Shown here: positions 1-64,000 of the stretch, in pieces
Numbering within the stretch: the first letter of the stretch is position 1
Layout: each line of letters begins with the position of its first letter
Source of the DNA: Nitrospira sp.
Lineage (GTDB): Bacteria > Nitrospirota > Nitrospiria > Nitrospirales > Nitrospiraceae
DNA length: 64,000 nt
Assembly (NCBI GenBank): GCA_015709715.1
Contig: CP054184.1
Coordinates: 1,907,001 to 1,971,000 of the forward strand
Direction of reading: 5' to 3'
Notes under the pieces: model-generated
Database searches by the model: none
Told to the model about the DNA's origin: nothing
Seen by the model: the letters and a program-made list of their open reading frames with translations, nothing else
Position numbers and translations under genes: made by a program

Positions 1-4
1 CACT

Positions 5-943
5 CTAAGCTGCTGGCCCAACTATCTCAAGAAGTGTATCGATTTGCCTTCGAGGACGATTCAAAGGAGCTATAACCCGACGTCGAACCTTGAAAGTCCA
101 TTTTTTCCCAACAGCAGTTTCTCCCTGAGACAAAATTGAGGTAAATTGCTCAGCCCCCTCTTTTGAAACCGAGCCATATACTGTTTGGCCATCTTCTAAT
201 TTGATTTCAAACTTCCTACGGGCCGGAAGGACGCCATCCAAAGTCCCCACCAATAAAATATCCTCCTCTTGTATTTCGGTGGCTTCAGTGCGCCGTCTAC
301 CTCTGCTGATTGCTGCCGCATCAAGAGTATAGTCTGCAATGTCCTCAACCACGCGTAGCGTGGCACCATTTGAATCTAGAGTAACGAAAAAGTTTTTCAA
401 GGCGGTCAGGGTCCTTGAATCCAACATATCTGCCGCCTCTTCGAAGTCGAGCTCATTCGGCGATGCTGTTCTTTGTAAAAGTGTAGCGACCTCTTCCACT
501 TGCACCTTAAGCGCAGTATCTGCAATTTCTATCTGGTCAGATAGTTCTTTCAAAACAAATCCAAATGACCCTCGAGCAACCTCCGTAACCATTAAATGGG
601 ATGAATTCTTTAAAGGGACAGGCCCCCTTTCGCCTAAAGAGCCCCATTCAGTTTTGGCGAAGGTCTTAGACACCAAGTCCTGAAACTTATCTAGGGCGTC
701 CCCAGCAAAATCAGCTGATATTCCGCGTGAACCAACTACCGGTGACCCACCAAACAACAATGCAACGCTCGCGCCATTTTCAGGAGCACTGTCAATAGCA
801 CTAATCTCAGTTTGCAGCGCTAGCTTACGCTTAGCCCATTGGAACTTGCCCACGAAGTCACCTGACTCCGTAGCGGCCTTTAACAACGCACCCACCGCTG
901 ACAATTCAGCATATAAGCCATCTAGTTTTATCTTACGTACCAT
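5..943 (-). CDS. Unrecognised protein, third gene of the SIR2 cassette
   Basis: I do not recognise this 312-residue protein with confidence. It has no signal peptide and no transmembrane stretch, so it is probably cytoplasmic. Residues 1-60 look helical. A glycine-rich segment follows (GGSPVVGSRGIS, about 65-76), and then a GSFGF segment near residue 125. The C-terminal 90 residues (from about 220) look like a beta-rich domain with alternating hydrophobic and charged residues. It starts 6 bp after the stop of the nucleotidyltransferase gene, so the two are almost certainly cotranscribed and probably work together. Base composition is AT-rich like the rest of the cassette, which suggests transfer. 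Its role may be a partner or effector of the nucleotidyltransferase, but nothing in the sequence proves that. Confidence 0.75.
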   Translation of the reverse strand: MVRKIKLDGLYAELSAVGALLKAATESGDFVGKFQWAKRKLALQTEISAIDSAPENGASVALLFGGSPVVGSRGISADFAGDALDKFQDLVSKTFAKTEWGSLGERGPVPLKNSSHLMVTEVARGSFGFVLKELSDQIEIADTALKVQVEEVATLLQRTASPNELDFEEAADMLDSRTLTALKNFFVTLDSNGATLRVVEDIADYTLDAAAISRGRRRTEATEIQEEDILLVGTLDGVLPARRKFEIKLEDGQTVYGSVSKEGAEQFTSILSQGETAVGKKWTFKVRRRVIAPLNRPRRQIDTLLEIVGPAA

Positions 944-949
944 AGGGGC

Positions 950-1510
950 TTAGGCGCTCAAGAGTGCAGCGACATCGGAGTCATCATTGGTTAACGGAAT
1001 TTCCAGCATTCCTTTCCACACAGAAGAGACTCTTTGGTGCGAGAACAGCCCGAACCAGTACTTCGTTTGATCAATCAAGTATCCGGGCATCCCGAGGGAC
1101 AAATCAACGAAGTACGCATCACAGTGGAATTTATCTCGGGCTACTTCCGGATCGAATAAATCGGGCCTCGATTCAATCAATCCAACCCACTGGCCCTCAT
1201 CTTTATATTGCTCAGGACGATAGGAAAAAGTGACGATATCGATGTCAGCGGGTGGACGGCATTGTGTTACTTCGACATTTTCAACAAAGCTACCATCCAA
1301 CCACTGAAAACCGTTCAAAAACCCAACCTTTCTCAATTCGTCCCTGTACGCTATGAAGCCTGAAAGAATTTTTATCCGTTCAGGAGTTGTACCAAATCTA
1401 CTTACAACCTCAAGCAATGATACACGGTACGGAGCCATGGCTGCTTGAGCCGCGGGGTTATTCCCGAGAAATGGTGGCAACACCCCTGACTCGTTATGCG
1501 ACGGAATCAC
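950..1510 (-). CDS. DUF6932-type minimal nucleotidyltransferase
   Basis: The 186-residue protein has the signature of the polymerase-beta nucleotidyltransferase fold. GS at 73-74 is followed by the paired acids D89 and D91 (DIDIV), with a possible third acid at D131. The N-terminus (IPSHNESGVLPPF) fits DUF6932 proteins, which start close to an IP...LPP motif. For that reason I chose the GTG at 1510 over the upstream TTG at 1519. Such minimal nucleotidyltransferases act as toxins, antitoxins or nucleic-acid modifiers, and the substrate here is unknown. It lies 212 bp downstream of the SIR2 gene and 6 bp upstream of the unknown gene, on the same strand. I infer a three-gene defence or toxin-antitoxin-like cassette. 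Confidence 0.75.
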   Translation of the reverse strand: MIPSHNESGVLPPFLGNNPAAQAAMAPYRVSLLEVVSRFGTTPERIKILSGFIAYRDELRKVGFLNGFQWLDGSFVENVEVTQCRPPADIDIVTFSYRPEQYKDEGQWVGLIESRPDLFDPEVARDKFHCDAYFVDLSLGMPGYLIDQTKYWFGLFSHQRVSSVWKGMLEIPLTNDDSDVAALLSA

Positions 1511-1722
1511 CGAGAACAACTTTCGTCAAGAAGCCTCTTGGACTCCAGATTGATATATGCATTTGTATAGCATGCCTTCCTCATAAGTTGACTATGAGAA
1601 CGGATTCTATTTATTTGATCTAACTAGCATTCGTGTTGCCCTTACATATTGCCCCAAACATACGCTCACGCTAAAACTCAAGATCCAAGCGATACTTGGG
1701 AATCGAATAATGAATTGTTGTA

Positions 1723-3492
1723 TCAGTCGCGGGAGCCCAGTCTAGACGAATCTAACCTGTAAAGGGGACTCTCATACAGGCCAAAACCTCGTCCGAAAAT
1801 AATCGGAAGTTTTTCTCTTGCCTTCGAACACTTCAGTCGCAAATCTTCGATGCTCTTAGCCGACAATGGCCGGAGCAGCTGTAGAGCGTATTTTTTTCGA
1901 CTTGCCTCTAAAAGGAACTGGGGCATCTCGTCAGCCAAAAAAACAACAGACCAGGGCAACCAATCAAGTTTCTGGTCGGGACGTTCTTTCTCAAATTCGC
2001 TTCTCAGGTAAAGAAACAGATCCGCATCTCTAATGCCCCTAAAAGGACTTACGTCTGCGAGATCCCCTTTAGAATGTCGTTCCCACAATAAATCAGCCTC
2101 GACTGAAATTCTGTTCAGACTTAATCGCTCGTTCCTTTCAACGTTTAACAATCGGACAAATTTAGAGAAATAGAGGTAGGACACAGGCCCCTGCGACCCG
2201 CCCATAACATTATTGATGTAAATTTCCTCCTGGAGTATTTCAGCAACTAAATCCCACCTTCGCTGTTCGATTAGAAGTGACAGGAAGATTATAAATAATT
2301 CATGCCCCATAAAGGCGAAGTAATCAAAATCTGTAGGATAATAGCTCCCTGAAAATCCTCTCGGAGTATCATATTTTTCAAGCAATGCTCCGAAACCTTT
2401 GAAGATTGCCAGCGCGGCGCTTTCAGAATTATTTTCTGAAACTACACTTGCAACCTTTGCAAATTCGACGGCGAGGGGAATTGTTTTCGCGATTGACTGA
2501 ACAAGCAGCTCATCTCTATCACCCTCCATCGAAAAGTCGGGCGCGACTGCCACTAGCTCTCTGTTGAGAGACTGCATGAACTTTTGGACTTGCGTGAGGA
2601 GATCACCCCGCCCGCCCAAAATTGCGTCTTGAATTTTGTTCACAGCACTATGGGAACTTGTTGCGTTTTGTTCTAACTCTCCCAATTTGCTGTAAGTGTC
2701 GAGTAATCTTTTCAGAAATTCTGCAGCACCTTGGCATTCAACATATTCAAACACGCTACCGGTGAACGCTTCCCGAACTTCAGGTTTCGGCGGCTCCAAG
2801 TTTATCCAAAATGTGGGAAAGTGCCCCCGTCTACTTCGCCGAAAACAGTTTATAATCCCGGCATCTCTACCTGCATATCCTAGAATTAATAATCCGTGGT
2901 CCGAAATTACTCGCACAAGTTCCTCATCCATGTTGGATGCAAGTAATTCAAGATCAAATGGAGTATTTCGGATCTGGCCCACCCCCAATGTTCCATGAGG
3001 TTTATAGACCCTAAAATCTCGACAATGTATTAACGGCTCAGAATGTTCTAAATCCTCCGCGTTCGATATCACTTGGACCCTAAGTCCGGCCCTTTCAATA
3101 GCTTGCTCAAGCAATTTATCGAAATTTGTGGTTATAACGCAGCGAATGACGCCAAGCTGTGCGAGCTTAGCCACAAGCTGATGTGCATCACCTGGTCTCT
3201 CCGCATGCAAATGTTTTCGCATAAATTCCTGCTGCAAGACAGCTGTAGAAAAGAGTCCACCGATCAATTCTCCATATGACAATTTTGAGTACCGACTGTT
3301 TTGGAACCAATCTTCCAAACTCAACGACTCATCTTGGTCGCTTTCGCCAGCCCTTAGAAGTTTGGCCGTAGCCATCATTAAATCCCAGCCCGTAGGCAGC
3401 CCAGCATCCTTAGAAATTCCGGCCCCCGCGAAAAGCACATACTTTTTCTCGCCGACGAGCCCCGCTGCCGCTAATTTGACAAGTGGATACAT
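1723..3492 (-). CDS. SIR2-domain protein, probable NAD-hydrolysing defence effector
   Basis: The 589-residue protein starts with a SIR2-like Rossmann domain (about 1-270). Visible motifs are the NAD-binding GAGIS (23-27), TTNFD with the catalytic-type Asn at 123, KPHG with His166, and GYAGRD (205-210). Residues 270-589 form a long helical region with no recognised motif, probably the sensor or oligomerisation part. In characterised bacterial defence systems, such SIR2 proteins deplete NAD+ on phage infection. The real deacetylase sirtuins are shorter and carry a zinc-binding Cys4 cluster, which is not seen here. The gene leads a minus-strand series that also has a nucleotidyltransferase and an unknown protein, next to integrase and rep genes. 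A promoter-like sequence lies about 65-90 bp upstream of the ATG. Confidence 0.85.
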   Translation of the reverse strand: MYPLVKLAAAGLVGEKKYVLFAGAGISKDAGLPTGWDLMMATAKLLRAGESDQDESLSLEDWFQNSRYSKLSYGELIGGLFSTAVLQQEFMRKHLHAERPGDAHQLVAKLAQLGVIRCVITTNFDKLLEQAIERAGLRVQVISNAEDLEHSEPLIHCRDFRVYKPHGTLGVGQIRNTPFDLELLASNMDEELVRVISDHGLLILGYAGRDAGIINCFRRSRRGHFPTFWINLEPPKPEVREAFTGSVFEYVECQGAAEFLKRLLDTYSKLGELEQNATSSHSAVNKIQDAILGGRGDLLTQVQKFMQSLNRELVAVAPDFSMEGDRDELLVQSIAKTIPLAVEFAKVASVVSENNSESAALAIFKGFGALLEKYDTPRGFSGSYYPTDFDYFAFMGHELFIIFLSLLIEQRRWDLVAEILQEEIYINNVMGGSQGPVSYLYFSKFVRLLNVERNERLSLNRISVEADLLWERHSKGDLADVSPFRGIRDADLFLYLRSEFEKERPDQKLDWLPWSVVFLADEMPQFLLEASRKKYALQLLRPLSAKSIEDLRLKCSKAREKLPIIFGRGFGLYESPLYRLDSSRLGSRD

Positions 3493-3556
3493 TATGCGTA
3501 ATTGCCCCTTAAATTTGGATGGTCAGCAACAAACCTTACAGCATTAGCGGCTTCCA

Positions 3557-3584
3557 ATCCTACGTGACTACTAGAGATTGTCAA
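3557..3584 (-). promoter_or_regulatory. Putative promoter and operator of the SIR2 gene
   Basis: On the minus strand, TTGACA (3584-3579) is followed after 16 bases by TAGGAT (3562-3557), a fair sigma-70 promoter. It would give a leader of about 55 bases before the SIR2 ATG. The -35 box lies inside an imperfect inverted repeat (CTAGA at 3571-3575 and TCTAG at 3596-3600, with ATTG and CAAT inside). That is where a repressor could block it. This is pattern matching only. Confidence 0.4.
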
Positions 3585-3698
3585 AGCAATCAGCTTCTAG
3601 AATAACATCCCTGATGATGTGTTGGCGGTTAAATACCATGCACCGCATCAACCCGAGCAGCCATGCGATGCTACTTTGACCATATGAATCAAGTGAAG

Positions 3699-3756
3699 CG
3701 GGGGCTGCGCCCCCGATCCCCCCGGCCGTCCGGTCCAGTGGTCCGGAACGGCCGGG
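3699..3756. repeat. Two adjacent GC-rich hairpins
   Basis: CGGGGGC (3699-3705) pairs perfectly with GCCCCCG (3709-3715) around a 3-base loop. Immediately after it, CCCGGCCGTCCGG (3721-3733) pairs with CCGGAACGGCCGGG (3743-3756), with a single bulged base. No run of T follows on either strand, so a simple terminator is unlikely. The position just beyond the rep operon would suit a replication or nicking origin, but no nick site can be shown. Confidence 0.55.
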
Positions 3757-3959
3757 CGGCCTCGTTGGGCGGAATCTTCGCGTGACCACTCTCCCCATGT
3801 TTTCAGTATCCCTGCTGTCTTCCCTGCGTCTGCAAGCAACGATCCAACAGAGCGGCGGCCAAGCTGACGCATCGCCGCCTTGAATAAGGATGGAGCATCG
3901 CTCCCTCTCACCCGTGAGGGATAGTGGACGGGTGACAGGGAGAAATTGATTAGAGCGTG

Positions 3960-4202
3960 TCACCGTCGCCCCGTGAGTCCCGCACAGTCCACACAGAGCC
4001 AGATTTCGCACGTCACATCCTTCTCCGCATAACAGAACCGCACCAACGCTCGTTCGTATTGGCAGAACTCACAGAGTCGTTCCTTCGTATGTTCAGGACA
4101 AAGCCAGGCTTTCCGCGCACGATCATACGTGGTCGCTTCCCGTCCGCAACAAGCTGGACCAAAAAGACTTGGCAGCTTCAGATCACATCGATGCCAGATC
4201 AT
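3960..4202 (-). CDS. Small cysteine-rich, probably zinc-binding protein
   Basis: The 80-residue protein has eleven cysteines, several in pairs typical of metal sites: CPEH near residue 35, CEFC near 44, then C-x7-C, C-x4-C and C-x2-C towards the end. The ATG at 4202 is preceded by AGGAGG located inside the end of the rep gene, which supports this start over the GTG two codons earlier. It is the last gene of the HTH-rep-zinc operon and is translationally coupled to rep. The function is unknown. A role in replication or DNA binding of the element is a guess from its position. Confidence 0.6.
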   Translation of the reverse strand: MIWHRCDLKLPSLFGPACCGREATTYDRARKAWLCPEHTKERLCEFCQYERALVRFCYAEKDVTCEIWLCVDCAGLTGRR

Positions 4203-4204
4203 GC

Positions 4205-4918
4205 TCACACCTCCTGATAGACGAGTCCCTTCCCCAACACCAGTTGCAGAATCGTGCCGCTAAACCATATGGCATGGCCCGAGAGCAGATCCTCCCAGGT
4301 CTTGATGAAGACGATCCGAGGGATTTCGATCTCACCCCTAATTCGTCGGTAGGCATTCCTGGTAGACCATTGGTGCCGCATTTCTTCCCACAGTCGACTA
4401 ATGGGAAAGCCAAGAGACCGTTTCCAGGACCAGCACATATTCACGTAGCCGCATTGATCCTGGACGTACTGGCTGATGACGTAGCGGCTCAGCCGGTTTC
4501 GGGAACGATGACTAGGCTGATAGGCCTTGATCCAGACGACCGGAGCCCCGTGGAGGGCTTGCCATTGCGACGACAACCATTCCTGAGAGATCCAAAATCG
4601 CCGGGCGCGTTCCCCATCCGGCACCCGCCAGGCCCAAAAGATATGGAGGACGCCATGCCCTTCTTCTGTCCGGACCTGGTAATACTCCAACTCCTGAAAC
4701 CCGAGCTGGCGTTCAATCCTCTGGCGCAGTTGCTTGTGATGGTAGGTCAACTTCTCCGCATCCCCGCCTTCCGCCGTGGACAGGGTGACCCAGAGCACTT
4801 GGAACTGATGACATTCCCAGAACCACAGCAGCGACCGCACCCGGTGATAACCGCGTTTCTGCTTTCTGGTCCATTCCCCGGCGACGGGCTCCCGCCGGAA
4901 CTCCTTCCAGCGGCTCAT
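4205..4918 (-). CDS. Replication initiator-like protein (degenerate HUH type)
   Basis: This 237-residue protein has the layout of small rolling-circle Rep proteins. A hydrophobic first motif (VLWVTLST, 41-48) is followed by a second motif with two histidines (GHGVLHIFW, 87-95, H88 and H92). A possible catalytic tyrosine motif comes third (RYVISQYVQ, 145-153, Y146 and Y151). The histidine pair is spaced H-x3-H rather than the usual H-x-H, so activity is uncertain. Its ATG overlaps the stop of the HTH gene (ATGA), and its 3' end carries the ribosome site for the next gene. I infer that it replicates or mobilises the element. A relaxase-like role is the alternative. Confidence 0.6.
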   Translation of the reverse strand: MSRWKEFRREPVAGEWTRKQKRGYHRVRSLLWFWECHQFQVLWVTLSTAEGGDAEKLTYHHKQLRQRIERQLGFQELEYYQVRTEEGHGVLHIFWAWRVPDGERARRFWISQEWLSSQWQALHGAPVVWIKAYQPSHRSRNRLSRYVISQYVQDQCGYVNMCWSWKRSLGFPISRLWEEMRHQWSTRNAYRRIRGEIEIPRIVFIKTWEDLLSGHAIWFSGTILQLVLGKGLVYQEV

Positions 4919-5124
4919 CGGGCACCTTCCGGCTGGGGAATTACCGGCCTGAGGCCGGCAGCCAGAATCCGTTCCAATTCCTCAATGGGAATCCGCACCG
5001 CTCGCACCGACGGCTTCACATAGGCAATCTGCCGCTTCAGGATGTACTTCCTGATTGTGCTTTCCTTGAGCCCTAACCGGTTCGCGGCTTCTCGAATGGT
5101 GATCAATTTTGTACTGGGGACCAT
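4915..5124 (-). CDS. Excisionase-type helix-turn-helix protein
   Basis: The 69-residue protein matches the MerR/excisionase-like HTH class. The segment ITIREAANRLGLKESTIRKYI (about residues 8-28) is the DNA-binding helix-turn-helix. It is followed by the RAVRIP-x-EELERIL wing typical of excisionase-family proteins. The ATG at 5124 has AAGGAGG eight bases upstream, whereas the earlier TTG at 5151 has none. It is the first gene of a three-gene operon with Rep and the Cys-rich protein. It diverges from the zinc-finger/integrase operon, so it may direct excision, control both operons, or both. Confidence 0.8.
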   Translation of the reverse strand: MVPSTKLITIREAANRLGLKESTIRKYILKRQIAYVKPSVRAVRIPIEELERILAAGLRPVIPQPEGAR

Positions 5125-5156
5125 CGGGCACCTCCTTAAAGAATGGTTCAAAAATG

Positions 5157-5184
5157 ATCACGGCTGATATTGTTGAGCCGTGAT
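5157..5184. promoter_or_regulatory. Inverted repeat in the divergent control region of the element
   Basis: ATCACGGCT (5157-5165) and AGCCGTGAT (5176-5184) form a perfect 9-bp inverted repeat separated by 10 bases. It lies between the HTH start (5124) and a TTGACA box for the opposite operon. The 19-base centre-to-centre spacing puts both half sites on nearly the same DNA face, as expected for a dimeric regulator. The adjacent HTH protein is the obvious candidate binder. Confidence 0.5.
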
Positions 5185-5189
5185 TCTTC

Positions 5190-5220
5190 TTGACACCCAT
5201 TACCAATGCAGAGGTACACT
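5190..5220 (+). promoter_or_regulatory. Putative promoter of the zinc-finger/integrase operon
   Basis: TTGACA (5190-5195) is followed after 19 bases by TACACT (5215-5220). The -35 box is perfect, and the spacer is 2 bases longer than ideal. The box begins 6 bases after the inverted repeat 5157-5184, so a bound regulator would contact or exclude RNA polymerase. Confidence 0.35.
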
Positions 5221-5326
5221 TGCCAAACACATTCCGGTGAAATCGGCCCTTTCGCACGACACATTTTCCGGTGGTGTTGGGATCAAGAAACTCAGGAGGG
5301 GTCGGCGTGAAAAAGGAGCCGAAGGC

Positions 5327-5992
5327 ATGAGCGCACAGGGGCACGCGGAACAGGACTTCCAAGTTGAGTATGAGAAGGCGATGGAGCGGATCCAGACGAT
5401 GCCGGATGGCGCCGTGGGGTGGGTGCTCCGGTTTTTACAGACCGATCTGGAGGCTTTGACGCCCACGGAATGGACGCTGGTAGCGTTTGAGGTCGCGGCC
5501 TTTGTCGATGAGACGGGGGAGCGCTATGGCGGGATGGTGGCCCCGGAGAGTGGCTGGAGCGTGGAGGGCGTGCCTCACGCGAAGAACTATCAGACGATAC
5601 CCAGTCGCAAAGAAGCCCTGGACATTCAGGCTGCCGTCCTGGAGCACTTGGAGCTCTATTGGCACGAAGGCTACACCGAGTTCACGTTTCCGCAGATGAC
5701 GCTGGTCGTGGTGTCGCCGGGTGAGGGCTCTGACGAGGCGGGTACGGTCATCGTGAGTGCGAAACGCAAGGCGAAGGAGTTTGAATACCGGTTTGTCCAC
5801 CTCCTGGCCCACACGGGGGACTACATCCGGCGTTGTCCGGAATGCGCCACGATCTTTTTCGCGATCAGACGCGACCAGCTGTACTGTCAGCCCCGCTGTC
5901 AAAACCGCGTCGCGGCGAGAAAGTGGCGCGAGGCTCAGAAGACCGGAGAGCGAAAGGAGAGCCGCCGTGGCAAGAAAAGCGGGAAAGGATAG
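5327..5992 (+). CDS. Element protein with a C-terminal Cys4 zinc finger
   Basis: The 221-residue protein has an acidic, mostly helical first part (1-150). Near the end it has a zinc-binding site: C170-x2-C173-x13-C187-x3-C191 with the flank QNRVAARKWRE. This resembles the CGNR-type finger seen in small regulators and element-borne proteins. The tail is very basic (KKSGKG), suggesting nucleic-acid contact. The ATG at 5327 has GGAG nine bases upstream, while the frame upstream of it lacks a ribosome site. The 3' end overlaps the integrase start by 26 bp, so both are expressed together. It may regulate or assist integration, but its exact role is unknown. Confidence 0.7.
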   Translation: MSAQGHAEQDFQVEYEKAMERIQTMPDGAVGWVLRFLQTDLEALTPTEWTLVAFEVAAFVDETGERYGGMVAPESGWSVEGVPHAKNYQTIPSRKEALDIQAAVLEHLELYWHEGYTEFTFPQMTLVVVSPGEGSDEAGTVIVSAKRKAKEFEYRFVHLLAHTGDYIRRCPECATIFFAIRRDQLYCQPRCQNRVAARKWREAQKTGERKESRRGKKSGKG

Positions 5993-7181
5993 AGGGATTA
6001 CCCAGAGGAAGGGCCGCAAAGGCTGGTGGGTACGTCTGTATGACAACGGGCGGGAGCGCTGGCACCGCTGTGATACCAAATCACAGGCCAAGGCATTGTA
6101 CGGACGGCTGAAGGCCGATATTCGGGAAGGGACCTATTTCCCTGAAAAATTCGCCCCTCGAAAAGACATCACGCTCCGGGCTTGGATCAAACGCTACCTC
6201 GAAGGAACTGTGAACCGAAACAAAGCTGGCGAAGTACTCTACGGGCGGCGCTGGTCCCTGCTTATCGGGAGTCGCCTAGTCACCCAGATTACGGTCGATG
6301 ATCTTCGACGAATTCAAGCCAGAATGCGCGCCAAGATGAAGGTGAATACGAAGGAACCGCAACGGCTCTGGGCGGATGCCACGATCAACAGACATTTTGC
6401 CTTCCTTCGCCATGTGCTGATGCTAGCCGTCAAAGATGACAAACTGACCAAGAACCCGGTCTCCAGCCTTAAGTTCTTTCCTGAAGCCAACAGAACGCGG
6501 TTCCTGACGAGCGAGGAACTTGACCGACTGAAGGGCGTAATGCCCCCGGATGACTGGAAATTGGTCGCCTTCGCCGTCGAGACCGGGTTGAGACGTGGCG
6601 AGCAGTTCTCGCTTCGCTGGAACCAGATTGATCTGGAAAACGAGATCTTGACCCTGCCCATGCCAAAGGGAGGCAAAACCCGGCATGTGCCCTTAAGTGA
6701 AGGAGCCAAGACCATTCTGAGGTCATTTGACTCCTTTCTTCGGTCGGCTTGGGTGTTCCCAGGCTTAAAGGATGTTGCCCACCCCATGGACAGCCGGGCT
6801 TTCCTTCGGCGTTCCTTTGAACCTGGCCTGAGGCGAGCGGGGATCACCGGTGCCTGTTGGCATTCACTCCGACACACCGCAGCCAGCCGACGTGTCATGG
6901 CAGGCGTCGATCTCGTATCGGTGAAGGAGATCCTCGGGCACCGTGACATTGAGACGACTATGCGGTACGCACACCTAGCCCCAGGACATCTTCGAGAAGC
7001 CGTGAATCGAGGCAGTCTGAGTGGAACCGTGACCAAAACCGTGACCGAGGAAGAGGAAGAACCTGAGGAAGAGATACAACCTGTTGATTCTATGGTGCGC
7101 CCGGAGGGACTTGAACCCCCAACCCTCGGATCCGAAGTCCGATGCTCTATCCAATTGAGCTACGGGCGCACGGCGGTATAA
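5967..7181 (+). CDS. Tyrosine recombinase / phage-type integrase
   Basis: The 404-residue protein has an N-terminal arm-binding part, a core-binding SAM-like domain (about 65-165) and a catalytic domain (170-345). The full catalytic set is visible: R210 in ETGLRRGE, K237, H299 and R302 in HSLRH, H325 in LGHRD and the nucleophile Y334 in MRYAHL. I chose the GTG at 5967, preceded by AAAGGAGA, rather than upstream codons out of context. From residue 376 the frame is the antisense translation of the tRNA-Arg gene and ends ten bases beyond it. The last 29 residues are therefore supplied by the chromosome at the insertion site. It catalyses site-specific integration and excision at that tRNA. Confidence 0.93.
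   Translation: MARKAGKDRGITQRKGRKGWWVRLYDNGRERWHRCDTKSQAKALYGRLKADIREGTYFPEKFAPRKDITLRAWIKRYLEGTVNRNKAGEVLYGRRWSLLIGSRLVTQITVDDLRRIQARMRAKMKVNTKEPQRLWADATINRHFAFLRHVLMLAVKDDKLTKNPVSSLKFFPEANRTRFLTSEELDRLKGVMPPDDWKLVAFAVETGLRRGEQFSLRWNQIDLENEILTLPMPKGGKTRHVPLSEGAKTILRSFDSFLRSAWVFPGLKDVAHPMDSRAFLRRSFEPGLRRAGITGACWHSLRHTAASRRVMAGVDLVSVKEILGHRDIETTMRYAHLAPGHLREAVNRGSLSGTVTKTVTEEEEEPEEEIQPVDSMVRPEGLEPPTLGSEVRCSIQLSYGRTAV
7093..7169 (-). tRNA. tRNA-Arg (anticodon TCG)
   Basis: Read on the minus strand, the acceptor stem GCGCCCG/CGGGCGC, D arm, anticodon stem TCGGA/TCCGA with loop CTTCGGA (anticodon TCG), TTCAAGT loop and an encoded CCA are all present (77 nt). It reads CGA/CGN codons. It begins 34 bases downstream of the aroK stop on the same strand and may be cotranscribed. 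Its 3' end is the integration site of the element, and the integrase frame covers it in antisense. Confidence 0.95.
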
Positions 7182-7203
7182 GAATCACGTTGGAGGGAGG
7201 TTG

Positions 7204-7722
7204 TCAAGGATCGGCCTTCTTCGACAGCCGGTCGAGGATTTGCTCCGCGACATCGGCCGTCGAGAGCCCGTCGGTCTGTATCACGATATCGGCCGCCGCC
7301 TGGTACTTGGGCGTACGCTCGGCCAGTACGTCACGGATTTCCTCGGTGAAAGACTTGGTACCCGTGAGGGAGGGCCGCTGGGTATCGCCACCGATCCGCT
7401 GGATGATGGTCTCCACGGAGGCGGTCAACCATACGAGGGTCCCGCCATGCCGTAGCGCCTCCACATTTTCAGGGCGCAAAATGGCCCCGCCACCGGTATC
7501 GATGATCAGCCCGTCACGTGCGGCCACCTCGCGACACACAGCCGTTTCAAGGTCTCGAAAGTGAGACCAGCCAAACTGTCTGACGAGGTCAGGGACAGAG
7601 AGCCCCGCGTGCTTGATGATTTCGGCATCGGTCGAAACGACCTGACGGTGGAGGCGACGGGCCAAGGCCTTGCCGACCGTGCTCTTTCCGGTTCCGCGAT
7701 AGCCGATCAATACGATGTTCAT
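7204..7722 (-). CDS. aroK: Shikimate kinase
   Basis: AroK phosphorylates shikimate at the 3-hydroxyl with ATP, the fifth step of the chorismate pathway in the cytoplasm. The 172-residue protein has the normal length. The Walker A loop GYRGTGKST lies at residues 7-15, a STDAEI-type shikimate-binding segment near 31, a GGGA element near 79 and the adenine-binding NRT-like region further on. It lies 28 bp downstream of aroE on the same strand, followed closely by tRNA-Arg. The other pathway genes (aroF, aroA) are at 26.8-30.1 kb in this window. Confidence 0.95.
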   Translation of the reverse strand: MNIVLIGYRGTGKSTVGKALARRLHRQVVSTDAEIIKHAGLSVPDLVRQFGWSHFRDLETAVCREVAARDGLIIDTGGGAILRPENVEALRHGGTLVWLTASVETIIQRIGGDTQRPSLTGTKSFTEEIRDVLAERTPKYQAAADIVIQTDGLSTADVAEQILDRLSKKADP

Positions 7723-7750
7723 GGCATTCCCGCGGACAGCATCGATCCTG

Positions 7751-8608
7751 TCATGGCTGGAAACGCGACTCCAATACCTGCCGCATCACCTCGACCGGGG
7801 CAGGCTGCTTCGTCCAGAGTTCAAACTGCAGCACAGCCTGGTTGAGAAACATCTCCAATCCCGGAATCGTACGGCAGCCTGCCCCTTTGGCTTCCCGCAG
7901 CAACTTCGTTTCGCGGGGGTTATATACGATATCCATGACCGTCAACTCGGGACGAAACAGGTTGGTCGGGATGCAGGACTCGTCCATATGCGGGTACATA
8001 CCCACCGGCGTACAGTGAATGACCGTGCGCACATGCGGCACCCAGTTGCGGAGCGTGTCGAGGGTCAGCGGCCCCTCTTCCACCGGCACGGAAGTCTTCT
8101 CGCGCAAATCCTTCACCAGCTTCTGCCGTTCGGATTCGTCGATTCCAAGGAGGGTCAAGCCGGCGATCCCGGCCCCCGTCGCCAACGCAAAGGCGATGGC
8201 CCTGGCTGCGCCCCCAGACCCCAGAATCAAGACCCGGTGCCCGTCCAGGAAGGCGCCTCCCTCTTTGAGCGCTCGTAAGGCGCCGGAGGCATCGGTGTTA
8301 TACCCCTTCAACTTTCCGTCTTCGACCACAATGGTGTTGATGGCCCCGATGTGTTTGGCCGTCGGCTCCACCTCATCCAGAAAGGGAATAGCGGCCACCT
8401 TGTGCGGAATCGTCACGCTGAAGCCGCGTGCATTCCCCAATGCGCGCACGCCCTTCAACGCCTCACCGATGGACTCCACACGAAATGCCAAGTAGACCAG
8501 GTTCAGGCCGGCTTTTTGAAAAGCCGCGTTATGAATGGCCGGCGAGAGTGAATGCTCCACCGGATTGCCGAGAATACCGCACCATTGGGTCTGAGGCGTG
8601 ATCTCCAT
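7751..8608 (-). CDS. aroE: Shikimate dehydrogenase (NADP+)
   Basis: AroE reduces 3-dehydroshikimate to shikimate with NADPH. The sequence shows the substrate-binding HSLSPAIHN motif close to the N-terminus, the catalytic-Lys segment VTIPHK, the conserved YNTDASG, and the dinucleotide-binding LGSGGAARA. The 285-residue length is typical when the ATG at 8608 (GGAG just upstream) is used. An upstream GTG at 8680 overlapping the previous stop would add 24 residues not usual in the family. It is the third gene of trmI-SDR-aroE-aroK. Confidence 0.94.
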   Translation of the reverse strand: MEITPQTQWCGILGNPVEHSLSPAIHNAAFQKAGLNLVYLAFRVESIGEALKGVRALGNARGFSVTIPHKVAAIPFLDEVEPTAKHIGAINTIVVEDGKLKGYNTDASGALRALKEGGAFLDGHRVLILGSGGAARAIAFALATGAGIAGLTLLGIDESERQKLVKDLREKTSVPVEEGPLTLDTLRNWVPHVRTVIHCTPVGMYPHMDESCIPTNLFRPELTVMDIVYNPRETKLLREAKGAGCRTIPGLEMFLNQAVLQFELWTKQPAPVEVMRQVLESRFQP

Positions 8609-8676
8609 ACTCTCCACACTCGTTTCTGACGACCACTCGCCACCTGACAACACTCCGGCCCACCACGAGCCGAACT

Positions 8677-9438
8677 TCACCCTTTAAAAATCGTCATGCC
8701 GCCGTCGATCGGAAAGGTCGCACCAGTGACCCAGGTGGCATCGTCGGAAGCCAGATAGAGCACCAACTTCGCAACCTCCTCAGGTTTCCCGGGACGTCGA
8801 ATGGCGTAATGGGCGAGAATCGGCTCCAAGCTGGTAGGATCGGCCATCAAGGGTGCCGCCATGGGGGTATCGATCAAGCCGGGGTTCACCACGTTGCAGC
8901 GAATGTTGTCCGGGGCGTAATCCACCGCCATCGCCCTGGTCAAGGCGTCCAAGCCCCCCTTCGACGCGGCATACGCCGGTAACCCGCGAATTCCGACAAG
9001 GCTGGCCACGGTGGAGATGTTAATGATCGCACCGCCTCCCGCCTTCATGATTTCGGGGACGGCCGCACGGCTCATCCGAAAGACGCCTGTCAAGTTGATG
9101 TCCACCACGTTCATCCAGGTCGCGTCGTCGGTCTCATGGACGCGCTTGCCGAAATCGCCGATCCCGGCATTGTTCACCAGGATGTGCAGCTTCCCGAAGG
9201 TCCGAACGGTTTGCGCGACCACCTCGCGGACATGAGCCTCGTCCGTCACTGAACCGGCCACTGCCCAGGCCCGCCCGCCGTTCACGCCGATGCCCTTCAC
9301 CACTCGATCCAACTCGTCTTGACGACGCCCTGTGACCACGACCGAAGCGCCCTCCTCGGCAAACAGCTTCGCGATGGCCTCGCCGATGCCCGCATTGCCC
9401 CCCGTAATGATCGCGACTTTTCCCTGCAACCGATTCAT
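8677..9438 (-). CDS. Short-chain dehydrogenase/reductase
   Basis: This classical SDR of 253 residues would use NAD(P)H on a ketone or alcohol, possibly an acyl chain as FabG does. The cofactor motif TGGNAGIG is near residue 13, NNAG near 87, the catalytic Ser in INISTVAS near 139, and YAASK near 152-156. The C-terminus WVTGATFPIDGGMT is typical. The ATG at 9438 overlaps the stop of trmI (ATGA), with GAGGGAG upstream, so translation is coupled. The substrate cannot be told from sequence. The neighbours are in shikimate metabolism and tRNA modification and do not settle it. Confidence 0.88.
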   Translation of the reverse strand: MNRLQGKVAIITGGNAGIGEAIAKLFAEEGASVVVTGRRQDELDRVVKGIGVNGGRAWAVAGSVTDEAHVREVVAQTVRTFGKLHILVNNAGIGDFGKRVHETDDATWMNVVDINLTGVFRMSRAAVPEIMKAGGGAIINISTVASLVGIRGLPAYAASKGGLDALTRAMAVDYAPDNIRCNVVNPGLIDTPMAAPLMADPTSLEPILAHYAIRRPGKPEEVAKLVLYLASDDATWVTGATFPIDGGMTIFKG

Positions 9439-10319
9439 GCCTCGCACACTCCCTCTTCACCTGGTTCCAACCCAGCTTCCTCCGCGGATTCCTTGACCGC
9501 TGCAACGGCTTTTCCAGATGACGACCACCACCCAGCCTCGACTTTTCTCGCCACGGTGATAAATCCGGAGTGTGCCACCATCCGGTGGTCGGGACGGACA
9601 CTTCGGCCCTGGATCGACCAGGTTCGCAGCAGGGTTTCAAAGGTTTCGATCATGCCGAACATCGAGGTGCGCTCCAGCGCCTCTACCGTCTGCACCACCT
9701 GCGGCACGGTCGGCACAAAGCTCAGATAGATGCCCCCGGAGCGCAACACCGTCGCGGCATGCGGTACCACTTGCCAAGGCTCTGGGAGGTCCAGCACCAG
9801 GCGATCGAATAGCCGCCCGTCTTCAAGAGGATCGATGCCCTCATACACGTTTTTGCGGAATGGCCTAAGGGTGGGCACGGGGCCCATATAGCGCTCGATA
9901 TTGGTTAAAGCCGTACGGGCGAAGTCTTCCCGGGCCTCATAGGTCACCACCAATCCGGTCGGACCGACCGCGCGCAACAGTGCCATCGTCAAGGCCCCGG
10001 AACCGGTGCCGGCCTCAAAAACTCTCGCGCCGGGATAGACATCGGCCCACATCGGAATCAGAGAGAGGTCTTTGGGGTACAGGACCTGCGCCCCACGGGG
10101 CATCTTGAGGACGTATTCGCCGAAGGTGGGACGCAAGGCCAGAAAGCGTTTCCCTTTGGAGAGGGTGACGACGGACCCGTCTGGCTTGCCGATCAACTCA
10201 TCATGCGGGATCGTCTCCCCGCTGAAATGATAGATGTCGCCCGCCTTTAACGTCAGGGCATACTGGCGCCCCTTCTTATCGACCAAGTGGACCCGCTCGC
10301 CGTTTTTCAATTCAGACAT
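9435..10319 (-). CDS. trmI: tRNA (adenine-N1)-methyltransferase, TrmI family
   Basis: TrmI makes m1A58 in the T loop of tRNAs using S-adenosylmethionine. The 294-residue protein has the N-terminal beta domain of the family, then LMPRGAQVLYPKD, which precedes the catalytic domain. The SAM-binding motif is EAGTGSGALTMALLRAVGP (about 119-137), and LDLPEPW (about 193) is the family's motif near the target base. The last 60 residues are a poorly conserved extension. It leads the minus-strand operon with the SDR and aroE-aroK, and diverges from the sigma factor gene. Confidence 0.9.
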   Translation of the reverse strand: MSELKNGERVHLVDKKGRQYALTLKAGDIYHFSGETIPHDELIGKPDGSVVTLSKGKRFLALRPTFGEYVLKMPRGAQVLYPKDLSLIPMWADVYPGARVFEAGTGSGALTMALLRAVGPTGLVVTYEAREDFARTALTNIERYMGPVPTLRPFRKNVYEGIDPLEDGRLFDRLVLDLPEPWQVVPHAATVLRSGGIYLSFVPTVPQVVQTVEALERTSMFGMIETFETLLRTWSIQGRSVRPDHRMVAHSGFITVARKVEAGWWSSSGKAVAAVKESAEEAGLEPGEEGVCEA

Positions 10320-10545
10320 GGTCCGGCATTCTAGGAGACTGCCTGCCTGTTTTCAACCAAACCGGCAGGCCGCATGATACCGCCGGTGGCCTTTCGCGCA
10401 GGCGCCCCTTGATCGATCACAGACCGGTCCTATCTCTATCCAAAGCAAGCCGACGTGACGGGGTGAGCGGACCGAATCCTTTCCCCAAGAGTTGGCATCT
10501 AATAAAAAGGACGGGTGCGGGCGTTTTTGCTGGGCACAATACAGC

Positions 10546-10567
10546 TCCCCCCTCGGGGGAAAAGGGG
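10546..10567 (+). promoter_or_regulatory. Hairpin touching the ribosome site of the sigma gene
   Basis: TCCCCC (10546-10551) and GGGGGA (10555-10560) form a perfect 6-bp stem with a CTC loop, directly followed by the Shine-Dalgarno AAGGGG (10562-10567). The C-run could alternatively pair with the Shine-Dalgarno itself. Translation of the sigma factor may therefore depend on which pairing forms. Confidence 0.4.
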
Positions 10568-10568
10568 T

Positions 10569-11828
10569 ATGACCATGAACGATTCTCTGTTGAGTCAGGA
10601 TGATACAGAACCAACGGCGACCGTAGCGGTTGACCTCGATGCCGATGATGCCGAAGCCAGCGATTTGCTGGATTCCATCGCCCAGGACGATCACGAGGAA
10701 ACCAAGGCGGAAGACCCAGCGCCGGAAAGGGTAGCGCGGTCGGCTTCGGCGCCGTTCTTGCTGGAGTCGTTATATTTCCGTTCATTCGGCGAGCGACGTC
10801 TCTTGGAGCGCGACGAAGAAATCGCCCTGGCGAAACAAATCGATCTGGGTACGCGCCAAATCCGCCAGGTGTTGCAACAGATCACAAAGGCCTGCGCCTC
10901 GTTCAAGGGCACGGAGGCCACGGATGCAAGCTTGCTGACCCTGAAAACCGTACGACGGCTCAGCGGGCTGTCCGCCACCGCGCTCAATCAGGCGGAACAG
11001 GCCATCGCACAGTTGCAGAGCGTGGCCGAGCGAGGCGGCAAGGCTGGGGCCTCGATGAGAAAGGAACTCGACGCCGGACTCACCCGGTTGCAGGCGTCTC
11101 GATCCATTCTCGAAACCGCGAAGGACGAGCTGGTGCGCTGCAACCTGCGCCTGGTGGTGGATGTGGCCAAGCACTACACCGGCCGAGGGCTGACGCTGCT
11201 CGACTTGGTGCAGGAAGGCAACATCGGGTTGATGAAAGCGGCTGAGCGGTATCAATACCGTAAGGGATTCAAATTCAGCACCTACGCGACCTGGTGGATT
11301 CGCCAGGGGATTACTCGTTCCTTGGCCGACCAATCCAGGACCATCAGGATTCCCGTCCACCAGACGGAAGCCTCCAACCGCATTCTGCGGGCATCCCGAC
11401 GCCTCGTTCAACAATTGGGTCGCCAGCCCCGTTTGGAAGAAGTGGCCTTCAGCATGCGGATGCGACCGGATCGGCTGCATGAAACGATTCAGGCATTTCA
11501 AGAGCCGGTGGCCTTGGAGCACCGAGTGGGTGACGGCGGCACGGAATTGGGCGAATTGCTCCCGGACCAACAGGCAGTCCCACCGGATGCCCACGTGAAC
11601 CGAACGGAGCTGACACGCGAGATGAATCGAATTCTCAGCACCCTGACCCCTCGTGAGCAGACGGTCATTCGGCTTCGATTCGGGATCGGCGAGGATTATG
11701 CCCGCACATTGGAGCAGGTCGGTCAACACCTGTCGGTCACGAGGGAACGGATTCGGCAGATCGAGGCCAAGGCGCTCAAGAAGCTGAAAACACCGATGGT
11801 GAAGGAGATGTTCGCCGCCATCAAGTAA
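10569..11828 (+). CDS. RNA polymerase sigma-70 family factor (RpoD/RpoS-like)
   Basis: The 419-residue protein is a group 1/2 sigma factor directing core RNA polymerase to promoters. Residues 1-55 are acidic and unconserved. Region 1.2 starts at about 63 ([12 protein letters not shown]). Region 2 contains [25 protein letters not shown] and the -10-reading and melting segment [17 protein letters not shown]. Region 3 follows, and region 4 ends with the [23 protein letters not shown]. It lacks the long region 1.1 of many housekeeping factors, so an RpoS-like or alternative role is possible. The ATG at 10569 has AAGGGG upstream. It is monocistronic, with a strong terminator after it. Confidence 0.9.
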
Positions 11829-11851
11829 TCGATTCGGTTGTTCGTTCCGAC

Positions 11852-11885
11852 ACACGGGGGAGGCTCAACCTCCCCCGTGTTGTTT
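11852..11885 (+). terminator. Strong intrinsic terminator after the sigma gene
   Basis: ACACGGGGGAGG (11852-11863) pairs perfectly over 12 bp with CCTCCCCCGTGT (11869-11880) around a CTCAA loop, followed by TGTTT. It begins 24 bases after the stop codon. Confidence 0.85.
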
Positions 11886-11944
11886 CCTGCGCTTTCGCCT
11901 TGTGGGCCATTGTGAGAGAATGCGCCAACGAGGACTCTGCTCAC

Positions 11945-13024
11945 ATGCTGTTCCGCTCCACGGACCATAACGCCGCCATTGAATCCCGGTCACAGTTAGG
12001 GCGTTGCTGGCTCGGGACCATGACGATTGCCCTCCTTCTCCTGACCGTTCCACGCGCCGGTTCGTGCGAGACGCCCATGGGCGAGGAGGCCCTGAAGGAG
12101 TTGTCCGTCCCCGCGGTGGTAGCCAAAGTTAGACCCTCCGTCGTCACGGTGCTCACCCGCGGGATTCCGCCCGGCGGTTCCCAACATGGCGCTCCATCCG
12201 GTTCCGGCTCGGGAGTCATCATCGATGTCGGCGGGTACATTCTCACGAACAATCATTTGGTACAGGGCATGACCAGCGTTGTCGTGGGACTCTCCACCGG
12301 CCGGCTGACACCTGGACGCGTCGTCGCCCGCGACTTCCTGCTCGACCTTGCGTTGATCAGAATCACCGCACCGGACCTGGTGCCGGCTGAATTTTCACGA
12401 CGGACGACGTTTGACATCGGGGAAACGGCCATCGCGATCGGCAATCCGCTCGCCTTGAAAGGCGGCTCGACCGTGACGGTTGGGGTCATCAGCGCGCTCG
12501 ACCGATCGGTGCTGACGCCGGAGGGAGAAACTCTGTACGATCTTCTCCAGACCGATGCAGCCATCAATCCTGGCAATAGCGGCGGCCCGCTGGTCGATCG
12601 GTTCGGGCAGGTCATCGGCATCAACGTGGCCATCGCGCCCTCCGCCCAGGCCATCAGTTATGCCATCGCCATGGACGCCATCACCCCACACATTCAATCG
12701 ATGATCGACCGGGGAGCCGTGTCTCGCCCGGACTTGGGCCTGGTTCCGGTGACCGTGACGCCCAGCGTTGCTGCTAGTTTCGATTTGGAAAGCGATCGCG
12801 GCATCCTGGCACTCCAGGTCGACGCCGGGAAACCGGCCGGACAAGCCGGACTGCAATCCGGCGACGTCGTCAGCGCAATCGACGGGCGTCAAATTTTTAA
12901 TATCGGTGATTTCTGGCACGCGGTGGCGCGCGCCGGCGAGCAGATGACGTTTCAGATTGCCGCGCAGGGGAAGACCGGCACCAATACCATCACCGTTCCG
13001 CGTCCTCCGTCCTCACGGCCCTAA
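11945..13024 (+). CDS. Periplasmic HtrA/DegP-like serine protease
   Basis: This S1C-family protease, with a single C-terminal PDZ domain, degrades or chaperones misfolded envelope proteins. From the ATG at 11945 (359 residues), a hydrophobic export segment lies at about 22-40. The catalytic triad is H104 (TNNHLV), D134 (LLDLAL) and S212 (NPGNSGGPL), all present. The PDZ domain (about 240-340) includes the GILALQV and AGLQSGDVV elements. The start could also be the ATG at 12020, which would leave a short classical signal peptide. It is followed after 3 bases by lipB and then gdh, forming a plus-strand series. Confidence 0.88.
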   Translation: MLFRSTDHNAAIESRSQLGRCWLGTMTIALLLLTVPRAGSCETPMGEEALKELSVPAVVAKVRPSVVTVLTRGIPPGGSQHGAPSGSGSGVIIDVGGYILTNNHLVQGMTSVVVGLSTGRLTPGRVVARDFLLDLALIRITAPDLVPAEFSRRTTFDIGETAIAIGNPLALKGGSTVTVGVISALDRSVLTPEGETLYDLLQTDAAINPGNSGGPLVDRFGQVIGINVAIAPSAQAISYAIAMDAITPHIQSMIDRGAVSRPDLGLVPVTVTPSVAASFDLESDRGILALQVDAGKPAGQAGLQSGDVVSAIDGRQIFNIGDFWHAVARAGEQMTFQIAAQGKTGTNTITVPRPPSSRP

Positions 13025-13027
13025 ACC

Positions 13028-13822
13028 ATGGGACAGGAGCACTTCGCACAGGATCAGCTCTTGGCCGTTCGACGGGGCACGGTCTGTTTCTGCGGCTGCC
13101 TCCACTATGAGGATGCGTGGAACCTCCAGCGCGCCTGGCAGGTCGAGCGAGCCGCCGACCGTTGCCCCGACCTCTTGTTGCTGCTCGAACATTTTCCGGT
13201 CTATACGGCCGGCCGCACCACCAAGCCGCACCACTGGGCCGGCGATGAAAGGCTCGCACGACAAACCGGCATTCCCGTCTTACGCACCGAACGTGGAGGA
13301 TCGATCACCTACCATGGACCAGGCCAGCTCGTGGGCTATCCCATTCTCCGGCTGACCGACCATTGTGCCGGCCCCAAAGCCTATGTGCGTCGACTGGAAG
13401 AGGTCCTCATCACTACCCTGGCTGAATGGGGCATCCTTGCGCACCGATGCGAGGGGTTACCGGGGGTCTGGGTCGGAGTCGAGCCCTCGGCCAAGATTGC
13501 GTCGATCGGCGTGCGCATTTCCCATGGCGTCACCACCCATGGGTTTGCCCTGAATGTCTCTCTGGACCTGACTCCGTTCTCTCACATTGTGCCCTGTGGC
13601 ATTGCCGACTGTCGGGTAACGTCGATGGCCATGCTCCTGGATGAGGCTCCCGATTACGCCGCCGTCCAGGAACGCCTCGCAGCCAACTTTGCCGATCGAT
13701 TCCATCTGACGTGGTCGGAGCGGCTGACTCCCCAGACCCTCGTCGCCTCCCGTTCGGCCCCGACACCGCCTCTCGCATTGGCCTCTCACACCGACGATCA
13801 GTCGCAAGGAGCTTCCCAATGA
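13028..13822 (+). CDS. lipB: Octanoyl-[acyl carrier protein]-protein transferase
   Basis: LipB transfers octanoyl from acyl carrier protein to lipoyl domains, the first step of lipoate synthesis. The 264-residue protein has the family motifs RGGSITYHGPGQLVGYPI (about 88-105), PGVWVG, IASIGVRISHGVTTHGFALNV with the catalytic-Lys region slightly altered, and IVPCGI containing the catalytic Cys. The first 20 and last 40 residues are extensions beyond the usual 210-220. Its stop overlaps the ATG of the glutamate dehydrogenase gene. No lipA is seen in the window. Confidence 0.93.
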   Translation: MGQEHFAQDQLLAVRRGTVCFCGCLHYEDAWNLQRAWQVERAADRCPDLLLLLEHFPVYTAGRTTKPHHWAGDERLARQTGIPVLRTERGGSITYHGPGQLVGYPILRLTDHCAGPKAYVRRLEEVLITTLAEWGILAHRCEGLPGVWVGVEPSAKIASIGVRISHGVTTHGFALNVSLDLTPFSHIVPCGIADCRVTSMAMLLDEAPDYAAVQERLAANFADRFHLTWSERLTPQTLVASRSAPTPPLALASHTDDQSQGASQ

Positions 13823-15075
13823 ACGAACTTGATACCCACACGTTCCGGCTTGCCGTCGCCCAATTCAACCAGGCGGCCGACGCCATGCACCTCGACGACA
13901 ACTTGCGGCAACGCCTCACCTTGCCGCAGCGATCGTTGCTGGTCAGCGTACCGGTCCGCATGGACGACGGGCGCGTGGAGGTGTTCACCGGTTACCGCGT
14001 TCAACACGATACGGCGCGCGGCCCCTCGAAGGGCGGGATCCGATACCACCCGGCCGTCACCCTCGGAGAAGTCGCCGCGCTCGCCATGTGGATGACCTGG
14101 AAGTGCGCACTGGCCGACCTCCCCTACGGCGGCGCCAAGGGCGGGGTGAAGGTCGACCCTAAACAGCTCACCCGCGGCGAATTGCAGCGCCTGACCAGGC
14201 GCTATGCCGCGGAGATCTTTCCCCTGATCGGTCCGGATAAGGATGTCCCGGCCCCCGATGTGGGAACCGATCAGCAGGTGATGGCTTGGATCATGGACAC
14301 GTACAGTCAACAGGTGGGATATGCCGTGCAGGGCGTGGTGACGGGCAAACCCTTGTCGATCGGTGGCAGTCTCGGGCGCGAGGAGGCGACGGGACGCGGG
14401 GTGGTGTATGTCACGCTGGAAGCACTTCGTCACCTGAAGGTGGATATCGCGAACGCGACGGTCGCCATTCAAGGATTTGGAAACGTCGGGTCTCACACGG
14501 CCTTGATCATGCATCAGGCCGGAGCGCGTGTCGTGGCGGTCAGCGACGTCACGGGCGGCCTCTACAACCCAAAGGGTCTGGACGTGCCGGAGTTGCTTCG
14601 GCGCTATCGAGAGCACCGTCGGCCACTCCGTGAGATCCCATTAGGTGAGTCTCTGACCAACGAAGAACTCCTCCGGTTGGACTGCACAGTCCTCGTTCCC
14701 GCGGCACTGTCCGAGCAAATCACGCAAGCGAACGCCGCCGCGCTACGCTGCCGTATCCTTGCGGAAGGCGCCAATGGTCCGACCACCCTCGAAGCCGACC
14801 GCATCTTGACCGACAAGGGTGTGTTCATCATTCCCGACATTTTGGCGAATTCGGGAGGGGTCATCGTGTCTTATTTCGAGTGGGTCCAAGACGTCCAGCG
14901 GTTCTTCTGGAAGGCCAAAGACATTCAAGACCGCCTGCAAGACCTGATTACCAACGCCTTCCACCGCACCCTGCAGTTCTCTATCGAGAAACGGACCACC
15001 ATGCGGATGGCGGCCTTGATGTCCGGTATCGACAAGGTGGCGCAGGCACACTTGCAGCGGGGCTTGTATCCGTGA
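13819..15075 (+). CDS. gdhA: Glu/Leu/Phe/Val-type dehydrogenase, probably glutamate dehydrogenase
   Basis: It would interconvert glutamate and 2-oxoglutarate plus ammonium. The 418-residue length fits the hexameric short class. Visible are VFTGYRVQHDTARGPSKGGIRYHP (substrate binding), LPYGGAKGGVKVDP with the catalytic Lys (about 104-117), the PAPDVGT segment and the Rossmann GFGNVGSHTA (about 217-226). The ATG at 13819 overlaps the lipB stop, with AAGGA upstream. Assigning it to glutamate rather than leucine rests on overall similarity and is not certain. Confidence 0.88.
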   Translation: MNELDTHTFRLAVAQFNQAADAMHLDDNLRQRLTLPQRSLLVSVPVRMDDGRVEVFTGYRVQHDTARGPSKGGIRYHPAVTLGEVAALAMWMTWKCALADLPYGGAKGGVKVDPKQLTRGELQRLTRRYAAEIFPLIGPDKDVPAPDVGTDQQVMAWIMDTYSQQVGYAVQGVVTGKPLSIGGSLGREEATGRGVVYVTLEALRHLKVDIANATVAIQGFGNVGSHTALIMHQAGARVVAVSDVTGGLYNPKGLDVPELLRRYREHRRPLREIPLGESLTNEELLRLDCTVLVPAALSEQITQANAAALRCRILAEGANGPTTLEADRILTDKGVFIIPDILANSGGVIVSYFEWVQDVQRFFWKAKDIQDRLQDLITNAFHRTLQFSIEKRTTMRMAALMSGIDKVAQAHLQRGLYP

Positions 15076-15191
15076 CAGCAGGCTGCAGCTTTTTCGCACT
15101 GTGGGGAGACATGCTTGCTGTTCTCCATCTGCATGCGTTAGGGTTGGCGGGCTGACCGAATACCCAGCACATCCGCATCAAGGCCGATTTC

Positions 15192-15485
15192 ATGTTGCAT
15201 GTCTCCGTTGCGTCATTGTGGGAAGCCCATTGCCGAGAGGGGTGGCCCCAGTTCTCCAGTCCCCATGAAGGGGAGCTGATGACCCTGGATACGGTCATCG
15301 GCGGCTGTGCGGTCTTTTATTTGGATGGAGAGACGCGTTTGGACGGTCAGCGCATCGGTATTCTTGAAGACTGTATCGCCGATCTCGACAACTTGCTCGA
15401 CGATATGGCGGATGAACACAAAGCGTATTTCCAACGCCTTCGACAGTTGGCCATGGCGTTGCTCGATTGCAGCCGACCCGCTTGA
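15192..15485 (+). CDS. Small conserved-looking hypothetical protein
   Basis: This 97-residue soluble protein has no recognised domain. It has an aromatic N-terminal part and an acidic helical middle (LEDCIADLDNLLDDMADEHKAYFQRLRQLAMALL, 59-92) that could form a coiled coil or dimer interface. The ATG at 15192 is the first in frame, and an inner ATG at 15279 would give a 68-residue product. It converges with the truncated haemoglobin gene, separated by a hairpin. The function is unknown. Confidence 0.55.
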   Translation: MLHVSVASLWEAHCREGWPQFSSPHEGELMTLDTVIGGCAVFYLDGETRLDGQRIGILEDCIADLDNLLDDMADEHKAYFQRLRQLAMALLDCSRPA

Positions 15486-15514
15486 GACTGCCGGTTCTTT
15501 TTTGTGGACGGTGG

Positions 15515-15543
15515 GGCGAGGGACAACAACGTCATCCCTCGCC
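15515..15543. terminator. Hairpin between convergent genes
   Basis: GGCGAGGGA (15515-15523) pairs perfectly with TCCCTCGCC (15535-15543) across an 11-base loop, in the gap between two convergent genes. No T-run follows on either strand, so it is a weak or factor-assisted bidirectional terminator at best. Confidence 0.5.
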
Positions 15544-15553
15544 ACAATCCTCC

Positions 15554-16033
15554 TTACGGAACCTCGGCGATATCCGCCTTCATCGGCCCAAGGAGCCCCA
15601 GGAGTTCATTTTTCTCCGCGGCAGGCACCTTGAAATGATCGAGCGCGGCGACAAGGTCTTGGACCAACGACTCGAAATCCGCTGAGCTGATGTGCATACC
15701 GGCATGCGTTTGCTTCATATCGCGCCCGGTGTAGATGCAAGGCCCCCCGGTCGCCGAACAAACCTGATCGACCAGGTGGCCCTTCAGCTTCGGAATGTCC
15801 GTGGTGGCAAACCGCGCGTTGATCCGGCTATCGGCAGCCACATTGGCTACGAATTGATCGATCACTGCCGTGATGGCCGGTTTTCCTCCCAGCCGCGCAT
15901 AGAGCGACTTCGTCGCAGCATGGCCGACAACTGATGCCTCTTTGCCGGCTTGTCCTCCTGTGTCTGCACAGCCGACCGCCGTCACCAAGACGGCCATCCC
16001 GATCATACCGACGCCCCAATACTTCCTCACCAT
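15554..16033 (-). CDS. Exported group 1 truncated haemoglobin lipoprotein
   Basis: A signal sequence with a lipobox ending at C22 (LVTAVGC) precedes a truncated globin (about 43-155). It begins SLYARLGGKPAI, continues with GGPCIYTGRDM, and has the proximal haem ligand His110 in THAGMHIS. Group 1 truncated haemoglobins bind O2 and often detoxify NO. Tethering to an envelope membrane as a lipoprotein is less usual and would place it where NO or oxygen enters. It diverges from an OxyR-like regulator, with a matching palindrome between them, so redox control is likely. Confidence 0.88.
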   Translation of the reverse strand: MVRKYWGVGMIGMAVLVTAVGCADTGGQAGKEASVVGHAATKSLYARLGGKPAITAVIDQFVANVAADSRINARFATTDIPKLKGHLVDQVCSATGGPCIYTGRDMKQTHAGMHISSADFESLVQDLVAALDHFKVPAAEKNELLGLLGPMKADIAEVP

Positions 16034-16174
16034 CGCAACCTCCTCGCGTTACATCAGACGATTGATGGCCACATCCCCTGGCCAAAGAACTGCATGAACA
16101 GGTATGTGCCTGTTGTCCCTGCACAGTAGGCGAGTTATGATGCATCGGTCTAATATATTGTTTTCATGCTAGCT

Positions 16175-16189
16175 ATAGGATAATCCTAT
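16175..16189. promoter_or_regulatory. LysR/OxyR-type operator (ATAG-N7-CTAT)
   Basis: ATAGGATAATCCTAT is a perfect palindrome around the A at 16182. It fits both the general LysR motif T-N11-A and the OxyR half-site ATAG-N7-CTAT. It lies 31 bases before the regulator's ATG (16220) and between it and the divergent haemoglobin gene. A second properly spaced copy was not seen. Confidence 0.55.
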
Positions 16190-16219
16190 CGCTTAATGAT
16201 TCTTCTCGCTGAGGCAGGC

Positions 16220-17152
16220 ATGGAATTGCGGCAAATCCAGTATTTCATGGCGGTGGCGGTGCATCAAAATTTTACGCGCGCGGCCGAGCAGGTCCATGTC
16301 TCCCAACCATCGCTGTCCGTGCAGGTCGCAGGACTCGAACGAGAATTAGGCACTCGTCTGTTCGACCGGCTCGGGCGAACGGTCGTCCTCACCCAGGCCG
16401 GTGAGTTGTTCCGCCCCCATGCAGAGCGCATTTTACGGGAGGTGGACCAGGCGACCCAGGCCGTACAGGAGCTGACTGGTTCTCAACGCGGTCGATTGGT
16501 TATCGGGACGCTCTCTACCGTGAACTCTTACTTAATCCCACCGCTTGTGTCCCGGTTCAAACGACAGTTTCCGTTCGTGCACCTTCAAGTGCACGCCCAG
16601 CCGTCATCGGACATCGTCAACGGCCTCTTCGCCAACCGGTTGGACATGGGAATCTGCCTATTACCCCTCGATGATCCCCGACTGACCGTCATTCCGCTCT
16701 TCGAGGAACGACTCGCCCTTGTCGCTCCGCCCCACATGGCCATTGGGAGGCCGCGCACTCGGATGCAAGATCTGACACAACTTCCCCTCGTGCTGATGCC
16801 CGTGGACTATTGCCTGCGGAAGATGGTGGAAGCCGAATGTGCGAAGGTAGGAGTGCTGCCGAACGTGGTACTCGAAATGAGTTCGCCCGAAGGAATTCTG
16901 CAGGCGGTGGCAGAGGGGACCGGCGCGACGATCTTACCCGAACTGTACGTTCGCGCGCGACTCTCCGGAACGGCCCTTCAATTGATCGAACTGTACGACC
17001 CGACTCCGCGCCACGTCGTGGGTCTCGCTTACCTGTCAAAACGACACCGCAGCCAGGCGGCTGAATCTTTCGCCCAACTCTGCCAAGACACCATGAAGGA
17101 GTTACAAGCGCATCCCCCTCGCGCCCGAACAACGCCCCTTCGTGCTCGATAA
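16220..17152 (+). CDS. LysR-family regulator with OxyR-like cysteine pair
   Basis: This is a 310-residue LysR-type activator. The winged HTH is at 1-60 (NFTRAAEQVHVSQPSLSVQVAGLERELGTRLFDR), followed by a linker helix and a periplasmic-binding-protein-like sensor domain from about 90. The sensor holds C198-LR-x6-C207, the same spacing and almost the same numbering as the redox pair C199 and C208 of E. coli OxyR. I chose the ATG at 16220 because the family begins MELRQ; the earlier ATG would add eight odd residues. It is divergent from the truncated haemoglobin gene. A peroxide or NO sensor is likely, but the ligand is not proven. Confidence 0.85.
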   Translation: MELRQIQYFMAVAVHQNFTRAAEQVHVSQPSLSVQVAGLERELGTRLFDRLGRTVVLTQAGELFRPHAERILREVDQATQAVQELTGSQRGRLVIGTLSTVNSYLIPPLVSRFKRQFPFVHLQVHAQPSSDIVNGLFANRLDMGICLLPLDDPRLTVIPLFEERLALVAPPHMAIGRPRTRMQDLTQLPLVLMPVDYCLRKMVEAECAKVGVLPNVVLEMSSPEGILQAVAEGTGATILPELYVRARLSGTALQLIELYDPTPRHVVGLAYLSKRHRSQAAESFAQLCQDTMKELQAHPPRARTTPLRAR

Positions 17153-17293
17153 GGACCAGCCGACAGCCAAGCAGTACCTTGCAACTGGGTTCCCCGCTTG
17201 GATAGAATGCCCTGATGTATGGTTCACCCTGCCGACACTCGGCATCCCACCTCATCACGACACCGGTTGAGAACCGATCCCAAGGAGGCGTTC

Positions 17294-17824
17294 ATGGTGT
17301 ACAGTTGGCGAGCATTCCTCGGATTGATGGCCACGGTTGGCTCGCTCCTCCTCGCCGCCCACGTGAGCGCCGAGCCTTATGAACTCAGCAAGAATGATCT
17401 GACCGACCCGAAGGGGTTCTCCAGCCAAGATATCTCGCTCTTCGGCATCAAGTTAGGCGATGATGAAGCGAAGGCTCTTGACGTCCTCGTCAATGAAAAA
17501 ATTCCTGGCATCAAGGCAGAACAGGAGGCCACGTTCATTTTCCTGCTTGATCAAAGAAAGCCTACCGGACCGATGGCCGGTGTTCGCGTCCAGGACGGCA
17601 AAGTTGACCTGATTTTCATCAACAATCGCTTTACCTACAAAACACGCGGTATTTTCCGGAATGTGCTCAACAGCGAGAGCCCCGATGATGTCAGGAAAAT
17701 TCTCGGCAAAGAGGATTATGGGGATGAAAACGTCATGGGGGCCGTGCTGGCCTACGACAAGCAAGGCTTCCAGGTGAACTACCTGGGGAAAGATGTGAAC
17801 GTCGAATTCTCGCTTCCCCGATAA
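17294..17824 (+). CDS. Exported hypothetical protein
   Basis: The 176-residue protein has a clear signal peptide (about 1-26, ending HVSAEP). The mature part is rich in charged residues and small beta segments, with no domain I recognise. A segment like SESPDDVRKILGKEDYGDE (about 126-144) recalls proteins that compare predicted and measured values in Nitrospira-like genomes, but that is only an impression. AGGAGG lies six bases before the ATG at 17294, which decides the start. It stands alone between the lysR gene and the convergent carboxypeptidase gene. Confidence 0.75.
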   Translation: MVYSWRAFLGLMATVGSLLLAAHVSAEPYELSKNDLTDPKGFSSQDISLFGIKLGDDEAKALDVLVNEKIPGIKAEQEATFIFLLDQRKPTGPMAGVRVQDGKVDLIFINNRFTYKTRGIFRNVLNSESPDDVRKILGKEDYGDENVMGAVLAYDKQGFQVNYLGKDVNVEFSLPR

Positions 17825-18000
17825 ATGCTCTCTCTCAGGCGCCGCCCCTGCCGCCCCGTGTTGCTTGGCACGCTTCTCCGCCTCGACCGGATCGACCATA
17901 ACGTTCTCATCGGCCAAGCCACATCAGGGCCTGTGGTGAAGGGGAATGCTTATGGTCTGTGAATGCGGCTACTGGGGCCGCGTCGTGATTGGACGGCACA

Positions 18001-18939
18001 TCAACGGGGCATGCCGGTACGGCTGTAACTAAGCCGAAGGCCGTAATTGATCAGGCTGGTCGCGGTATTCCACCGTCGTTTGGAGTTGAGAATGACAAGG
18101 AGCAGATCGCTCCCGTCCTGGGAGACCTTGGCAATCAGACAACGGCCGGCCTTGGAAGTAAACCCGGTTTTGACTCCTTGCACACCCGGGATTCGACCCA
18201 GCAGGCGGTTCGTGGTACGCAACACATAGGCGCGGTGCTCGTTGATCGGCATGATGATTTCTCGTTCTTCGCGGACCAGATCCTTGAAGACGGGGTCGTG
18301 CAAGGCAACTTCGCTCAGCTTAGCCAGATCCTCGGCCGTTGAATAGTGCTCGGGCGCATCAAACCCGCAGGCGTTGCTGAAATGCGTATTATGCAACCCC
18401 AACGCGGCGGCTTTGGCGTTCATGAGATCGACGAATCGCTCCTCATCACCCCCCACATGTTCACTGGCCGCTAGACAGGCGTCGTTCGCAGACATGATCA
18501 ACATGGCTTTCAAGAGGTCTTCCAGTCGAAAAATCTGCCCTGTCCGCAAACGCAGATGCGTCTTATGCGCCCGTGCCGCCTTGGGACTGATCGTCACTTC
18601 GTCATCAAGATGACCATATTCCAAAATCACCAAGGCGGACATGATTTTGGTCAAGCTGGCAGGCGACAGGCGCTTTTCACTCTCAAATCGATAGAGGGTT
18701 TCTCCCGTTTTTAGTTCTTTGAGCAGAATGCTGTGCGCAGGGACCCGCCGCCACCGGAGGCTATGATGAGCTTGCTTGTTTGACGGAAGGGGCTTTGGGT
18801 CGAACGGAACGGTGATGACTTCATCATCGGCGTCGGTGTCCACCGCACTCGCCGGACCGCACCAGATGGACGAAAGGAACACAAGCAGCGCGGCGGTACA
18901 GAGTGACAGGAACCGGTGCCGGTCGTTCATCGCGTGCAT
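18001..18939 (-). CDS. D-alanyl-D-alanine carboxypeptidase (PBP5/6 family)
   Basis: The S11 peptidase trims the terminal D-Ala of peptidoglycan stem peptides in the periplasm. The 312-residue protein has a signal peptide (1-32, ending GPASA). It shows the three active-site motifs S95-x-x-K98 (SLTK), S150-A-N152 and K257-T-G. It is shorter than PBP5 and seems to lack the C-terminal domain and membrane anchor, ending soon after the catalytic domain, so it may be soluble. It is followed on the same strand only by non-coding bases and converges with the exported protein gene. Confidence 0.92.
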   Translation of the reverse strand: MHAMNDRHRFLSLCTAALLVFLSSIWCGPASAVDTDADDEVITVPFDPKPLPSNKQAHHSLRWRRVPAHSILLKELKTGETLYRFESEKRLSPASLTKIMSALVILEYGHLDDEVTISPKAARAHKTHLRLRTGQIFRLEDLLKAMLIMSANDACLAASEHVGGDEERFVDLMNAKAAALGLHNTHFSNACGFDAPEHYSTAEDLAKLSEVALHDPVFKDLVREEREIIMPINEHRAYVLRTTNRLLGRIPGVQGVKTGFTSKAGRCLIAKVSQDGSDLLLVILNSKRRWNTATSLINYGLRLSYSRTGMPR

Positions 18940-18969
18940 ACCACTTCGTGTCCTCGCTGAAATCGGTGT

Positions 18970-19158
18970 TCAGAGGGTATAGGTTTCGCGAACCTTGGAG
19001 CCGCGCAGGCTGCTATCAATCACCTTATGAAAGAATCGCAGCAAATCTGCAAGATCTATCCAAAATCCGCAATTCAAACATCGCGCGTAGAGGCGACGAT
19101 TCATGAGCGTGTAGTGTCGCTCGAACATCATGCAGCCTTTGCATTTGAGACAATGCAT
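18970..19158 (-). CDS. Small zinc-ribbon protein
   Basis: The 62-residue product has two CxxC pairs (HCLKCKGCMM near the start and ARCLNCGFW about 24 residues later), which would bind one zinc ion in a ribbon fold. AGGAGG lies ten bases before the ATG at 19158; an alternative ATG at 19185 adds nine residues. It sits 30 bp upstream of the carboxypeptidase gene on the same strand. The function is unknown. Translation regulators and small DNA- or protein-binding factors have such folds. Confidence 0.55.
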   Translation of the reverse strand: MHCLKCKGCMMFERHYTLMNRRLYARCLNCGFWIDLADLLRFFHKVIDSSLRGSKVRETYTL

Positions 19159-19234
19159 CGAGAACCAGCCTCCTCCGCGCTCCATGCACAGCTCTTCGTA
19201 CGGGTCCGGCCCTTCGAGGAGTGCGTCACAATTT

Positions 19235-19435
19235 CTACCGAAGACGATTGAGGATAAGGGCGAGACAGCCGGCCAACAAGCCCCCACCGATGATCGTGGT
19301 GCCGAAGGAGAGGAAGGCTCCAGTGCCGCCCATCGGGCTGGCCCCGGAAACCAGGTCGCGTACCCCGCCTTGAACCATCAAGACTGCCAAGGTCGTCAGG
19401 CAGCCCATGGAAAACCACCACAAGAACGATCGCAC
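19235..19435 (-). CDS. Small two-helix membrane protein
   Basis: The 66-residue frame encodes two hydrophobic helices (about 4-24 and 40-62) joined by a glycine-rich loop (SGASPMGGTG). This is a believable inner-membrane miniprotein. It starts with GTG at 19435 and has TAGGG a few bases upstream. A perfect palindrome lies 20 bases before the start. No homologue is recognised. Other frames overlap it, so the call is tentative. Confidence 0.4.
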   Translation of the reverse strand: MRSFLWWFSMGCLTTLAVLMVQGGVRDLVSGASPMGGTGAFLSFGTTIIGGGLLAGCLALILNRLR

Positions 19436-19454
19436 AAAACCCTACGCCTCGATG

Positions 19455-19470
19455 CCTAACACGTGTTAGG
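19455..19470. promoter_or_regulatory. Perfect 16-bp palindrome
   Basis: CCTAACACGTGTTAGG reads the same on both strands, with no spacer. It lies 20 bases upstream of the small membrane protein start and downstream of the FG-GAP lipoprotein. The form suits an operator for a dimeric repressor better than a hairpin terminator. Confidence 0.4.
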
Positions 19471-19573
19471 TCCCTCTCTCCATAAGTCGCTTCGAACTCT
19501 AGCCGACCCCTCCGGAGGTGTCAAGGAAGCTGCCTCCTTCATCGGCACAATCCAGCCACACTTGATGCAGCCG

Positions 19574-20779
19574 TCACTCGTCGGTCTTCCGTACCGGAGA
19601 TGACGCCGGCGCCTGCCCCTTCCATCCGCGATGGAGAAACACCGAGACGCTGCCCGCGCCGTTGTCCGCCGTAACAAGCCCGGGCTCTTCGACGTTGTCT
19701 GCCGACACTCGATAACTGGCGACAGCGAACGGCCCCGGCTTCGTACGGTAATTTCTCGGAGGATAATTGAAGGTGCCGTCCCCCTTTCCAAAGATAATGG
19801 AGAGATCGGTAGACTGGAGGTTAACGATGGCGACATCCGGAATCTTGTCCCCGTCAAAATCGCGGGCCATCCCGAAATTAGGACTAGCATCGGCACCGGC
19901 GTCTCTTCCCGGTTGAAAGGTGCCGTCCCCATTCCCCAATAGCGTCGTAAAACTATCTCCCTCTCCGTTGATCACGAGCAAATCGAGTTTGCCATCGCTG
20001 TTGAAGTCGGCAAAGCTCACCCCAAGAGGGCGCCTCCCGGTCTTATAGTCCTTGGGATCCCGGAAGGTGCCGTCCCCATTACCCATCCATACCGACACGG
20101 CACTCAGCATCGGTCCGCCATTCGTCACGATCAGATCCGGCTTTCCGTCTCCGTTGAAATCCTTGATTCCGATGGAGGTCGGTGTGTCGCCGTGCTCGTA
20201 TTGCATACTGGGGCGAAAGTTGCCGGTCGCGTTGCCGAGGAATATTTTGATCTTGTCGTTGCGCAACGCGACCGCTAAATCCGGATGGCCGTCTCCATTC
20301 AAATCTTCACTAGCCACAGAAACCGGCGCGCGGTGCACGGGATACTGCGGCCCCTCCTCGAACTTGCCGTTGTCGCGACCGAACAGTATCGAGATTTGAT
20401 CGCTCCCCGAACAGGCCAACACAATATCGAGCCGGTCATCGTGGTTGAAATCATTCAGCGCCAAGGCCCGCGGCTCTTGGCACACCCTGACCTGCATTTG
20501 GTCTCGAAAGGTGCCATCGCCGTTGCCATAGAGGATTGAAATCGTGTTGCTGGATATATTGGTCGTAATGAGATCCGTCATCTGGTCGCGGTTGAAGTCC
20601 GCCGTCGTGACGGTCGTTGGGTTTTTCCCGACAGGATAACTGGCGAAATAATAGAAGGGATCAGGGGGAACGTACGGATCAGACTTTGAGCAGGCCGCCA
20701 CAGCAACCCAACCGCCCATAACCAGGAGCCAGACGGCCATTCTCACGGCTGCGCTGCCGCTCCGGAACACGCGTATCAT
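19574..20779 (-). CDS. FG-GAP/VCBS-repeat lipoprotein
   Basis: The 401-residue protein has a signal sequence with lipobox VAVAAC, so it is probably anchored to a membrane facing the periplasm or exterior. About seven repeats of 45-55 residues follow. Each has a DFNxDxxxDL calcium-binding-like loop and a LGNGDGTF turn, typical of the integrin-like beta-propeller. Such proteins bind ligands or surfaces; the partner here is unknown. The ATG at 20779 begins the signal peptide, while the longer frame upstream of it lacks one. The repeats make the DNA look internally repetitive, but this is coding periodicity. Confidence 0.85.
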   Translation of the reverse strand: MIRVFRSGSAAVRMAVWLLVMGGWVAVAACSKSDPYVPPDPFYYFASYPVGKNPTTVTTADFNRDQMTDLITTNISSNTISILYGNGDGTFRDQMQVRVCQEPRALALNDFNHDDRLDIVLACSGSDQISILFGRDNGKFEEGPQYPVHRAPVSVASEDLNGDGHPDLAVALRNDKIKIFLGNATGNFRPSMQYEHGDTPTSIGIKDFNGDGKPDLIVTNGGPMLSAVSVWMGNGDGTFRDPKDYKTGRRPLGVSFADFNSDGKLDLLVINGEGDSFTTLLGNGDGTFQPGRDAGADASPNFGMARDFDGDKIPDVAIVNLQSTDLSIIFGKGDGTFNYPPRNYRTKPGPFAVASYRVSADNVEEPGLVTADNGAGSVSVFLHRGWKGQAPASSPVRKTDE

Positions 20780-20973
20780 CTCGATTTCGACGAACAAGGC
20801 ATGCAATTCCGGCCAAGTCCATGCTTCGCCGCTCCGCGTTCTGAGGATGGATTGTGGCGAGTATACAGAGGCCGTCGCCGCTTCGCAATCAAGCGACCGA
20901 CCTTCCCCGACTCCAAACTCAGCGGCTCGTTCCCCTCCCAAACGGTCCGTGGTGGCCTAGGCCTTTCGCCCCT

Positions 20974-21003
20974 TTGAAAAAACGCGAGACCTTAGGCTAG
21001 AAT
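20974..21003 (+). promoter_or_regulatory. Putative sigma-70 promoter of the 21031 gene
   Basis: TTGAAA (20974-20979) and TAGAAT (20998-21003) are separated by 18 bases, each one mismatch from consensus. The start point would fall about 20 bases before the ATG at 21031, leaving just room for the GGAGGAGG ribosome site. Confidence 0.5.
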
Positions 21004-21030
21004 GCGACCCCAAGTGTGGAGGAGGTACTT

Positions 21031-21351
21031 ATGAGCAAGATGGTTCAGATCCCGATCACCATGTACGGGATCGCGGAAGTCCTAAAGTGGTGTCTCGACC
21101 GGAATAATGGACGGATCGGTGGGGTCGACACCGATGGATTCAAAAAGATGCAGGCCCTGTTGGCGGAAAAGCCGACGACGAACGATTATCTGGCACTGGA
21201 TCAGTTCTGGAAAAAGCAGGTGGTCTTGGAGCTGACTGAGGAAGAAGTAGCCACGATCGATCGTTGTCTCTACGACATCCCGAACTTTGACAACGTGCCG
21301 CTGCCACAAATCCGGCACAAGTTCTGGCCCGGCGCCCTCGCCTCGCACTAA
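21031..21351 (+). CDS. Small conserved-looking hypothetical protein
   Basis: The 106-residue soluble protein has no recognised domain. It begins with a hydrophobic-aromatic stretch (MVQIPITMYGIAEVLKWCLDR). It continues with charged helices and ends with PLPQIRHKFWPGALASH. GGAGGAGG lies four to eleven bases before the ATG at 21031, a very strong ribosome site. With the near-consensus promoter and strong terminator, this suggests a highly expressed single gene. The function is unknown. Confidence 0.7.
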   Translation: MSKMVQIPITMYGIAEVLKWCLDRNNGRIGGVDTDGFKKMQALLAEKPTTNDYLALDQFWKKQVVLELTEEEVATIDRCLYDIPNFDNVPLPQIRHKFWPGALASH

Positions 21352-21358
21352 ACTGCTT

Positions 21359-21408
21359 CGGGCAACCCGCAACCCAAAGAGATCTCCTTCGGTGGGTTGC
21401 CCGCTTTT
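21359..21408 (+). terminator. Intrinsic terminator after the 21031 gene
   Basis: CGGGCAACCC (21359-21368) pairs with GGGTTGCCCG (21394-21403) across a 25-base loop, followed by CTTTTCT. It begins eight bases after the stop and might also act weakly for the convergent gene. Confidence 0.7.
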
Positions 21409-21441
21409 CTCTACCTCAATCCGATCTCAAGCAGGAATCTG

Positions 21442-22437
21442 CTAGAGCGTCTCTTCCCCCTTGAGAAACTTCCGGAACCGCCCCATCAGTTCAGCCCCCA
21501 ATGTGCCCCCCTCAGGTTTTTTTGTATTGGGATCGCTGAAGTGCGAACGGATTTCCTGCAGCCGCTTCTCCGCCTGAGCATTTCCTTGAAGCCGCTTGGT
21601 TTTCTCCATCGCGGTGTCGAAGGCATCGAAGGTGAGGTCCTTGTACCCGAATGATCGAATGCGCTTCACCGCCTTCATCATCGCCTGATTGCGGAAGGTG
21701 GTCAGGTGTTCGGAATCCACCTCCGCCAAACCCAATTTTCGGGCCCGCCGCTCCGCCGCCTTGCGAATACCGCTGCGCACAAAATCCGGAGAGGTCTGCA
21801 GCCGTTTCCAAGCCTCATCGCTCCACGGAATGCGTTCCTGCGGCGCGGCCCACAGCTGCTGAACCGTCACTTCGTCGATTCGCGACAAACCCTGTTCTCG
21901 CGCCGCTTCCTCGGTGTCGCACTTGATCATATCGCCGACAAATTCCATCGCGATCGGCGGAGAGGCTTTGATCTTCTCTTGCAAGAGGGCCAAGGCCCCT
22001 TCGGTCCATTCCAACGAGGGGAGTTGGCGCTCGCGCACCTCGCCCATGGCCTCCACGCGATCAAAGAGGTCTACATTCACTTCCATGTGGCCGCCTTCGC
22101 GCGCGATCTCTTCGGCAATCTGCCGGATCATCCCCCGCATGAACTCCGGCACGGCTTCCAGCCGTTCCTTGGCCGCAGCGGTCCATGGCAACTGCCCCTT
22201 GGCCATCTGGTCGGCGGCCGCGGCCATTCCGCTCTCGCCGCCCATGTTGCCCATCATTTGGCCCTTGAACTGCTCCAGAATTTCCTCGGTGATCTCACCG
22301 TAACCCAACTCCCGGGCTTTCTTTTCCGCCAAACGGCGCACCATACCCCGCAAAAAAATGGGTGCGCGCTCCATCCGTTTGAGCGCGCCGTCGCTCCACC
22401 GAACGTCTGGAACCATCGTCTCTGGTGATTCTGCCAC
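21442..22437 (-). CDS. Four-repeat PCP_red domain protein
   Basis: The 331-residue protein contains four copies of the PCP_red motif, the small helical domain found at the C-terminus of light-independent protochlorophyllide reductase subunit B. The repeats begin at about residues 12 (VRWSDGALKRMERAPIFLR), 82 (LPWTAAAKERLEAVPEFMR), 141 (LEWTEGALALL, diverged) and 202 (IPWSDEAWKRLQTSPDFVR). Each carries W-[TS]-x2-A...P-x-F-[VM]-R followed by a helix and a short strand. No catalytic part of the reductase is present. The gene is the last of the long pheA-to-ihf series, 13 bp after the IHF gene. The function is unknown; a binding or scaffold domain is likely. Confidence 0.75.
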   Translation of the reverse strand: MAESPETMVPDVRWSDGALKRMERAPIFLRGMVRRLAEKKARELGYGEITEEILEQFKGQMMGNMGGESGMAAAADQMAKGQLPWTAAAKERLEAVPEFMRGMIRQIAEEIAREGGHMEVNVDLFDRVEAMGEVRERQLPSLEWTEGALALLQEKIKASPPIAMEFVGDMIKCDTEEAAREQGLSRIDEVTVQQLWAAPQERIPWSDEAWKRLQTSPDFVRSGIRKAAERRARKLGLAEVDSEHLTTFRNQAMMKAVKRIRSFGYKDLTFDAFDTAMEKTKRLQGNAQAEKRLQEIRSHFSDPNTKKPEGGTLGAELMGRFRKFLKGEETL

Positions 22438-22450
22438 GGTGTCACCCCTG

Positions 22451-22729
22451 TTACTTATTGAGTAATTCCTTCAATTCCTTGCCTGCCTTGAAGAACGGCA
22501 CACGCTTCGCCGGGACCGCCACAGTAGCACCGGTCTTCGGATTGCGGCCTTCTTTCATTCGCCTGGCCCGCAGGCGGAAACTGCCGAACCCCCTGATTTC
22601 AGTTTTGTTCCCGTTACGCAACGAATCGCGAATGCAGTCGAAGATCGTATTGACGACGATTTCGGCCTGCCGCTTCGTCAACGTCGTGACCTGTTCAGAC
22701 ACCCGTTCGATAATCTGCGCTTTCGTCAT
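22451..22729 (-). CDS. IHF/HU-family DNA-bending protein (IHF-beta-like)
   Basis: This 92-residue nucleoid protein dimerises and bends DNA. Family features are the N-terminal MTKAQIIERVSEQ helices, the central EIRGFGSFRLRARRMKEGRNPKTG with the intercalating Pro in the beta arm, and the C-terminal VPFFKAGKELKELL. Its position directly after rpsA and sppA is that of ihfB in proteobacteria, which supports the IHF-beta reading. I chose the ATG at 22729; the longer frame overlaps sppA and lacks family similarity. A second HU-type gene is at 46596. Confidence 0.88.
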   Translation of the reverse strand: MTKAQIIERVSEQVTTLTKRQAEIVVNTIFDCIRDSLRNGNKTEIRGFGSFRLRARRMKEGRNPKTGATVAVPAKRVPFFKAGKELKELLNK

Positions 22730-22761
22730 AGTCCCTCTCCTCATGGGTGGAGGTATGCCGC

Positions 22762-23661
22762 TCAGAATGCCATCAGATATTTCAGATCCACGCCGGTCCC
22801 CCACTCAACCTTGGGAAACACCGAGGACAAACGTGACTCCAAGAGATCTCGAACCGAGAACCGCTTCCGCGGCTCCACCACCTTAGGCTCGCCTTCGATC
22901 CCGGCGATATCGGCCGCAATGTGGATGGCGTCCTCCAGATCGCCCAATTCATCCACGAGCCTGGCTTCCTTGGCCTGCCGCCCGGTGAAGATCCGGCCGT
23001 CGGCCAGCGGCTCCACTTCGGAGAGTTCCAAGGACCGGCCGTCGGCCACGGCTTGGATGAACTGACGATGGACATCGTCCATGACCGATTGCAACAACTT
23101 GCGTTCCTCATCACCCATTTTCCTGAGCGGCGAGCCGACATCTTTGAATCGTCCGCTCTTGATCACCACACCTTCGACCCCGATCTTCTTCAGGAGACCT
23201 TCGAGGTTCGCCGTTTCCATGATCACCCCAATACTCCCCGTCAGGGTACCGGGGTTGGCGATGATGCGATCGGTCGCGGCCGCGATGTAGTATCCACCCG
23301 AAGCCGCGACCGTCCCCATCGAGGCGATGATCGCCTTGTTGCTCTTGTTCTTCACGCGCTTCACGGCATCATGGATTTCCTGGGACGGCACCACCCCGCC
23401 GCCCGGGCTGTCGATCCGCAAGACGATCGCTTTGACAAGCGGATTCTCGCTGTACTGCTTCAGATCCCCGACCGTCGTCTGCGCGTCGAGAATCACGCCC
23501 TCGATCCGGATCACCGCGACCTTCTCCTGGCTCGATAGATCCAGATCGGGGAACAGAACGTTAAACAACAGCAAGAGGCCGAGCCCGATGCCGAGCCATT
23601 TCAGGACCCGCCGCAGAGGATTCCGCTTCTGCCGGGATGCGGGGTCTCCGTTCGGATCCAT
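22762..23661 (-). CDS. sppA: Signal peptide peptidase SppA (short form)
   Basis: SppA cleaves residual signal peptides in the membrane. The 299-residue protein has an N-terminal cytoplasmic stub and one membrane helix (about 21-37). A single S49 protease domain follows, with the substrate-groove segment RIDSPGGGVVPSQEI, the nucleophile Ser in GTVAASGGYYIAAATD (about 117-132), and the general-base Lys expected in the KSGRFKDVGSP segment (about 172-182). It is 15 bp downstream of rpsA and 32 bp upstream of the IHF gene, in one transcription unit. Confidence 0.92.
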   Translation of the reverse strand: MDPNGDPASRQKRNPLRRVLKWLGIGLGLLLLFNVLFPDLDLSSQEKVAVIRIEGVILDAQTTVGDLKQYSENPLVKAIVLRIDSPGGGVVPSQEIHDAVKRVKNKSNKAIIASMGTVAASGGYYIAAATDRIIANPGTLTGSIGVIMETANLEGLLKKIGVEGVVIKSGRFKDVGSPLRKMGDEERKLLQSVMDDVHRQFIQAVADGRSLELSEVEPLADGRIFTGRQAKEARLVDELGDLEDAIHIAADIAGIEGEPKVVEPRKRFSVRDLLESRLSSVFPKVEWGTGVDLKYLMAF

Positions 23662-23676
23662 CGTGCCTCCCTGACG

Positions 23677-25389
23677 TTAGGCTTCTTCGCCCTGGTTTCG
23701 CTTGCGGCTCTGCTTCGCCGCGCGCCCCAAGCTCTGATCCAAGCCTCCCTGCGAGGCGTGGAACTCATCCACCTGCCGACGCTCCGTATCGAGCTGATGG
23801 TCGCGCAAACTCAGCGCAATCTTCCGCTCCTCACGGTCGACCTTGATGATTTTGGCCGTCACCTCGTCCTGCAGCTTAAACTTGTCTTCCATCCGCACGT
23901 TCGGATCCAAGCCGATCTCGCTGATGTGAATGAGGCCTTCCACGTCCCCGTCCAGTTCGATGAACAGACCGAAGTCGGCAATCTTGCTGACCTTGCCCGT
24001 AATGCTGTCACCCACGCGATACCGACCCGGGATCTGATCCTCCCATGGATCACGCGACAACTGCTTGTAGCCCAACGACAGCCGCTCCTTGTCCTTATCG
24101 ATCCGAATGACGACCGCATCCACCTTTTGGCCCTTCTTGAACAATTCCGACGGATGCTTGATGTGCTTCGTCCAGGACATATCCGAGATATGAATCAAGC
24201 CGTCGATGCCCTCCTCCAGGCCGACAAACGCACCGAAATCCGTCAGGCTTTTGACCTTGCCTTCGATCCGCGTACCGGCGGGGTATTTGGCCTCGATCAT
24301 GTCCCACGGATTGGGGGCCGTTTGCTTCATGCCCAACGAGATCTTTCGGCTCGCCGGATCGATGTTCAGCACGGCCGCTTCCACCTGGTCGCCGACCGAC
24401 ACGACGCGCGACGGGTGCCGCACCTCGTGCGTCCAGGACATCTCGGACACGTGTACCAAGCCCTCCACGCCGGGCTCCAATTCGACGAAGGCGCCGTAAT
24501 CGGTCAAACTCACCACTCGCCCACGCACGCGCGTGCCGATCGGGTATTTGGCCGCGACGCCGGTCCAAGGATCGGCCGTCTTCTGCTTGAGCCCCAGCGA
24601 GATACGCCCGGTCTCCCGGTCGTACTTCAGCACGGTGACTTCCACCTTGTCGCCGACCTGGAACAGCTCGGATGGATGGCCCACCCGCCCCCACGACATG
24701 TCGGTGATGTGGAGCAAGCCGTCGATGCCGCCAAGGTCGATGAAGGCGCCGTAATCGGTGATATTCTTCACCATCCCCTGGATGAGCTGGCCTTCCTTGA
24801 GCGTGGCCAAGGTGGTCTGACGACGACGATCCCGCGTCTCCTCCAGCAACACGCGGCGCGAGACGACGACGTTGCCGCGGCGATGGTTGATCTTGATGAT
24901 CTTGAGGGGGAAGGTCTTGCCCACGAGGCCGTCCAGATCGCGGACCGGATGCAGATCGATTTGGGAGCCGGGCAAAAAGGCCTTGACGCCGATGTCCACC
25001 ATCATGCCGCCCTTGATCCGGGAAATGATCTTCCCTTCGATGCTCTTCTCCTCCTTGTGCAGCCGCTCCAGTTCCTCCCAGATTTTCATCTTGTCGGCTT
25101 TTTCCTTGGAGAGCACCAGATTGCCGTCTGCGTCTTCACACTCTTCGAGATACACCTGCAGGCGATCGCCCACCTTCAGCTGCTGCAACTCCTCCTGCGA
25201 AAACTGATCGGCGGGAATCATTCCCTCGGACTTGTAGCCGATATCGACCACCACTTTGTCTTTGCCGATGGCGACGACGACGCCCTCGGTAATCGTGCCT
25301 TCCTCGAAATTGCGGAAGGTCTCCTCATACATGGCCGCCAAGGCGTCGCGGTCGAGTTTGGGTTCGCTCTGCGGGCTGACTGTACTCAT
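23677..25389 (-). CDS. rpsA: 30S ribosomal protein S1
   Basis: S1 binds mRNA leaders and brings them to the 30S subunit. The 570-residue protein has six S1 OB-fold domains beginning near residues 30, 115, 200, 287, 374 and 461. The last four have canonical motifs such as DYGAFIDL...GLLHITDMSW, and the first two are diverged ribosome-binding ones. The ATG at 25389 is chosen over an 18-codon upstream extension. It lies between plsC and sppA. The cmk-rpsA neighbourhood is an old bacterial arrangement, here interrupted by plsC. The long antisense frame over it is a shadow. Confidence 0.95.
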   Translation of the reverse strand: MSTVSPQSEPKLDRDALAAMYEETFRNFEEGTITEGVVVAIGKDKVVVDIGYKSEGMIPADQFSQEELQQLKVGDRLQVYLEECEDADGNLVLSKEKADKMKIWEELERLHKEEKSIEGKIISRIKGGMMVDIGVKAFLPGSQIDLHPVRDLDGLVGKTFPLKIIKINHRRGNVVVSRRVLLEETRDRRRQTTLATLKEGQLIQGMVKNITDYGAFIDLGGIDGLLHITDMSWGRVGHPSELFQVGDKVEVTVLKYDRETGRISLGLKQKTADPWTGVAAKYPIGTRVRGRVVSLTDYGAFVELEPGVEGLVHVSEMSWTHEVRHPSRVVSVGDQVEAAVLNIDPASRKISLGMKQTAPNPWDMIEAKYPAGTRIEGKVKSLTDFGAFVGLEEGIDGLIHISDMSWTKHIKHPSELFKKGQKVDAVVIRIDKDKERLSLGYKQLSRDPWEDQIPGRYRVGDSITGKVSKIADFGLFIELDGDVEGLIHISEIGLDPNVRMEDKFKLQDEVTAKIIKVDREERKIALSLRDHQLDTERRQVDEFHASQGGLDQSLGRAAKQSRKRNQGEEA

Positions 25390-25446
25390 GACAAAATCCT
25401 CGTCCTCCGGCTCGCGCCGGGTGCTGAATGTGACTGGCGCCAAGCC

Positions 25447-26142
25447 TTACTCAGCGTTGCAAGACTTGGCCTGGTGTGTCGCAGCAAGATCGCGGGGCGG
25501 CTCCGTCGGCACCGGCCGATCTCCCGGTACCGGAACCTGCCCGAGTTCCGCGATCTTTGCCATGACCGTTTGACTGACATGTTGATAAAACGCTTTGCCG
25601 TCCATCTGGGCCGCGGCGGCCGCAAAGTCGATCGGCTCCCCGTAGGACACCGTCACGCGACGGAACCGAGGCCAGGTCGCTCCCGGCGGCAACACCTCGA
25701 AGGTTCCGTCAATATGCGCGGGGACTACGCGGCACCCGGTCTGCGAGACGATCACCCCGATCCCGGGTTTCCCCGGTTTCAACGAGCCCGTGACCGTCCG
25801 CCCTCCCTCAGGAAAGATCGCCACGGCTTTGCCCGCTTGAATTAAACGCACGGCTTTGCTGAAGGCATCCCGATCCAACCGTCCGACGCGTAACGGAATC
25901 CAACCCACTCCCTGCAAGAGCCCGTTCAGCAGGGGAATCGGGAACAGGTCATGACGCCCCATGTACCAGACCCGCCTGGGAACCCCGCATCCCAACAGGG
26001 GAATATCGAGATAACTGGCGTGATTCGACGCGATCAGCACCCCGCCATCCCGCGGAACCGTTCCCACCGTGCGGTACCGAAAACAGATCCAGCCGATGAC
26101 GCGCGACAGGACCCACAGGAATCCGTACAGGACGGACATCAC
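25447..26142 (-). CDS. plsC: 1-acyl-sn-glycerol-3-phosphate acyltransferase
   Basis: PlsC converts lysophosphatidic to phosphatidic acid at the inner membrane. The 231-residue protein has an N-terminal hydrophobic helix and the acyltransferase motif NHASYLDIPLL (H-x4-D, about residues 36-46). A second motif is FPEGGRTVTGSLKPGKPGIGV (about 112-132, carrying the glycerophosphate-binding EGG-R), and VVPAHIDG comes further on. Its ATG overlaps the cmk stop, so the two are translated together. Confidence 0.9.
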   Translation of the reverse strand: MMSVLYGFLWVLSRVIGWICFRYRTVGTVPRDGGVLIASNHASYLDIPLLGCGVPRRVWYMGRHDLFPIPLLNGLLQGVGWIPLRVGRLDRDAFSKAVRLIQAGKAVAIFPEGGRTVTGSLKPGKPGIGVIVSQTGCRVVPAHIDGTFEVLPPGATWPRFRRVTVSYGEPIDFAAAAAQMDGKAFYQHVSQTVMAKIAELGQVPVPGDRPVPTEPPRDLAATHQAKSCNAE

Positions 26143-26831
26143 GATCTCGCCGTGATCGCAGCCAACATCAAGTCGACGACCGCGTCCGCGGGCATGCTGG
26201 AGGTATCAATCCGCTCGGCGTCCGGCGCTGGAACCAACGGAGCCACGGCACGTGACCGGTCGCGATCGTCGCGCCCGGCCAGATCCCGTTTGGTCTGATC
26301 AAAGGCCACATTGTGCCCGGCGGCCACCAACTCGCGATGCCGGCGCGACGCGCGGACCTCCGCATCGGCCTCCAAAAAGAACTTTATGTCGGCTCTCGGA
26401 AAGACCCTGGTTCCGATATCGCGCCCCTCCGCGACCACGGAGCCGCGTGCGGCGATTTCCCGCTGAACCGGCAACAACCATTCGCGCACCGCAGGAATGG
26501 CCGACACCACTGACGCCAGAGCCGTAATGTCAGGGCTACGCAACTCACCGGTCACCTCGCAGCCATCCACAAACACATGCGCCTGTTCCACCCCGCATTC
26601 CATATGCAATCGCGTGGACGAGAGCAGGTCGGCGACGGCGGCGGGGTCATCAGGGTCGACGCTTGCCGTCCGCACTTTCCAGGCCAATGCCCGATAGAGG
26701 GCGCCCGTATCCAGGTAGAGGTATCCCAGCCGCGATGCCAGCAACCGAGCGACCGTGCTTTTCCCCGCCCCGGCCGGCCCGTCGATGGCGATGATCAAGC
26801 CCTGCTCCTCCCGTAAACGCTCCTGATGCAT
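26139..26831 (-). CDS. cmk: Cytidylate kinase
   Basis: Cmk phosphorylates CMP and dCMP using ATP. The 230-residue protein has the Walker A loop DGPAGAGKST (about 17-26), the LDTGALYRALAW nucleotide-binding segment, GRDIGTRVFPRADIKFFLEA (about 134-153) and the lid RDDRDRSR. It lies 18 bp downstream of aroA and is coupled to plsC. The combination aroA-cmk-rpsA is widespread and supports all three calls. Confidence 0.94.
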   Translation of the reverse strand: MHQERLREEQGLIIAIDGPAGAGKSTVARLLASRLGYLYLDTGALYRALAWKVRTASVDPDDPAAVADLLSSTRLHMECGVEQAHVFVDGCEVTGELRSPDITALASVVSAIPAVREWLLPVQREIAARGSVVAEGRDIGTRVFPRADIKFFLEADAEVRASRRHRELVAAGHNVAFDQTKRDLAGRDDRDRSRAVAPLVPAPDAERIDTSSMPADAVVDLMLAAITARS

Positions 26832-26849
26832 GCCAACACAGTCCCCGAA

Positions 26850-28178
26850 CTATAGAGGTTTTTCCGCCCCAGTCAACAGACCCGCCAGCGTCCTCTCGAA
26901 TCCCGGGAACGACGTTTCGATGCAGGCCGTATCCTGTATCAAGGTCGGTTTGCCGGCCGTCAAGGCGCCGATCGCCACAGACATGGCCACCCGATGATCC
27001 CCGTGGCTCGTGCAGGTCGCGCCCTTCAACGCCCCGTTCGCACCGGGGCGGCCCAGGCCGCGAATCACCATACCGTCCGGCCGTTCCTCGATCTGTGCCC
27101 CCATGGCCCGGAGTTCCGTCGCCATGGTGGCAATGCGATCGCTCTCCTTCACCCGCAATTCTTCGGCGCCGCTGATCACCGTTTCCCCCTCCGCGACAGC
27201 GGCAGCCACGCACAGGATGGGAAACTCGTCGATGGTTTGAGGAATCTGCTCCGGCCCGATCTGGACGCCTCGGAGCGGCGCCGACCGCACCCGCAGATCC
27301 GCCACCGGTTCACCCGCTTCTTCACGCGGGTTGAGAAGATCGATCTGCGCGCCCATGGCCCGCAATACATCCAAGAGACCCGTCCTCGTGGGATTGATTC
27401 CGACCGTCCGCACCGTCACGTCGGAATCGGGCACAATCGTCGCCCCGACCAAGAAAAATGCCGCCGCCGACAGATCACCAGGCACGACGACCGGTTTCCC
27501 GCCCCACCGGACCGAGGGGCGTCCGTCGAGCCGGAGCGTCAGACCGTCCCGCTGGAACGGAATCCTGAAATAGGCGAACATGCGCTCCGTGTGATCTCGA
27601 GAGAGGCGCGGCTCGCTGAGGGTAGTCACGCCGTCCGCATAGAGGGCGGCAAACAACAGCGACGACTTGATCTGCGCGCTCGCGACGGGTGACGCATAGG
27701 CTATGCCCTTGAGCCTGGTTCCGGTGATCGCCAAGGGCGCAAGTTCGCCTCCTTTTCGCCCCGCAATCACCGCCCCCATAGTCCGGAGCGGTTTCACCAC
27801 CCGACCCATCGGGCGTCTGCGAATCGAGTCGTCGCCGGTGAGCACGGTGAAGAAATCCTGGCCCGCGAGCAATCCGGCCATCAGGCGGATTCCCGTCCCG
27901 GAGTTGCCGCAATCGATCGGGCCGAACGGCTCACTCAAGCCCCACATGCCCTTCCCGTGCACCTGCAGGCAGTCCGGGGTCTCATCGATTCGCACCCCCA
28001 GGGATCGGAATGCGCGCATGGTGTTCAGGCAATCTTCGCCGCGGCAGTACCCACTCACAGTACTCAGCCCTTCGGCCAAGGCGGTGAGTATGATGGCGCG
28101 GTGCGTCACGGACTTGTCGCCGGGGATCGTGACCGTCCCCCTCAGCGGGCGGCCCGGCGTGATGGTGAAGGATGCCAT
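26850..28178 (-). CDS. aroA: 3-phosphoshikimate 1-carboxyvinyltransferase (EPSP synthase)
   Basis: AroA joins phosphoenolpyruvate to shikimate-3-phosphate. The 442-residue length is normal. Present are the N-terminal GDKSVTHRAIILTALAEG (about 19-36), the GNSGTGIRLMAG motif (about 91-102), the RP-containing DDSIRRRPMGR, and LRVKESDRI (about 345-353). The residue pattern in GNSGTGIR fits a class II-like or ordinary enzyme; inhibitor tolerance cannot be judged. It lies five bases after tyrA. Confidence 0.95.
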   Translation of the reverse strand: MASFTITPGRPLRGTVTIPGDKSVTHRAIILTALAEGLSTVSGYCRGEDCLNTMRAFRSLGVRIDETPDCLQVHGKGMWGLSEPFGPIDCGNSGTGIRLMAGLLAGQDFFTVLTGDDSIRRRPMGRVVKPLRTMGAVIAGRKGGELAPLAITGTRLKGIAYASPVASAQIKSSLLFAALYADGVTTLSEPRLSRDHTERMFAYFRIPFQRDGLTLRLDGRPSVRWGGKPVVVPGDLSAAAFFLVGATIVPDSDVTVRTVGINPTRTGLLDVLRAMGAQIDLLNPREEAGEPVADLRVRSAPLRGVQIGPEQIPQTIDEFPILCVAAAVAEGETVISGAEELRVKESDRIATMATELRAMGAQIEERPDGMVIRGLGRPGANGALKGATCTSHGDHRVAMSVAIGALTAGKPTLIQDTACIETSFPGFERTLAGLLTGAEKPL

Positions 28179-28183
28179 AGGGA

Positions 28184-29080
28184 CTATCCCTTCCCTGCAA
28201 CGCGGGGCGTCAGTTGCTCCCGTTCATGCTTGGCCTGGTCCAATTGTTTTTCGATCCCGGCCGCATCACCGGCTATGATCAGCCGCTTCAATTCGTCCAA
28301 GTGTCGCTGGTACGTCTCGATCAAGGAGACCAGGTTGTCGCGGTTCCAGAGGAAAATGTCGCGCCACATCTCCGGCGAGCTGGCGGCGATCCGCGTCGTA
28401 TCCCGAAGGCCCCCTCCGGAATGACCGGCCAAATCCAGCTCCGGCACCCCGTGGTCGCGCACATCAGCCAATGCCGTCATGAGCGCAAAGGCCGCCACGT
28501 GCGGCAGGTGGCTCACGGCACCAAGGATCCTGTCGTGCAGGAACGGATCCATTTCCAACACAATGGAACCGGCCAGTTCCCATATCGCGCGCACGGTCTG
28601 AAGCGCCTCGGCATCCGTCTTGGTCGTGGGTGTCAGGATGCAGCGCGCACCGGTAAAGAGGGTTTCGGAACCAGCCGCCACACCGGTCTTTTCTTTCCCG
28701 GCGATCGGATGCGCCCCGACGAATCGAACGCCCTGCGGCATCAAGGCTTCGGACCTCGTCACCAACTCGCCCTTCACACTGCCCACATCGCTCACGATCG
28801 CGCCGGGCGTCAAGCACCCGGCCCACTCCCGCAGATGCCGTTCATACGTATCCACCGGCGTCGCGAGCAAGACGAAATCCGCCCCCTCCACGCCTTCGCG
28901 CGGGTCGGACACGTACCGATCGATGGCCCCGAGTTCCACGGCTGTTTTCAGGTTTTCCACCCGCCGTCCGATGCCCACGATGGAGTCTGCGATCTTCTGC
29001 CGGCGAAGAATCATACCGAGTGAGCCGCCGATGAGTCCCACCCCGACGATCGCCACCTGTTTGAAATGCGGTGTCATCAT
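28184..29080 (-). CDS. tyrA: Prephenate/arogenate dehydrogenase
   Basis: TyrA oxidatively decarboxylates prephenate (or arogenate) in tyrosine synthesis. From the ATG at 29080 the protein has 298 residues, a Rossmann GVGLIGGSLGMILRR (about 13-27), ATPVDTYERHL, DVGSVKGELV and AHPIAGKEKTGV with the conserved His. The longer frame to 29134 would overlap aroF and lacks family similarity. Whether prephenate or arogenate, NAD or NADP is used cannot be settled here. Confidence 0.9.
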   Translation of the reverse strand: MMTPHFKQVAIVGVGLIGGSLGMILRRQKIADSIVGIGRRVENLKTAVELGAIDRYVSDPREGVEGADFVLLATPVDTYERHLREWAGCLTPGAIVSDVGSVKGELVTRSEALMPQGVRFVGAHPIAGKEKTGVAAGSETLFTGARCILTPTTKTDAEALQTVRAIWELAGSIVLEMDPFLHDRILGAVSHLPHVAAFALMTALADVRDHGVPELDLAGHSGGGLRDTTRIAASSPEMWRDIFLWNRDNLVSLIETYQRHLDELKRLIIAGDAAGIEKQLDQAKHEREQLTPRVAGKG

Positions 29081-29105
29081 GTCTTCGACCACCCAGCCTC
29101 TCGGC

Positions 29106-30119
29106 TCAGAGCGTCCGCCCCACGGCTTCCGCAATCTTGCGCAAATCCCCCATCAGTTCTTTGAACATAGACGGCCTGATGGATTCCTCACCGTCACAGA
29201 GCGCGCATTCCGGATTGGAATGGACTTCGATCAACAGCCCATCGGCACCAGCCGCGATGGCAGCCTTGGACATGGGTGCCACCAAGTCCCACTTGCCCGT
29301 GGCATGGCTCGGGTCGACGATGACCGGAAGGTGCGACAGCTCCTTGAGAGTCGGGATGGCGGCCAGATCCAGGGTGTTACGGTATTGGGTTTCGAAGGTC
29401 CGGATCCCTCGCTCGCACAACATGACGTTGCGGTTCCCACGCGACATGATGTACTCCGCCGACAACAGAAACTCCTTGATCGTGGCCGACAGGCCGCGTT
29501 TCAGCAAAACGGGCTTATCGTACGCCCCGACTTCCTTGAGCAGTTCGAAGTTCTGCATGTTGCGGGCGCCGATCTGAATGATGTCGGCTTTCTCCAGGAA
29601 CAACTCGATGTCCCTGGTATCCAGGATTTCGCTCACCACAGGCAAACCGGTCTGTTTCTTCGCTTCCACCAGATAGTCCAAGCCTTCCCGCCCCAAACCC
29701 TGGAAGGAATAGGGCGAAGTCCGCGGCTTATACGCGCCGCCCCGGAGCACCGTCGCGCCGGCCGACTTCACTTCGTGGGCGATGCCGACCGTCAGTTCCA
29801 ACCGCTCCACGGCGCAGGGGCCGGCCATGACGACCACCTTCTTGTCACCGATCTTGACCCCGTTCACATCGATGATCGTGTTCTCTTTTTTGAACTCGCG
29901 GCTGACCAGCTTCCAGGGGGCCAGAATCGGCAGCACGCTTTCCACGCCGGGAAGGGCCGTCAAAGGCTGATTGTGTAGGATGCGGTCGTCTCCGATGACG
30001 CCGATGATGGTCCGTTCCTGGCCGGTCGAAATATGCGATTTCAATCCCAACTCCCGGAGCCGATCGATGATGTGATCGACCTCCCGTTCCGAGGCATCGG
30101 GCTTTAAGACAATAATCAT
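29106..30119 (-). CDS. aroF: 3-deoxy-7-phosphoheptulonate synthase with N-terminal regulatory domain
   Basis: This DAHP synthase condenses phosphoenolpyruvate and erythrose-4-phosphate, opening the aromatic pathway. The 337-residue protein is of the I-beta type related to KDO8P synthase. A ferredoxin-like ACT-resembling domain at 1-70 (MIIVLKPDASEREVD) precedes the barrel with VVMAGPCAVE (about 96-105), RGGAYKPRTSPYSFQG, QIGARNMQN and DPSHATGKWDLV. The N-terminal domain in Thermotoga-type enzymes gives tyrosine feedback control. It lies between hisC and tyrA, with 9-25 bp gaps. Confidence 0.94.
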   Translation of the reverse strand: MIIVLKPDASEREVDHIIDRLRELGLKSHISTGQERTIIGVIGDDRILHNQPLTALPGVESVLPILAPWKLVSREFKKENTIIDVNGVKIGDKKVVVMAGPCAVERLELTVGIAHEVKSAGATVLRGGAYKPRTSPYSFQGLGREGLDYLVEAKKQTGLPVVSEILDTRDIELFLEKADIIQIGARNMQNFELLKEVGAYDKPVLLKRGLSATIKEFLLSAEYIMSRGNRNVMLCERGIRTFETQYRNTLDLAAIPTLKELSHLPVIVDPSHATGKWDLVAPMSKAAIAAGADGLLIEVHSNPECALCDGEESIRPSMFKELMGDLRKIAEAVGRTL

Positions 30120-30128
30120 GGTTGTCTC

Positions 30129-31223
30129 TCACTTTCCTTGTCGTAGCGCGCGCGTCACCGTGGCGAGCGCACTCAGGAACAATTCATTTTCCTCGGGGAG
30201 CCCAATCGTCACACGCAGCATGCGCCCTTCGATATGCCGCACAATGATGCCTTCCCGTAGCAGCGCGTCGAACACCTGGCGGCCGTCCCCCCCCACATCG
30301 AAATAGAGGAAATTGGTCTCGCTCGGGAGCGCCTCATACCCCAGCGCCCGTAAGCCCTCCCGCACCTTGTCCATCTCGGCGTGATTCAACGCCCGACTGG
30401 CGCTCACATGCGCCTCATCGTCGAGCGCCGCCAACGCCGCCCGTTGCGCCATGCTGTTGGCGTTGAACGGCGGTCGCAACCGGTTCAAATAGTTCGTGAT
30501 TTCCGGAGTGGTGAGCCCATACCCGATGCGCAACCCCGCCAGGCCGTAAATTTTGGAAAAGGTCCGCAGCACGATGACGGGGCGACCGGCTCGTACATAC
30601 CCGATCGTATCCGGGAACTCCGGATGCCGGACATATTCGTAATAGGCCTCATCAAACACCACGACGACATGGTCGGGCACGCGCGCCATGAGCGCGGCGA
30701 CTTCGGCCTTGGTCGACATGGTGCCGGTGGGATTGTTGGGATTGCACACGAAGAGGAGGCGTGTCCTATCGGTGATCGCCTCGACCATTGCCGGCAAATC
30801 GTGGTGCCAGTCGTGCTGCGGCACTTCCACCGCGACGCCATGCGCGGCCGTCACCTCCATCTTGTAGATCACGAAGGTATGTTGCGCCATGACGGCTTCG
30901 TCGCCGGGCGACAGAAACGTGCGTGCCAACAGGCCCAGAATTTCATCCGACCCGTTCCCGAGGATCACCTGATCCGGTCCGACCTTCCATCGCTCAGCCA
31001 AGGCCCCGCGCAAACGAAAGGCCCCGCCGTCCGGATACCGATGGAGCGTCGACGCCGTCTCCCCCAGTACCGACAAGGCCTTGGGCGAGGGTCCGATCGG
31101 ATTTTCGTTCGAGGCGAGCTTGATCGCACGAGGTAGCCCCAACTCACGCTGCAGTTCTTCGATGGGCTTGCCGGGAACGTACGGAACGAGGGCCGCGATA
31201 TCAGGATGCACCTTCAGTGGCAT
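30129..31223 (-). CDS. hisC: Histidinol-phosphate/aromatic aminotransferase
   Basis: This is a PLP-dependent class I/II aminotransferase of the HisC family, with 364 residues from the ATG at 31223. Motifs are KLASNENPIGPSPKAL near the start, GNGSDEIL (about 89-96), NPNNPTGT (about 161-168), FDEAYYEY, and the PLP-lysine segment RTFSKIYGLAGLRIGYG (about 220-236). Its position between pheA and aroF suggests it also, or mainly, transaminates phenylpyruvate, hydroxyphenylpyruvate or prephenate. No other his genes are in the window. Confidence 0.92.
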   Translation of the reverse strand: MPLKVHPDIAALVPYVPGKPIEELQRELGLPRAIKLASNENPIGPSPKALSVLGETASTLHRYPDGGAFRLRGALAERWKVGPDQVILGNGSDEILGLLARTFLSPGDEAVMAQHTFVIYKMEVTAAHGVAVEVPQHDWHHDLPAMVEAITDRTRLLFVCNPNNPTGTMSTKAEVAALMARVPDHVVVVFDEAYYEYVRHPEFPDTIGYVRAGRPVIVLRTFSKIYGLAGLRIGYGLTTPEITNYLNRLRPPFNANSMAQRAALAALDDEAHVSASRALNHAEMDKVREGLRALGYEALPSETNFLYFDVGGDGRQVFDALLREGIIVRHIEGRMLRVTIGLPEENELFLSALATVTRALRQGK

Positions 31224-31238
31224 GGCGTGACTCAATCC

Positions 31239-32315
31239 TTACGAGTAGGCGGGATAGGAGCCGAGGATCTTCATGAAGAGACAACGGCTCTTGACCTCTT
31301 CCGCCGCTTTCTTCACTCGCTCCTCATCGATATGTCCCTCGATGTCGACAAAGAAAATATATTCCCAGGCCTTGCGTCGGGACGGGCGCGACTCGATTTT
31401 GGTCATGTTCAAGCCGTGGGATGCGAAGGGCCGCAACAGGTCATACAAGGCGCCGACCTTGTCCTTGATCGACAACATCAGGGAGGTCTTGTCACGCCCG
31501 GTCCGCTCGGGCGCTTTTTGCGACAAGACCAGGAAGCGAGTGAAGTTATTGATGTTGTCCTCGATCCTGGCCGTCACCACCTTGAGACCGTACAACTGCG
31601 AGGCCAGTTCGGACGCAATGGCGGCGGCCGACGGATCATCGACACAGAGTTCGGCCGCGCGCGCGGTACTGGCGACTTCGGAAACCGGCACATGCGGAAG
31701 ATTCGTCTCCAGCCAGTTGCGGCATTGCGCGATGGCATGGGGATGGGAGTAGATCCGGTTGATGTCCCCGACCGCGCCGCTCTTGGACATGAGATGGTGC
31801 GCGACCTCCTGGAGCACTTCTCCATAAATCAACAGGCTGGAGTCGATGAACATGTCCAGGGTATGGTTCACCACTCCCTCGGTCGTGTTCTCAATCGGCA
31901 CCACGCCGAAATGCGCGCGCCCTCGCTCGACCTCACTGAACACATCCTTGATACTGTTGACGGGAATGTACTGGGCGGAAGAGCCGAACTTCTGCATGCA
32001 GGCCATGTGTGTGAACGTCGCTCGAGGTCCGAGGTAGGCCACTTTCTGCGGCCCCTCCAACGACAGGGAGGCCGACATGATCTCCCGATACACGGCCCGA
32101 ATGGCTTCCGTCGGAAACGGACCGGTATTCTGCTTGCTCAGCCGGTCAAAAATCGCTGCTTCACGGGCCGGCGTGTGTAGATGGGCGTCGGCGTCTTTGA
32201 GCTTCTTCAAACGACCGATTTCGATGACGGATTTCGACCGCTCATTGAGCAGACGCAAAATCTGGTCGTCGATGCGATCGATTTCTTGGCGATAGCCTTG
32301 TAGGTCGTCCGACAT
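31239..32315 (-). CDS. pheA: Bifunctional chorismate mutase/prephenate dehydratase
   Basis: This P-protein makes phenylpyruvate from chorismate in two steps. The chorismate mutase AroQ domain is at 1-90 (YRQEIDRIDDQILRLLNERS). The dehydratase domain is at about 92-275 (VAYLGPRATFTHMA, PIENTTEGVVNHTLD, SHPHAIAQCRNWL). The ACT domain at about 275-355 includes the phenylalanine-binding ESRPSRRKAWEYIFFVDIEGH. The 358-residue length is normal, and the ACT domain implies feedback inhibition by phenylalanine. It is the first gene of the long aromatic supra-operon, which runs to 21442. Confidence 0.95.
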   Translation of the reverse strand: MSDDLQGYRQEIDRIDDQILRLLNERSKSVIEIGRLKKLKDADAHLHTPAREAAIFDRLSKQNTGPFPTEAIRAVYREIMSASLSLEGPQKVAYLGPRATFTHMACMQKFGSSAQYIPVNSIKDVFSEVERGRAHFGVVPIENTTEGVVNHTLDMFIDSSLLIYGEVLQEVAHHLMSKSGAVGDINRIYSHPHAIAQCRNWLETNLPHVPVSEVASTARAAELCVDDPSAAAIASELASQLYGLKVVTARIEDNINNFTRFLVLSQKAPERTGRDKTSLMLSIKDKVGALYDLLRPFASHGLNMTKIESRPSRRKAWEYIFFVDIEGHIDEERVKKAAEEVKSRCLFMKILGSYPAYS

Positions 32316-32455
32316 GACGGGGGGATGTCCTCCTCGCGGAGCCTGCTAGTAAATCAGGAAGTCCGTGATAACAGGCTCGGGCTTGTCTCGAGAACTTGGC
32401 CAAGTGGGTATCCTACAGGACCCAACAAGGCCATTGCAAGGATAGGCGTGAGGAT

Positions 32456-33493
32456 TCAACGAGTTGCAGTCGATCCGGCCTCGTCGGAAAACGACAGCAG
32501 ATCCTGCCGCTTCTTGAAGTGCTCGAAGGCCTGTCTCGTGGCTTGGCGCCCGCGGCCGGTACGTTCGAGCAATCCGGCCTGGATGAGGTAAGGCTCGTAG
32601 ACATCCTCCAGAGTCCCCTTGTCTTCTTGCACCGCCGCCGCCAGGGATTCGACGCCCACCGGCCCCCCGTTGAACTTCTCGATCACGGTCAACAGAATCT
32701 TCCGGTCCATCTCGTCCAGACCCGCAACATCCACGGCAAGCCAGAGCAGGGCCTCCTCGGCAACCTGCTTGGTGATTCGCCCCTCCGCCTTAATTTCCGC
32801 GTAATCACGAATGCGCTTGATGAGTCGGTTGACGATGCGCGGGGTTCCGCGGGCCCGCCCGGCAATTTCCGCAGCTCCGGCCTCATCGATCGGCACCTGC
32901 AGGAGATTGGCCGACCGTAGGACGATCGTCGTGAGGTCCTCCGGCGAGTAGAACTCCAGTCGATGCACCAATCCGAAGCGATCACGCAGCGGCGAGGTCA
33001 GGGCGCCCGCGCGCGTGGTGGCCCCGACCAGCGTAAACCGGGGCAGGTCCAACTTGATCGTTCTCGTCGATGCACCCTGCCCGACAACCAAATCGAGCTG
33101 GTAGTCTTCCATCGCGGGGTAGAGGGCCTCTTCCACGGAGGCCGGCAGCCGGTGGATTTCGTCGATGAAGAGGACGTCTCCCTCCTGCAGGTTGGTCAGA
33201 ATTGCGGCCAAGTCGCCGGCATGGTTCAACACCAGGCCGGAGGTCGACCGGATAGCCGATCCCATTTCGCGCGCGATGATATGAGCGATCGTGGTCTTGC
33301 CTAAGCCGGGCGGGCCGTAAAAGATCGCGTGGTCGAGCGCTTCCCCGCGGCGCTTGGCTGCTTCGATACAGACGGCCAACGCATCCTTCATGCGGGACTG
33401 GCCGACATAGTCTTGCAGAGATTGCGGACGCAGCGCGGCCTCGATGCCCCGCTCGTCTTCGCTCACGCGATTGGTCATGGTACGATCCGACAT
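32456..33493 (-). CDS. ruvB: Holliday junction DNA helicase RuvB
   Basis: RuvB is the AAA+ motor that drives branch migration with RuvA. The 345-residue protein has [12 protein letters not shown], Walker [10 protein letters not shown] (about 60-68), Walker [10 protein letters not shown], sensor [11 protein letters not shown] and the C-terminal winged helix. The ATG at 33493 has GGGAGACAGG upstream. In many bacteria it follows ruvA directly. Here a Cys-rich exported protein gene lies between. Confidence 0.96.
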
Positions 33494-33508
33494 CCTGTCT
33501 CCCGATGG

Positions 33509-34027
33509 TTAGTTGCCGCCGGCTTCGTGGGACTCCGGCGTCGGCCTAAACTTCGGCAGGGGCGGCGTAGCCCCTTGACCTGGTGCGGCAGTCGCCCCGC
33601 AATCCGGAGGACAGCGCACTCCGCCTTGATTGGGATCCGGCAGGGTCGTCCCCATCTGTTGCAGTTGGCACTGCGAGACCAGCCCCCCGTCCAGGTTGCC
33701 GCAACGCGCCGGCACATTCGACCGCCCGATCTCGGCATAACCATCCGGGCAGGGACCACAGACCGACAGCATGTTCGCACCCAAGGGGACACATTGCACG
33801 AGGGTGGGCTCTCCATCCTTGCAGAGATCCGGCGCTTCAGTCACTCCAGTGGTGGCATAGCCCTCCGGACAACGGCCACAGGTTTTACGGATACTTTTGG
33901 TTTCCTCAGCTGCCTCGACCGCAGGGAGCATGGTTATCAGTCCCAGGCCTGCCATGCAGACTCCTACGATCAGGCCGATGCCCCTTCCCACCCGTTGCCG
34001 TCGGTGCAATCGCTCCATGCTCCTCAC
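33509..34027 (-). CDS. Exported cysteine-rich protein between ruvA and ruvB
   Basis: The 172-residue protein has a signal peptide (about 1-40, ending VEAAEE). Its mature part has two similar repeats, CGRCPEGYATTGVTEAPDLC (about 50-69) and CGPCPDGYAEIGRSNVPARC (about 90-109). Each is followed by a Cys-containing loop, and a third shorter one occurs near CPPDC. The tail is rich in Pro, Gly and Ala. The cysteines probably form disulphides outside the cytoplasm. The GTG start at 34027 overlaps the ruvA stop (GTGA); an ATG at 34018 is possible. It has no evident link to recombination. The function is unknown. Confidence 0.7.
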   Translation of the reverse strand: MRSMERLHRRQRVGRGIGLIVGVCMAGLGLITMLPAVEAAEETKSIRKTCGRCPEGYATTGVTEAPDLCKDGEPTLVQCVPLGANMLSVCGPCPDGYAEIGRSNVPARCGNLDGGLVSQCQLQQMGTTLPDPNQGGVRCPPDCGATAAPGQGATPPLPKFRPTPESHEAGGN

Positions 34028-34632
34028 CCCTTCGCCAAATCTTTCAGCGCTTCACGAATGATCCCCTTTAAGCCCTGCGCAGGCACATCGGCCTCAGCCT
34101 GCCGTTTGAGCGCCTCCTTCACGTCCGATGCTCGATAGCCCAGATTCACCAGGGCCGAGAGTGCATCCTCGTAAAGGGGATCGGCTCCTACGTCCCCCCC
34201 TCCTTTCACGCCCGTTCCACCTGTATCGAGTCCCGACACCTTATCTTTGAGCTCCAACGCAATCCGCGCGGCGGACTTTTTCCCGATGCCCGACACCGTC
34301 CCGAGCTTGTCTGTATCTCCGGTCTGGATCGCCCGATACAACTCTGGCACCGAGAGCGTGGAGAGGACGCTCAGCCCCAATTTCGGCCCGATCCCCGAGA
34401 TACCCGTCAGAAGCAGAAACGCTTCTTTCTCCGCTGCGGTGAGGAAACCATAGAGCTGAATGGCGTCTTCTCGGACGTGGGTATGGATGCTCAGAGTAAC
34501 GACCTCGCGCTGCTCCGGCAAGGCATAATAGGTACTGAGGGGAATTAGAACTTCGTACCCGACGCCGTGAACGTCGAGGGTGACATGGGAGGGAGACTTA
34601 ACAATCGGGAGGCCCGTCAATAGGGCGATCAT
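34024..34632 (-). CDS. ruvA: Holliday junction DNA-binding subunit RuvA
   Basis: RuvA holds the four-way junction for RuvB. The 202-residue protein has the N-terminal OB domain (MIALLTGLP...VTLDVHGVGYEV), then the HhH domain with LLTGISGIGPKLGLSVLS and LGTVSGIGKKSAARIALELK, and the C-terminal RuvB-binding domain (DALSALVNLGYRASDVKEAL). The ATG at 34632 is the family start; the longer frame is spurious. It is 29 bp from yebC. The usual partner gene ruvC is absent from this cluster. Confidence 0.95.
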   Translation of the reverse strand: MIALLTGLPIVKSPSHVTLDVHGVGYEVLIPLSTYYALPEQREVVTLSIHTHVREDAIQLYGFLTAAEKEAFLLLTGISGIGPKLGLSVLSTLSVPELYRAIQTGDTDKLGTVSGIGKKSAARIALELKDKVSGLDTGGTGVKGGGDVGADPLYEDALSALVNLGYRASDVKEALKRQAEADVPAQGLKGIIREALKDLAKG

Positions 34633-34661
34633 GCAACCAGCAGTCGGACGCTCCTCCTGCC

Positions 34662-35417
34662 CTAAGCGGTGGCGGCGGCGACTTTCTCCATCACCTCGTC
34701 CGAGATGTCGAAATTCGCGTAGACCTTCTGAACGTCGTCGTGCTCGTCCAGGATTTCCATGAGTTTTAACATCTGCTCCGCGGCCTTTTCTTCCAAGGCG
34801 ATCGTATTTTGCGGAATAAAGTTCAATTCGGCGAGCGTGCACTCGATCTTGGCATCACTGAGCGCCTTCTTGACGGCTTCGAAGTCTTGCGGGCTGGTTT
34901 GAATTTCAAACGCCTTCTCGGTGACCTTCACGTCTTCCGCACCGGCGTCCAACGCAAGGGTCAGCAAGGCGTCTTCTTCCACCTTGCCCTTATCCACCAC
35001 CAAGACACCTTTCTTGTGGAACTGCCAGGACACGGCCCCGGCCTCCGCCATGTTGCCGCCGTTCTTGGTGAGCAAGCTGCGGATCTCGGCGACCGTACGG
35101 TTCCGGTTGTCGGACGTAATTTCCAGCAACAGCGCCGTGCCCCCGGGCCCATACCCTTCGAGGGCAAATTCTTCATAGGTCACGCCGGGCAATTCACCGG
35201 TCCCGCGCTGAATGGCCTTTTTCATGGTGTCGCCGGGCATGTTGGCTTCTTTCGCCTTGGCGATAGCCAACCGTAGCCGAGGATTTCCGTCAGGATCGCC
35301 GCCGGACCGCGCTGCAATCGTCAGCTCACGGATAATGCGGGTGAAGATTTTCCCACGCTTGGCATCCTGAGCCGACTTATGCCGTTTGATTGTTGCCCAA
35401 TGGCTATGGCCACCCAT
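34662..35417 (-). CDS. yebC: YebC/PmpR-family regulator or translation factor
   Basis: The 251-residue protein starts MGGHSHWATIKRHKSAQDAKRGKIFTRIIRELT, the diagnostic N-terminus of the family. It also has GYGPGGTALLLEITSDNRNRT and WQFHKKGVLVV. Members are described as DNA-binding regulators and, more recently, as factors easing ribosome passage over difficult motifs. Close linkage to ruv genes is ancient. The ATG at 35417 is chosen; 26 upstream codons lack similarity. Confidence 0.94.
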   Translation of the reverse strand: MGGHSHWATIKRHKSAQDAKRGKIFTRIIRELTIAARSGGDPDGNPRLRLAIAKAKEANMPGDTMKKAIQRGTGELPGVTYEEFALEGYGPGGTALLLEITSDNRNRTVAEIRSLLTKNGGNMAEAGAVSWQFHKKGVLVVDKGKVEEDALLTLALDAGAEDVKVTEKAFEIQTSPQDFEAVKKALSDAKIECTLAELNFIPQNTIALEEKAAEQMLKLMEILDEHDDVQKVYANFDISDEVMEKVAAATA

Positions 35418-35559
35418 GGCGACTCCTCTATAAAACCCGGTTCTGAATGAGGCATGAGATCGGTAGCTGATGCCCTGAAGCGGTAGAGCTAACACAGTCC
35501 GTACAGGGGTGTCAACGCAAGGGCGACTGGACCCGAGTGGGCTTCTCCGACCGCCACAG

Positions 35560-36399
35560 CTATTCCGAATAGACCAGCAATTGCAGGCCGATCACGAGGA
35601 CCAGCCCCGCCCAGGCCAGATCCCAATAGAAACGACCGATGAGAAGGCGGGCCCCACCCCAGCCGGAGAGCAGTTTGAGCGCGCCGGCCGTAATGGCCAA
35701 GGTGCCCATGATGGCATGGTCCACGGCAATCTTGTGGGCGGAGGGGTGGTCGCCATGCGAATGGAGAAACAACATTAAGCCGCCCACGATCGCGAACAGC
35801 GGCAGCGGAACAGCCCATGTCGAGCGAGTGACGAGACCGAGCCGTCGACACCATTCGATGGCTCCAATCCCTAGGGCCAGGATGCCGTAGGTCTTGTGCT
35901 GAAGAATCTCGGGATCGTGACCGAAGAAGGTCTGCACAAAGGAGAGGGACCCGATCGGCCAGGCGTCATGGTCGCTCCAGATGAGGAGGAAGCAGCCGCC
36001 CAACATGAGCGCACCGGGCAAGAGGAAGCGCGTCCACACCAAGGCCGACCAACCTATCGCTTCGCGCGCCTCGCTGAATCCTACCAACAAGAGAAACAAG
36101 CCCGCCAAGTGATGATTGAATTCCGAATAGGCGATGCCTTCTGCGGAGCCTTCCCACGCAACCGCGCCATCGGCCTGGCCATGGACATGCTCGACGGAGG
36201 AGCCGGTGTGGTTATGTTCGGCATGTTGCCCGCCGGCGGACGACGCCCCACACAGGGCCATGGCCAGACAGACCAGGAGCGCGAGCCGAAGGGGCGAGCC
36301 CGGAAACCTCAGACGAGACAGCAGTCGAGAGGGGAACGCTGGCAGAAAAGGAACAGCCCATCCGTTTCGTCGGATGGGCCCCAGACTCATCTCACGCAT
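35560..36399 (-). CDS. His-rich polytopic membrane protein
   Basis: This 279-residue membrane protein has an N-terminal export or anchor helix (about 35-52). A His-rich outer segment follows (QHAEHNHTGSSVEHVHG, about 58-74), then about six more hydrophobic helices. More histidines lie in loops, such as SHGDHPSAHKIAVDHAIMG near 215-233. The pattern suggests metal (copper or similar) handling, as in CopD-like membrane proteins, but no family is firmly recognised. It starts 10 bp after the zinc-ribbon PCP_red gene and may be cotranscribed with it and mrp. Confidence 0.65.
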   Translation of the reverse strand: MREMSLGPIRRNGWAVPFLPAFPSRLLSRLRFPGSPLRLALLVCLAMALCGASSAGGQHAEHNHTGSSVEHVHGQADGAVAWEGSAEGIAYSEFNHHLAGLFLLLVGFSEAREAIGWSALVWTRFLLPGALMLGGCFLLIWSDHDAWPIGSLSFVQTFFGHDPEILQHKTYGILALGIGAIEWCRRLGLVTRSTWAVPLPLFAIVGGLMLFLHSHGDHPSAHKIAVDHAIMGTLAITAGALKLLSGWGGARLLIGRFYWDLAWAGLVLVIGLQLLVYSE

Positions 36400-36409
36400 G
36401 CAGTGGCGG

Positions 36410-37162
36410 TTACATGAATTTCATGAACTTTTCTTTGGCCTCGTCCATGACCTGGGCGGTGATCTCGGTCAACCCACGCTCCTTGGCAATGCGTTCGATC
36501 TCGCGACGGGCCATCGGGCGAATGAAGTCCGGAATATTGTCCATCCGCTGTTCGGCGTCCTTGGTCCAGGCCAAGCCGTTGGGCGAATCGTTCTTGGAGT
36601 CGTCCATGACCTGCAGCGTAATGTTCTGATACCCCTGTTTGCGGGCATAGGCCTCGACGCTGCTTTGCACCATCGGCTTCACGAACGAAGGCAGACGCTC
36701 CAGTTTTTCCTTCGCGTCCGGCGTCCAGGTAAATTCGCTCGTGCCGTTTCCGTTTTGCGGCTTGCCGCCGGAGGTGAGCCCCATCTCGGCCACCATCGCC
36801 GAGAATGGACACCCGCCCGAAGCCTTCTCTCCACCGGCCGGCGCCTCAGCCTTGGCCGATGCGGCGGCGGGTTGTCCGGCCTGAATTTTCTCGTTGAGGT
36901 ACGCGGCCATCTGTCCGGCACCGGCCTGCGCCTCGGCCTTGAGGGTCCCGCGCGTCATTTCAAAGGGCTCGGCCGTTTCCGTTCGCCCCCCCAACTTCAC
37001 GCCGAGCGACGCCACCATCTGAGTTTCTCCGGGGTTCGTCACCATGGAAAACTTGGCGTTGCACGACGGGCAGCCAAAGAAGACACCGAGGGAGCCTTCA
37101 CCAGGCTTTTCGACCTTTTGAAACGTCATGTAGGTCTCGCAGTTCAGGCAAACGAACTTCAT
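36410..37162 (-). CDS. Zinc-ribbon protein with two PCP_red domains
   Basis: The 250-residue protein starts with a zinc-ribbon-like part (CLNC at about 5-8 and CPSC at about 31-34). A low-complexity Ala/Gly linker (about 90-125) and a CPFSAM segment follow. It ends with two PCP_red repeats, FTWTPDAKEKLERLPSFVK (from about 143) and LAWTKDAEQRMDNIPDFIR (from about 199). GGAGGGGGGAA precedes the ATG at 37162. It sits 26 bp downstream of the Mrp ATPase gene, so a role in Fe-S or redox protein handling is conceivable. A related four-repeat protein is encoded at 21442-22437. Confidence 0.75.
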   Translation of the reverse strand: MKFVCLNCETYMTFQKVEKPGEGSLGVFFGCPSCNAKFSMVTNPGETQMVASLGVKLGGRTETAEPFEMTRGTLKAEAQAGAGQMAAYLNEKIQAGQPAAASAKAEAPAGGEKASGGCPFSAMVAEMGLTSGGKPQNGNGTSEFTWTPDAKEKLERLPSFVKPMVQSSVEAYARKQGYQNITLQVMDDSKNDSPNGLAWTKDAEQRMDNIPDFIRPMARREIERIAKERGLTEITAQVMDEAKEKFMKFM

Positions 37163-37188
37163 AAATTCCCCCCTCCGGGTCGGTGGAC

Positions 37189-38115
37189 TTACAGTTTTTC
37201 CGCCAGGACTTTCTTGTAATCGAGCAAGGCTTGGATGCGGCCGACGATGTCCTGATATTTCTGGATCGTCGGATAATTGGGATCGAGCAGCGGGTCCCCC
37301 TTGTCGAAGGTTTTGGCAAACGTGCGATCGAAGGGAATGCGTCCGAGCAGCGGCAGGTCCAAAACCTCGCACATCGCCTCGGTGTTACCCTCGAACAACT
37401 CGTTCTCGGCCCCGCAGGACGGGCAGCGGTATTCGCTCATATTTTCGACGATGCCCAAGACGCGGATGCCCATATCCCGAGCATAGGTGACGGACTTTTG
37501 TACGACATCCGATGCCACTTCCGACGGTGTCGTGACGACGATCGCACCGGCCAAATCCGGAATAAAGCCGGCGATGACCGGCGGCTTATCGGCGGCTGCG
37601 CCGGGTGGCAAATCCGCCAGCAGATAATCCAATTCGCCCCAGACGACATCGGCCAAAAACTCGCGGATGACATTCATCTCCATGAGCCCCAACCATACGG
37701 GGCTCAAGTCCATCGGCCCCTTCCACCGCACCGGTGACGCGCTATCGAGGAAAAAATCCATCGATGCCACCTTGATTCCCAGCGGGCCGACAGGAGGCTG
37801 GGCCCCCTCTGGGGTCAGGGTCAAGGAGCGGCCATGCAGGCCCAACATTCTCGGGACGCAAGGACCGTTGAGGTCCACATCGAGCAAGCCGACCTTGGCC
37901 CCTTGTCGGGCGAAGGCCAAGGCCAGGTTAACGGTGGTCATGCTCTTCCCGACACCGCCCTTCCCGCTCATCACGACCAGCTTTTGCTTGATGCCGGCCA
38001 TGCGAGCCTGCACTTGCTTCATCTGGGCCGTGATCTGCTGGACGACTTTGGCGTCGTCGGAGTACTGGAGCTTCGTGAGAATGGACTTGAGATCCTTGTC
38101 TGCAGCCATAGTCAT
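37189..38115 (-). CDS. Mrp/NBP35-family ATPase, Fe-S cluster carrier
   Basis: This is a P-loop ATPase of the MinD/Mrp class that carries or transfers Fe-S clusters. The 308-residue protein has the deviant Walker A SGKGGVGKS (about 49-57) and the family DVDLNGPCVPRMLG. It has the DLPPGAAADKP motif (about 165-175, typically DLPPGTGD), and a late CPSC pair (about 232-235) that would hold the cluster. It lacks the N-terminal DUF59 domain of some members. It lies 75 bp after cysN/C and 26 bp before the zinc-ribbon PCP_red gene. Confidence 0.88.
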   Translation of the reverse strand: MTMAADKDLKSILTKLQYSDDAKVVQQITAQMKQVQARMAGIKQKLVVMSGKGGVGKSMTTVNLALAFARQGAKVGLLDVDLNGPCVPRMLGLHGRSLTLTPEGAQPPVGPLGIKVASMDFFLDSASPVRWKGPMDLSPVWLGLMEMNVIREFLADVVWGELDYLLADLPPGAAADKPPVIAGFIPDLAGAIVVTTPSEVASDVVQKSVTYARDMGIRVLGIVENMSEYRCPSCGAENELFEGNTEAMCEVLDLPLLGRIPFDRTFAKTFDKGDPLLDPNYPTIQKYQDIVGRIQALLDYKKVLAEKL

Positions 38116-38190
38116 GAGAACCCCGCGAAATGGTTGATCGGGAACGCTACCACAGGGATTTCCACGGAGTCAAACGGCTCCGACGCCGGG

Positions 38191-40038
38191 TCAAATCGAA
38201 TACTGAATGGTCGTCTTGGCTCCGGTCGATTGAACGAGCACCCCTCGGCGCTTCAACTCCTCGATGACTTGGCGAGCCGCAGCGTCAAAATCCTGCGGCC
38301 CGACGAAGTGCAGGTCGGTATTCGGCGGCGGCTCTTCTTCGGCCTTGCTCATATGCACCGCAATGACCGGCGCCGGTTGCACCAACGTGCGGATCATCTC
38401 GGCCATGCGGTGATAGTTGATCCCGAAAGTTTTGCTGGTAGACACGACGATCAACCCGGCATCGATCAACAGGCGCGCAACCTCGCCGTACCGCCGCACC
38501 CGTTCCGCTCCATAAGAGGGATCCGCGGCGGACAGGTCGGCATCCAGCCCCTGCAGCAAGTTCTCTCCCTCCAGCAGGTAGGCATGGCGGCTATCCGCCA
38601 CAAGCAGCGCCTCGACCCGGCGAGCCAAGAAGGTCTTTCCGGTTTGAGCTGATCCGGTGAACAACACGATGGCGGCACGGTGGCCATATTGAGCGGCGCG
38701 ATCCTCGGCCCGCACGTCGCCCGTGAGCCAGGCGAACTCGCGCTGCCGCGCCTCTTCGCGCAACCCCTCCTGCTCATCATGCACCAACTCGGTGATGATG
38801 CCGCCGCCGGCAATGTCATACTCATCAACCAGCACGAACCGCCCGGTCGACTCGAAGGACGAGGACAGGTCGAAGGCCAGCGGCGCCTTGGTCCGCATGG
38901 TCAGTTCGGCCACCTGATTTCTCGCCACGGACTGACTCTCCTGAAGCTGAGCCAGATCCGCCGTATCGATAATCCGGTGGATGGCGGCCACTTCACACGC
39001 CATCTCGCGCGTGGCCAGGCGGAGCAGATACTTTCGCCCCTTTTCCAGCGGTCGCTTCCCCATCCAGAACAGGTTGACGCGAATCGCCGTCGAGACGAGC
39101 GGAATGGAGTCGCGGTGTGACGCGATTTCTCCCCGCTCCACGAAAATCTGCTCGTCGAGCGTGATTCCAACCGATTGCCCGGCCTGCACTTCGCTGGAGG
39201 GAGGATCGACGTTAAACCCTTCGATGGACTGCACCACCGCCGTCTTGTTCGACGGCGAAAACACGAGCTGGTCGCCGACCTTCAGCCGTCCCGCTGTAAT
39301 GCGGCCAGCCAAGATCCGGCGCGCGTCGAATTTGTACACGTCCTGCAAGGGAAACCGCAGCGGCTGCTCGGCTCGTGCCTGTTCCTTCCCGAAGAACGAC
39401 AACGTCTCCAACACCGTCGGCCCCTTGTACCAGCCCATGTGCGGGCTGCGGATGACGATATTGTCGCCCATTTTGGCGCTGACCGGAATCATCTGTTGCG
39501 GCACCGCCTTGAACTGCCCGAGAAAGTCCCGATATTCCTTCTCGATCCCGTCGAACACGTCCTGCCGATACCCCACCAAATCCATCTTGTTCACGACGAC
39601 CGCAAACTGCCGCACGCCCAACAGGGACAGCAGGTACCCGTGCTTCTTGGATTGCTCCCGCACCCCTTCCAAAGCATCGATCAGCAGCAGGGCCGCCTCC
39701 GCCCGCGCGGCACCTGAAATCATGTTCTTCAGAAATTCCTTGTGTCCAGGCGCATCGATGATGATGTACTGGCGCCCGTTCCAGATGAAGAAGGTGCGGG
39801 CGGTATCGATCGTGATGCCCTGCTCCTGCTCCTCGAGAAACGCGTCGAAGAGAAAGGCGTATTCGAACTCCTTGCCTTGCTGACGACAGATGGCCTGCAC
39901 CTTTTCCAGCTTGCCCACGGGAAGCGACCCCGTATCGGCGTAGAGCCGGCCGACCAAGGTAGACTTTCCATGGTCCACATGGCCGACGATGACGATGTTG
40001 AGACTTTCCTGAGGTTTCTTCTGGTCCTGCTGTGTCAT
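38191..40038 (-). CDS. cysN: Sulfate adenylyltransferase large subunit fused to a degenerate APS kinase domain
   Basis: Residues 1-430 are CysN, the GTPase that drives adenylyl-sulfate formation with Cys[10 protein letters not shown] (19-27), DAPGHKEF and NKMDLVGY are intact. From about 453 an APS-kinase-like domain follows, but its key motifs are altered. The P-loop is GSAQTGKT (462-469), not GxSGxGKST; LDGDN has become LEGEN (488-493); the arginine after it is lost; and the FISP substrate loop reads STSKTFG. The kinase may be inactive or changed in substrate. The next genes upstream include APS reductase, which needs no PAPS. cysD is 63 bp upstream. Confidence 0.9.
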
Positions 40039-40101
40039 GTGTTCATCACTCGCTTCCGGAATCTGAGGTCGTCGCCAGGGCCATCGGCCCGCTCGGTTGG
40101 C

Positions 40102-40899
40102 TCACATGTAACCCTTCTTCCGCAGCATCTCCATACCGCGGCCCGCATCCTGCGCCCGTCCGGCTCGCTCCGCAATGTTGGTTCCGCGGAGTTCCTCGAT
40201 GATCTCGTCGACGGTCTTGGCGGTGGACTTGATGGGCGTCGTGCAGGGCGCGCAGCCCAAACTGCGGTAGCGCGTGCCGTCGCCCTTGTCGAGATACAGA
40301 TCCATGAACGGAATGTTCTCGTGCTTGATGTATTCCCAGATGTTGATTTCGGTCCAATCCAGCAGCGGATGGATACGAATGTGCGTACCCGGCGGAAAGG
40401 TCGTTTTGAACTGGTCCCATAACTCGGGCGGCTGATCGCGAAAATCCCAATCGCCGTGCTTGTCACGCGGAGAAAAATACCGCTCCTTCGCCCTCGTGCT
40501 GTCCTCATCCGCGCGGACCCCGAGGATGATGCCGGTGTAGCCCTTTTCTTCGACCAGGTTTTTCATGGCCGTGGTCTTGAGGGCCGTGCAACAGACATCC
40601 CGCCCAAGCGTATGGTTCATGCCCGCGGCGAGGGCCGCCTTGTTTTGACCGACCACCAGATTGAGGCGCCACTCGCGGGCGATGCGGTCCCGATATTCGA
40701 TCATGGCCGGAATCTTGTAGCTCGTATCCACGTGTAGGAGAGGAAAGGGGACGTGGCCGAAGAAGGCCTTTCTGGCCAGCCACAACAACACCGTTGAATC
40801 CTTGCCCATCGACCACAGCATGGCGAGGTGGTCGAAATGCTTATAGGCTTCGCGAAGAATGTAGACGCTCTGATCTTCGAGCTGACGTAAATGTTTCAT
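40102..40899 (-). CDS. cysD: Sulfate adenylyltransferase small subunit
   Basis: CysD is the ATP pyrophosphatase-fold subunit that makes adenylyl sulfate from ATP and sulfate with CysN. The 265-residue protein has [19 protein letters not shown] (PP-loop, about 29-47), [30 protein letters not shown] and [10 protein letters not shown]. The ATG at 40899 is the family start; 83 upstream codons overlap the TrpD2-like gene in a spurious frame. Confidence 0.95.
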
Positions 40900-40921
40900 G
40901 GTTCCACGTTTCCAGTTAGGC

Positions 40922-41989
40922 TTAGGCCGACAGGCCGATTTTCGACGCAGCCCCGGCTTCCGCCGACGGGGTCGCGGCCAGCTCCGCCAGTTTGGCAGCG
41001 GCTTGTCCCGATTCCAAAGCGCGGCGCGCCGCCGTGAGACTTCCCGCAATCGACGGACCCTTGCCTGAGACATAGAGCAGCATGGCCGCATTGAGCAACA
41101 CCCAATCGCGCTGACCGCCCTCCACCTTGTTGGCCAGCAAACGCGCAATGAACTCCGCTTCTCGCTCCCGCTGTTCCGGCGGAAATCCCGCCATCTCTCG
41201 GAAGGTCGCCATCGTCAGGCCCGCTTCCTTCGGATGGAAGGTGTAGGGGGTAATCCGCTCGTCTCTCAATTCCAAGAGCCTGGTCACGTTGCCGATCGAC
41301 AGCTCCGGGTCCCCCTCGACGCCGCGTATGACCAGAGCACGGGGACAGCTCAGCATCCGCAACGCTTCGACCGTCTTTTCAAAATAGGGAGGATGCGAGA
41401 GGCCGATGACCTGCGCCTGGGCACGAGCCGGATTCAGCAGGCGCGCCACGGGGTGAAAGACATTCCGCACGCCCAGTTCCTGCCGCATCTCCAAGAATCG
41501 GAAGACCGGCGGATGGTAGAGCGCCAAGTCCAGATAGGCGAACCCCTTCCGCTCAAGTTCGGCTCCGACCGCCTTGGCCGTCAGATCCACGGGAATCCCG
41601 AGCGGCTTCAGCACCGATGACACCCCGCGCCGATCCGGCGGACCGTCGACGCCGTGCAGCAACACTACCGCGCCGGCCGCCACCGCAATAATGGCCGCCG
41701 GTACGAGCGCATGGAAAGTCTCGCGCTTGCCCGCGTAGGTCGGAACGTCCAGCACACCCAGCCCTGAGCGCACCGGCACCGGAGGCACATATTGCCGCGC
41801 TGCCGCTGTGAAGGCGGCCAGCTCCGTCACGGATTCGCTCTTGAAGCGCATGGCCACGAGAAAGGCTCCGACCTGCGCAGGGGTCGCCGTCCCTTCGATC
41901 ATCAGACGCATGGCCTGCTTGGCCTCCTCCCAGGTGAGATCCTTGGATGTTTTCTGCCCCTTGGCGACTTTTGCGAGGAGATGCTGCAT
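40922..41989 (-). CDS. TrpD2/YbiB-like phosphoribosyltransferase-fold protein
   Basis: The 355-residue protein has the helical N-terminal and alpha/beta domains of anthranilate phosphoribosyltransferase ([56 protein letters not shown]). The Gly-rich PRPP site GTGGD of TrpD is replaced by [14 protein letters not shown] (about 80-93). This places it with TrpD2/YbiB proteins, some of which bind nucleic acids and are not tryptophan enzymes. It is embedded between cysH and cysD, with no trp gene nearby, so a role in sulfur metabolism is inferred. Its partner or substrate is unknown. Confidence 0.82.
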
Positions 41990-42030
41990 GGGTGGTGAAG
42001 ACTTTCTCTGGTTGCAGGGTGACGACTCAG

Positions 42031-42753
42031 TTACTTATGGAGCCCGCACTCGGTCTTGCCGAAATTTTTCCACCGGCCGGAGCGCGGATCGTCTCCCGGT
42101 AGGACGGGCGCCGTACAATGCGTACAGCCGATGCTCGGATAGTTGCGGTCGTGCAACGTGTTATAGGGCACTTCGTGCAGTCGGATGTACATCCACACCT
42201 GGTCGCTGGTCCACGCAGCCAGCGGGTTGATCTTGACCAATCCGAATTTCTTATCCCACTCGATCATGCCGGCATTGGCCCGCGTGGGAGCTTGGTCCCG
42301 CCTGATGCCGGTGATCCAGGCGGCGTAGTTCCCGAGCACGCGCGTCAGGGGCTCGATCTTCCTCAGCTGACAACAGTGATCCGGGTTGCCGGCCCAGAGC
42401 GCGGCGCCATGCTGGGCTGCCTGTTGGTCCGGGGTCAACAACGACGTCATTCGAATGACTTGCGTCGGCTGCAAGCCATACCGGTCGATGATGCGGTCGC
42501 GCACCTCAAGCGTCTCCGGGAACAGGAAGTCGGTATCGAGGTAAAACAGCGGAGCTTGGGGATCGATACGGTGCACCATGTCGACCAACGCCACATCCTC
42601 CGCGCCGAAGCTGCAGGCCAACACGATTCGTCCGGCATAGGCCTTGAGCGCATACTCCAGAACCTCCCACGGTTGCTTTCCTTCAAAGGAATCGCTCAGC
42701 GATTTCAGGTCCGCATCCGATGGGCCCACAGCAGTCTGTCCGGGCTCTGCCAC
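42031..42753 (-). CDS. cysH: Adenylyl-sulfate (APS) reductase, Fe-S type
   Basis: The enzyme reduces APS to sulfite. The 240-residue protein has ACSFGAEDVALVDM (about 46-59) and LDTDFLFPET in the PAPS-reductase fold. C127-C128 and C210-x2-C213 are the CC/CxxC set that binds a [4Fe-4S] cluster and marks the APS-using class. C236 in ECGLHK is the catalytic Cys. The GTG at 42753 has GGAGGG eight bases upstream, inside the end of the sulfite reductase gene, and I take it as the start because no ATG fits. Confidence 0.92.
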   Translation of the reverse strand: MAEPGQTAVGPSDADLKSLSDSFEGKQPWEVLEYALKAYAGRIVLACSFGAEDVALVDMVHRIDPQAPLFYLDTDFLFPETLEVRDRIIDRYGLQPTQVIRMTSLLTPDQQAAQHGAALWAGNPDHCCQLRKIEPLTRVLGNYAAWITGIRRDQAPTRANAGMIEWDKKFGLVKINPLAAWTSDQVWMYIRLHEVPYNTLHDRNYPSIGCTHCTAPVLPGDDPRSGRWKNFGKTECGLHK

Positions 42754-42758
42754 GATCG

Positions 42759-45263
42759 TTATCCCTCCGCCTTCTCGACGAGAATCTTGAAGTGTCGGGC
42801 GTCCGCCTCCAGCGGCCCCTCCTCCAGGATCTTGTGGCCGTCGTTTCGCAAACTCATCGGCACATTGCGGATGGGCTCTCCGGCGTCCAGCCACACTTCA
42901 AGCCGTTCGCCGTCCTCCATCATTTCGAGTTTCAATTTGGTCTTCACATAATTCATCGGGCAGGCCACGCCGCGCAGATCATAGACCGGCGCCTTGGGGG
43001 CCTCTGGCACAGCCTCAGGTGCGGCAGCCTTCGGCGTCGCGGGCGGGAGGGCCTCCTCCTTGACCTGCGTCAGCTTGAGATCCTTGCCCATTTGCTCCGT
43101 TGCGGCCCGGCAGACCTCGAGGAATCGCTTCGCGAAACTCATCCGTTCCGTCGCCTCGCCGACCGTCGCGTCCTTGGAGCCGAGATCGCCGACTTGCTGT
43201 CCGAGGTTCATGTAGGTCGCCGGCACGATGCCCTTGCTCGCGAGGCGCAGATCGAACTCCTGGAATGTCTCAGCATCTGTCGCCGGATCGAGGCCTTCCG
43301 TCACCAAGAGGGCCTTGGCCGCCGCCAGCACGGCGCGATAGGACTTATTCACGGAGAGGGCGTACTGATGCTTCTCAACGAGGAGCTTGGCTTGGTATAG
43401 CTCTTGATCCGCTTCCAACATGCGGTCGTCGATCATTTCCAGCGCCCCGCCCGCGCATTCACCAGGACCCAAGTCTTCTAACACGAACTCTGCCTCGCCC
43501 TCCCAGTCGTAGTAGTAAGTCGGATCCTGCTCGTACGCGGGCACGATGGTATAGGGAATGAGTTCGTCCTTGAGTGCGCCTTTCCCCACGCGAGTCACAA
43601 ACGTCTGCAGCGACTCGCCCTGCTTTCGGTCCCGCCGATAGACCTCAACGAGATGGCGAATCGCCGCGGGGACGCTCTTGGCGGGCAGCTTGACGGTCAA
43701 TTGCCCGATCTTGGGCGTGCCGTCCACATGCCCCCCCAGATGCAGTTCGTAATGCGGCGCCGTATGTTCGCCGAGCCGTTTCCCCACACCGTGCAGCCCG
43801 ATCGTCGCGATATGGTGCTGGGCGCAGGAATTGTGACAACCACTGATCTTGACGCTGACGTCCCGCAGGTCTTCCGGCACCTGGCCGGCGGGAAAGACTT
43901 CCGCCAAGGCCCGCGCCATGCCCTTGGACGAGGTGATGCCGAGACCGCAGGTATCGGTCCCGGGACAGGCGATAATATCCTCCACCAGCTCGGCGCCCGG
44001 ATCTCCCAGGCCATGCGTCACGAGTTCGTCATAGAACTCCTTCAGGCGCTCTTCCGGGATCCAGCGAATCACCACGTTCTGGTTGATCGTCGTGCGGATG
44101 TTGCCGTTGGAGTACCGCTCGGCGAGGTCAGCCACCACCCACATCTGGTCGGTCGTGAGATCACCCATCGGGAGCTTGATGGCTGCCGTCGCAAACCCCG
44201 CCTGGCGTTGCGGTACGACGTTGGTGCGCTTCCAGGCCTGAAAGGCCGGCGCTTCCCCGCTCAACAGGGCTGCGCCATTTCCGTTGCCCTGGCCGTTACC
44301 CTGTTCGTTCCCCATGGAAGACAGGGTGGCCTTGATCGGCATGAGCAACGGCGGGTCGTCGGCATAGTCCAACAATTTGATCGGCTCATGAGTCGGCACT
44401 GCATACCCCATGGCTGCATAGGCCGCTTCCCATCGCCGTTTGAATTCGTCGAAGCCGAGCTTCTCGATGACGAACTTCATGCGCGCCTTGTTCCGATTTT
44501 TCCGATTCCCCAAGGTGTCGAACACTTTGATCACGGCCTCGATGGACGGCAACAATTCATCCATGGGGGTGAATTCTCGAAGCACCTGCGCCATGCGCGG
44601 CGTGGAACCCAATCCCCCGCCGGCCACCATCCGAAATCCAATCACACCATCACCACGCTTCACGGCAAGTAGGCCGATGTCGTGGATGGGCGTCAAGGCA
44701 CAGTCCTGGCGGCAGCCTGAGAGGGCGATCTTGAATTTCCTCGGCAGGCTCTGGTTGAGCGGGTTGCGCAGGAGGTGATAAGCCACCGTCTTGGCATAGG
44801 GCGTCACGTCAAAGACTTCGCCGTGGCAGACACCGGCCAAGTGACAGGCTGTCACATTGCGCACCGTATTCGCGCAGGCCTCCCGGGTCGTAAGTCCGAC
44901 GGAGGCCAACTGACGCATCATCTCGGGCACATGTTTCAGCTCGACGAAATGCAGTTGAATATCCTGCCGCGTGGTCACATGGCCGACCCCGGTCGCATAC
45001 TGTTCGGCCAATTCGGCTACCCGCCGCAGTTGATTGGCGGTCAACCCTCCAAACGGAATCTTGATGCGAAACATCTGCACCCCCGGCTGGCGCTGGCCGT
45101 AGATACCATATTGAAGCCGGAACGGCTTGAAGATATCCGGAGACAATTCGCCCGACAGGACGCGCCGGGCTTCTGTTTCAAAGGTCTCTATCTCTTCGAC
45201 GATGTTCGACGGAATGGGCGCCGCCTTGATCGCCGGGCGGAGGGCCACAGGGTTGGGGCTCAT
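42759..45263 (-). CDS. Sulfite/nitrite-reductase-type enzyme fused to HEPN-like and TusA-like domains
   Basis: Counting from the upstream ATG at 45269 (836 residues), 1-570 form two ferredoxin-type sulfite/nitrite reductase halves. Each half has a complete cysteine set: C142, C148, C186, C190 and C435, C441, C478, C482. Normally only one half binds the siroheme-linked [4Fe-4S] cluster. Residues 610-730 are helical and HEPN-like (YQAKLLVEKHQYALSVNKSYRAVLAAAKALL). Residues 760-836 are TusA-like with the sulfur-carrying CPMN motif (C770). I prefer the ATG at 45263, whose ribosome-site spacing is better. The context with cysH and cysDN indicates assimilatory sulfite reduction. Confidence 0.88.
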   Translation of the reverse strand: MSPNPVALRPAIKAAPIPSNIVEEIETFETEARRVLSGELSPDIFKPFRLQYGIYGQRQPGVQMFRIKIPFGGLTANQLRRVAELAEQYATGVGHVTTRQDIQLHFVELKHVPEMMRQLASVGLTTREACANTVRNVTACHLAGVCHGEVFDVTPYAKTVAYHLLRNPLNQSLPRKFKIALSGCRQDCALTPIHDIGLLAVKRGDGVIGFRMVAGGGLGSTPRMAQVLREFTPMDELLPSIEAVIKVFDTLGNRKNRNKARMKFVIEKLGFDEFKRRWEAAYAAMGYAVPTHEPIKLLDYADDPPLLMPIKATLSSMGNEQGNGQGNGNGAALLSGEAPAFQAWKRTNVVPQRQAGFATAAIKLPMGDLTTDQMWVVADLAERYSNGNIRTTINQNVVIRWIPEERLKEFYDELVTHGLGDPGAELVEDIIACPGTDTCGLGITSSKGMARALAEVFPAGQVPEDLRDVSVKISGCHNSCAQHHIATIGLHGVGKRLGEHTAPHYELHLGGHVDGTPKIGQLTVKLPAKSVPAAIRHLVEVYRRDRKQGESLQTFVTRVGKGALKDELIPYTIVPAYEQDPTYYYDWEGEAEFVLEDLGPGECAGGALEMIDDRMLEADQELYQAKLLVEKHQYALSVNKSYRAVLAAAKALLVTEGLDPATDAETFQEFDLRLASKGIVPATYMNLGQQVGDLGSKDATVGEATERMSFAKRFLEVCRAATEQMGKDLKLTQVKEEALPPATPKAAAPEAVPEAPKAPVYDLRGVACPMNYVKTKLKLEMMEDGERLEVWLDAGEPIRNVPMSLRNDGHKILEEGPLEADARHFKILVEKAEG

Positions 45264-45318
45264 GATCATAACCTCGTCGGTTTGAGGGTAATGTGCGCTC
45301 CTGACGCAAGCAGCCGCG

Positions 45319-45771
45319 TCAGATGTGGTACATCAATGTATGTTGGGCCTCAAGCGCACGCTGACGCGTAGCCAACTCTTCGACCGTCACTTCGGACAAC
45401 ACACCCAGCTCCGCTTGCTTGACCCGGTCCCAGAGATGGGCTAGCAACATATCCCGCTTGGCACCTCGGGAACTGGAGCCTTTCGGCCCGGAGGCGCCGT
45501 TGGTCTGCATGAGCGGACCTTCCAGCGCGTGCAAAATATCGGCGACCGACACTTCGGATGGCTTGCGGCTTAAAACGTAGCCACCCTGTGCCCCTCGCTG
45601 GCTCGCCACCACCCCGGCCTTTTTCATAGCGTGCAGCACCTGCTCAAGAAATCTGGCTGGAATGGCCTGCCGTTTGGCGATCGACTTGGCGCAGACCGGC
45701 TGCTCTCCATGGTGCAAAGCAAGGTCGATCGCAGCGATAATCCCGTAGGTCGCTCGTAGACTGACCTTCAT
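45319..45771 (-). CDS. Rrf2-family regulator of the sulfur assimilation operon
   Basis: The 150-residue protein has the Rrf2 winged HTH: MKVSLRATYGIIAAIDLALHHGEQPVCAKSIAKRQAIPARFLEQVLHAMKKAGVVASQRGAQGGYVLSR. The three-cysteine cluster that binds Fe-S in IscR and NsrR is missing (one Cys at 27 only). It is therefore closer to CymR, which senses cysteine-synthesis status through a protein partner. It is the first gene of the sulfur operon, 55 bp before the reductase, and has a palindrome just upstream, so autoregulation is likely. Confidence 0.9.
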   Translation of the reverse strand: MKVSLRATYGIIAAIDLALHHGEQPVCAKSIAKRQAIPARFLEQVLHAMKKAGVVASQRGAQGGYVLSRKPSEVSVADILHALEGPLMQTNGASGPKGSSSRGAKRDMLLAHLWDRVKQAELGVLSEVTVEELATRQRALEAQHTLMYHI

Positions 45772-45778
45772 ACGTGGC

Positions 45779-45811
45779 AATTCCCCATTTATGAGTATTC
45801 CGATGGGAATT
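45779..45811. promoter_or_regulatory. Probable Rrf2/CymR-type operator before the sulfur operon
   Basis: AATTCCCCAT (45779-45788) mirrors ATGGGAATT (45803-45811). Inside it, ATTCC (45797-45801) and GGAAT (45806-45810) form a tighter repeat. The AT-flanked TTCC/GGAA symmetry resembles sites of Rrf2-type regulators. It begins 8 bases upstream of the regulator's ATG, so binding there would block expression. Confidence 0.55.
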
Positions 45812-45957
45812 TAGGCTGGTTATACAGACCGATCCGTGCGGCTGTCAAGGGCCCCGGTGTGGCAGCCGTCGATCTGCGAAGGACTCGCGGGCTTTTCGTC
45901 ATTGACATGATAGGGGTGCTGCGCAATAATCCCGCCCTCTTCTTCGTCGGTACCTTC

Positions 45958-46539
45958 ATGTCACTTCGTTCAACAACTCTGAAGATCCTGCTGCTCAGCG
46001 CGGACAATGAGATCCAGGCCCTGTACCAGGACCTCTTCGGCGAAAAGGCCGTGACCGTCGCCCGCGAAGGAACCCTGCCCAAAGACCTGACCAAGCAGAG
46101 TTATGACGTGGTGGTGGTAGAGCCCAACGGCCTTCCCGCGGCAGAACTGGGCAAGCTCTTCACCGCCGTTGATCCCGCGCGCACCCTCTTGCTGGCTGGC
46201 TCTCGAACCGTGCTGAAACGTACGGCCTCGATGCTACAACGCACCACGCCTGCCAAGTCCGGCAGCACAACCTCCAATGGAGCCCATTCGTCGGATTGTT
46301 TGGACTCCTATCTGGAGCACAAAGTGGGAGATTTCGTCAAAAGCATGCGCAATGGATCAGGACGAAATCTTCACCCGATGCTGATTGCCGCGGTCGAGCG
46401 CCCCTTGATCTCCCTGACCCTCCGGGAGACCAAGGGCAACCAAATCCAGGCGGCTGAGCTCTTGGGAATGAATCGCAACACCTTGAGAAAAAAAATTCTC
46501 GATTTGCACATTCCGGTTAAACGTGCGCGCGCCAATTAA
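45958..46539 (+). CDS. Receiver-like protein with Fis-type DNA-binding domain
   Basis: The 193-residue protein starts with a receiver-like fold (TLKILLLSADNEIQALYQDLF, DVVVVEPNG) that lacks a clear phosphoacceptor aspartate. It ends with a Fis-type HTH (ISLTLRETKGNQIQAAELLGMNRNTLRKKILDLHI, about 150-184), the kind that closes NtrC-type regulators. No ATPase domain is present. It is divergent from the Rrf2 gene and 56 bp upstream of an HU gene. It is probably a nucleoid-type or specific regulator. The start at 45958 is preferred because earlier codons do not resemble the fold. Confidence 0.75.
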   Translation: MSLRSTTLKILLLSADNEIQALYQDLFGEKAVTVAREGTLPKDLTKQSYDVVVVEPNGLPAAELGKLFTAVDPARTLLLAGSRTVLKRTASMLQRTTPAKSGSTTSNGAHSSDCLDSYLEHKVGDFVKSMRNGSGRNLHPMLIAAVERPLISLTLRETKGNQIQAAELLGMNRNTLRKKILDLHIPVKRARAN

Positions 46540-46595
46540 TTCCGCACGCGTTTACGTCCCGTCGTACCGTCGCTAACCACCAACGGAGGGAGCCC

Positions 46596-46868
46596 ATGAC
46601 CAAGGAAGAGTTAATCGCCAAAATGGCGAACAGCGCGGGAATCACCAAGGTCGCTGCCGGCACTGCACTGGAGGCCTTCACCGGAGCGGTCACCACCTCG
46701 CTCAAAAAGGGGCAACGGGTGACGCTCGTGAATTTCGGCACGTTTACGATTTCGAAACGAAAAGCCCGCATGGGGCGGAATCCCCGCACCGGCGAATCCT
46801 TGAAGATCCCTGCCGCCCGTATCCCAAAGTTTTCGGCCGGGAAGGAACTCAAGGCTGCAGTGAAGTAG
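46596..46868 (+). CDS. HU-family DNA-binding protein
   Basis: The 90-residue histone-like protein has MTKEELIAKMANSAGITKVAAGTALEAFTGAV helices, the VTLVNFGTFTISKRKARMGRNPRTGESLKIPA arm with the intercalating proline, and PKFSAGKELKAAVK at the end. GGAGGG lies seven bases before the ATG. It bends and compacts DNA as a homo- or heterodimer. The IHF-like gene at 22451 could be a partner or a separate protein. Confidence 0.94.
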   Translation: MTKEELIAKMANSAGITKVAAGTALEAFTGAVTTSLKKGQRVTLVNFGTFTISKRKARMGRNPRTGESLKIPAARIPKFSAGKELKAAVK

Positions 46869-46928
46869 GCCACGCCGCCTCGTTTCCTTGACACCTTCGT
46901 AGACGCTGTATTAGCATCGCCGGGCGTT

Positions 46929-47003
46929 AGGCGCGTAGCTCAGGGGGAGAGCGCTACCTTGACACGGTAGAGGTCGACGGTTCAAGACCGTCCGCGCCTA
47001 CCA
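46929..47003 (+). tRNA. tRNA-Val (anticodon GAC)
   Basis: Acceptor stem AGGCGCG/CGCGCCT, D arm GCTC/GAGC, anticodon stem CTACC/GGTAG with loop TTGACAC (anticodon GAC), T arm GACGG/CCGTC with TTCAAGA, and encoded ACCA give a full cloverleaf of 75 nt. Confidence 0.95.
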
Positions 47004-47087
47004 TTTTTTATTTTGACCGCTTATTGTGTTCCGACCAGCGACGTGATCGTGGTCGGCACGATATTTTTGTTTGTAGGACAGACCGGA

Positions 47088-49022
47088 GTGGCCTCACAGC
47101 TCATTCAGATTACCCTTCCTGACGGAACTCGAAAACAAGTGCCAACGGGATGCACGGTCCGCGACGCCCTCGTGGCGCCGGAGGGACGGCTCGATGCCAA
47201 GGTGTTCGCCGCCAAGGTCAATGGCGAACCCGTGGACCTCTCTCGCCCTCTCAGCGGTGACGCAACGCTTGAGCCCCTGACCTTCGATTCAGCGGAAGGC
47301 CGCGAGGTCTATCGCCATAGCAGCACCCATATCATGGCCCAAGCGGTCAAAGAAGTGTTCCCGACCGCTCAGCTCACGATCGGCCCCGCGCTGGAGGACG
47401 GATTCTATTACGACTTTGCCTTCGATCGCCCCTTTACGCCGGAAGACCTCGAGAAGATCGAAACCAAGGCGAGGGAGATCATGAAGCGCGGCTTGGTCGT
47501 CACCAGGTCCGAGTTGTCGAAACAGGACGCCATCACGTTCTTCAAGGAACGGGGCGAACACTACAAGGTCGAACTGATCCAAGGCTTTGACGAGCAGGCG
47601 CCCATTTCTCTCTACCGCCAGGGCGACTTTGTCGACCTCTGTCGCGGTCCCCACCTGCCCACCACCGGCCATGTGGGCGCGTTCAAGCTCCTGTCCACCG
47701 GCGGCGCCTATTGGAGAGGTGATGAGCGGAATCCCATGCTGCAGCGGGTCTATGGCACTTCCTTCCCGACCCAGAAGGAATTGGATGCCCACCTCGCCAA
47801 GCTGGAAGAGATCAAGCGCCGGGACCATCGCAAGATCGGCAAGGAACTGGACCTGATTACGATCCAGGACGACATCGGCCCTGGCTTGGTCCTGTGGCAC
47901 CCGAAGGGCTCGCTGATCCGATTGCTGATCGAAAATTTCTGGCGCGAACAGCATCTGAAGGACGGCTACGAACTGGTGTATTCGCCGCACGTCGCCAGGC
48001 TGGACCTGTGGAAGACCAGCGGCCATGTCGACTACTACCGGGAAAACATGTTTGCGGCCATGAAGGTGGAAGGCAGTGAGTACCAACTCAAGCCCATGAA
48101 CTGCCCCTTCCACATCATGATCTATAAATCGCACCTGCGCAGTTATCGAGACTTGCCCATTCGCTACGGCGAATTGGGCACCGTCTATCGCTATGAACGG
48201 ACCGGTGTCCTGCATGGCCTCTTGCGCGTGCGCGGTTTTACCCAAGACGATGCGCACCTCTTCTGCCGTCCCGACCAAATCGAAGCCGAAGTCAGCCGGG
48301 TATTGGACTTTACGTTCTTCATTCTGCGCACCTTTGGGTTTACCGAGTTCGAAGTGTATCTGTCGACCAGACCCGAGAAATCGGTCGGATCCGATGAGAA
48401 CTGGGCGCTCGCGACCGCAGCCCTCGAATCAGCCCTCAAGGGGCGCCAAGTCGCCTATCAGCTGGATCCCGGCGAAGGGGTGTTCTACGGACCGAAGATC
48501 GACATCAAGATCAAGGACGTGCTCGGACGATCCTGGCAATGTTCGACCGTGCAGGTGGACTTCAACAACCCCGAGCGCTTCAAGTTGGCCTATACCGGCG
48601 AAGACGGCAAGCACCATCAGCCGATCATGATCCATCGTGCGCTCATGGGCTCCATCGAGCGTTTCTTCGGGATCCTCATCGAGCATTATGCCGGCGCTTT
48701 CCCCACGTGGCTCGCCCCGGTCCAAGCCGTGGTCCTCACCATCACCGACAAGCAACAGGAGTTCGCCGCGCGCGTGGTCTCCGAACTCAAGGGACAGGGC
48801 TTCCGGGTCGAAGCGGATCTGCGCAACGAAAAGATCGGGCTCAAGATTCGCGAGGCCGAAAAAAACAAGATTCCCTATATGCTCGTAGTCGGTGACAAGG
48901 AAGTGCAGAGCGGCACGGTCGCAGTCCGCGGGCGCAGCGGCGCAAACCATGGCAGCATGCCGGTCGAGGCGTTGGTCGCGTTGCTCCGCCAGGACATGAA
49001 TCAATCGTTACATGAACGGTAA
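47088..49022 (+). CDS. thrS: Threonine-tRNA ligase
   Basis: ThrRS charges tRNA-Thr. The protein (about 644 residues from the GTG at 47088) has the N-terminal TGS domain (ITLPDGTRKQVPTGCTVRDAL) and the editing domain (HSSTHIMAQAVKEVFPTAQLTIGP, with the metal-site His pair). The class II core has motif 2 RYGELGTVYRYERTGVLHGLLRVRGFTQDDAHLFC and the zinc ligands in MNCPFH. The anticodon-binding domain is at the end. The open frame extends back to 47013, but those residues do not fit the family. The thrS-infC-rpmI-rplT order is the classical translation operon. Confidence 0.93.
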   Translation: MASQLIQITLPDGTRKQVPTGCTVRDALVAPEGRLDAKVFAAKVNGEPVDLSRPLSGDATLEPLTFDSAEGREVYRHSSTHIMAQAVKEVFPTAQLTIGPALEDGFYYDFAFDRPFTPEDLEKIETKAREIMKRGLVVTRSELSKQDAITFFKERGEHYKVELIQGFDEQAPISLYRQGDFVDLCRGPHLPTTGHVGAFKLLSTGGAYWRGDERNPMLQRVYGTSFPTQKELDAHLAKLEEIKRRDHRKIGKELDLITIQDDIGPGLVLWHPKGSLIRLLIENFWREQHLKDGYELVYSPHVARLDLWKTSGHVDYYRENMFAAMKVEGSEYQLKPMNCPFHIMIYKSHLRSYRDLPIRYGELGTVYRYERTGVLHGLLRVRGFTQDDAHLFCRPDQIEAEVSRVLDFTFFILRTFGFTEFEVYLSTRPEKSVGSDENWALATAALESALKGRQVAYQLDPGEGVFYGPKIDIKIKDVLGRSWQCSTVQVDFNNPERFKLAYTGEDGKHHQPIMIHRALMGSIERFFGILIEHYAGAFPTWLAPVQAVVLTITDKQQEFAARVVSELKGQGFRVEADLRNEKIGLKIREAEKNKIPYMLVVGDKEVQSGTVAVRGRSGANHGSMPVEALVALLRQDMNQSLHER

Positions 49023-49045
49023 CCCACTTACAAACGAGGTGCCCT

Positions 49046-49552
49046 ATCGTCCCTAAATTGCGTGTAAACCGGGAAATCAGGATTCGGGAAGTTCGTGTGA
49101 TCGGTCCGGAAGGCGAGCAGCTAGGAATATTGCCGACCGTCGAGGCCCTCAATAAGGCACAGGAACAGGGCTACGATCTTGTTGAAGTCGCTCCGACCTC
49201 CCAGCCGCCGGTGTGCCGCATCATGGATTATGGGAAGTACAAGTACGAGCTCAGCAAGAAAGATCATCAGAGCCGGCGCCATCAAAAATCCACCCAGGTC
49301 AAGGAGATCAAACTGCGGCCCAGGACCGACAAGCATGATCTCGAGATCAAGATCCGCCAGATCAAGGAGTTCCTGGCGGGCGGCAACAAGACCAAGGTGA
49401 CCCTGACCTACCGCGGGCGAGAAATGGCGAATCAAGAGATGGGCCGGACCATGATGGCAAACGTCATACAGCAGTGTACGGAATCAGGTACGGTCGAATT
49501 CGCCCCCCGGATGGAAGGCCGCAGCCTCATTATGATTTTGGCTCCCAAGTAA
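49046..49552 (+). CDS. infC: Translation initiation factor IF-3, probable ATC start
   Basis: IF-3 prevents premature subunit joining and checks the initiator tRNA. From the ATC at 49046 the product has 168 residues: the N-terminal [24 protein letters not shown], a linker rich in charged residues, and the C-terminal [41 protein letters not shown]. No ATG or GTG lies at the right place. GAGGTG sits five bases before this in-frame ATC, while the first regular alternative is a TTG at 49058 with poorer spacing. Non-canonical starts let IF-3 control its own synthesis in E. coli. Confidence 0.9.
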
Positions 49553-49583
49553 TGCGCGACTTGCACAAGGAAGGATTGAACCC

Positions 49584-49775
49584 ATGAAACTCAAAACTCA
49601 CAGCGGCGCGAAAAAGCGATTTCGACGGACCGGAACCGGCAAACTCGTTCGACAGAAGGCCGGGCGGCGCCATTTGTTGACCGGCAAGTCCAGAGATCAC
49701 AAGAAACGGTTGAGCGGCCTGACACCGGTCCCCAAGACGTCGGTCCCTGCGCTGAACCGCTTGCTTCCGAAGTAA
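49584..49775 (+). CDS. rpmI: 50S ribosomal protein L35
   Basis: The 63-residue basic protein has the family pattern [48 protein letters not shown] lies eight to ten bases upstream of its ATG. It sits between infC and rplT as in most bacteria, where L20 regulates the operon by binding its leader. The leader structure was not analysed here. Confidence 0.95.
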
Positions 49776-49823
49776 GAATGTTTTATCGTGCCGTGACTAA
49801 GGATCTGAAAGGAGTAGCGACCG

Positions 49824-50192
49824 ATGCCTCGTACAAAAGGTGGATTTAAAACACGACAGCGGCGAAAGAAGCGCCTGAAACTGGCGAAAGGCCAATATGG
49901 GGCAAAGAGTCGACTGTTCCGCACGGCGACGGAGTCCGTCGATAAAGGGCAGGCCTATGCGTATGCCGGACGGAAGAGTCGCAAGCGTGATTTTCGTCGG
50001 CTCTGGATCGCCCGTATCAGCGCCGCCGTTCGAGCCCATGGCCTCGCCTATGGCCGATTCATGAATGCGCTGAAGAAAGCCAACATCCTGCTGGACAGGA
50101 AGATCCTGTCGGATATGGCGATCAAAGATATGGCGGGGTTTGAGAAGCTGATCGGAGTGGCCAAGGAACAGCTCGCGGCGCCCGCCGCGTAA
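49824..50192 (+). CDS. rplT: 50S ribosomal protein L20
   Basis: The 122-residue protein has the long basic N-terminal helix ([29 protein letters not shown]), followed by the globular part with [21 protein letters not shown]. It is an early 50S assembly protein. It ends the plus-strand operon and converges with pheT 60 bp away. A weak stem (CGGGAGCTC with GAGTTCCCG, about 50224-50255) occupies the gap without a T-run. Confidence 0.95.
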
Positions 50193-50252
50193 GCACGGCC
50201 GTCCTCACGATTCCTCTCTGAGGCGGGAGCTCCGGAAACCTGCGAGTTCCCG

Positions 50253-51971
50253 TCACAGACTTTCCAGCAGTTGATCGATTTCCAGCTCCAACGCGACGAC
50301 CGGCACACCGATCTGCCACTGCTCCAGCACTTCCGGGTGCACCTCTCCCAGCAATCCGATCGCGCGACCACCTGAGACGATTTTTCCCGCCCGACCGTCG
50401 AGAAACGAAGGGTGTTCGACCGGCTCCAGGGTGAACGAGCGGTCCAGATAATACATCAGGAGATCGAGACAGGAATGGATTTCAGAGAAGGCGGCTCCCG
50501 CATGGGCGATCACCGCCCCCAACGCCGTCACGGTCCTGGAACCGATCTCGCTCTGCGCGTCGGGCACCGCCACCTCCCCGACCTCGAACATGCGATGCGG
50601 ATAAAAGGCTCGGCTGGAATTGGCCTCGACCTGCAACAGAGATGGGACCACCCATTGACGGAGGCAGGAATAGCTGAGCGACATGACGTTATCCACCTCG
50701 ACGACCTTCGACCAGGCCGTTCCCTCCAGCCGCATCCTGCTGCAAAAATCCTGGCGCGACCCCATGATGTTGGAAATGATCTCCTGGAACTCCATTCCCA
50801 CCATGAGGTGACGGACGCGGTCGGCCATCTGTTCCACACGGGATAATCCACCGACCGTGAATTGAGAAGGCATCACGGGAGCGAACCGCGCGTACCCTTC
50901 ACTGATCGCCACATCTTCCACCACATCGACCGTATGCAGCAGATCATGTCGATAAGGCGGCACCTGCACCGTCACCTGCTTGCCGGCCGACTTGACCCCA
51001 TACCCGTAGGACTTGAGCGACGCCGATACATCCTTCGCCCCCATCGCCTCTCCCAATGCCGACTCAATGGCCGCCAGTGGTATGGTTCGCGGTTGGCCGA
51101 AATCGAGCGGTGTGCTCCAGCGCTTCCCGAAGACCGTCTTCACCGGTGCGTGAATTTCCACCGGCGTGATGAGCGCGCCACGGTCGGCCAAGTTTGCAGC
51201 AAAGATATTCAGGGCCAACGTCACCATCGGCAGGTCCGTGCCCGTCACCTCGACAAACAGCTGGTCATCCCCAACCTGCACCTCACCCACCTCGCGGCTG
51301 TTGATGATCGGCGGGAACGACAAGACCTGTCCCGTTGCGTCACGCAGCACGGGAAGACGATCATGGCCTCCGACGATCCCGCCGTACTCGACGCCTTTCG
51401 GATGGACCATCAAAATCTCCCGCAAGGTCATCACCGTCTCCATACCCAACGGCGTGAACCGGATCTCATCCGGTTTGACCAGGTCGTAGGTCACCGGAAA
51501 CTCGATACGGGCAAGGCGGTACAGGCCGATCGAGACCGTACGCCGCTTGCGGCCAAAAATATCGGCCAGTTTTTCCTGCGTCTGGATCAACTGCGCCAAA
51601 CCGGCCGCCGTCACACGGTACCCCGCCACAGCACAGGCCGCGATATACGGACGCACCTCCTCCATGCCCGGCGCCACGATGACGGTTCCCGCCGTCCGTT
51701 TCGGCTTTTTGAAAAAGGGATAGTTCAGGGGAGCGCCCCGTTGTTTGATGCGGATCTGCCGCGCGATACCCTCACAACACCAAAGGTCGGGGCGGTTGCT
51801 GTCCTGCAACTCGATCCGCAACTCGCCGGTCTCGGCATTGTGCCCCTTCAACTCGCCCTTCACCAGCATCAGCCACTGTTCCAATTGATCGAGCGGAATT
51901 CGACTCGAGGGCTCGCCGTAGCCGGCAATCAAGGCTTCGAGATCATCACGTTGAAGGGAAATGGTCGGCAT
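50253..51971 (-). CDS. pheT: Phenylalanine-tRNA ligase beta subunit, archaeal/eukaryotic type
   Basis: PheT with PheS charges tRNA-Phe. At 572 residues it is far shorter than the ordinary bacterial subunit (about 790-800). It lacks the bacterial N-terminal tRNA-binding OB domain and C-terminal anticodon-binding domain. Order: core B1-like part (PTISLQRDDLEALIAG, DSNRPDLWCCEGIARQIR), B3/B4 editing-type domain (about 85-270), B5 (TPLDFGQPRTIPLAAIESALG) and class-II-like core (RFAPVMPSQFTVGGLSRVEQMADRVRHLMVGMEFQEIISNIM). This fits archaeal and spirochaete enzymes. It is 11 bp after pheS. Confidence 0.9.
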   Translation of the reverse strand: MPTISLQRDDLEALIAGYGEPSSRIPLDQLEQWLMLVKGELKGHNAETGELRIELQDSNRPDLWCCEGIARQIRIKQRGAPLNYPFFKKPKRTAGTVIVAPGMEEVRPYIAACAVAGYRVTAAGLAQLIQTQEKLADIFGRKRRTVSIGLYRLARIEFPVTYDLVKPDEIRFTPLGMETVMTLREILMVHPKGVEYGGIVGGHDRLPVLRDATGQVLSFPPIINSREVGEVQVGDDQLFVEVTGTDLPMVTLALNIFAANLADRGALITPVEIHAPVKTVFGKRWSTPLDFGQPRTIPLAAIESALGEAMGAKDVSASLKSYGYGVKSAGKQVTVQVPPYRHDLLHTVDVVEDVAISEGYARFAPVMPSQFTVGGLSRVEQMADRVRHLMVGMEFQEIISNIMGSRQDFCSRMRLEGTAWSKVVEVDNVMSLSYSCLRQWVVPSLLQVEANSSRAFYPHRMFEVGEVAVPDAQSEIGSRTVTALGAVIAHAGAAFSEIHSCLDLLMYYLDRSFTLEPVEHPSFLDGRAGKIVSGGRAIGLLGEVHPEVLEQWQIGVPVVALELEIDQLLESL

Positions 51972-51982
51972 CGCGCGTAATC

Positions 51983-53527
51983 CTAAAAGTTCCCCCGCAT
52001 GGTGCGGACGAAATCCAAATCGGCCGAGAAGAGGTCACGGATATCATGAATGCCGAGCGCCACCATCGCCATCCGATCCAAACCCAGCCCCCAGGCAATG
52101 ACCGGCACGGACACACCGAGGGGAGTCGTCACCTCGGGACGGAACAGCCCGGCGCCGCCCAGCTCCATCCAGCCCAACTTGGGATGGCGCACGTGCATTT
52201 CGACCGAGGGTTCGGTGAAGGGGAAATAGGCCGGAAGAAACTTCACTTCCTTCGCCTGGGCCACTTCCCGCGCAAAGAGGTTCAGCAGGCCGAGGAGCGT
52301 CCGGAAGTTGATGTCGGCGCCTAACACAATGCCCTCAACTTGGAAGAAGTCGGTCGCATGGGTGGCATCGACCTGGTCATACCGAAAGCAACGGGCGATG
52401 GAGAAATATTTTCCTGGGACCGACGCGCCGCCGGCCAACGCGCGCGCCGACACGGCCGTGCCTTGACTCCGCAACACCAACCGTTTTGCGCGTTCCACAT
52501 CGAATTGATAGCCCCATCCGGTCGATCCGGCTCCGGTCCCCTTCTCGTGCGCCTGCACCACCCGCGTCAAGTAGGGCTCGGCAATCGACCGCGCGTGGGT
52601 CGGTTCTTTCACGAAATACACATCGTGAATATCGCGGGCCGGATGGAACTGGGGCATGAACAACGCGTCCATGTTCCAGAATTCCGTCTCCACCAACGTA
52701 CCGCGCATTTCCTGAAAGCCCATGCTGACCAACTTGAGTTTTACGAGGTCGAGGAACTCGCGGTACGGATGCCGCTTCCCCGCCGCGATTCTCGGAGCGC
52801 GCAGACTGATCGTATATTTGCGGAACCGCTTGGTGCGCCACGTACCGTCTTTCAGCAGTTCCGGCGTCAACTGCGAGACCTCTTCCGCCACCCCCACCTG
52901 CGACAGGCGTTGCGCCACTTCCTGCCCTGCCGGCGTCAGCAGGAACGTTCGGGTCACACGATCGTCGATCCGAAACGGCTCGCGGGTGTTACCGCGCTTG
53001 ACCGCATGTTGTTGCAACACGCTCCGCAAGGGTTCGGCCACGCTCTGCAGCTCGCGCGCCCCTCCCCGCAACTCCTGCAAGAGGGCCCGCATGGATTCCG
53101 CCGTGGTACTGTTGCGGCCGGTACTTTCGATACAGCCGCCCTGCACGATGAGGATCGCCCCTTCTTTCTTGAGCGTCCCCACCGCCTTACTGACCTCCGA
53201 GGCTTCCAACCCTTCTTGCGCCTGAATATCCTGGATCGTGAGCCGCTTGCCTGTCCGTCCCGCCTCCTTGGCGGTCGAGAGCACACGCTCGATGGGCGCG
53301 TACTTGTCGAAATACACTTCACCGGTCGGAGTAAGAGAAGCGATGGAGGCCACAGTCTCGGAATGGACCGCGATAAGCGACTTGGCCAGCAGCCACTCGA
53401 TCGCCATGCTCAGCTGGGAAGGCTCCAAGCCGGTCGCCGGCACCAGATGATCGAGCGTCGCAGGCCGATCCTGCTGCGGCAGCATCGCCAGCAACACTTT
53501 GCTTTCGAGGGGATGAAGGTTATCCAT
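51983..53527 (-). CDS. pheS: Phenylalanine-tRNA ligase alpha subunit, archaeal/eukaryotic type
   Basis: The protein has about 514 residues; bacterial PheS has about 330-350. Residues 1-200 are winged-helix domains (LLAMLPQQDRPATLDHLVPATGL, LTIQDIQAQEGLEASEVSKAVGTLKKEGAILI), typical of archaeal and eukaryotic subunits and contacting tRNA. The catalytic core has motif 2 GKYFSIARCFRYDQVDATHATDFFQVEG and motif 3 GWMELGGAGLFRPEVTTPLG...WGLGLDRMAM. The ATG at 53527 is chosen over a TTG two codons earlier. It follows rpe by 27 bp, in one operon with fmt and rsmB. Confidence 0.9.
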   Translation of the reverse strand: MDNLHPLESKVLLAMLPQQDRPATLDHLVPATGLEPSQLSMAIEWLLAKSLIAVHSETVASIASLTPTGEVYFDKYAPIERVLSTAKEAGRTGKRLTIQDIQAQEGLEASEVSKAVGTLKKEGAILIVQGGCIESTGRNSTTAESMRALLQELRGGARELQSVAEPLRSVLQQHAVKRGNTREPFRIDDRVTRTFLLTPAGQEVAQRLSQVGVAEEVSQLTPELLKDGTWRTKRFRKYTISLRAPRIAAGKRHPYREFLDLVKLKLVSMGFQEMRGTLVETEFWNMDALFMPQFHPARDIHDVYFVKEPTHARSIAEPYLTRVVQAHEKGTGAGSTGWGYQFDVERAKRLVLRSQGTAVSARALAGGASVPGKYFSIARCFRYDQVDATHATDFFQVEGIVLGADINFRTLLGLLNLFAREVAQAKEVKFLPAYFPFTEPSVEMHVRHPKLGWMELGGAGLFRPEVTTPLGVSVPVIAWGLGLDRMAMVALGIHDIRDLFSADLDFVRTMRGNF

Positions 53528-53554
53528 GAACAAGGGGATCGTCCGGCGGCTCGC

Positions 53555-54259
53555 TTACCGTCGAGCGCCAACACTCCTAGTGGTACGCTCGCCCGGTTGG
53601 GCCCCGGCCCGTAAGGCCGTAATCGCCGCGGCATAGTCCGGCGTTGAAAACACGGCAGAGCCTGCCACCAACACATCCGCTCCGGCAGCCACGACGGCCC
53701 CTGCGTTCTCCGGCTTCACCCCTCCGTCCACCTCAAGGAGGGCGCTGCTGCCGCTGCGATCAATCATCGCCCGGACCTCAGCGATCTTCTGCAGCGAGGA
53801 GGGGATGAACTGTTGGCCGCCGAATCCCGGATTCACCGACATGATGAGGATAAGGTCGGCATCGCGCACGATCTCCGACAACCACACCGCTGGCGTAGCG
53901 GGATTCAGTGTGACGCCCGCCTTGACGCCGCGCTCCTTGATGGATTGCACCGTCCGATGCAAATGCGGGCAGGCCTCCACATGCACGGTCAAGTAATCCG
54001 CTCCCGCTTCCGCAAATTCCTGAATGAAGGCGTCGGGGTTCGCCATCATGAGGTGGACATCGAGCGGCAACGTGGTCACTTTCCGCAGCGACTCGACGAT
54101 CGGCGGGCCGACGGTCAGGTTCGGCACGAAGTGCCCGTCCATCACGTCGACATGCAGCCAGTCGGCGCCATCTTGCTCCACCCGCGCGACTTCCTCGGCC
54201 AAGCGGGCGAAGTCGGCAGAGAGAATGGACGGAGCGATGCGGACGGTTTTCGCGGTCAC
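53555..54259 (-). CDS. rpe: Ribulose-phosphate 3-epimerase
   Basis: Rpe interconverts ribulose-5-phosphate and xylulose-5-phosphate in the pentose phosphate or Calvin cycle. The 234-residue TIM barrel has APSILSADFARL (about 8-19), HVDVMDGHFVPNLTVGP (metal-binding His and Asp), LDVHLMM, MSVNPGFGGQQFIP and EVDGGVKPENA. The GTG start overlaps the rsmB stop, so translation is coupled. Confidence 0.95.
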   Translation of the reverse strand: MTAKTVRIAPSILSADFARLAEEVARVEQDGADWLHVDVMDGHFVPNLTVGPPIVESLRKVTTLPLDVHLMMANPDAFIQEFAEAGADYLTVHVEACPHLHRTVQSIKERGVKAGVTLNPATPAVWLSEIVRDADLILIMSVNPGFGGQQFIPSSLQKIAEVRAMIDRSGSSALLEVDGGVKPENAGAVVAAGADVLVAGSAVFSTPDYAAAITALRAGAQPGERTTRSVGARR

Positions 54260-55701
54260 TCTACACTCCTCCGCAACCGTGCGGCAAAAAACGCATCCAT
54301 GCTGTTCATATTGGCCATCGTGGACAGGTCACCGCGGGGGGTCACGAACGGCAGACCGGTTGGAGGCACCCACGGCGCGACCGACTCGCGCTGAAAGTCG
54401 CGATGCGACTGACAAAATTCGTCGATGATCGATTCGGTTTCTTCCGGTTCGACCGAGCAGGTACTATAGACCAACACCCCATCAGGCCGCAATAGACGGC
54501 TCGTCGCCTCCAACAGCCGCCGCTGCGTTTCGCGATGCCGCGCAATTGTCTCCGCCTGCTTATACCACTTCCCTTCGGGATGACGACGCAACACACCGAG
54601 TCCGCTGCAGGGCGCGTCGAGCAAGATGCGATCGAACGGTCGGCCCCGAGCGGCAATGGAACGCAGACTCGGCCACGTGCTCGTCGCTGCCGTCGAATCC
54701 CCGCCAGGCAGGTTCGCCACATCGCCGACGACCGGCCTCACGATCGTCACGCCGAGGCGGCGGCAGTTGTCCATTACCCGCGTCAGCCGCGCGGCAGCCC
54801 GGTCCACCGCGACGATCTCACCCTGATTCTTCATCAATGCCGCCAGATGCGTCGCCTTGCCGCCCGGCGCGGCGCAGGCATCCAGCACCAACTGCCCCGG
54901 CTGGACATCCAACAGCGGCGGCACCAATTGCGCCGCCTCGTCCTCCACATAAAACTGCCCGTCCGCGTACCCTGGAAGATCGGTGATCACTCCGCCACGA
55001 ACCAGCTGAAGCCCGACCGGACTGATCGCCGTGGGGACGGCCTCGATCGCCTCGGCAACCCACGTCTCCAACAAGGCCGATCGGGACATCCGCAAGGTGT
55101 TGACCCGACAAGTCAGCGGCGGCGATTCAAGCGAGGCGCGGCAAAGGGCTTCTGCGGCGCTCCCCCCCCTTGCACGACACCAACGCTCGACCAACCAGGT
55201 GGGGCAGGAATACCGGACGGCCAACGCCTCGATGGGATTCTTGGCAAGGTCAGGCCACGGCGGTTCGGGCGTACGCAACAACGTCCGCAGCACCGCGTTC
55301 ACGAAGCCGCTCCAATCGCGTCCCAGCCGTCGCGCCTGTCCCTTCATCAGCCCGACCGACTCATTGACGGCGGCATTGTCGGGAACCCGATCCAGGCACA
55401 ACGCCTGATAGGCCCCCAAACGCAAGATCGTCTGCACCGCAAGAGGAAGGCGCGCGAAGGGCCGATCCGTCAGCAGGCCAAGCCGCCAGTCCAGCGTCCC
55501 ACGATACCGTAAACACCCGCGAACCAATTCCACCATGAAGGCGCGATCACGCAGATCCAGCCCGTCCCTGGCCGCAACCTGGTCGAAAAGATCCTCAGGC
55601 AGCAATCCTGCTTTCTCAATCGCCAAGAGCGCCTTCAAGGCCGCACGCCGCCCGGAGGAGACAGACTGGCCGCGTCCATGCGGCTGTTGGTTGGAGGTCA
55701 T
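54256..55701 (-). CDS. rsmB: 16S rRNA (cytosine-967-C5)-methyltransferase
   Basis: RsmB methylates C967 of 16S rRNA with S-adenosylmethionine. The 481-residue protein has a NusB-like N-terminal domain (about 16-150). The Rossmann methyltransferase part has VLDACAAPGGKATHLAAL (about 277-294), LLDAPCSGLGVLRRHPEGKW with one catalytic Cys (about 362) and YSTCSVEPEETESI with the other (about 419). It lies 36 bp downstream of fmt. Confidence 0.94.
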   Translation of the reverse strand: MTSNQQPHGRGQSVSSGRRAALKALLAIEKAGLLPEDLFDQVAARDGLDLRDRAFMVELVRGCLRYRGTLDWRLGLLTDRPFARLPLAVQTILRLGAYQALCLDRVPDNAAVNESVGLMKGQARRLGRDWSGFVNAVLRTLLRTPEPPWPDLAKNPIEALAVRYSCPTWLVERWCRARGGSAAEALCRASLESPPLTCRVNTLRMSRSALLETWVAEAIEAVPTAISPVGLQLVRGGVITDLPGYADGQFYVEDEAAQLVPPLLDVQPGQLVLDACAAPGGKATHLAALMKNQGEIVAVDRAAARLTRVMDNCRRLGVTIVRPVVGDVANLPGGDSTAATSTWPSLRSIAARGRPFDRILLDAPCSGLGVLRRHPEGKWYKQAETIARHRETQRRLLEATSRLLRPDGVLVYSTCSVEPEETESIIDEFCQSHRDFQRESVAPWVPPTGLPFVTPRGDLSTMANMNSMDAFFAARLRRSVE

Positions 55702-55737
55702 ACGTACAAACTGGATGGGCGAGAACAGGTGGTCGGA

Positions 55738-56676
55738 CTAAGGCCCGGCGCCGAACCGCGCACCGTCGGCCAAACGGTGCCCCGTCAGGTATTGCATAGC
55801 CGTCATGCGGCGACTATTGGAAGGCTGAATCTCTATGAGGTGAAGCGTACCCTGGCCGGTCGCAACCTCAATGCGGTCCTTGGTGACCTTTGTCACAGTG
55901 CCGGGCTCCGCGACCTGAGCATTGTCGGCCACGGCAACCCGCCACAACACCCACCGGTCGCCTCCCTTCCAGGTGTAGGCCCCTGGCCAAGGCGAAAGCC
56001 CTCGAACACGATTAGCGATTTCCGTGGCGGGAAGACGCCAATCGATCAGGCCATCTTCCTTCTTGAGAATGGGCGCCATGGTGGCCTGACTGTGGTCCTG
56101 CGGCTGCGGGGTCAAGGTTCCGGCCTTCAGCCGTCGAAGCGTTTCCACCAGCAGCCGCCCACCGACCTCGGCTAACCGCGGCGCCAGAGTTCCCGCCGTG
56201 TCGTCCGAACGGATTGCCACCCGTTCCTGCAACAGCATCGCTCCGGTGTCCATGCCTTCGTCCATCAACATGGTCGTGATGCCGGTTTCCTGCTCGCCTC
56301 GGATGATCGCCCACTGAATCGGCCCCGCGCCGCGATATTTCGGCAGGAGCGAACCGTGGACATTGATGCAGCCGCGAGGAGGCAGGCTTAGGACCACAGG
56401 CGGCAAAATCCGACCAAACGCCGCCACCGCAATGACGTCCGGATTCCATTGCCGCAAGGCCTCCAGGAAGGCAGGGTCCTTCATTTTGAGCGGCTGCAAC
56501 AGGGGGATGCCCTCGCGTTGGCACAGCACCTTCACGGGCGACGGCACGACGTCCTGTCCTCGCCCCTTCGGACGATCCGGTTGCGTCACCACCCCGACGA
56601 CGTGGTCGTCCGATTTGAGCAGCGCCTCCAGTGACGGCACGGCGAACTCCGGCGTTCCCATGAATACGATCCGCAT
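55738..56676 (-). CDS. fmt: Methionyl-tRNA formyltransferase
   Basis: Fmt formylates the initiator Met-tRNA. The 312-residue protein has MRIVFMGTPEFAVPSLEALL, the folate-binding NVHGSLLPKYRGAGPIQWAI (about 110-129) with the catalytic N-H-D set, GITTMLMDEGMDTGAML, and the C-terminal tRNA-binding OB domain. It begins the minus-strand operon fmt-rsmB-rpe-pheS-pheT. The initiator tRNA it acts on is encoded just 87 bp away on the other strand. Confidence 0.95.
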   Translation of the reverse strand: MRIVFMGTPEFAVPSLEALLKSDDHVVGVVTQPDRPKGRGQDVVPSPVKVLCQREGIPLLQPLKMKDPAFLEALRQWNPDVIAVAAFGRILPPVVLSLPPRGCINVHGSLLPKYRGAGPIQWAIIRGEQETGITTMLMDEGMDTGAMLLQERVAIRSDDTAGTLAPRLAEVGGRLLVETLRRLKAGTLTPQPQDHSQATMAPILKKEDGLIDWRLPATEIANRVRGLSPWPGAYTWKGGDRWVLWRVAVADNAQVAEPGTVTKVTKDRIEVATGQGTLHLIEIQPSNSRRMTAMQYLTGHRLADGARFGAGP

Positions 56677-56763
56677 GGTCACGCTTTATCATTCTCCTGC
56701 CATGATTGCAATTGTGGCTCCCGCTTCCTTGACTCTCGTTTCGCATGCCTGCTACTATCCGCC

Positions 56764-56840
<77 letters not shown>

Positions 56841-56992
56841 AGCCTTTTTATCCTCCTCCAATCTATACCATCCCTAACCACTCCCTAGAATCTGCGATAC
56901 AAGGGCCGTAAAATTGGGCCCCTGCGACAGCTGACCAGGGGAATGTTAGAAAGTTGTGACGTGTACTTTTTGTCTGCGAGGCGGAAGTAAAT

Positions 56993-57691
56993 GTGAAGTG
57001 GTTACAGACTGTCACGGTCTCATTGACACTGGCCCTTAGTTGCCCGGGTACCTTTGGGCAGACGGTGGGTGAAATTGGCATGGTTGGGTCTTTCCTCGGC
57101 AACGGGCCGTGGGAAGGCTGGAACGATCAGTGGCTGGCGCTGCTGGGACGAAACGGACGGTTTGAGCTACGGGAGGTCACAGTCAACGTCACGCGTGAGG
57201 AAAAGCCGATCTGTGGCGATAGAGGCTTTATTGCCAACGCTCCTCCTGCTGATTCTGACACACTGCTCCTTCGCGGATTCCCGACAATCACATCGGGTCC
57301 GGTGGTTACCGCGTTTGATGGCCGGAAGTTCCTCCTTCCTGGAGAATGGCTAGACATTCCACTTGGGGACAATGCCCACTGGCGCCTTCGCGCATTTGGG
57401 ACTGTTCGACCAGACCTCAACGCCGGACTCGACGACGTCCGGTACACCAATTACCAAGTTTGGATGATGGGAGACGGTCGAAAAGTTCCTATTTTTTCAC
57501 TCGATGTTCTCGATTCTGATGGACTGCCTCAGATTTTGTGGGTCGGTGATCTGGACGGGGATCGTGGCGCAGACATCTTCGCGGATATTCGGACGCATTA
57601 TGCTGGACACCACTTTGTCCTATTTCTCTCTTCGCTTGCACGAACGGACCTGGTGACAGAAGCAGGATCGCTATCTACCGGTGGTTGCTGA
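56993..57691 (+). CDS. Orphan exported protein downstream of tRNA-fMet
   Basis: The 232-residue protein has a signal peptide (about 1-23, ending GTFGQ) and no recognised domain. Near residues 165-185 it has a DSDGLPQILWVGDLDGDRGADIF stretch like a single FG-GAP calcium loop, and it ends AGSLSTGGC. It starts with GTG, preceded by GCGGAAG. It lies inside a segment bounded by tRNA-fMet and a repeat of the tRNA's 3' end, and its codon use looks less GC-rich at third positions than its neighbours. It was probably acquired by tRNA-site integration. Confidence 0.65.
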   Translation: MKWLQTVTVSLTLALSCPGTFGQTVGEIGMVGSFLGNGPWEGWNDQWLALLGRNGRFELREVTVNVTREEKPICGDRGFIANAPPADSDTLLLRGFPTITSGPVVTAFDGRKFLLPGEWLDIPLGDNAHWRLRAFGTVRPDLNAGLDDVRYTNYQVWMMGDGRKVPIFSLDVLDSDGLPQILWVGDLDGDRGADIFADIRTHYAGHHFVLFLSSLARTDLVTEAGSLSTGGC

Positions 57692-57783
57692 GGATACGTG
57701 GCCTTAATTGTCCCCTGGCTACCAGATAATTTACGCCGCCAATGGGATGGTCACGGAAGCGTTAAATCGTGACAGAATCGAGT

Positions 57784-57795
57784 CCCCGCAACCAA
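57784..57795 (+). repeat. Direct repeat of the tRNA-fMet 3' end (att-like)
   Basis: CCCCGCAACCAA at 57784-57795 is identical to 56830-56841, which covers the last acceptor-stem bases, CCA and one base beyond of the tRNA-fMet. The distance is 954 bp. An exact 12-base copy in register with a tRNA end is the usual trace of site-specific integration. Confidence 0.55.
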
Positions 57796-57863
57796 CCATT
57801 CGATTTTCTCTCTCCATCACCATCAGCGATACGTGTCCGGACCATCCGTGACTCCGGCGTCGA

Positions 57864-58328
57864 TCATCGCTGGACGGCCTTCATCAGGCACCTCACATCG
57901 ACATCTCGACGTTCATGTGTGTTTTGAGACAGCTCTGCGAAGTCCCCGCGGAGCAGTTTGAGGGCATACCGTTCAAGAGCGATTTCAGTGGCAGTACGAA
58001 ATCCGAGTCGTCGAAATACAGGCACCGGGGGACACCATCCTTGGATGGCATGCTGCAATAAGAAACCTGCTACCATGCCTGGCAACACAAAGAAGCGGCG
58101 GTCAACAAGGGCTCCCAACCCCAACCCGAGCAATGCGACCGAAGCCGCATTGGCCTCAAGCGTCCGCTCGACATCCCACTCACGATCTAATGCTTCCAGT
58201 CGGCGCGTGATCTCGTCATGGTCTTCTTTTGCAAAATGTGCAACGTTTCGCTCCGTCTCCCGACGGATTCGGTCATTGATTTGAGCATCTGTGGACTGTT
58301 CAACTCGGCTCGCCGTAGCTGGGATCAT
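57864..58328 (-). CDS. DUF2892 membrane protein
   Basis: The 154-residue protein has a charged helical N-terminus (QINDRIRRETERNVAHFAKEDHDEITRRLEALDREWDVER). It is followed by the DUF2892 pattern: ERTLEANAASVALLGLGLGALVDRRFFVLPGMVAGFLLQHAIQGWCPPVPVFRRLGFRT. This forms two membrane helices with a conserved GWCPP near residue 97. The C-terminus (EIALERYALKLLRGDF) is also typical. In some bacteria this domain is fused to rhodanese (YgaP), suggesting a sulfur-related role. Here it is alone and divergent from the diguanylate cyclase gene. Confidence 0.85.
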   Translation of the reverse strand: MIPATASRVEQSTDAQINDRIRRETERNVAHFAKEDHDEITRRLEALDREWDVERTLEANAASVALLGLGLGALVDRRFFVLPGMVAGFLLQHAIQGWCPPVPVFRRLGFRTATEIALERYALKLLRGDFAELSQNTHERRDVDVRCLMKAVQR

Positions 58329-58529
58329 GGCGTTCTCCTCTCTATCGTGATGAAACGCTCGAAGCGTTCACGCTTGTACCTGCCCGTTAGTGTATCGGCC
58401 ATGATGATCATTTGAACTGGTAAGGTCCCCTGTGATTCTTGCTTCGCTTGTCGTCCCTCGCCATTCCGTGATACTGCTTCAACAGGCGCACCCTGCGATC
58501 GGCCACCCTGCACGTAACGAGAGCCTCGC

Positions 58530-59432
58530 ATGATCAAGGTTCTTCTGATCGAAGACAACGCCGTCGATGCCCAGCTCACCCGCGACCTCTTGTCTACCTG
58601 GCCGCACGATCAATTCGTGATCACCCATGCCGCCACTCTGGGGGAAGGGCTCATTCGCCTGAGCCGAGACCGGTTCGATGTCTCGCTGCTCGACCTGTCC
58701 CTCCCCGATACCAATGGGCTGAGCACGGTGACGCAGGTCCTCGCCACAAGTCCCGGCGTGCCGGTGGTGGTGCTGAGCGGCCACGACGACCATCCGCTGG
58801 CATTACAAGCCCTGCAACATGGCGCGCAAGACTATCTGGTCAAGGGCCACGGCGAGGCCGACTTCCTCGCGCGCTCGATTCTGTATGCCATCGAGCGCAA
58901 ACGGGCCCAAGAACGGCTGACCTACCTGGCGCAACACGATCCCTTGACCGGCCTCATCAACCGCACACTCTTTCGCGATCGACTCTTGCAGGCCATGGCC
59001 CGGAGCAAACGCAAAGACAAGCCGCTCGCGATCATGCTGCTGGATCTTGATCGATTTAAGGCCGTCAATGACACGTTGGGGCACGATGTCGGGGATCAGC
59101 TATTGAAGACCGTGGCGATGAGACTCACGGACTGTGTGCGGGGAGTCGACACCGTAGCCCGCATGGGCGGCGATGAATTTACCGCCATCCTCGAAGGAGT
59201 GTCGGGCGAGGCCGACGTGGCGGTGGTGGCGAGCCGAATCGTCGAGGCGCTCAGCAGTCCGCTCGAACTGGGCCCCCACCGGGTGACAGTCGGCGTGAGC
59301 GTCGGCATCACCCTCTATCCGTCGGATGACCAGGACTTGGATGGGTTGCTCCGCCACGCCGACAAGGCAATGTACGCCGCCAAACACGAAGGCGGCAACC
59401 GGTTTCACTTTCATTCCCCGGCCGACCGCTGA
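58530..59432 (+). CDS. Response regulator with diguanylate cyclase (REC-GGDEF)
   Basis: The 300-residue protein links phosphorylation to cyclic-di-GMP synthesis. The receiver domain (1-120) has the phosphoacceptor D55, the acidic pair E8/D9 and K105. The GGDEF domain (130-295) has an intact GGDEF at 213-217. R204-x2-D207 lies exactly five residues before it, the inhibitory product-binding site. No sensor kinase gene is adjacent. It converges with the beta-helix gene, 36 bp away. Confidence 0.93.
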   Translation: MIKVLLIEDNAVDAQLTRDLLSTWPHDQFVITHAATLGEGLIRLSRDRFDVSLLDLSLPDTNGLSTVTQVLATSPGVPVVVLSGHDDHPLALQALQHGAQDYLVKGHGEADFLARSILYAIERKRAQERLTYLAQHDPLTGLINRTLFRDRLLQAMARSKRKDKPLAIMLLDLDRFKAVNDTLGHDVGDQLLKTVAMRLTDCVRGVDTVARMGGDEFTAILEGVSGEADVAVVASRIVEALSSPLELGPHRVTVGVSVGITLYPSDDQDLDGLLRHADKAMYAAKHEGGNRFHFHSPADR

Positions 59433-59468
59433 TCCACTGTTTCACGCTTCGTCGCTCCCAGACTCGGC

Positions 59469-60305
59469 TTACCGCCCGATATCGACCAAGGGCTGGTCCG
59501 TCACCACCAAGGAGCCGCGCGGGTTGGGGAGGAACACATTGGCCGTCACCAACTCTTCGCGGCCCGGCACCGGATGGGTATCGGGCGTCATGACCAAGCC
59601 CCAATGTTGGTTGTCCCGGCAGGTGTTGTCCAGCAGCAAGGCCTCGGCATGGTGAAACAACAAGATCCCGCTGAGCATATTGCTGTGACACAGATTCCGC
59701 ACGCACTCCGGATGGCTGCTCGGGTCGCGCACTGCCAGTCCGAAATGGTGGTTACCGAAGCAGACATTGTCCGCGACCCGCGGCTGCGCGCCCGCAAAGA
59801 CGAAAAGGCCCGATTCGCGGTTGTAGCAGACCTCATTGTCCACGAACGTCGGACGGGCTTCCGGTCCGTAGATCACGACCCCCGACAACAGGCCTTCAGT
59901 GGCCCGGCATTGGGTAATCGTGCAGGTTGAATCCAGTACGTTCATCGCCGAATGTTGGTCGCTACCTACGTAACGAAACGTGATACCGCTGACCAGCCCG
60001 TGAGGCACACGTTGCAGATAGAACGGTCCACTGCGGCGGCTGTAGATATATACATGGTCTCGCCCGGCACCAATGAGACGTACCGGCCGGTCGGCAATGA
60101 AGACTTTATCTTCGTACACGCCGGGACGGATGAAGACCTGATCGGCTTCACCGGCATCTACTAAGGCCGCGCTGGGCCTGAGGTAGGTATGGGGATCGCG
60201 CGCGTCGACGATCAGCGTCCGCCCCCCCTTGGGATTGGGCGGAGGCTCGGCAAGCGGTTGCTGCCGGGATCCAGCCGGTCTCTGTTCGTAAGGCCGTTCC
60301 GTCAC
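59469..60305 (-). CDS. Right-handed parallel beta-helix protein
   Basis: The 278-residue protein has a disordered, Pro- and Arg-rich first 28 residues. A solenoid follows, with DARDPHTYLRPSAALVDAGEADQVFIRPGVYEDKVFIADRPVRLIGAG and about seven later rungs such as VRNLCHSNMLSGILLFHHAEALLLDNTCRDNQHWGLV. This is the NosD/pectate-lyase-like beta-helix (PbH1 repeats). No signal peptide or catalytic set is evident. It may bind polysaccharide or act as a scaffold. It is followed upstream on the same strand by a DUF2726 gene. Confidence 0.8.
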   Translation of the reverse strand: MTERPYEQRPAGSRQQPLAEPPPNPKGGRTLIVDARDPHTYLRPSAALVDAGEADQVFIRPGVYEDKVFIADRPVRLIGAGRDHVYIYSRRSGPFYLQRVPHGLVSGITFRYVGSDQHSAMNVLDSTCTITQCRATEGLLSGVVIYGPEARPTFVDNEVCYNRESGLFVFAGAQPRVADNVCFGNHHFGLAVRDPSSHPECVRNLCHSNMLSGILLFHHAEALLLDNTCRDNQHWGLVMTPDTHPVPGREELVTANVFLPNPRGSLVVTDQPLVDIGR

Positions 60306-60339
60306 CGTACGCCTTCTCTAAACGAAAACATGAACAGGG

Positions 60340-60861
60340 TTACTCGGGATCAGCCAGGTCCAAGGCGACGACTAACCCCGGCACCGTGTAGACATGACGG
60401 GGACTCAGCCGGACTAACTGCACCCCCGCCGCCTGCAGCGCCGATTCAAACATCGAGTCACCTGTTCCGTCGGACACCGGCCCATCCGAACCCGATTCGA
60501 CCTGCACCACCTTTTCTACCAATCGGCTTCCGGGATGCACCAGGACGAAGGTCGCCCGTTTCAAGGCCAACTCCCGCAAGGTCTCGGCAGGCGGCGTCGC
60601 GGACGGCACCCGGAGATCCAACAGGCACCAGAGCGGAATCTGCGTGAAGAGGAGATACCGCTCCTCCACCGCCAACCGCAGCAAGTTGTAAAGTTGGACT
60701 TCATGGTCGGTCAGGAGCGGTTTAGGGACGAACGTGAGGTTCGCCGGAGCCGAGGCAGCCGGCGGAACGGACCGACGCTTCCTCCCAAAGTATTCCCACG
60801 CCAGACTACCTAGGAAGACCAGGACGGCGATCCCGAGGATCGGATAGAGCAGCTCCATCAT
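60340..60861 (-). CDS. DUF2726-type membrane-anchored protein
   Basis: The 173-residue protein has one N-terminal membrane helix (about 5-24). A cytoplasmic domain follows with KPLLTDHEVQLYNLLRLAVEERYLLFTQIPLWCLLDL, which is the DUF2726 pattern, a restriction-endonuclease-like fold. The typical catalytic residues are not obvious. It is adjacent to anmK (the stop of anmK abuts its start) and to the beta-helix gene. The function is unknown. Confidence 0.7.
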   Translation of the reverse strand: MMELLYPILGIAVLVFLGSLAWEYFGRKRRSVPPAASAPANLTFVPKPLLTDHEVQLYNLLRLAVEERYLLFTQIPLWCLLDLRVPSATPPAETLRELALKRATFVLVHPGSRLVEKVVQVESGSDGPVSDGTGDSMFESALQAAGVQLVRLSPRHVYTVPGLVVALDLADPE

Positions 60862-62055
60862 TTAGTCCCGTCGCCCTGTGCCACGCCACGGCATTCCCGC
60901 GAAGCCACGTCGACCAGGCACCACCGCTCCAAGCAGGACAGGATGGCGTGCCCCGGTCACTTGCGGAACATTGGTGCAGCGACCGTGAAACGCGTCATGC
61001 GCCATCAGGGCGAACGCCGTGGCCTCAAACGCTTTGCTGCTCCAACCATGGTCGTCGAACGTCGAGACAGACGCCGGCGCGAAGACTTGCCCAAGGGCAC
61101 CCATCATGGCGCGGTTGTAGACCCCGCCGCCACCGACGATCACCTCGTCGATGTCACCCGGAACCCAGCGTCTGGCTGTCCCGATCGCCTGCGCCGTCCA
61201 GACCGCACAGGTCGCCAGGATGTCTTCGACGGGCAACCGCAGCCTGCGCTGTTTCGCCAGCAGGGTCTTCACACAGGGGAGGCCGAAGTCTTCGCGACCG
61301 GTGGATTTGGGGGGGCGTCGAGCCAGGAACGGATGGGCCATCAGCTCGTCGAGAAGCCGTCGGTGCACCTTGCCGCGCGCCGCCAGTCGTCCTCCCTGAT
61401 CGTAGCCGTCCGCGCCCTTGGTCGCATGGCGCACGACCGCGTCCGACACCATGTTGCCCGGCCCCGTGTCGAAGGCCCGGATATCGGCCAGTCCGCCTCC
61501 TGGGGGAAGGTACGTGACATTGCTGATCCCGCCGATGTTCACCACCAGCCGCCCCCGACGCGCATGGCCGAACGCAACCGCGTGGGCGTACGGCGCCAGC
61601 GGCGCCCCTTCGCCGCCGGCCGCCATGTCGCGCGGCCGAAAGTTTGCAATGGTCGTGATGCCCGTCCGCTCCGCAATGACTGCCGGTTCGGCAATCTGCA
61701 GCGTGGAACGAACCAACCCGATCCCCTGCTCACGCCGTCCCTGCGGCAAGTGGTGCACGGTCTGTCCGTGAGACCCAATCAGATCGATCTGCTCGGGGCG
61801 CAACTTCGCCTTGCGTATGACCCGCAGCGCGGCCTTGGCGAACAGCTCGCCGAGATACCCATTCAAATGACAGATGTCGTCCACCAACCCATGGAGCGAC
61901 AGGTCGACGATCCGTTGTTGCAGCGACTGTGGATAGGACAGGCCGGCGAAGGCGAGCGTCGCGAGTTTCAGGGACGGTCCACGGCGGACGATCTCGACGA
62001 GCACGGCGTCCACCCCATCCGCCGAAGTCCCGGACATCAACCCCACCACCTTCAT
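60862..62055 (-). CDS. anmK: Anhydro-N-acetylmuramic acid kinase
   Basis: AnmK opens and phosphorylates anhydro-N-acetylmuramic acid during recycling of peptidoglycan fragments. The 397-residue protein has VVGLMSGTSADGVDAVLVEI (about 3-22), GSHGQTVHHLP (about 93-103), NIGGISNVTYLP (about 172-183), FDTGPGNMVSD and the VGGGGVYN motif near 306. It is the first gene of the minus-strand trio with the DUF2726 and beta-helix genes. It diverges from the zinc transporter genes. Confidence 0.94.
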   Translation of the reverse strand: MKVVGLMSGTSADGVDAVLVEIVRRGPSLKLATLAFAGLSYPQSLQQRIVDLSLHGLVDDICHLNGYLGELFAKAALRVIRKAKLRPEQIDLIGSHGQTVHHLPQGRREQGIGLVRSTLQIAEPAVIAERTGITTIANFRPRDMAAGGEGAPLAPYAHAVAFGHARRGRLVVNIGGISNVTYLPPGGGLADIRAFDTGPGNMVSDAVVRHATKGADGYDQGGRLAARGKVHRRLLDELMAHPFLARRPPKSTGREDFGLPCVKTLLAKQRRLRLPVEDILATCAVWTAQAIGTARRWVPGDIDEVIVGGGGVYNRAMMGALGQVFAPASVSTFDDHGWSSKAFEATAFALMAHDAFHGRCTNVPQVTGARHPVLLGAVVPGRRGFAGMPWRGTGRRD

Positions 62056-62208
62056 TCGCGCTCCTTCCTATCGTCGACGAGTCTGCCGTCGTGACGCAAA
62101 TCGTGCGCTACGCTAATGGAATCTTCCTCGATGGTCAAGCGACGGAGACACCTCGGATCATCATGCTGCGCGTTGACATTAGAGAAACCGGGTGTTACCG
62201 TCCGCCGG

Positions 62209-63129
62209 ATGTTTCGCCTGCTGTTGTTCAGCCTTACCCTCTTCGTGCCTATGCCGTTTTCGTGGCACGCCGCTGCCGAACCGGCCTTCGCCGCCGAGCC
62301 GCTCAACATCGTCGTCACCCTGCCGGTGCTGAAGGATTGGGCTCAGCAGGTCGGCGGCCCTCACGTGCGGGTGACGTCGCTTATGACGGGCTATGAAAGT
62401 GAACATACCTATTCACCCAAGCCAAGCGATTTGGTGGCGGTCCGAAAGGCGGCATTGCTGTTCGAGGTCGGCGCCGGGTTGGAAGTCTGGGTCTCCTCGC
62501 TCGTGAAGAATGCGGGGAACGGCAAGCTGCAGGTGATCACGACTTCCCATGGGATCGAGTTGATTCAAGACCATCCCGAACCGGAGGCCATGGGGCATTC
62601 GCACGACCACGCGATGGGAAATCCCCACATGTGGCTCGATCCAGAGGCGGCAACCACCATGGTCCGACATATCTCCGACGCCATGATCGCCGCTGATCCC
62701 GCGCATGCGCAGGACTATCGGACGAACACCTCGAGTTATCTCGAATCCTTGAAGCGTGTCCAGCAGGAAACCTTCGAACGCCTCCGCCACGCGCCCAACC
62801 GCAGTGTCGTCGTGCACCATCCAGCCTGGCCCTACTTTGCACGGCGCTACGAAATTCGCATTGCCGGGACCATTCTCGCACAGCCGGGAGGAGAACCCTC
62901 GGCGCGGCACCTCCACCGACTGATCGAGACCATGAAGCGGGAACAGGTCCGCGTCGTCATTTCCGAGGTGCAGCTGAACCAGAAGGTTCCGCAGCTCCTT
63001 GCCAAGGAGACGGGAGCCCGCGTCGCCGTCCTGACCACCCTGCCCGGCGGTCTCCCGGGCACCGAGACCTACCTCGACATGCTCCGCTATAATGTGCTCC
63101 AATTGGCCCAAGCCCTTGAACGGACCTAA
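62209..63129 (+). CDS. znuA: Zinc/manganese ABC transporter substrate-binding protein
   Basis: This is a periplasmic metal-binding protein of cluster A-I. The 306-residue protein has a signal peptide (about 1-29). A TLPVLKDWAQQVGG start follows, then GYESEHTYSPKPSD with the first metal His, and a His-rich loop HSHDHAMGNPHMWLDPEAA (about 128-146). The conserved VVHHPAWPYFARRY carries another ligand. It is followed 56 bp later by the ATPase gene. Zinc is likely from the His loop; manganese cannot be ruled out. The ATG at 62209 is chosen because it directly precedes the signal peptide. Confidence 0.9.
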   Translation: MFRLLLFSLTLFVPMPFSWHAAAEPAFAAEPLNIVVTLPVLKDWAQQVGGPHVRVTSLMTGYESEHTYSPKPSDLVAVRKAALLFEVGAGLEVWVSSLVKNAGNGKLQVITTSHGIELIQDHPEPEAMGHSHDHAMGNPHMWLDPEAATTMVRHISDAMIAADPAHAQDYRTNTSSYLESLKRVQQETFERLRHAPNRSVVVHHPAWPYFARRYEIRIAGTILAQPGGEPSARHLHRLIETMKREQVRVVISEVQLNQKVPQLLAKETGARVAVLTTLPGGLPGTETYLDMLRYNVLQLAQALERT

Positions 63130-63185
63130 CGACCACACACCGACCGGCTCGCGACCGACAGCACCCTCAACCGACCGACGCTCGC

Positions 63186-63965
63186 ATGACTCAGCCCATT
63201 ATCCGCTTCGACCACGCCACCTTCGGCTTTCCCGGCGTCATTGCCCTGGAAGACCTGTCGCTCTCGATCCTCGAATCCGAATTCGTCGGCGTCATCGGTC
63301 CCAACGGGTCCGGCAAGACTACCTTGTGCCGCGCGGTCCTCGGGTTGATGGCACCGCTCAGCGGGAGTCTGCGCGTGCTCGACTGCGCCTGCGAGGAACT
63401 CCGTTGTCACCATCGTGCCTTGATCGGGTACTTGCCCCAAAAGGGTATGCTCGACCGCAATTTTCCCGTGACGGTGCTGGAGGCGGTGATGATGGGCCGC
63501 TACGGGGCATTGGGGCTGTTTCGCCGCCCGGGGCGCCGGGATCGCGAGATCGCGCGCGAAGCCCTCACACACGTCGGGATGGACCACCATCGCGACTCGG
63601 CGCTCGGCGCGCTCTCCGGCGGGCAACAGCAGCGTGTTTTCATCGCCCGCGCCCTGGCGCAACAACCGCGCATCCTTCTGTTGGATGAGCCGACCACCGG
63701 GCTGGACATCACGGCGCAGCATAGTGTTGTGGAATTGATCCAACAGCTCCATCATGAATTGCGGCTGACCATCCTGATGATCACGCACGACATCAACATG
63801 ATCCGGTCGCGCGTGGATCGGCTAGTGCTGCTGAAGACCAAATTGTTCGCCGCCGGCCCTCCCCAGGAGGTCCTGCAACCGGATATCCTCCGCCAGGTGT
63901 ACGGCAAGGAACTCGTCATCACCGATAAGGATTTCGTCATCGTCGAGGATTACCACCACCACTGA
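63186..63965 (+). CDS. znuC: Zinc/manganese ABC transporter ATP-binding protein
   Basis: The 259-residue ATPase has Walker A GPNGSGKTT (about 38-46), Q-loop YLPQKG, signature LSGGQQQRV (about 142-150) and Walker B ILLLDEPTTGLD (about 162-173), then the H-loop ITHD. It powers the permease whose first codons follow. It is in one operon with znuA. Confidence 0.94.
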   Translation: MTQPIIRFDHATFGFPGVIALEDLSLSILESEFVGVIGPNGSGKTTLCRAVLGLMAPLSGSLRVLDCACEELRCHHRALIGYLPQKGMLDRNFPVTVLEAVMMGRYGALGLFRRPGRRDREIAREALTHVGMDHHRDSALGALSGGQQQRVFIARALAQQPRILLLDEPTTGLDITAQHSVVELIQQLHHELRLTILMITHDINMIRSRVDRLVLLKTKLFAAGPPQEVLQPDILRQVYGKELVITDKDFVIVEDYHHH

Positions 63966-63989
63966 CGCCGGTCGCCGCACAGCCAACCC

Positions 63990-64000
63990 ATGTTAGAGCT
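63990..64000 (+). CDS. Start of a gene cut by the window end, probably the znuB permease
   Basis: Only the codons ATG TTA GAG and part of a fourth are visible, 25 bases after the ATPase stop. Position and strand suggest the membrane subunit of the same transporter. No ribosome site is obvious. Confidence 0.35.

Follow-up and report, generated by a model that had tools for sequence, protein, structure and literature searches.

A sole PheRS of archaeal/eukaryotic type in Nitrospira, probably an old ancestral replacement beside rplT

Replacement of PheRS, the synthetase of tRNA-Phe, by an archaeal-type enzyme is a kind of event already known from spirochaetes. Archaeal-type PheRS has been described in Spirochaeta, Borrelia and Treponema (Andam and Gogarten 2011, PMC3191353); according to that account, an archaeal-type pair took the place of the native bacterial PheRS, with both subunits exchanged and an alpha subunit of about 513-528 aa. 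CPR bacteria, with archaeal-type TyrRS and TrpRS, likewise hold archaeal-derived synthetases (PMC5370408).

The pair described here belongs to the genome of a Nitrospira, a bacterium of nitrifying type, and lies in a stretch of 64,000 nucleotides of contig CP054184.1, analysed as a whole and called the window below. It resembles the spirochaete case in that an archaeal-type pair stands in place of both bacterial subunits, a likeness drawn from the published description; it differs in phylum and in that, in Nitrospirota, a conserved placement beside rplT was seen and tRNA-Phe was examined. The pheS and pheT genes of the window are the sole PheRS of the genome and of archaeal/eukaryotic type, and they most probably result from an old ancestral displacement beside rplT, with loss of the bacterial pheST and vertical inheritance since, a reading to which we give a probability of about 0.88. 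No report of archaeal-type PheRS in Nitrospirota or Leptospirillum was found in the open-licence literature, and as far as that literature shows, the new elements are the extent of the trait in Nitrospirota, the conserved rplT placement and the confrontation of an archaeal-type enzyme with a bacterial tRNA that varies at position 20.

Both open reading frames lie where the initial annotation had placed them (Table 1), with a PheT of 572 aa and, from the alternative ATG start at 53527, a PheS of 514 aa. The archaeal class that it had assigned to them is confirmed by profile searches. PheS scores 579.8 bits (cut-off 350) over residues 4-514 against NF003210, the NCBIfam model of the archaeal-type alpha subunit, which is also matched by 34 of 34 relatives. 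PheT scores 467.9 bits (cut-off 282.65) against TIGR00471 (pheT_arch), from residue 1 to 569 of 572 and across profile positions 1-551 of 551, and merely 111 bits against TIGR00472 (pheT_bact, cut-off 402.65), too little for a bacterial-type beta subunit. Chance is not at issue as a source of these ORF and family assignments, and for both subunits the best sequence matches among solved structures are eukaryotic or archaeal PheRS.

Table 1. Features of the pheST locus, in window coordinates
Feature	Position	Strand	Remarks
thrS-infC-rpmI-rplT run	47013-50192	+	NCBIfam; convergent with pheT
rplT	49824-50192	+	NCBIfam; last gene of the thrS-infC-rpmI-rplT run
pheT	50253-51971	-	archaeal/eukaryotic-type PheRS beta subunit; 572 aa
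pheS	51983-53533	-	archaeal/eukaryotic-type PheRS alpha subunit; 516 aa from TTG 53533
rpe	53555-54259	-	NCBIfam; directly upstream of pheS
rsmB	54256-55701	-	NCBIfam
fmt	55738-56682	-	NCBIfam

A short beta subunit without the B2 OB-fold and the C-terminal anticodon-binding domain is a trait of the archaeal/eukaryotic type, and the 572-aa PheT displays it: the domain search returned B5 and CLM only, and neither of the two missing domains, both looked for, was found. In 31 relatives B5 and CLM are likewise seen, some with B1, B3_4 or tRNA-synt_2d in addition, and no OB-fold or C-terminal anticodon-binding model was found among them. A separate observation concerns the bacterial-type enzymes of the phylum. 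In most of these families, the match of PheT to pheT_bact begins only near position 156 and the ORFs are near 690 aa, as if B2 were absent (loci L043-L054 and L076-L081; families f15, f21, f23, f25, f26, f33 and others); families f14 and f17 have a full-length bacterial-type PheT. Loss of B2 has been reported for CPR bacteria (PMC5370408).

The structure model of PheT (mean pLDDT 90) agrees closely with P. horikoshii 2cxi (TMt 0.94, rmsd 2.1). Its four best fold-search rows are human PheRS-beta, 8s8b and the P. vivax and P. horikoshii PheRS-beta, with all bacterial PheT ranking lower, and its N-terminal part is 35% identical to P. horikoshii PheT. The two top rows for PheS are eukaryotic, with bacterial PheS close behind, in a comparison mostly limited to residues 247-516. 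Alpha subunits of the archaeal/eukaryotic type begin with three winged-helix-like domains; in the window's PheS, helix-strand units are predicted over residues 8-137 and the Pfam winged-helix match stays below threshold. The structural comparison is good over 247-516 only, and the VIA-align list, in which no row covers the N-terminal 219 residues, says nothing on the fold there. The catalytic residues, F383 and R384 in motif 2 and R487 in motif 3, do not vary across 34 PheS proteins. The editing site of P. horikoshii PheT, in the B3/4 region, is presumably made up of L202, S211, D/E234 and T236, to which L209, S218, E241 and T243 of the window's PheT align; across 31 PheT sequences S218 and T243 never vary, while L209 and E241 are conserved in at least 90%. 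Judged by these aligned residues, PheT appears to have an editing region of B3/4 type. Domain plan and editing-site residues are common to the window's enzyme and the archaeal and eukaryotic cytosolic PheRS (P. horikoshii 2cxi, human 3l4g). The enzyme would form an alpha2-beta2 tetramer, charge its own bacterial-type tRNA-Phe and edit Tyr-tRNA-Phe.

The genes fmt-rsmB-rpe-pheS-pheT form a tight run, with an overlap of 4 bp between rsmB and rpe, a gap of 27 bp between rpe and pheS (counted from the pheS ATG) and 11 bp between pheS and pheT, and 60 bp separate the converging ends of pheT and rplT. The NCBIfam annotation agrees with the linkage to fmt-rsmB-rpe, and with the strand opposite to thrS-infC-rpmI-rplT, that had been claimed at the outset. 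The further claim, that the pair sits at the bacterial enzyme's own locus, holds as far as adjacency goes: the pair adjoins the old slot but lies on the opposite strand, outside the slot itself. Promoter and terminator scans around the pheST run gave nothing convincing, no more than in shuffles. Elsewhere in the window, translations read by eye indicate a SIR2-like ORF at 1723-3492 and a tyrosine-recombinase-like ORF at 5757-7181 that overlaps a tRNA-Arg gene (7093-7169, minus strand); on this reading, 1723-7181 has the look of an integrated element that may carry defence genes. Also by eye, 42759-45269 encodes an 836-aa sulfite/nitrite-reductase-like protein with an apparent TusA-like C-terminal domain, an unusual fusion.

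Profile searches of the whole genome (complete, 4,156,062 bp, 99.97% complete) returned one PheS core and one pheT_arch. No bacterial pheT above the pheT_bact cut-off was found in it; the other pheT_bact match, of 29 bits over profile positions 42-123, belongs to a different gene. A bacterial pheST elsewhere in the genome is rejected, as the complete-genome search, a check already proposed in the initial annotation, yielded no bacterial pair. The loss of bacterial pheST inferred there is supported by a complete genome with neither bacterial pheS nor bacterial pheT. A non-canonical paralogue with another job, comparable to other PheS-like ligases, would fit the weak resemblance of PheS to SepRS, PylRS and the SrmL model, but these are the only PheS and PheT of the genome and their function is essential; together with NF003210 and TIGR00471 scores far above cut-off, against 88 bits for SrmL (cut-off 300), this makes such a paralogue extremely improbable.

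The archaeal type extends well beyond this genome. Among 295 genomes of the phylum, 164 are above the pheT_arch cut-off and 119 above that of pheT_bact. In the window's class, a strong pheT_arch match (E 1.7e-75 or better) is present in 111 of 113 sampled genomes and a bacterial PheT in 0 of 113; the two members with neither type (G222 and G234) are incomplete, at 93% and 95%. The PheS of N. defluvii is 89% identical to that of the window, and families f12, f13, f16, f19, f20 and f37 of the phylum also have the archaeal type. Among the best 80 of 589 confirmed contig stretches, the type also appears outside Nitrospirota, under the labels Bacillota, Myxococcota, Latescibacteria and WOR-3, and no stretch is titled as an archaeon. 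A scan of viral contigs for archaeal-type PheRS gave no match and one of plasmids six, all partial. Spirochaetes, initially cited as the best known bacterial holders, are a known case (PMC3191353), but other bacterial phyla hold the type too. Its distribution among them is patchy: the phylum of G296 has it in 9 of 146 genomes, and that of G303 in 13 of 148.

Patchiness across phyla could also be read as a history without transfer, in which the bacterial ancestor had both PheRS types and different lineages then lost one or the other. No genome among the 295 of the phylum is listed above both cut-offs, however, and the only one with both types reads as contamination, so that we consider such a history very improbable. 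The genome in question, a Troglogloeales MAG (G311, alone in this among 17 genomes of loci), has bacterial thrS-infC-rplT-pheST on contig C94 (L247) besides its archaeal-type pair; this contig has separate copies of thrS, infC and rplT, whose identity is low (46.6% for thrS), for which reason it is probably contamination. Two further observations concern labels and types. Locus L150, labelled Nitrospinota, has the PheRS and gene order of Nitrospirales and is probably misbinned or mislabelled, since it falls inside Nitrospirales in both trees. Loci L178 and L180-L184, from large genomes in the phylum of G303, carry a second, divergent archaeal/eukaryotic-type PheRS: the PheT of L178, L180 and L181 is only 28-33% identical to that of the window. 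In the PheT tree these three stand on the eukaryotic side, L180 and L181 also in the PheS tree.

The PheT tree comprises 57 rows and 565 columns, with one archaeal row (P. horikoshii, N-terminal part), one eukaryotic row and no spirochaete. The PheS tree has 59 rows, 10 of them bacterial-type PheS; relative to the PheT tree, seven loci without usable PheS were dropped and the two non-bacterial PheT rows are inapplicable. The window groups with its own family and order (100/98 for PheT, 100/99 for PheS), and a very long branch with support of 100/100 parts bacterial from archaeal-type PheS, so that the window's PheS does not fall among bacterial subunits, the outcome that would have counted against the initial reading. 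The horizontal replacement proposed in the initial annotation is supported by the tree and by the sole copy, but would date back to an ancestor of the class or further still, rather than to this organism. The donor was probably archaeal, though the immediate source could be another bacterium, the PheT tree holding one archaeal sequence only. One or a few entries of archaeal-type PheRS into bacteria might have been followed by its spread from phylum to phylum, as is suggested by its patchy occurrence and by the grouping of 52 bacterial PheT rows from several phyla (Nitrospirota, Myxococcota, Caldifarciminota, a Bacillota-labelled record and Latescibacterota) apart from P. horikoshii (99/96). 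A single archaeal row, however, cannot place archaea outside the bacterial group, and the tree gives no firm order of phyla; a bacterial donor has, in our estimate, somewhat under an even chance.

An old date for the replacement fits the composition of the genes. The GC of pheS and pheT matches that of the neighbours, as does GC3 (0.77 in pheS and 0.75 in pheT, against 0.65-0.77), which is expected of an old transfer; recent acquisition is rejected on the strength of this GC3 and of the class-wide presence of the archaeal type. The placement is conserved as well. Among 95 distinct archaeal-type loci, rplT is convergent with pheT in 63, of which 62 are from Nitrospirota, with a median rplT-pheT gap of 113 bp (44 within 500 bp, the largest 6.9 kb); one locus (L067, f37) has rplT, pheS and pheT all pointing the same way, which is the bacterial order, and in the remaining 31 rplT is absent from the piece of DNA examined. 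Of the 62 loci in which rpe and pheS are both seen, 58 have rpe within 400 bp of pheS and on its strand. The bacterial-type families of the phylum keep rplT, pheS and pheT in this order on one strand, and the only non-Nitrospirota locus with rplT nearby is L150. In L162, pheS and pheT are about 1 kb apart, unlike in the other Nitrospirales loci seen. In the free PheT tree, family f20 is not joined with the other archaeal-type Nitrospirota; a single clade is not rejected (p-AU 0.144, which is no proof of one), and the convergent placement that f20 shares with the window's class speaks for a single event in a common ancestor. On this reading, an archaeal-type pheST pair was taken up by an ancestor common to the class and, probably, to several other families of the phylum. 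The pair would have come to adjoin rplT as part of the run fmt-rsmB-rpe-pheST, with loss of the bacterial pheST usually found after rplT, and would have been inherited vertically ever since.

The partner of the enzyme has remained bacterial. A review lists G34, A35, A36 and A73 as universal identity bases for PheRS, to which U20 and U59 are added in E. coli and G20 in yeast and A. pernix (PMC9976931). The organism's own tRNA-Phe, found via the full Rfam tRNA list, has A73, a GAA anticodon, U20 and U59, without the archaeal and yeast G20, which argues that the swap brought no archaeal tRNA identity along. This sets the enzyme apart from archaeal and eukaryotic PheRS, as its host is bacterial and it works beside a tRNA-Phe with U20, in contrast to the G20 used in yeast and A. 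pernix (PMC9976931), and also from CPR TyrRS and TrpRS, since archaeal tRNA identity, as described for CPR, appears there too (PMC5370408). In the phylum genomes, where tRNA-Phe was found by a sequence pattern and counts were read by eye, 96 of the 144 archaeal-type genomes listed have U20 and 48 have C20, with no G20 in the rows seen, and all 83 bacterial-type genomes listed have U20 and none C20. By family, C20 occurs in 5 of 17 archaeal-type and 0 of 22 bacterial-type families (Fisher 0.011), a modest contrast in which the 22 bacterial-type families were entered by hand and related genomes are not independent. The pattern matched in all but 29 of the 295 genomes, and a second pass covered 80 chosen genomes, 72 of them bacterial-type. 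G268, with a U20 and a C20 copy, was counted as C20; G016, G034 and G101, with partial PheT matches, were counted as bacterial-type by family, and G222 and G234, with no PheT above cut-off, as archaeal-type by family. U20 and C20 both occur within single genera, which implies several switches.

The restriction of C20 to archaeal-type genomes hints that the swap relaxed an identity base. Tentatively, and with the odds rather against it, the synthetase swap might have freed base 20, changed repeatedly from U to C and never to G in the rows seen, with an enzyme re-fitted to the bacterial tRNA and a tRNA that then drifted from the bacterial enzyme. If true, this drift would lock the swap in.

Since pheS is one of 24 universal marker genes in use (PMC3636077, PMC4918981), an undetected change of type can bend deep trees. 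Archaeal-type PheRS in bacteria moves from a curiosity of spirochaetes to a trait fixed in the large and well-studied class of Nitrospira and scattered over other bacterial phyla. With much the same bacterial tRNA served by two distantly related PheRS types, this one phylum offers a natural experiment on tRNA-Phe identity.
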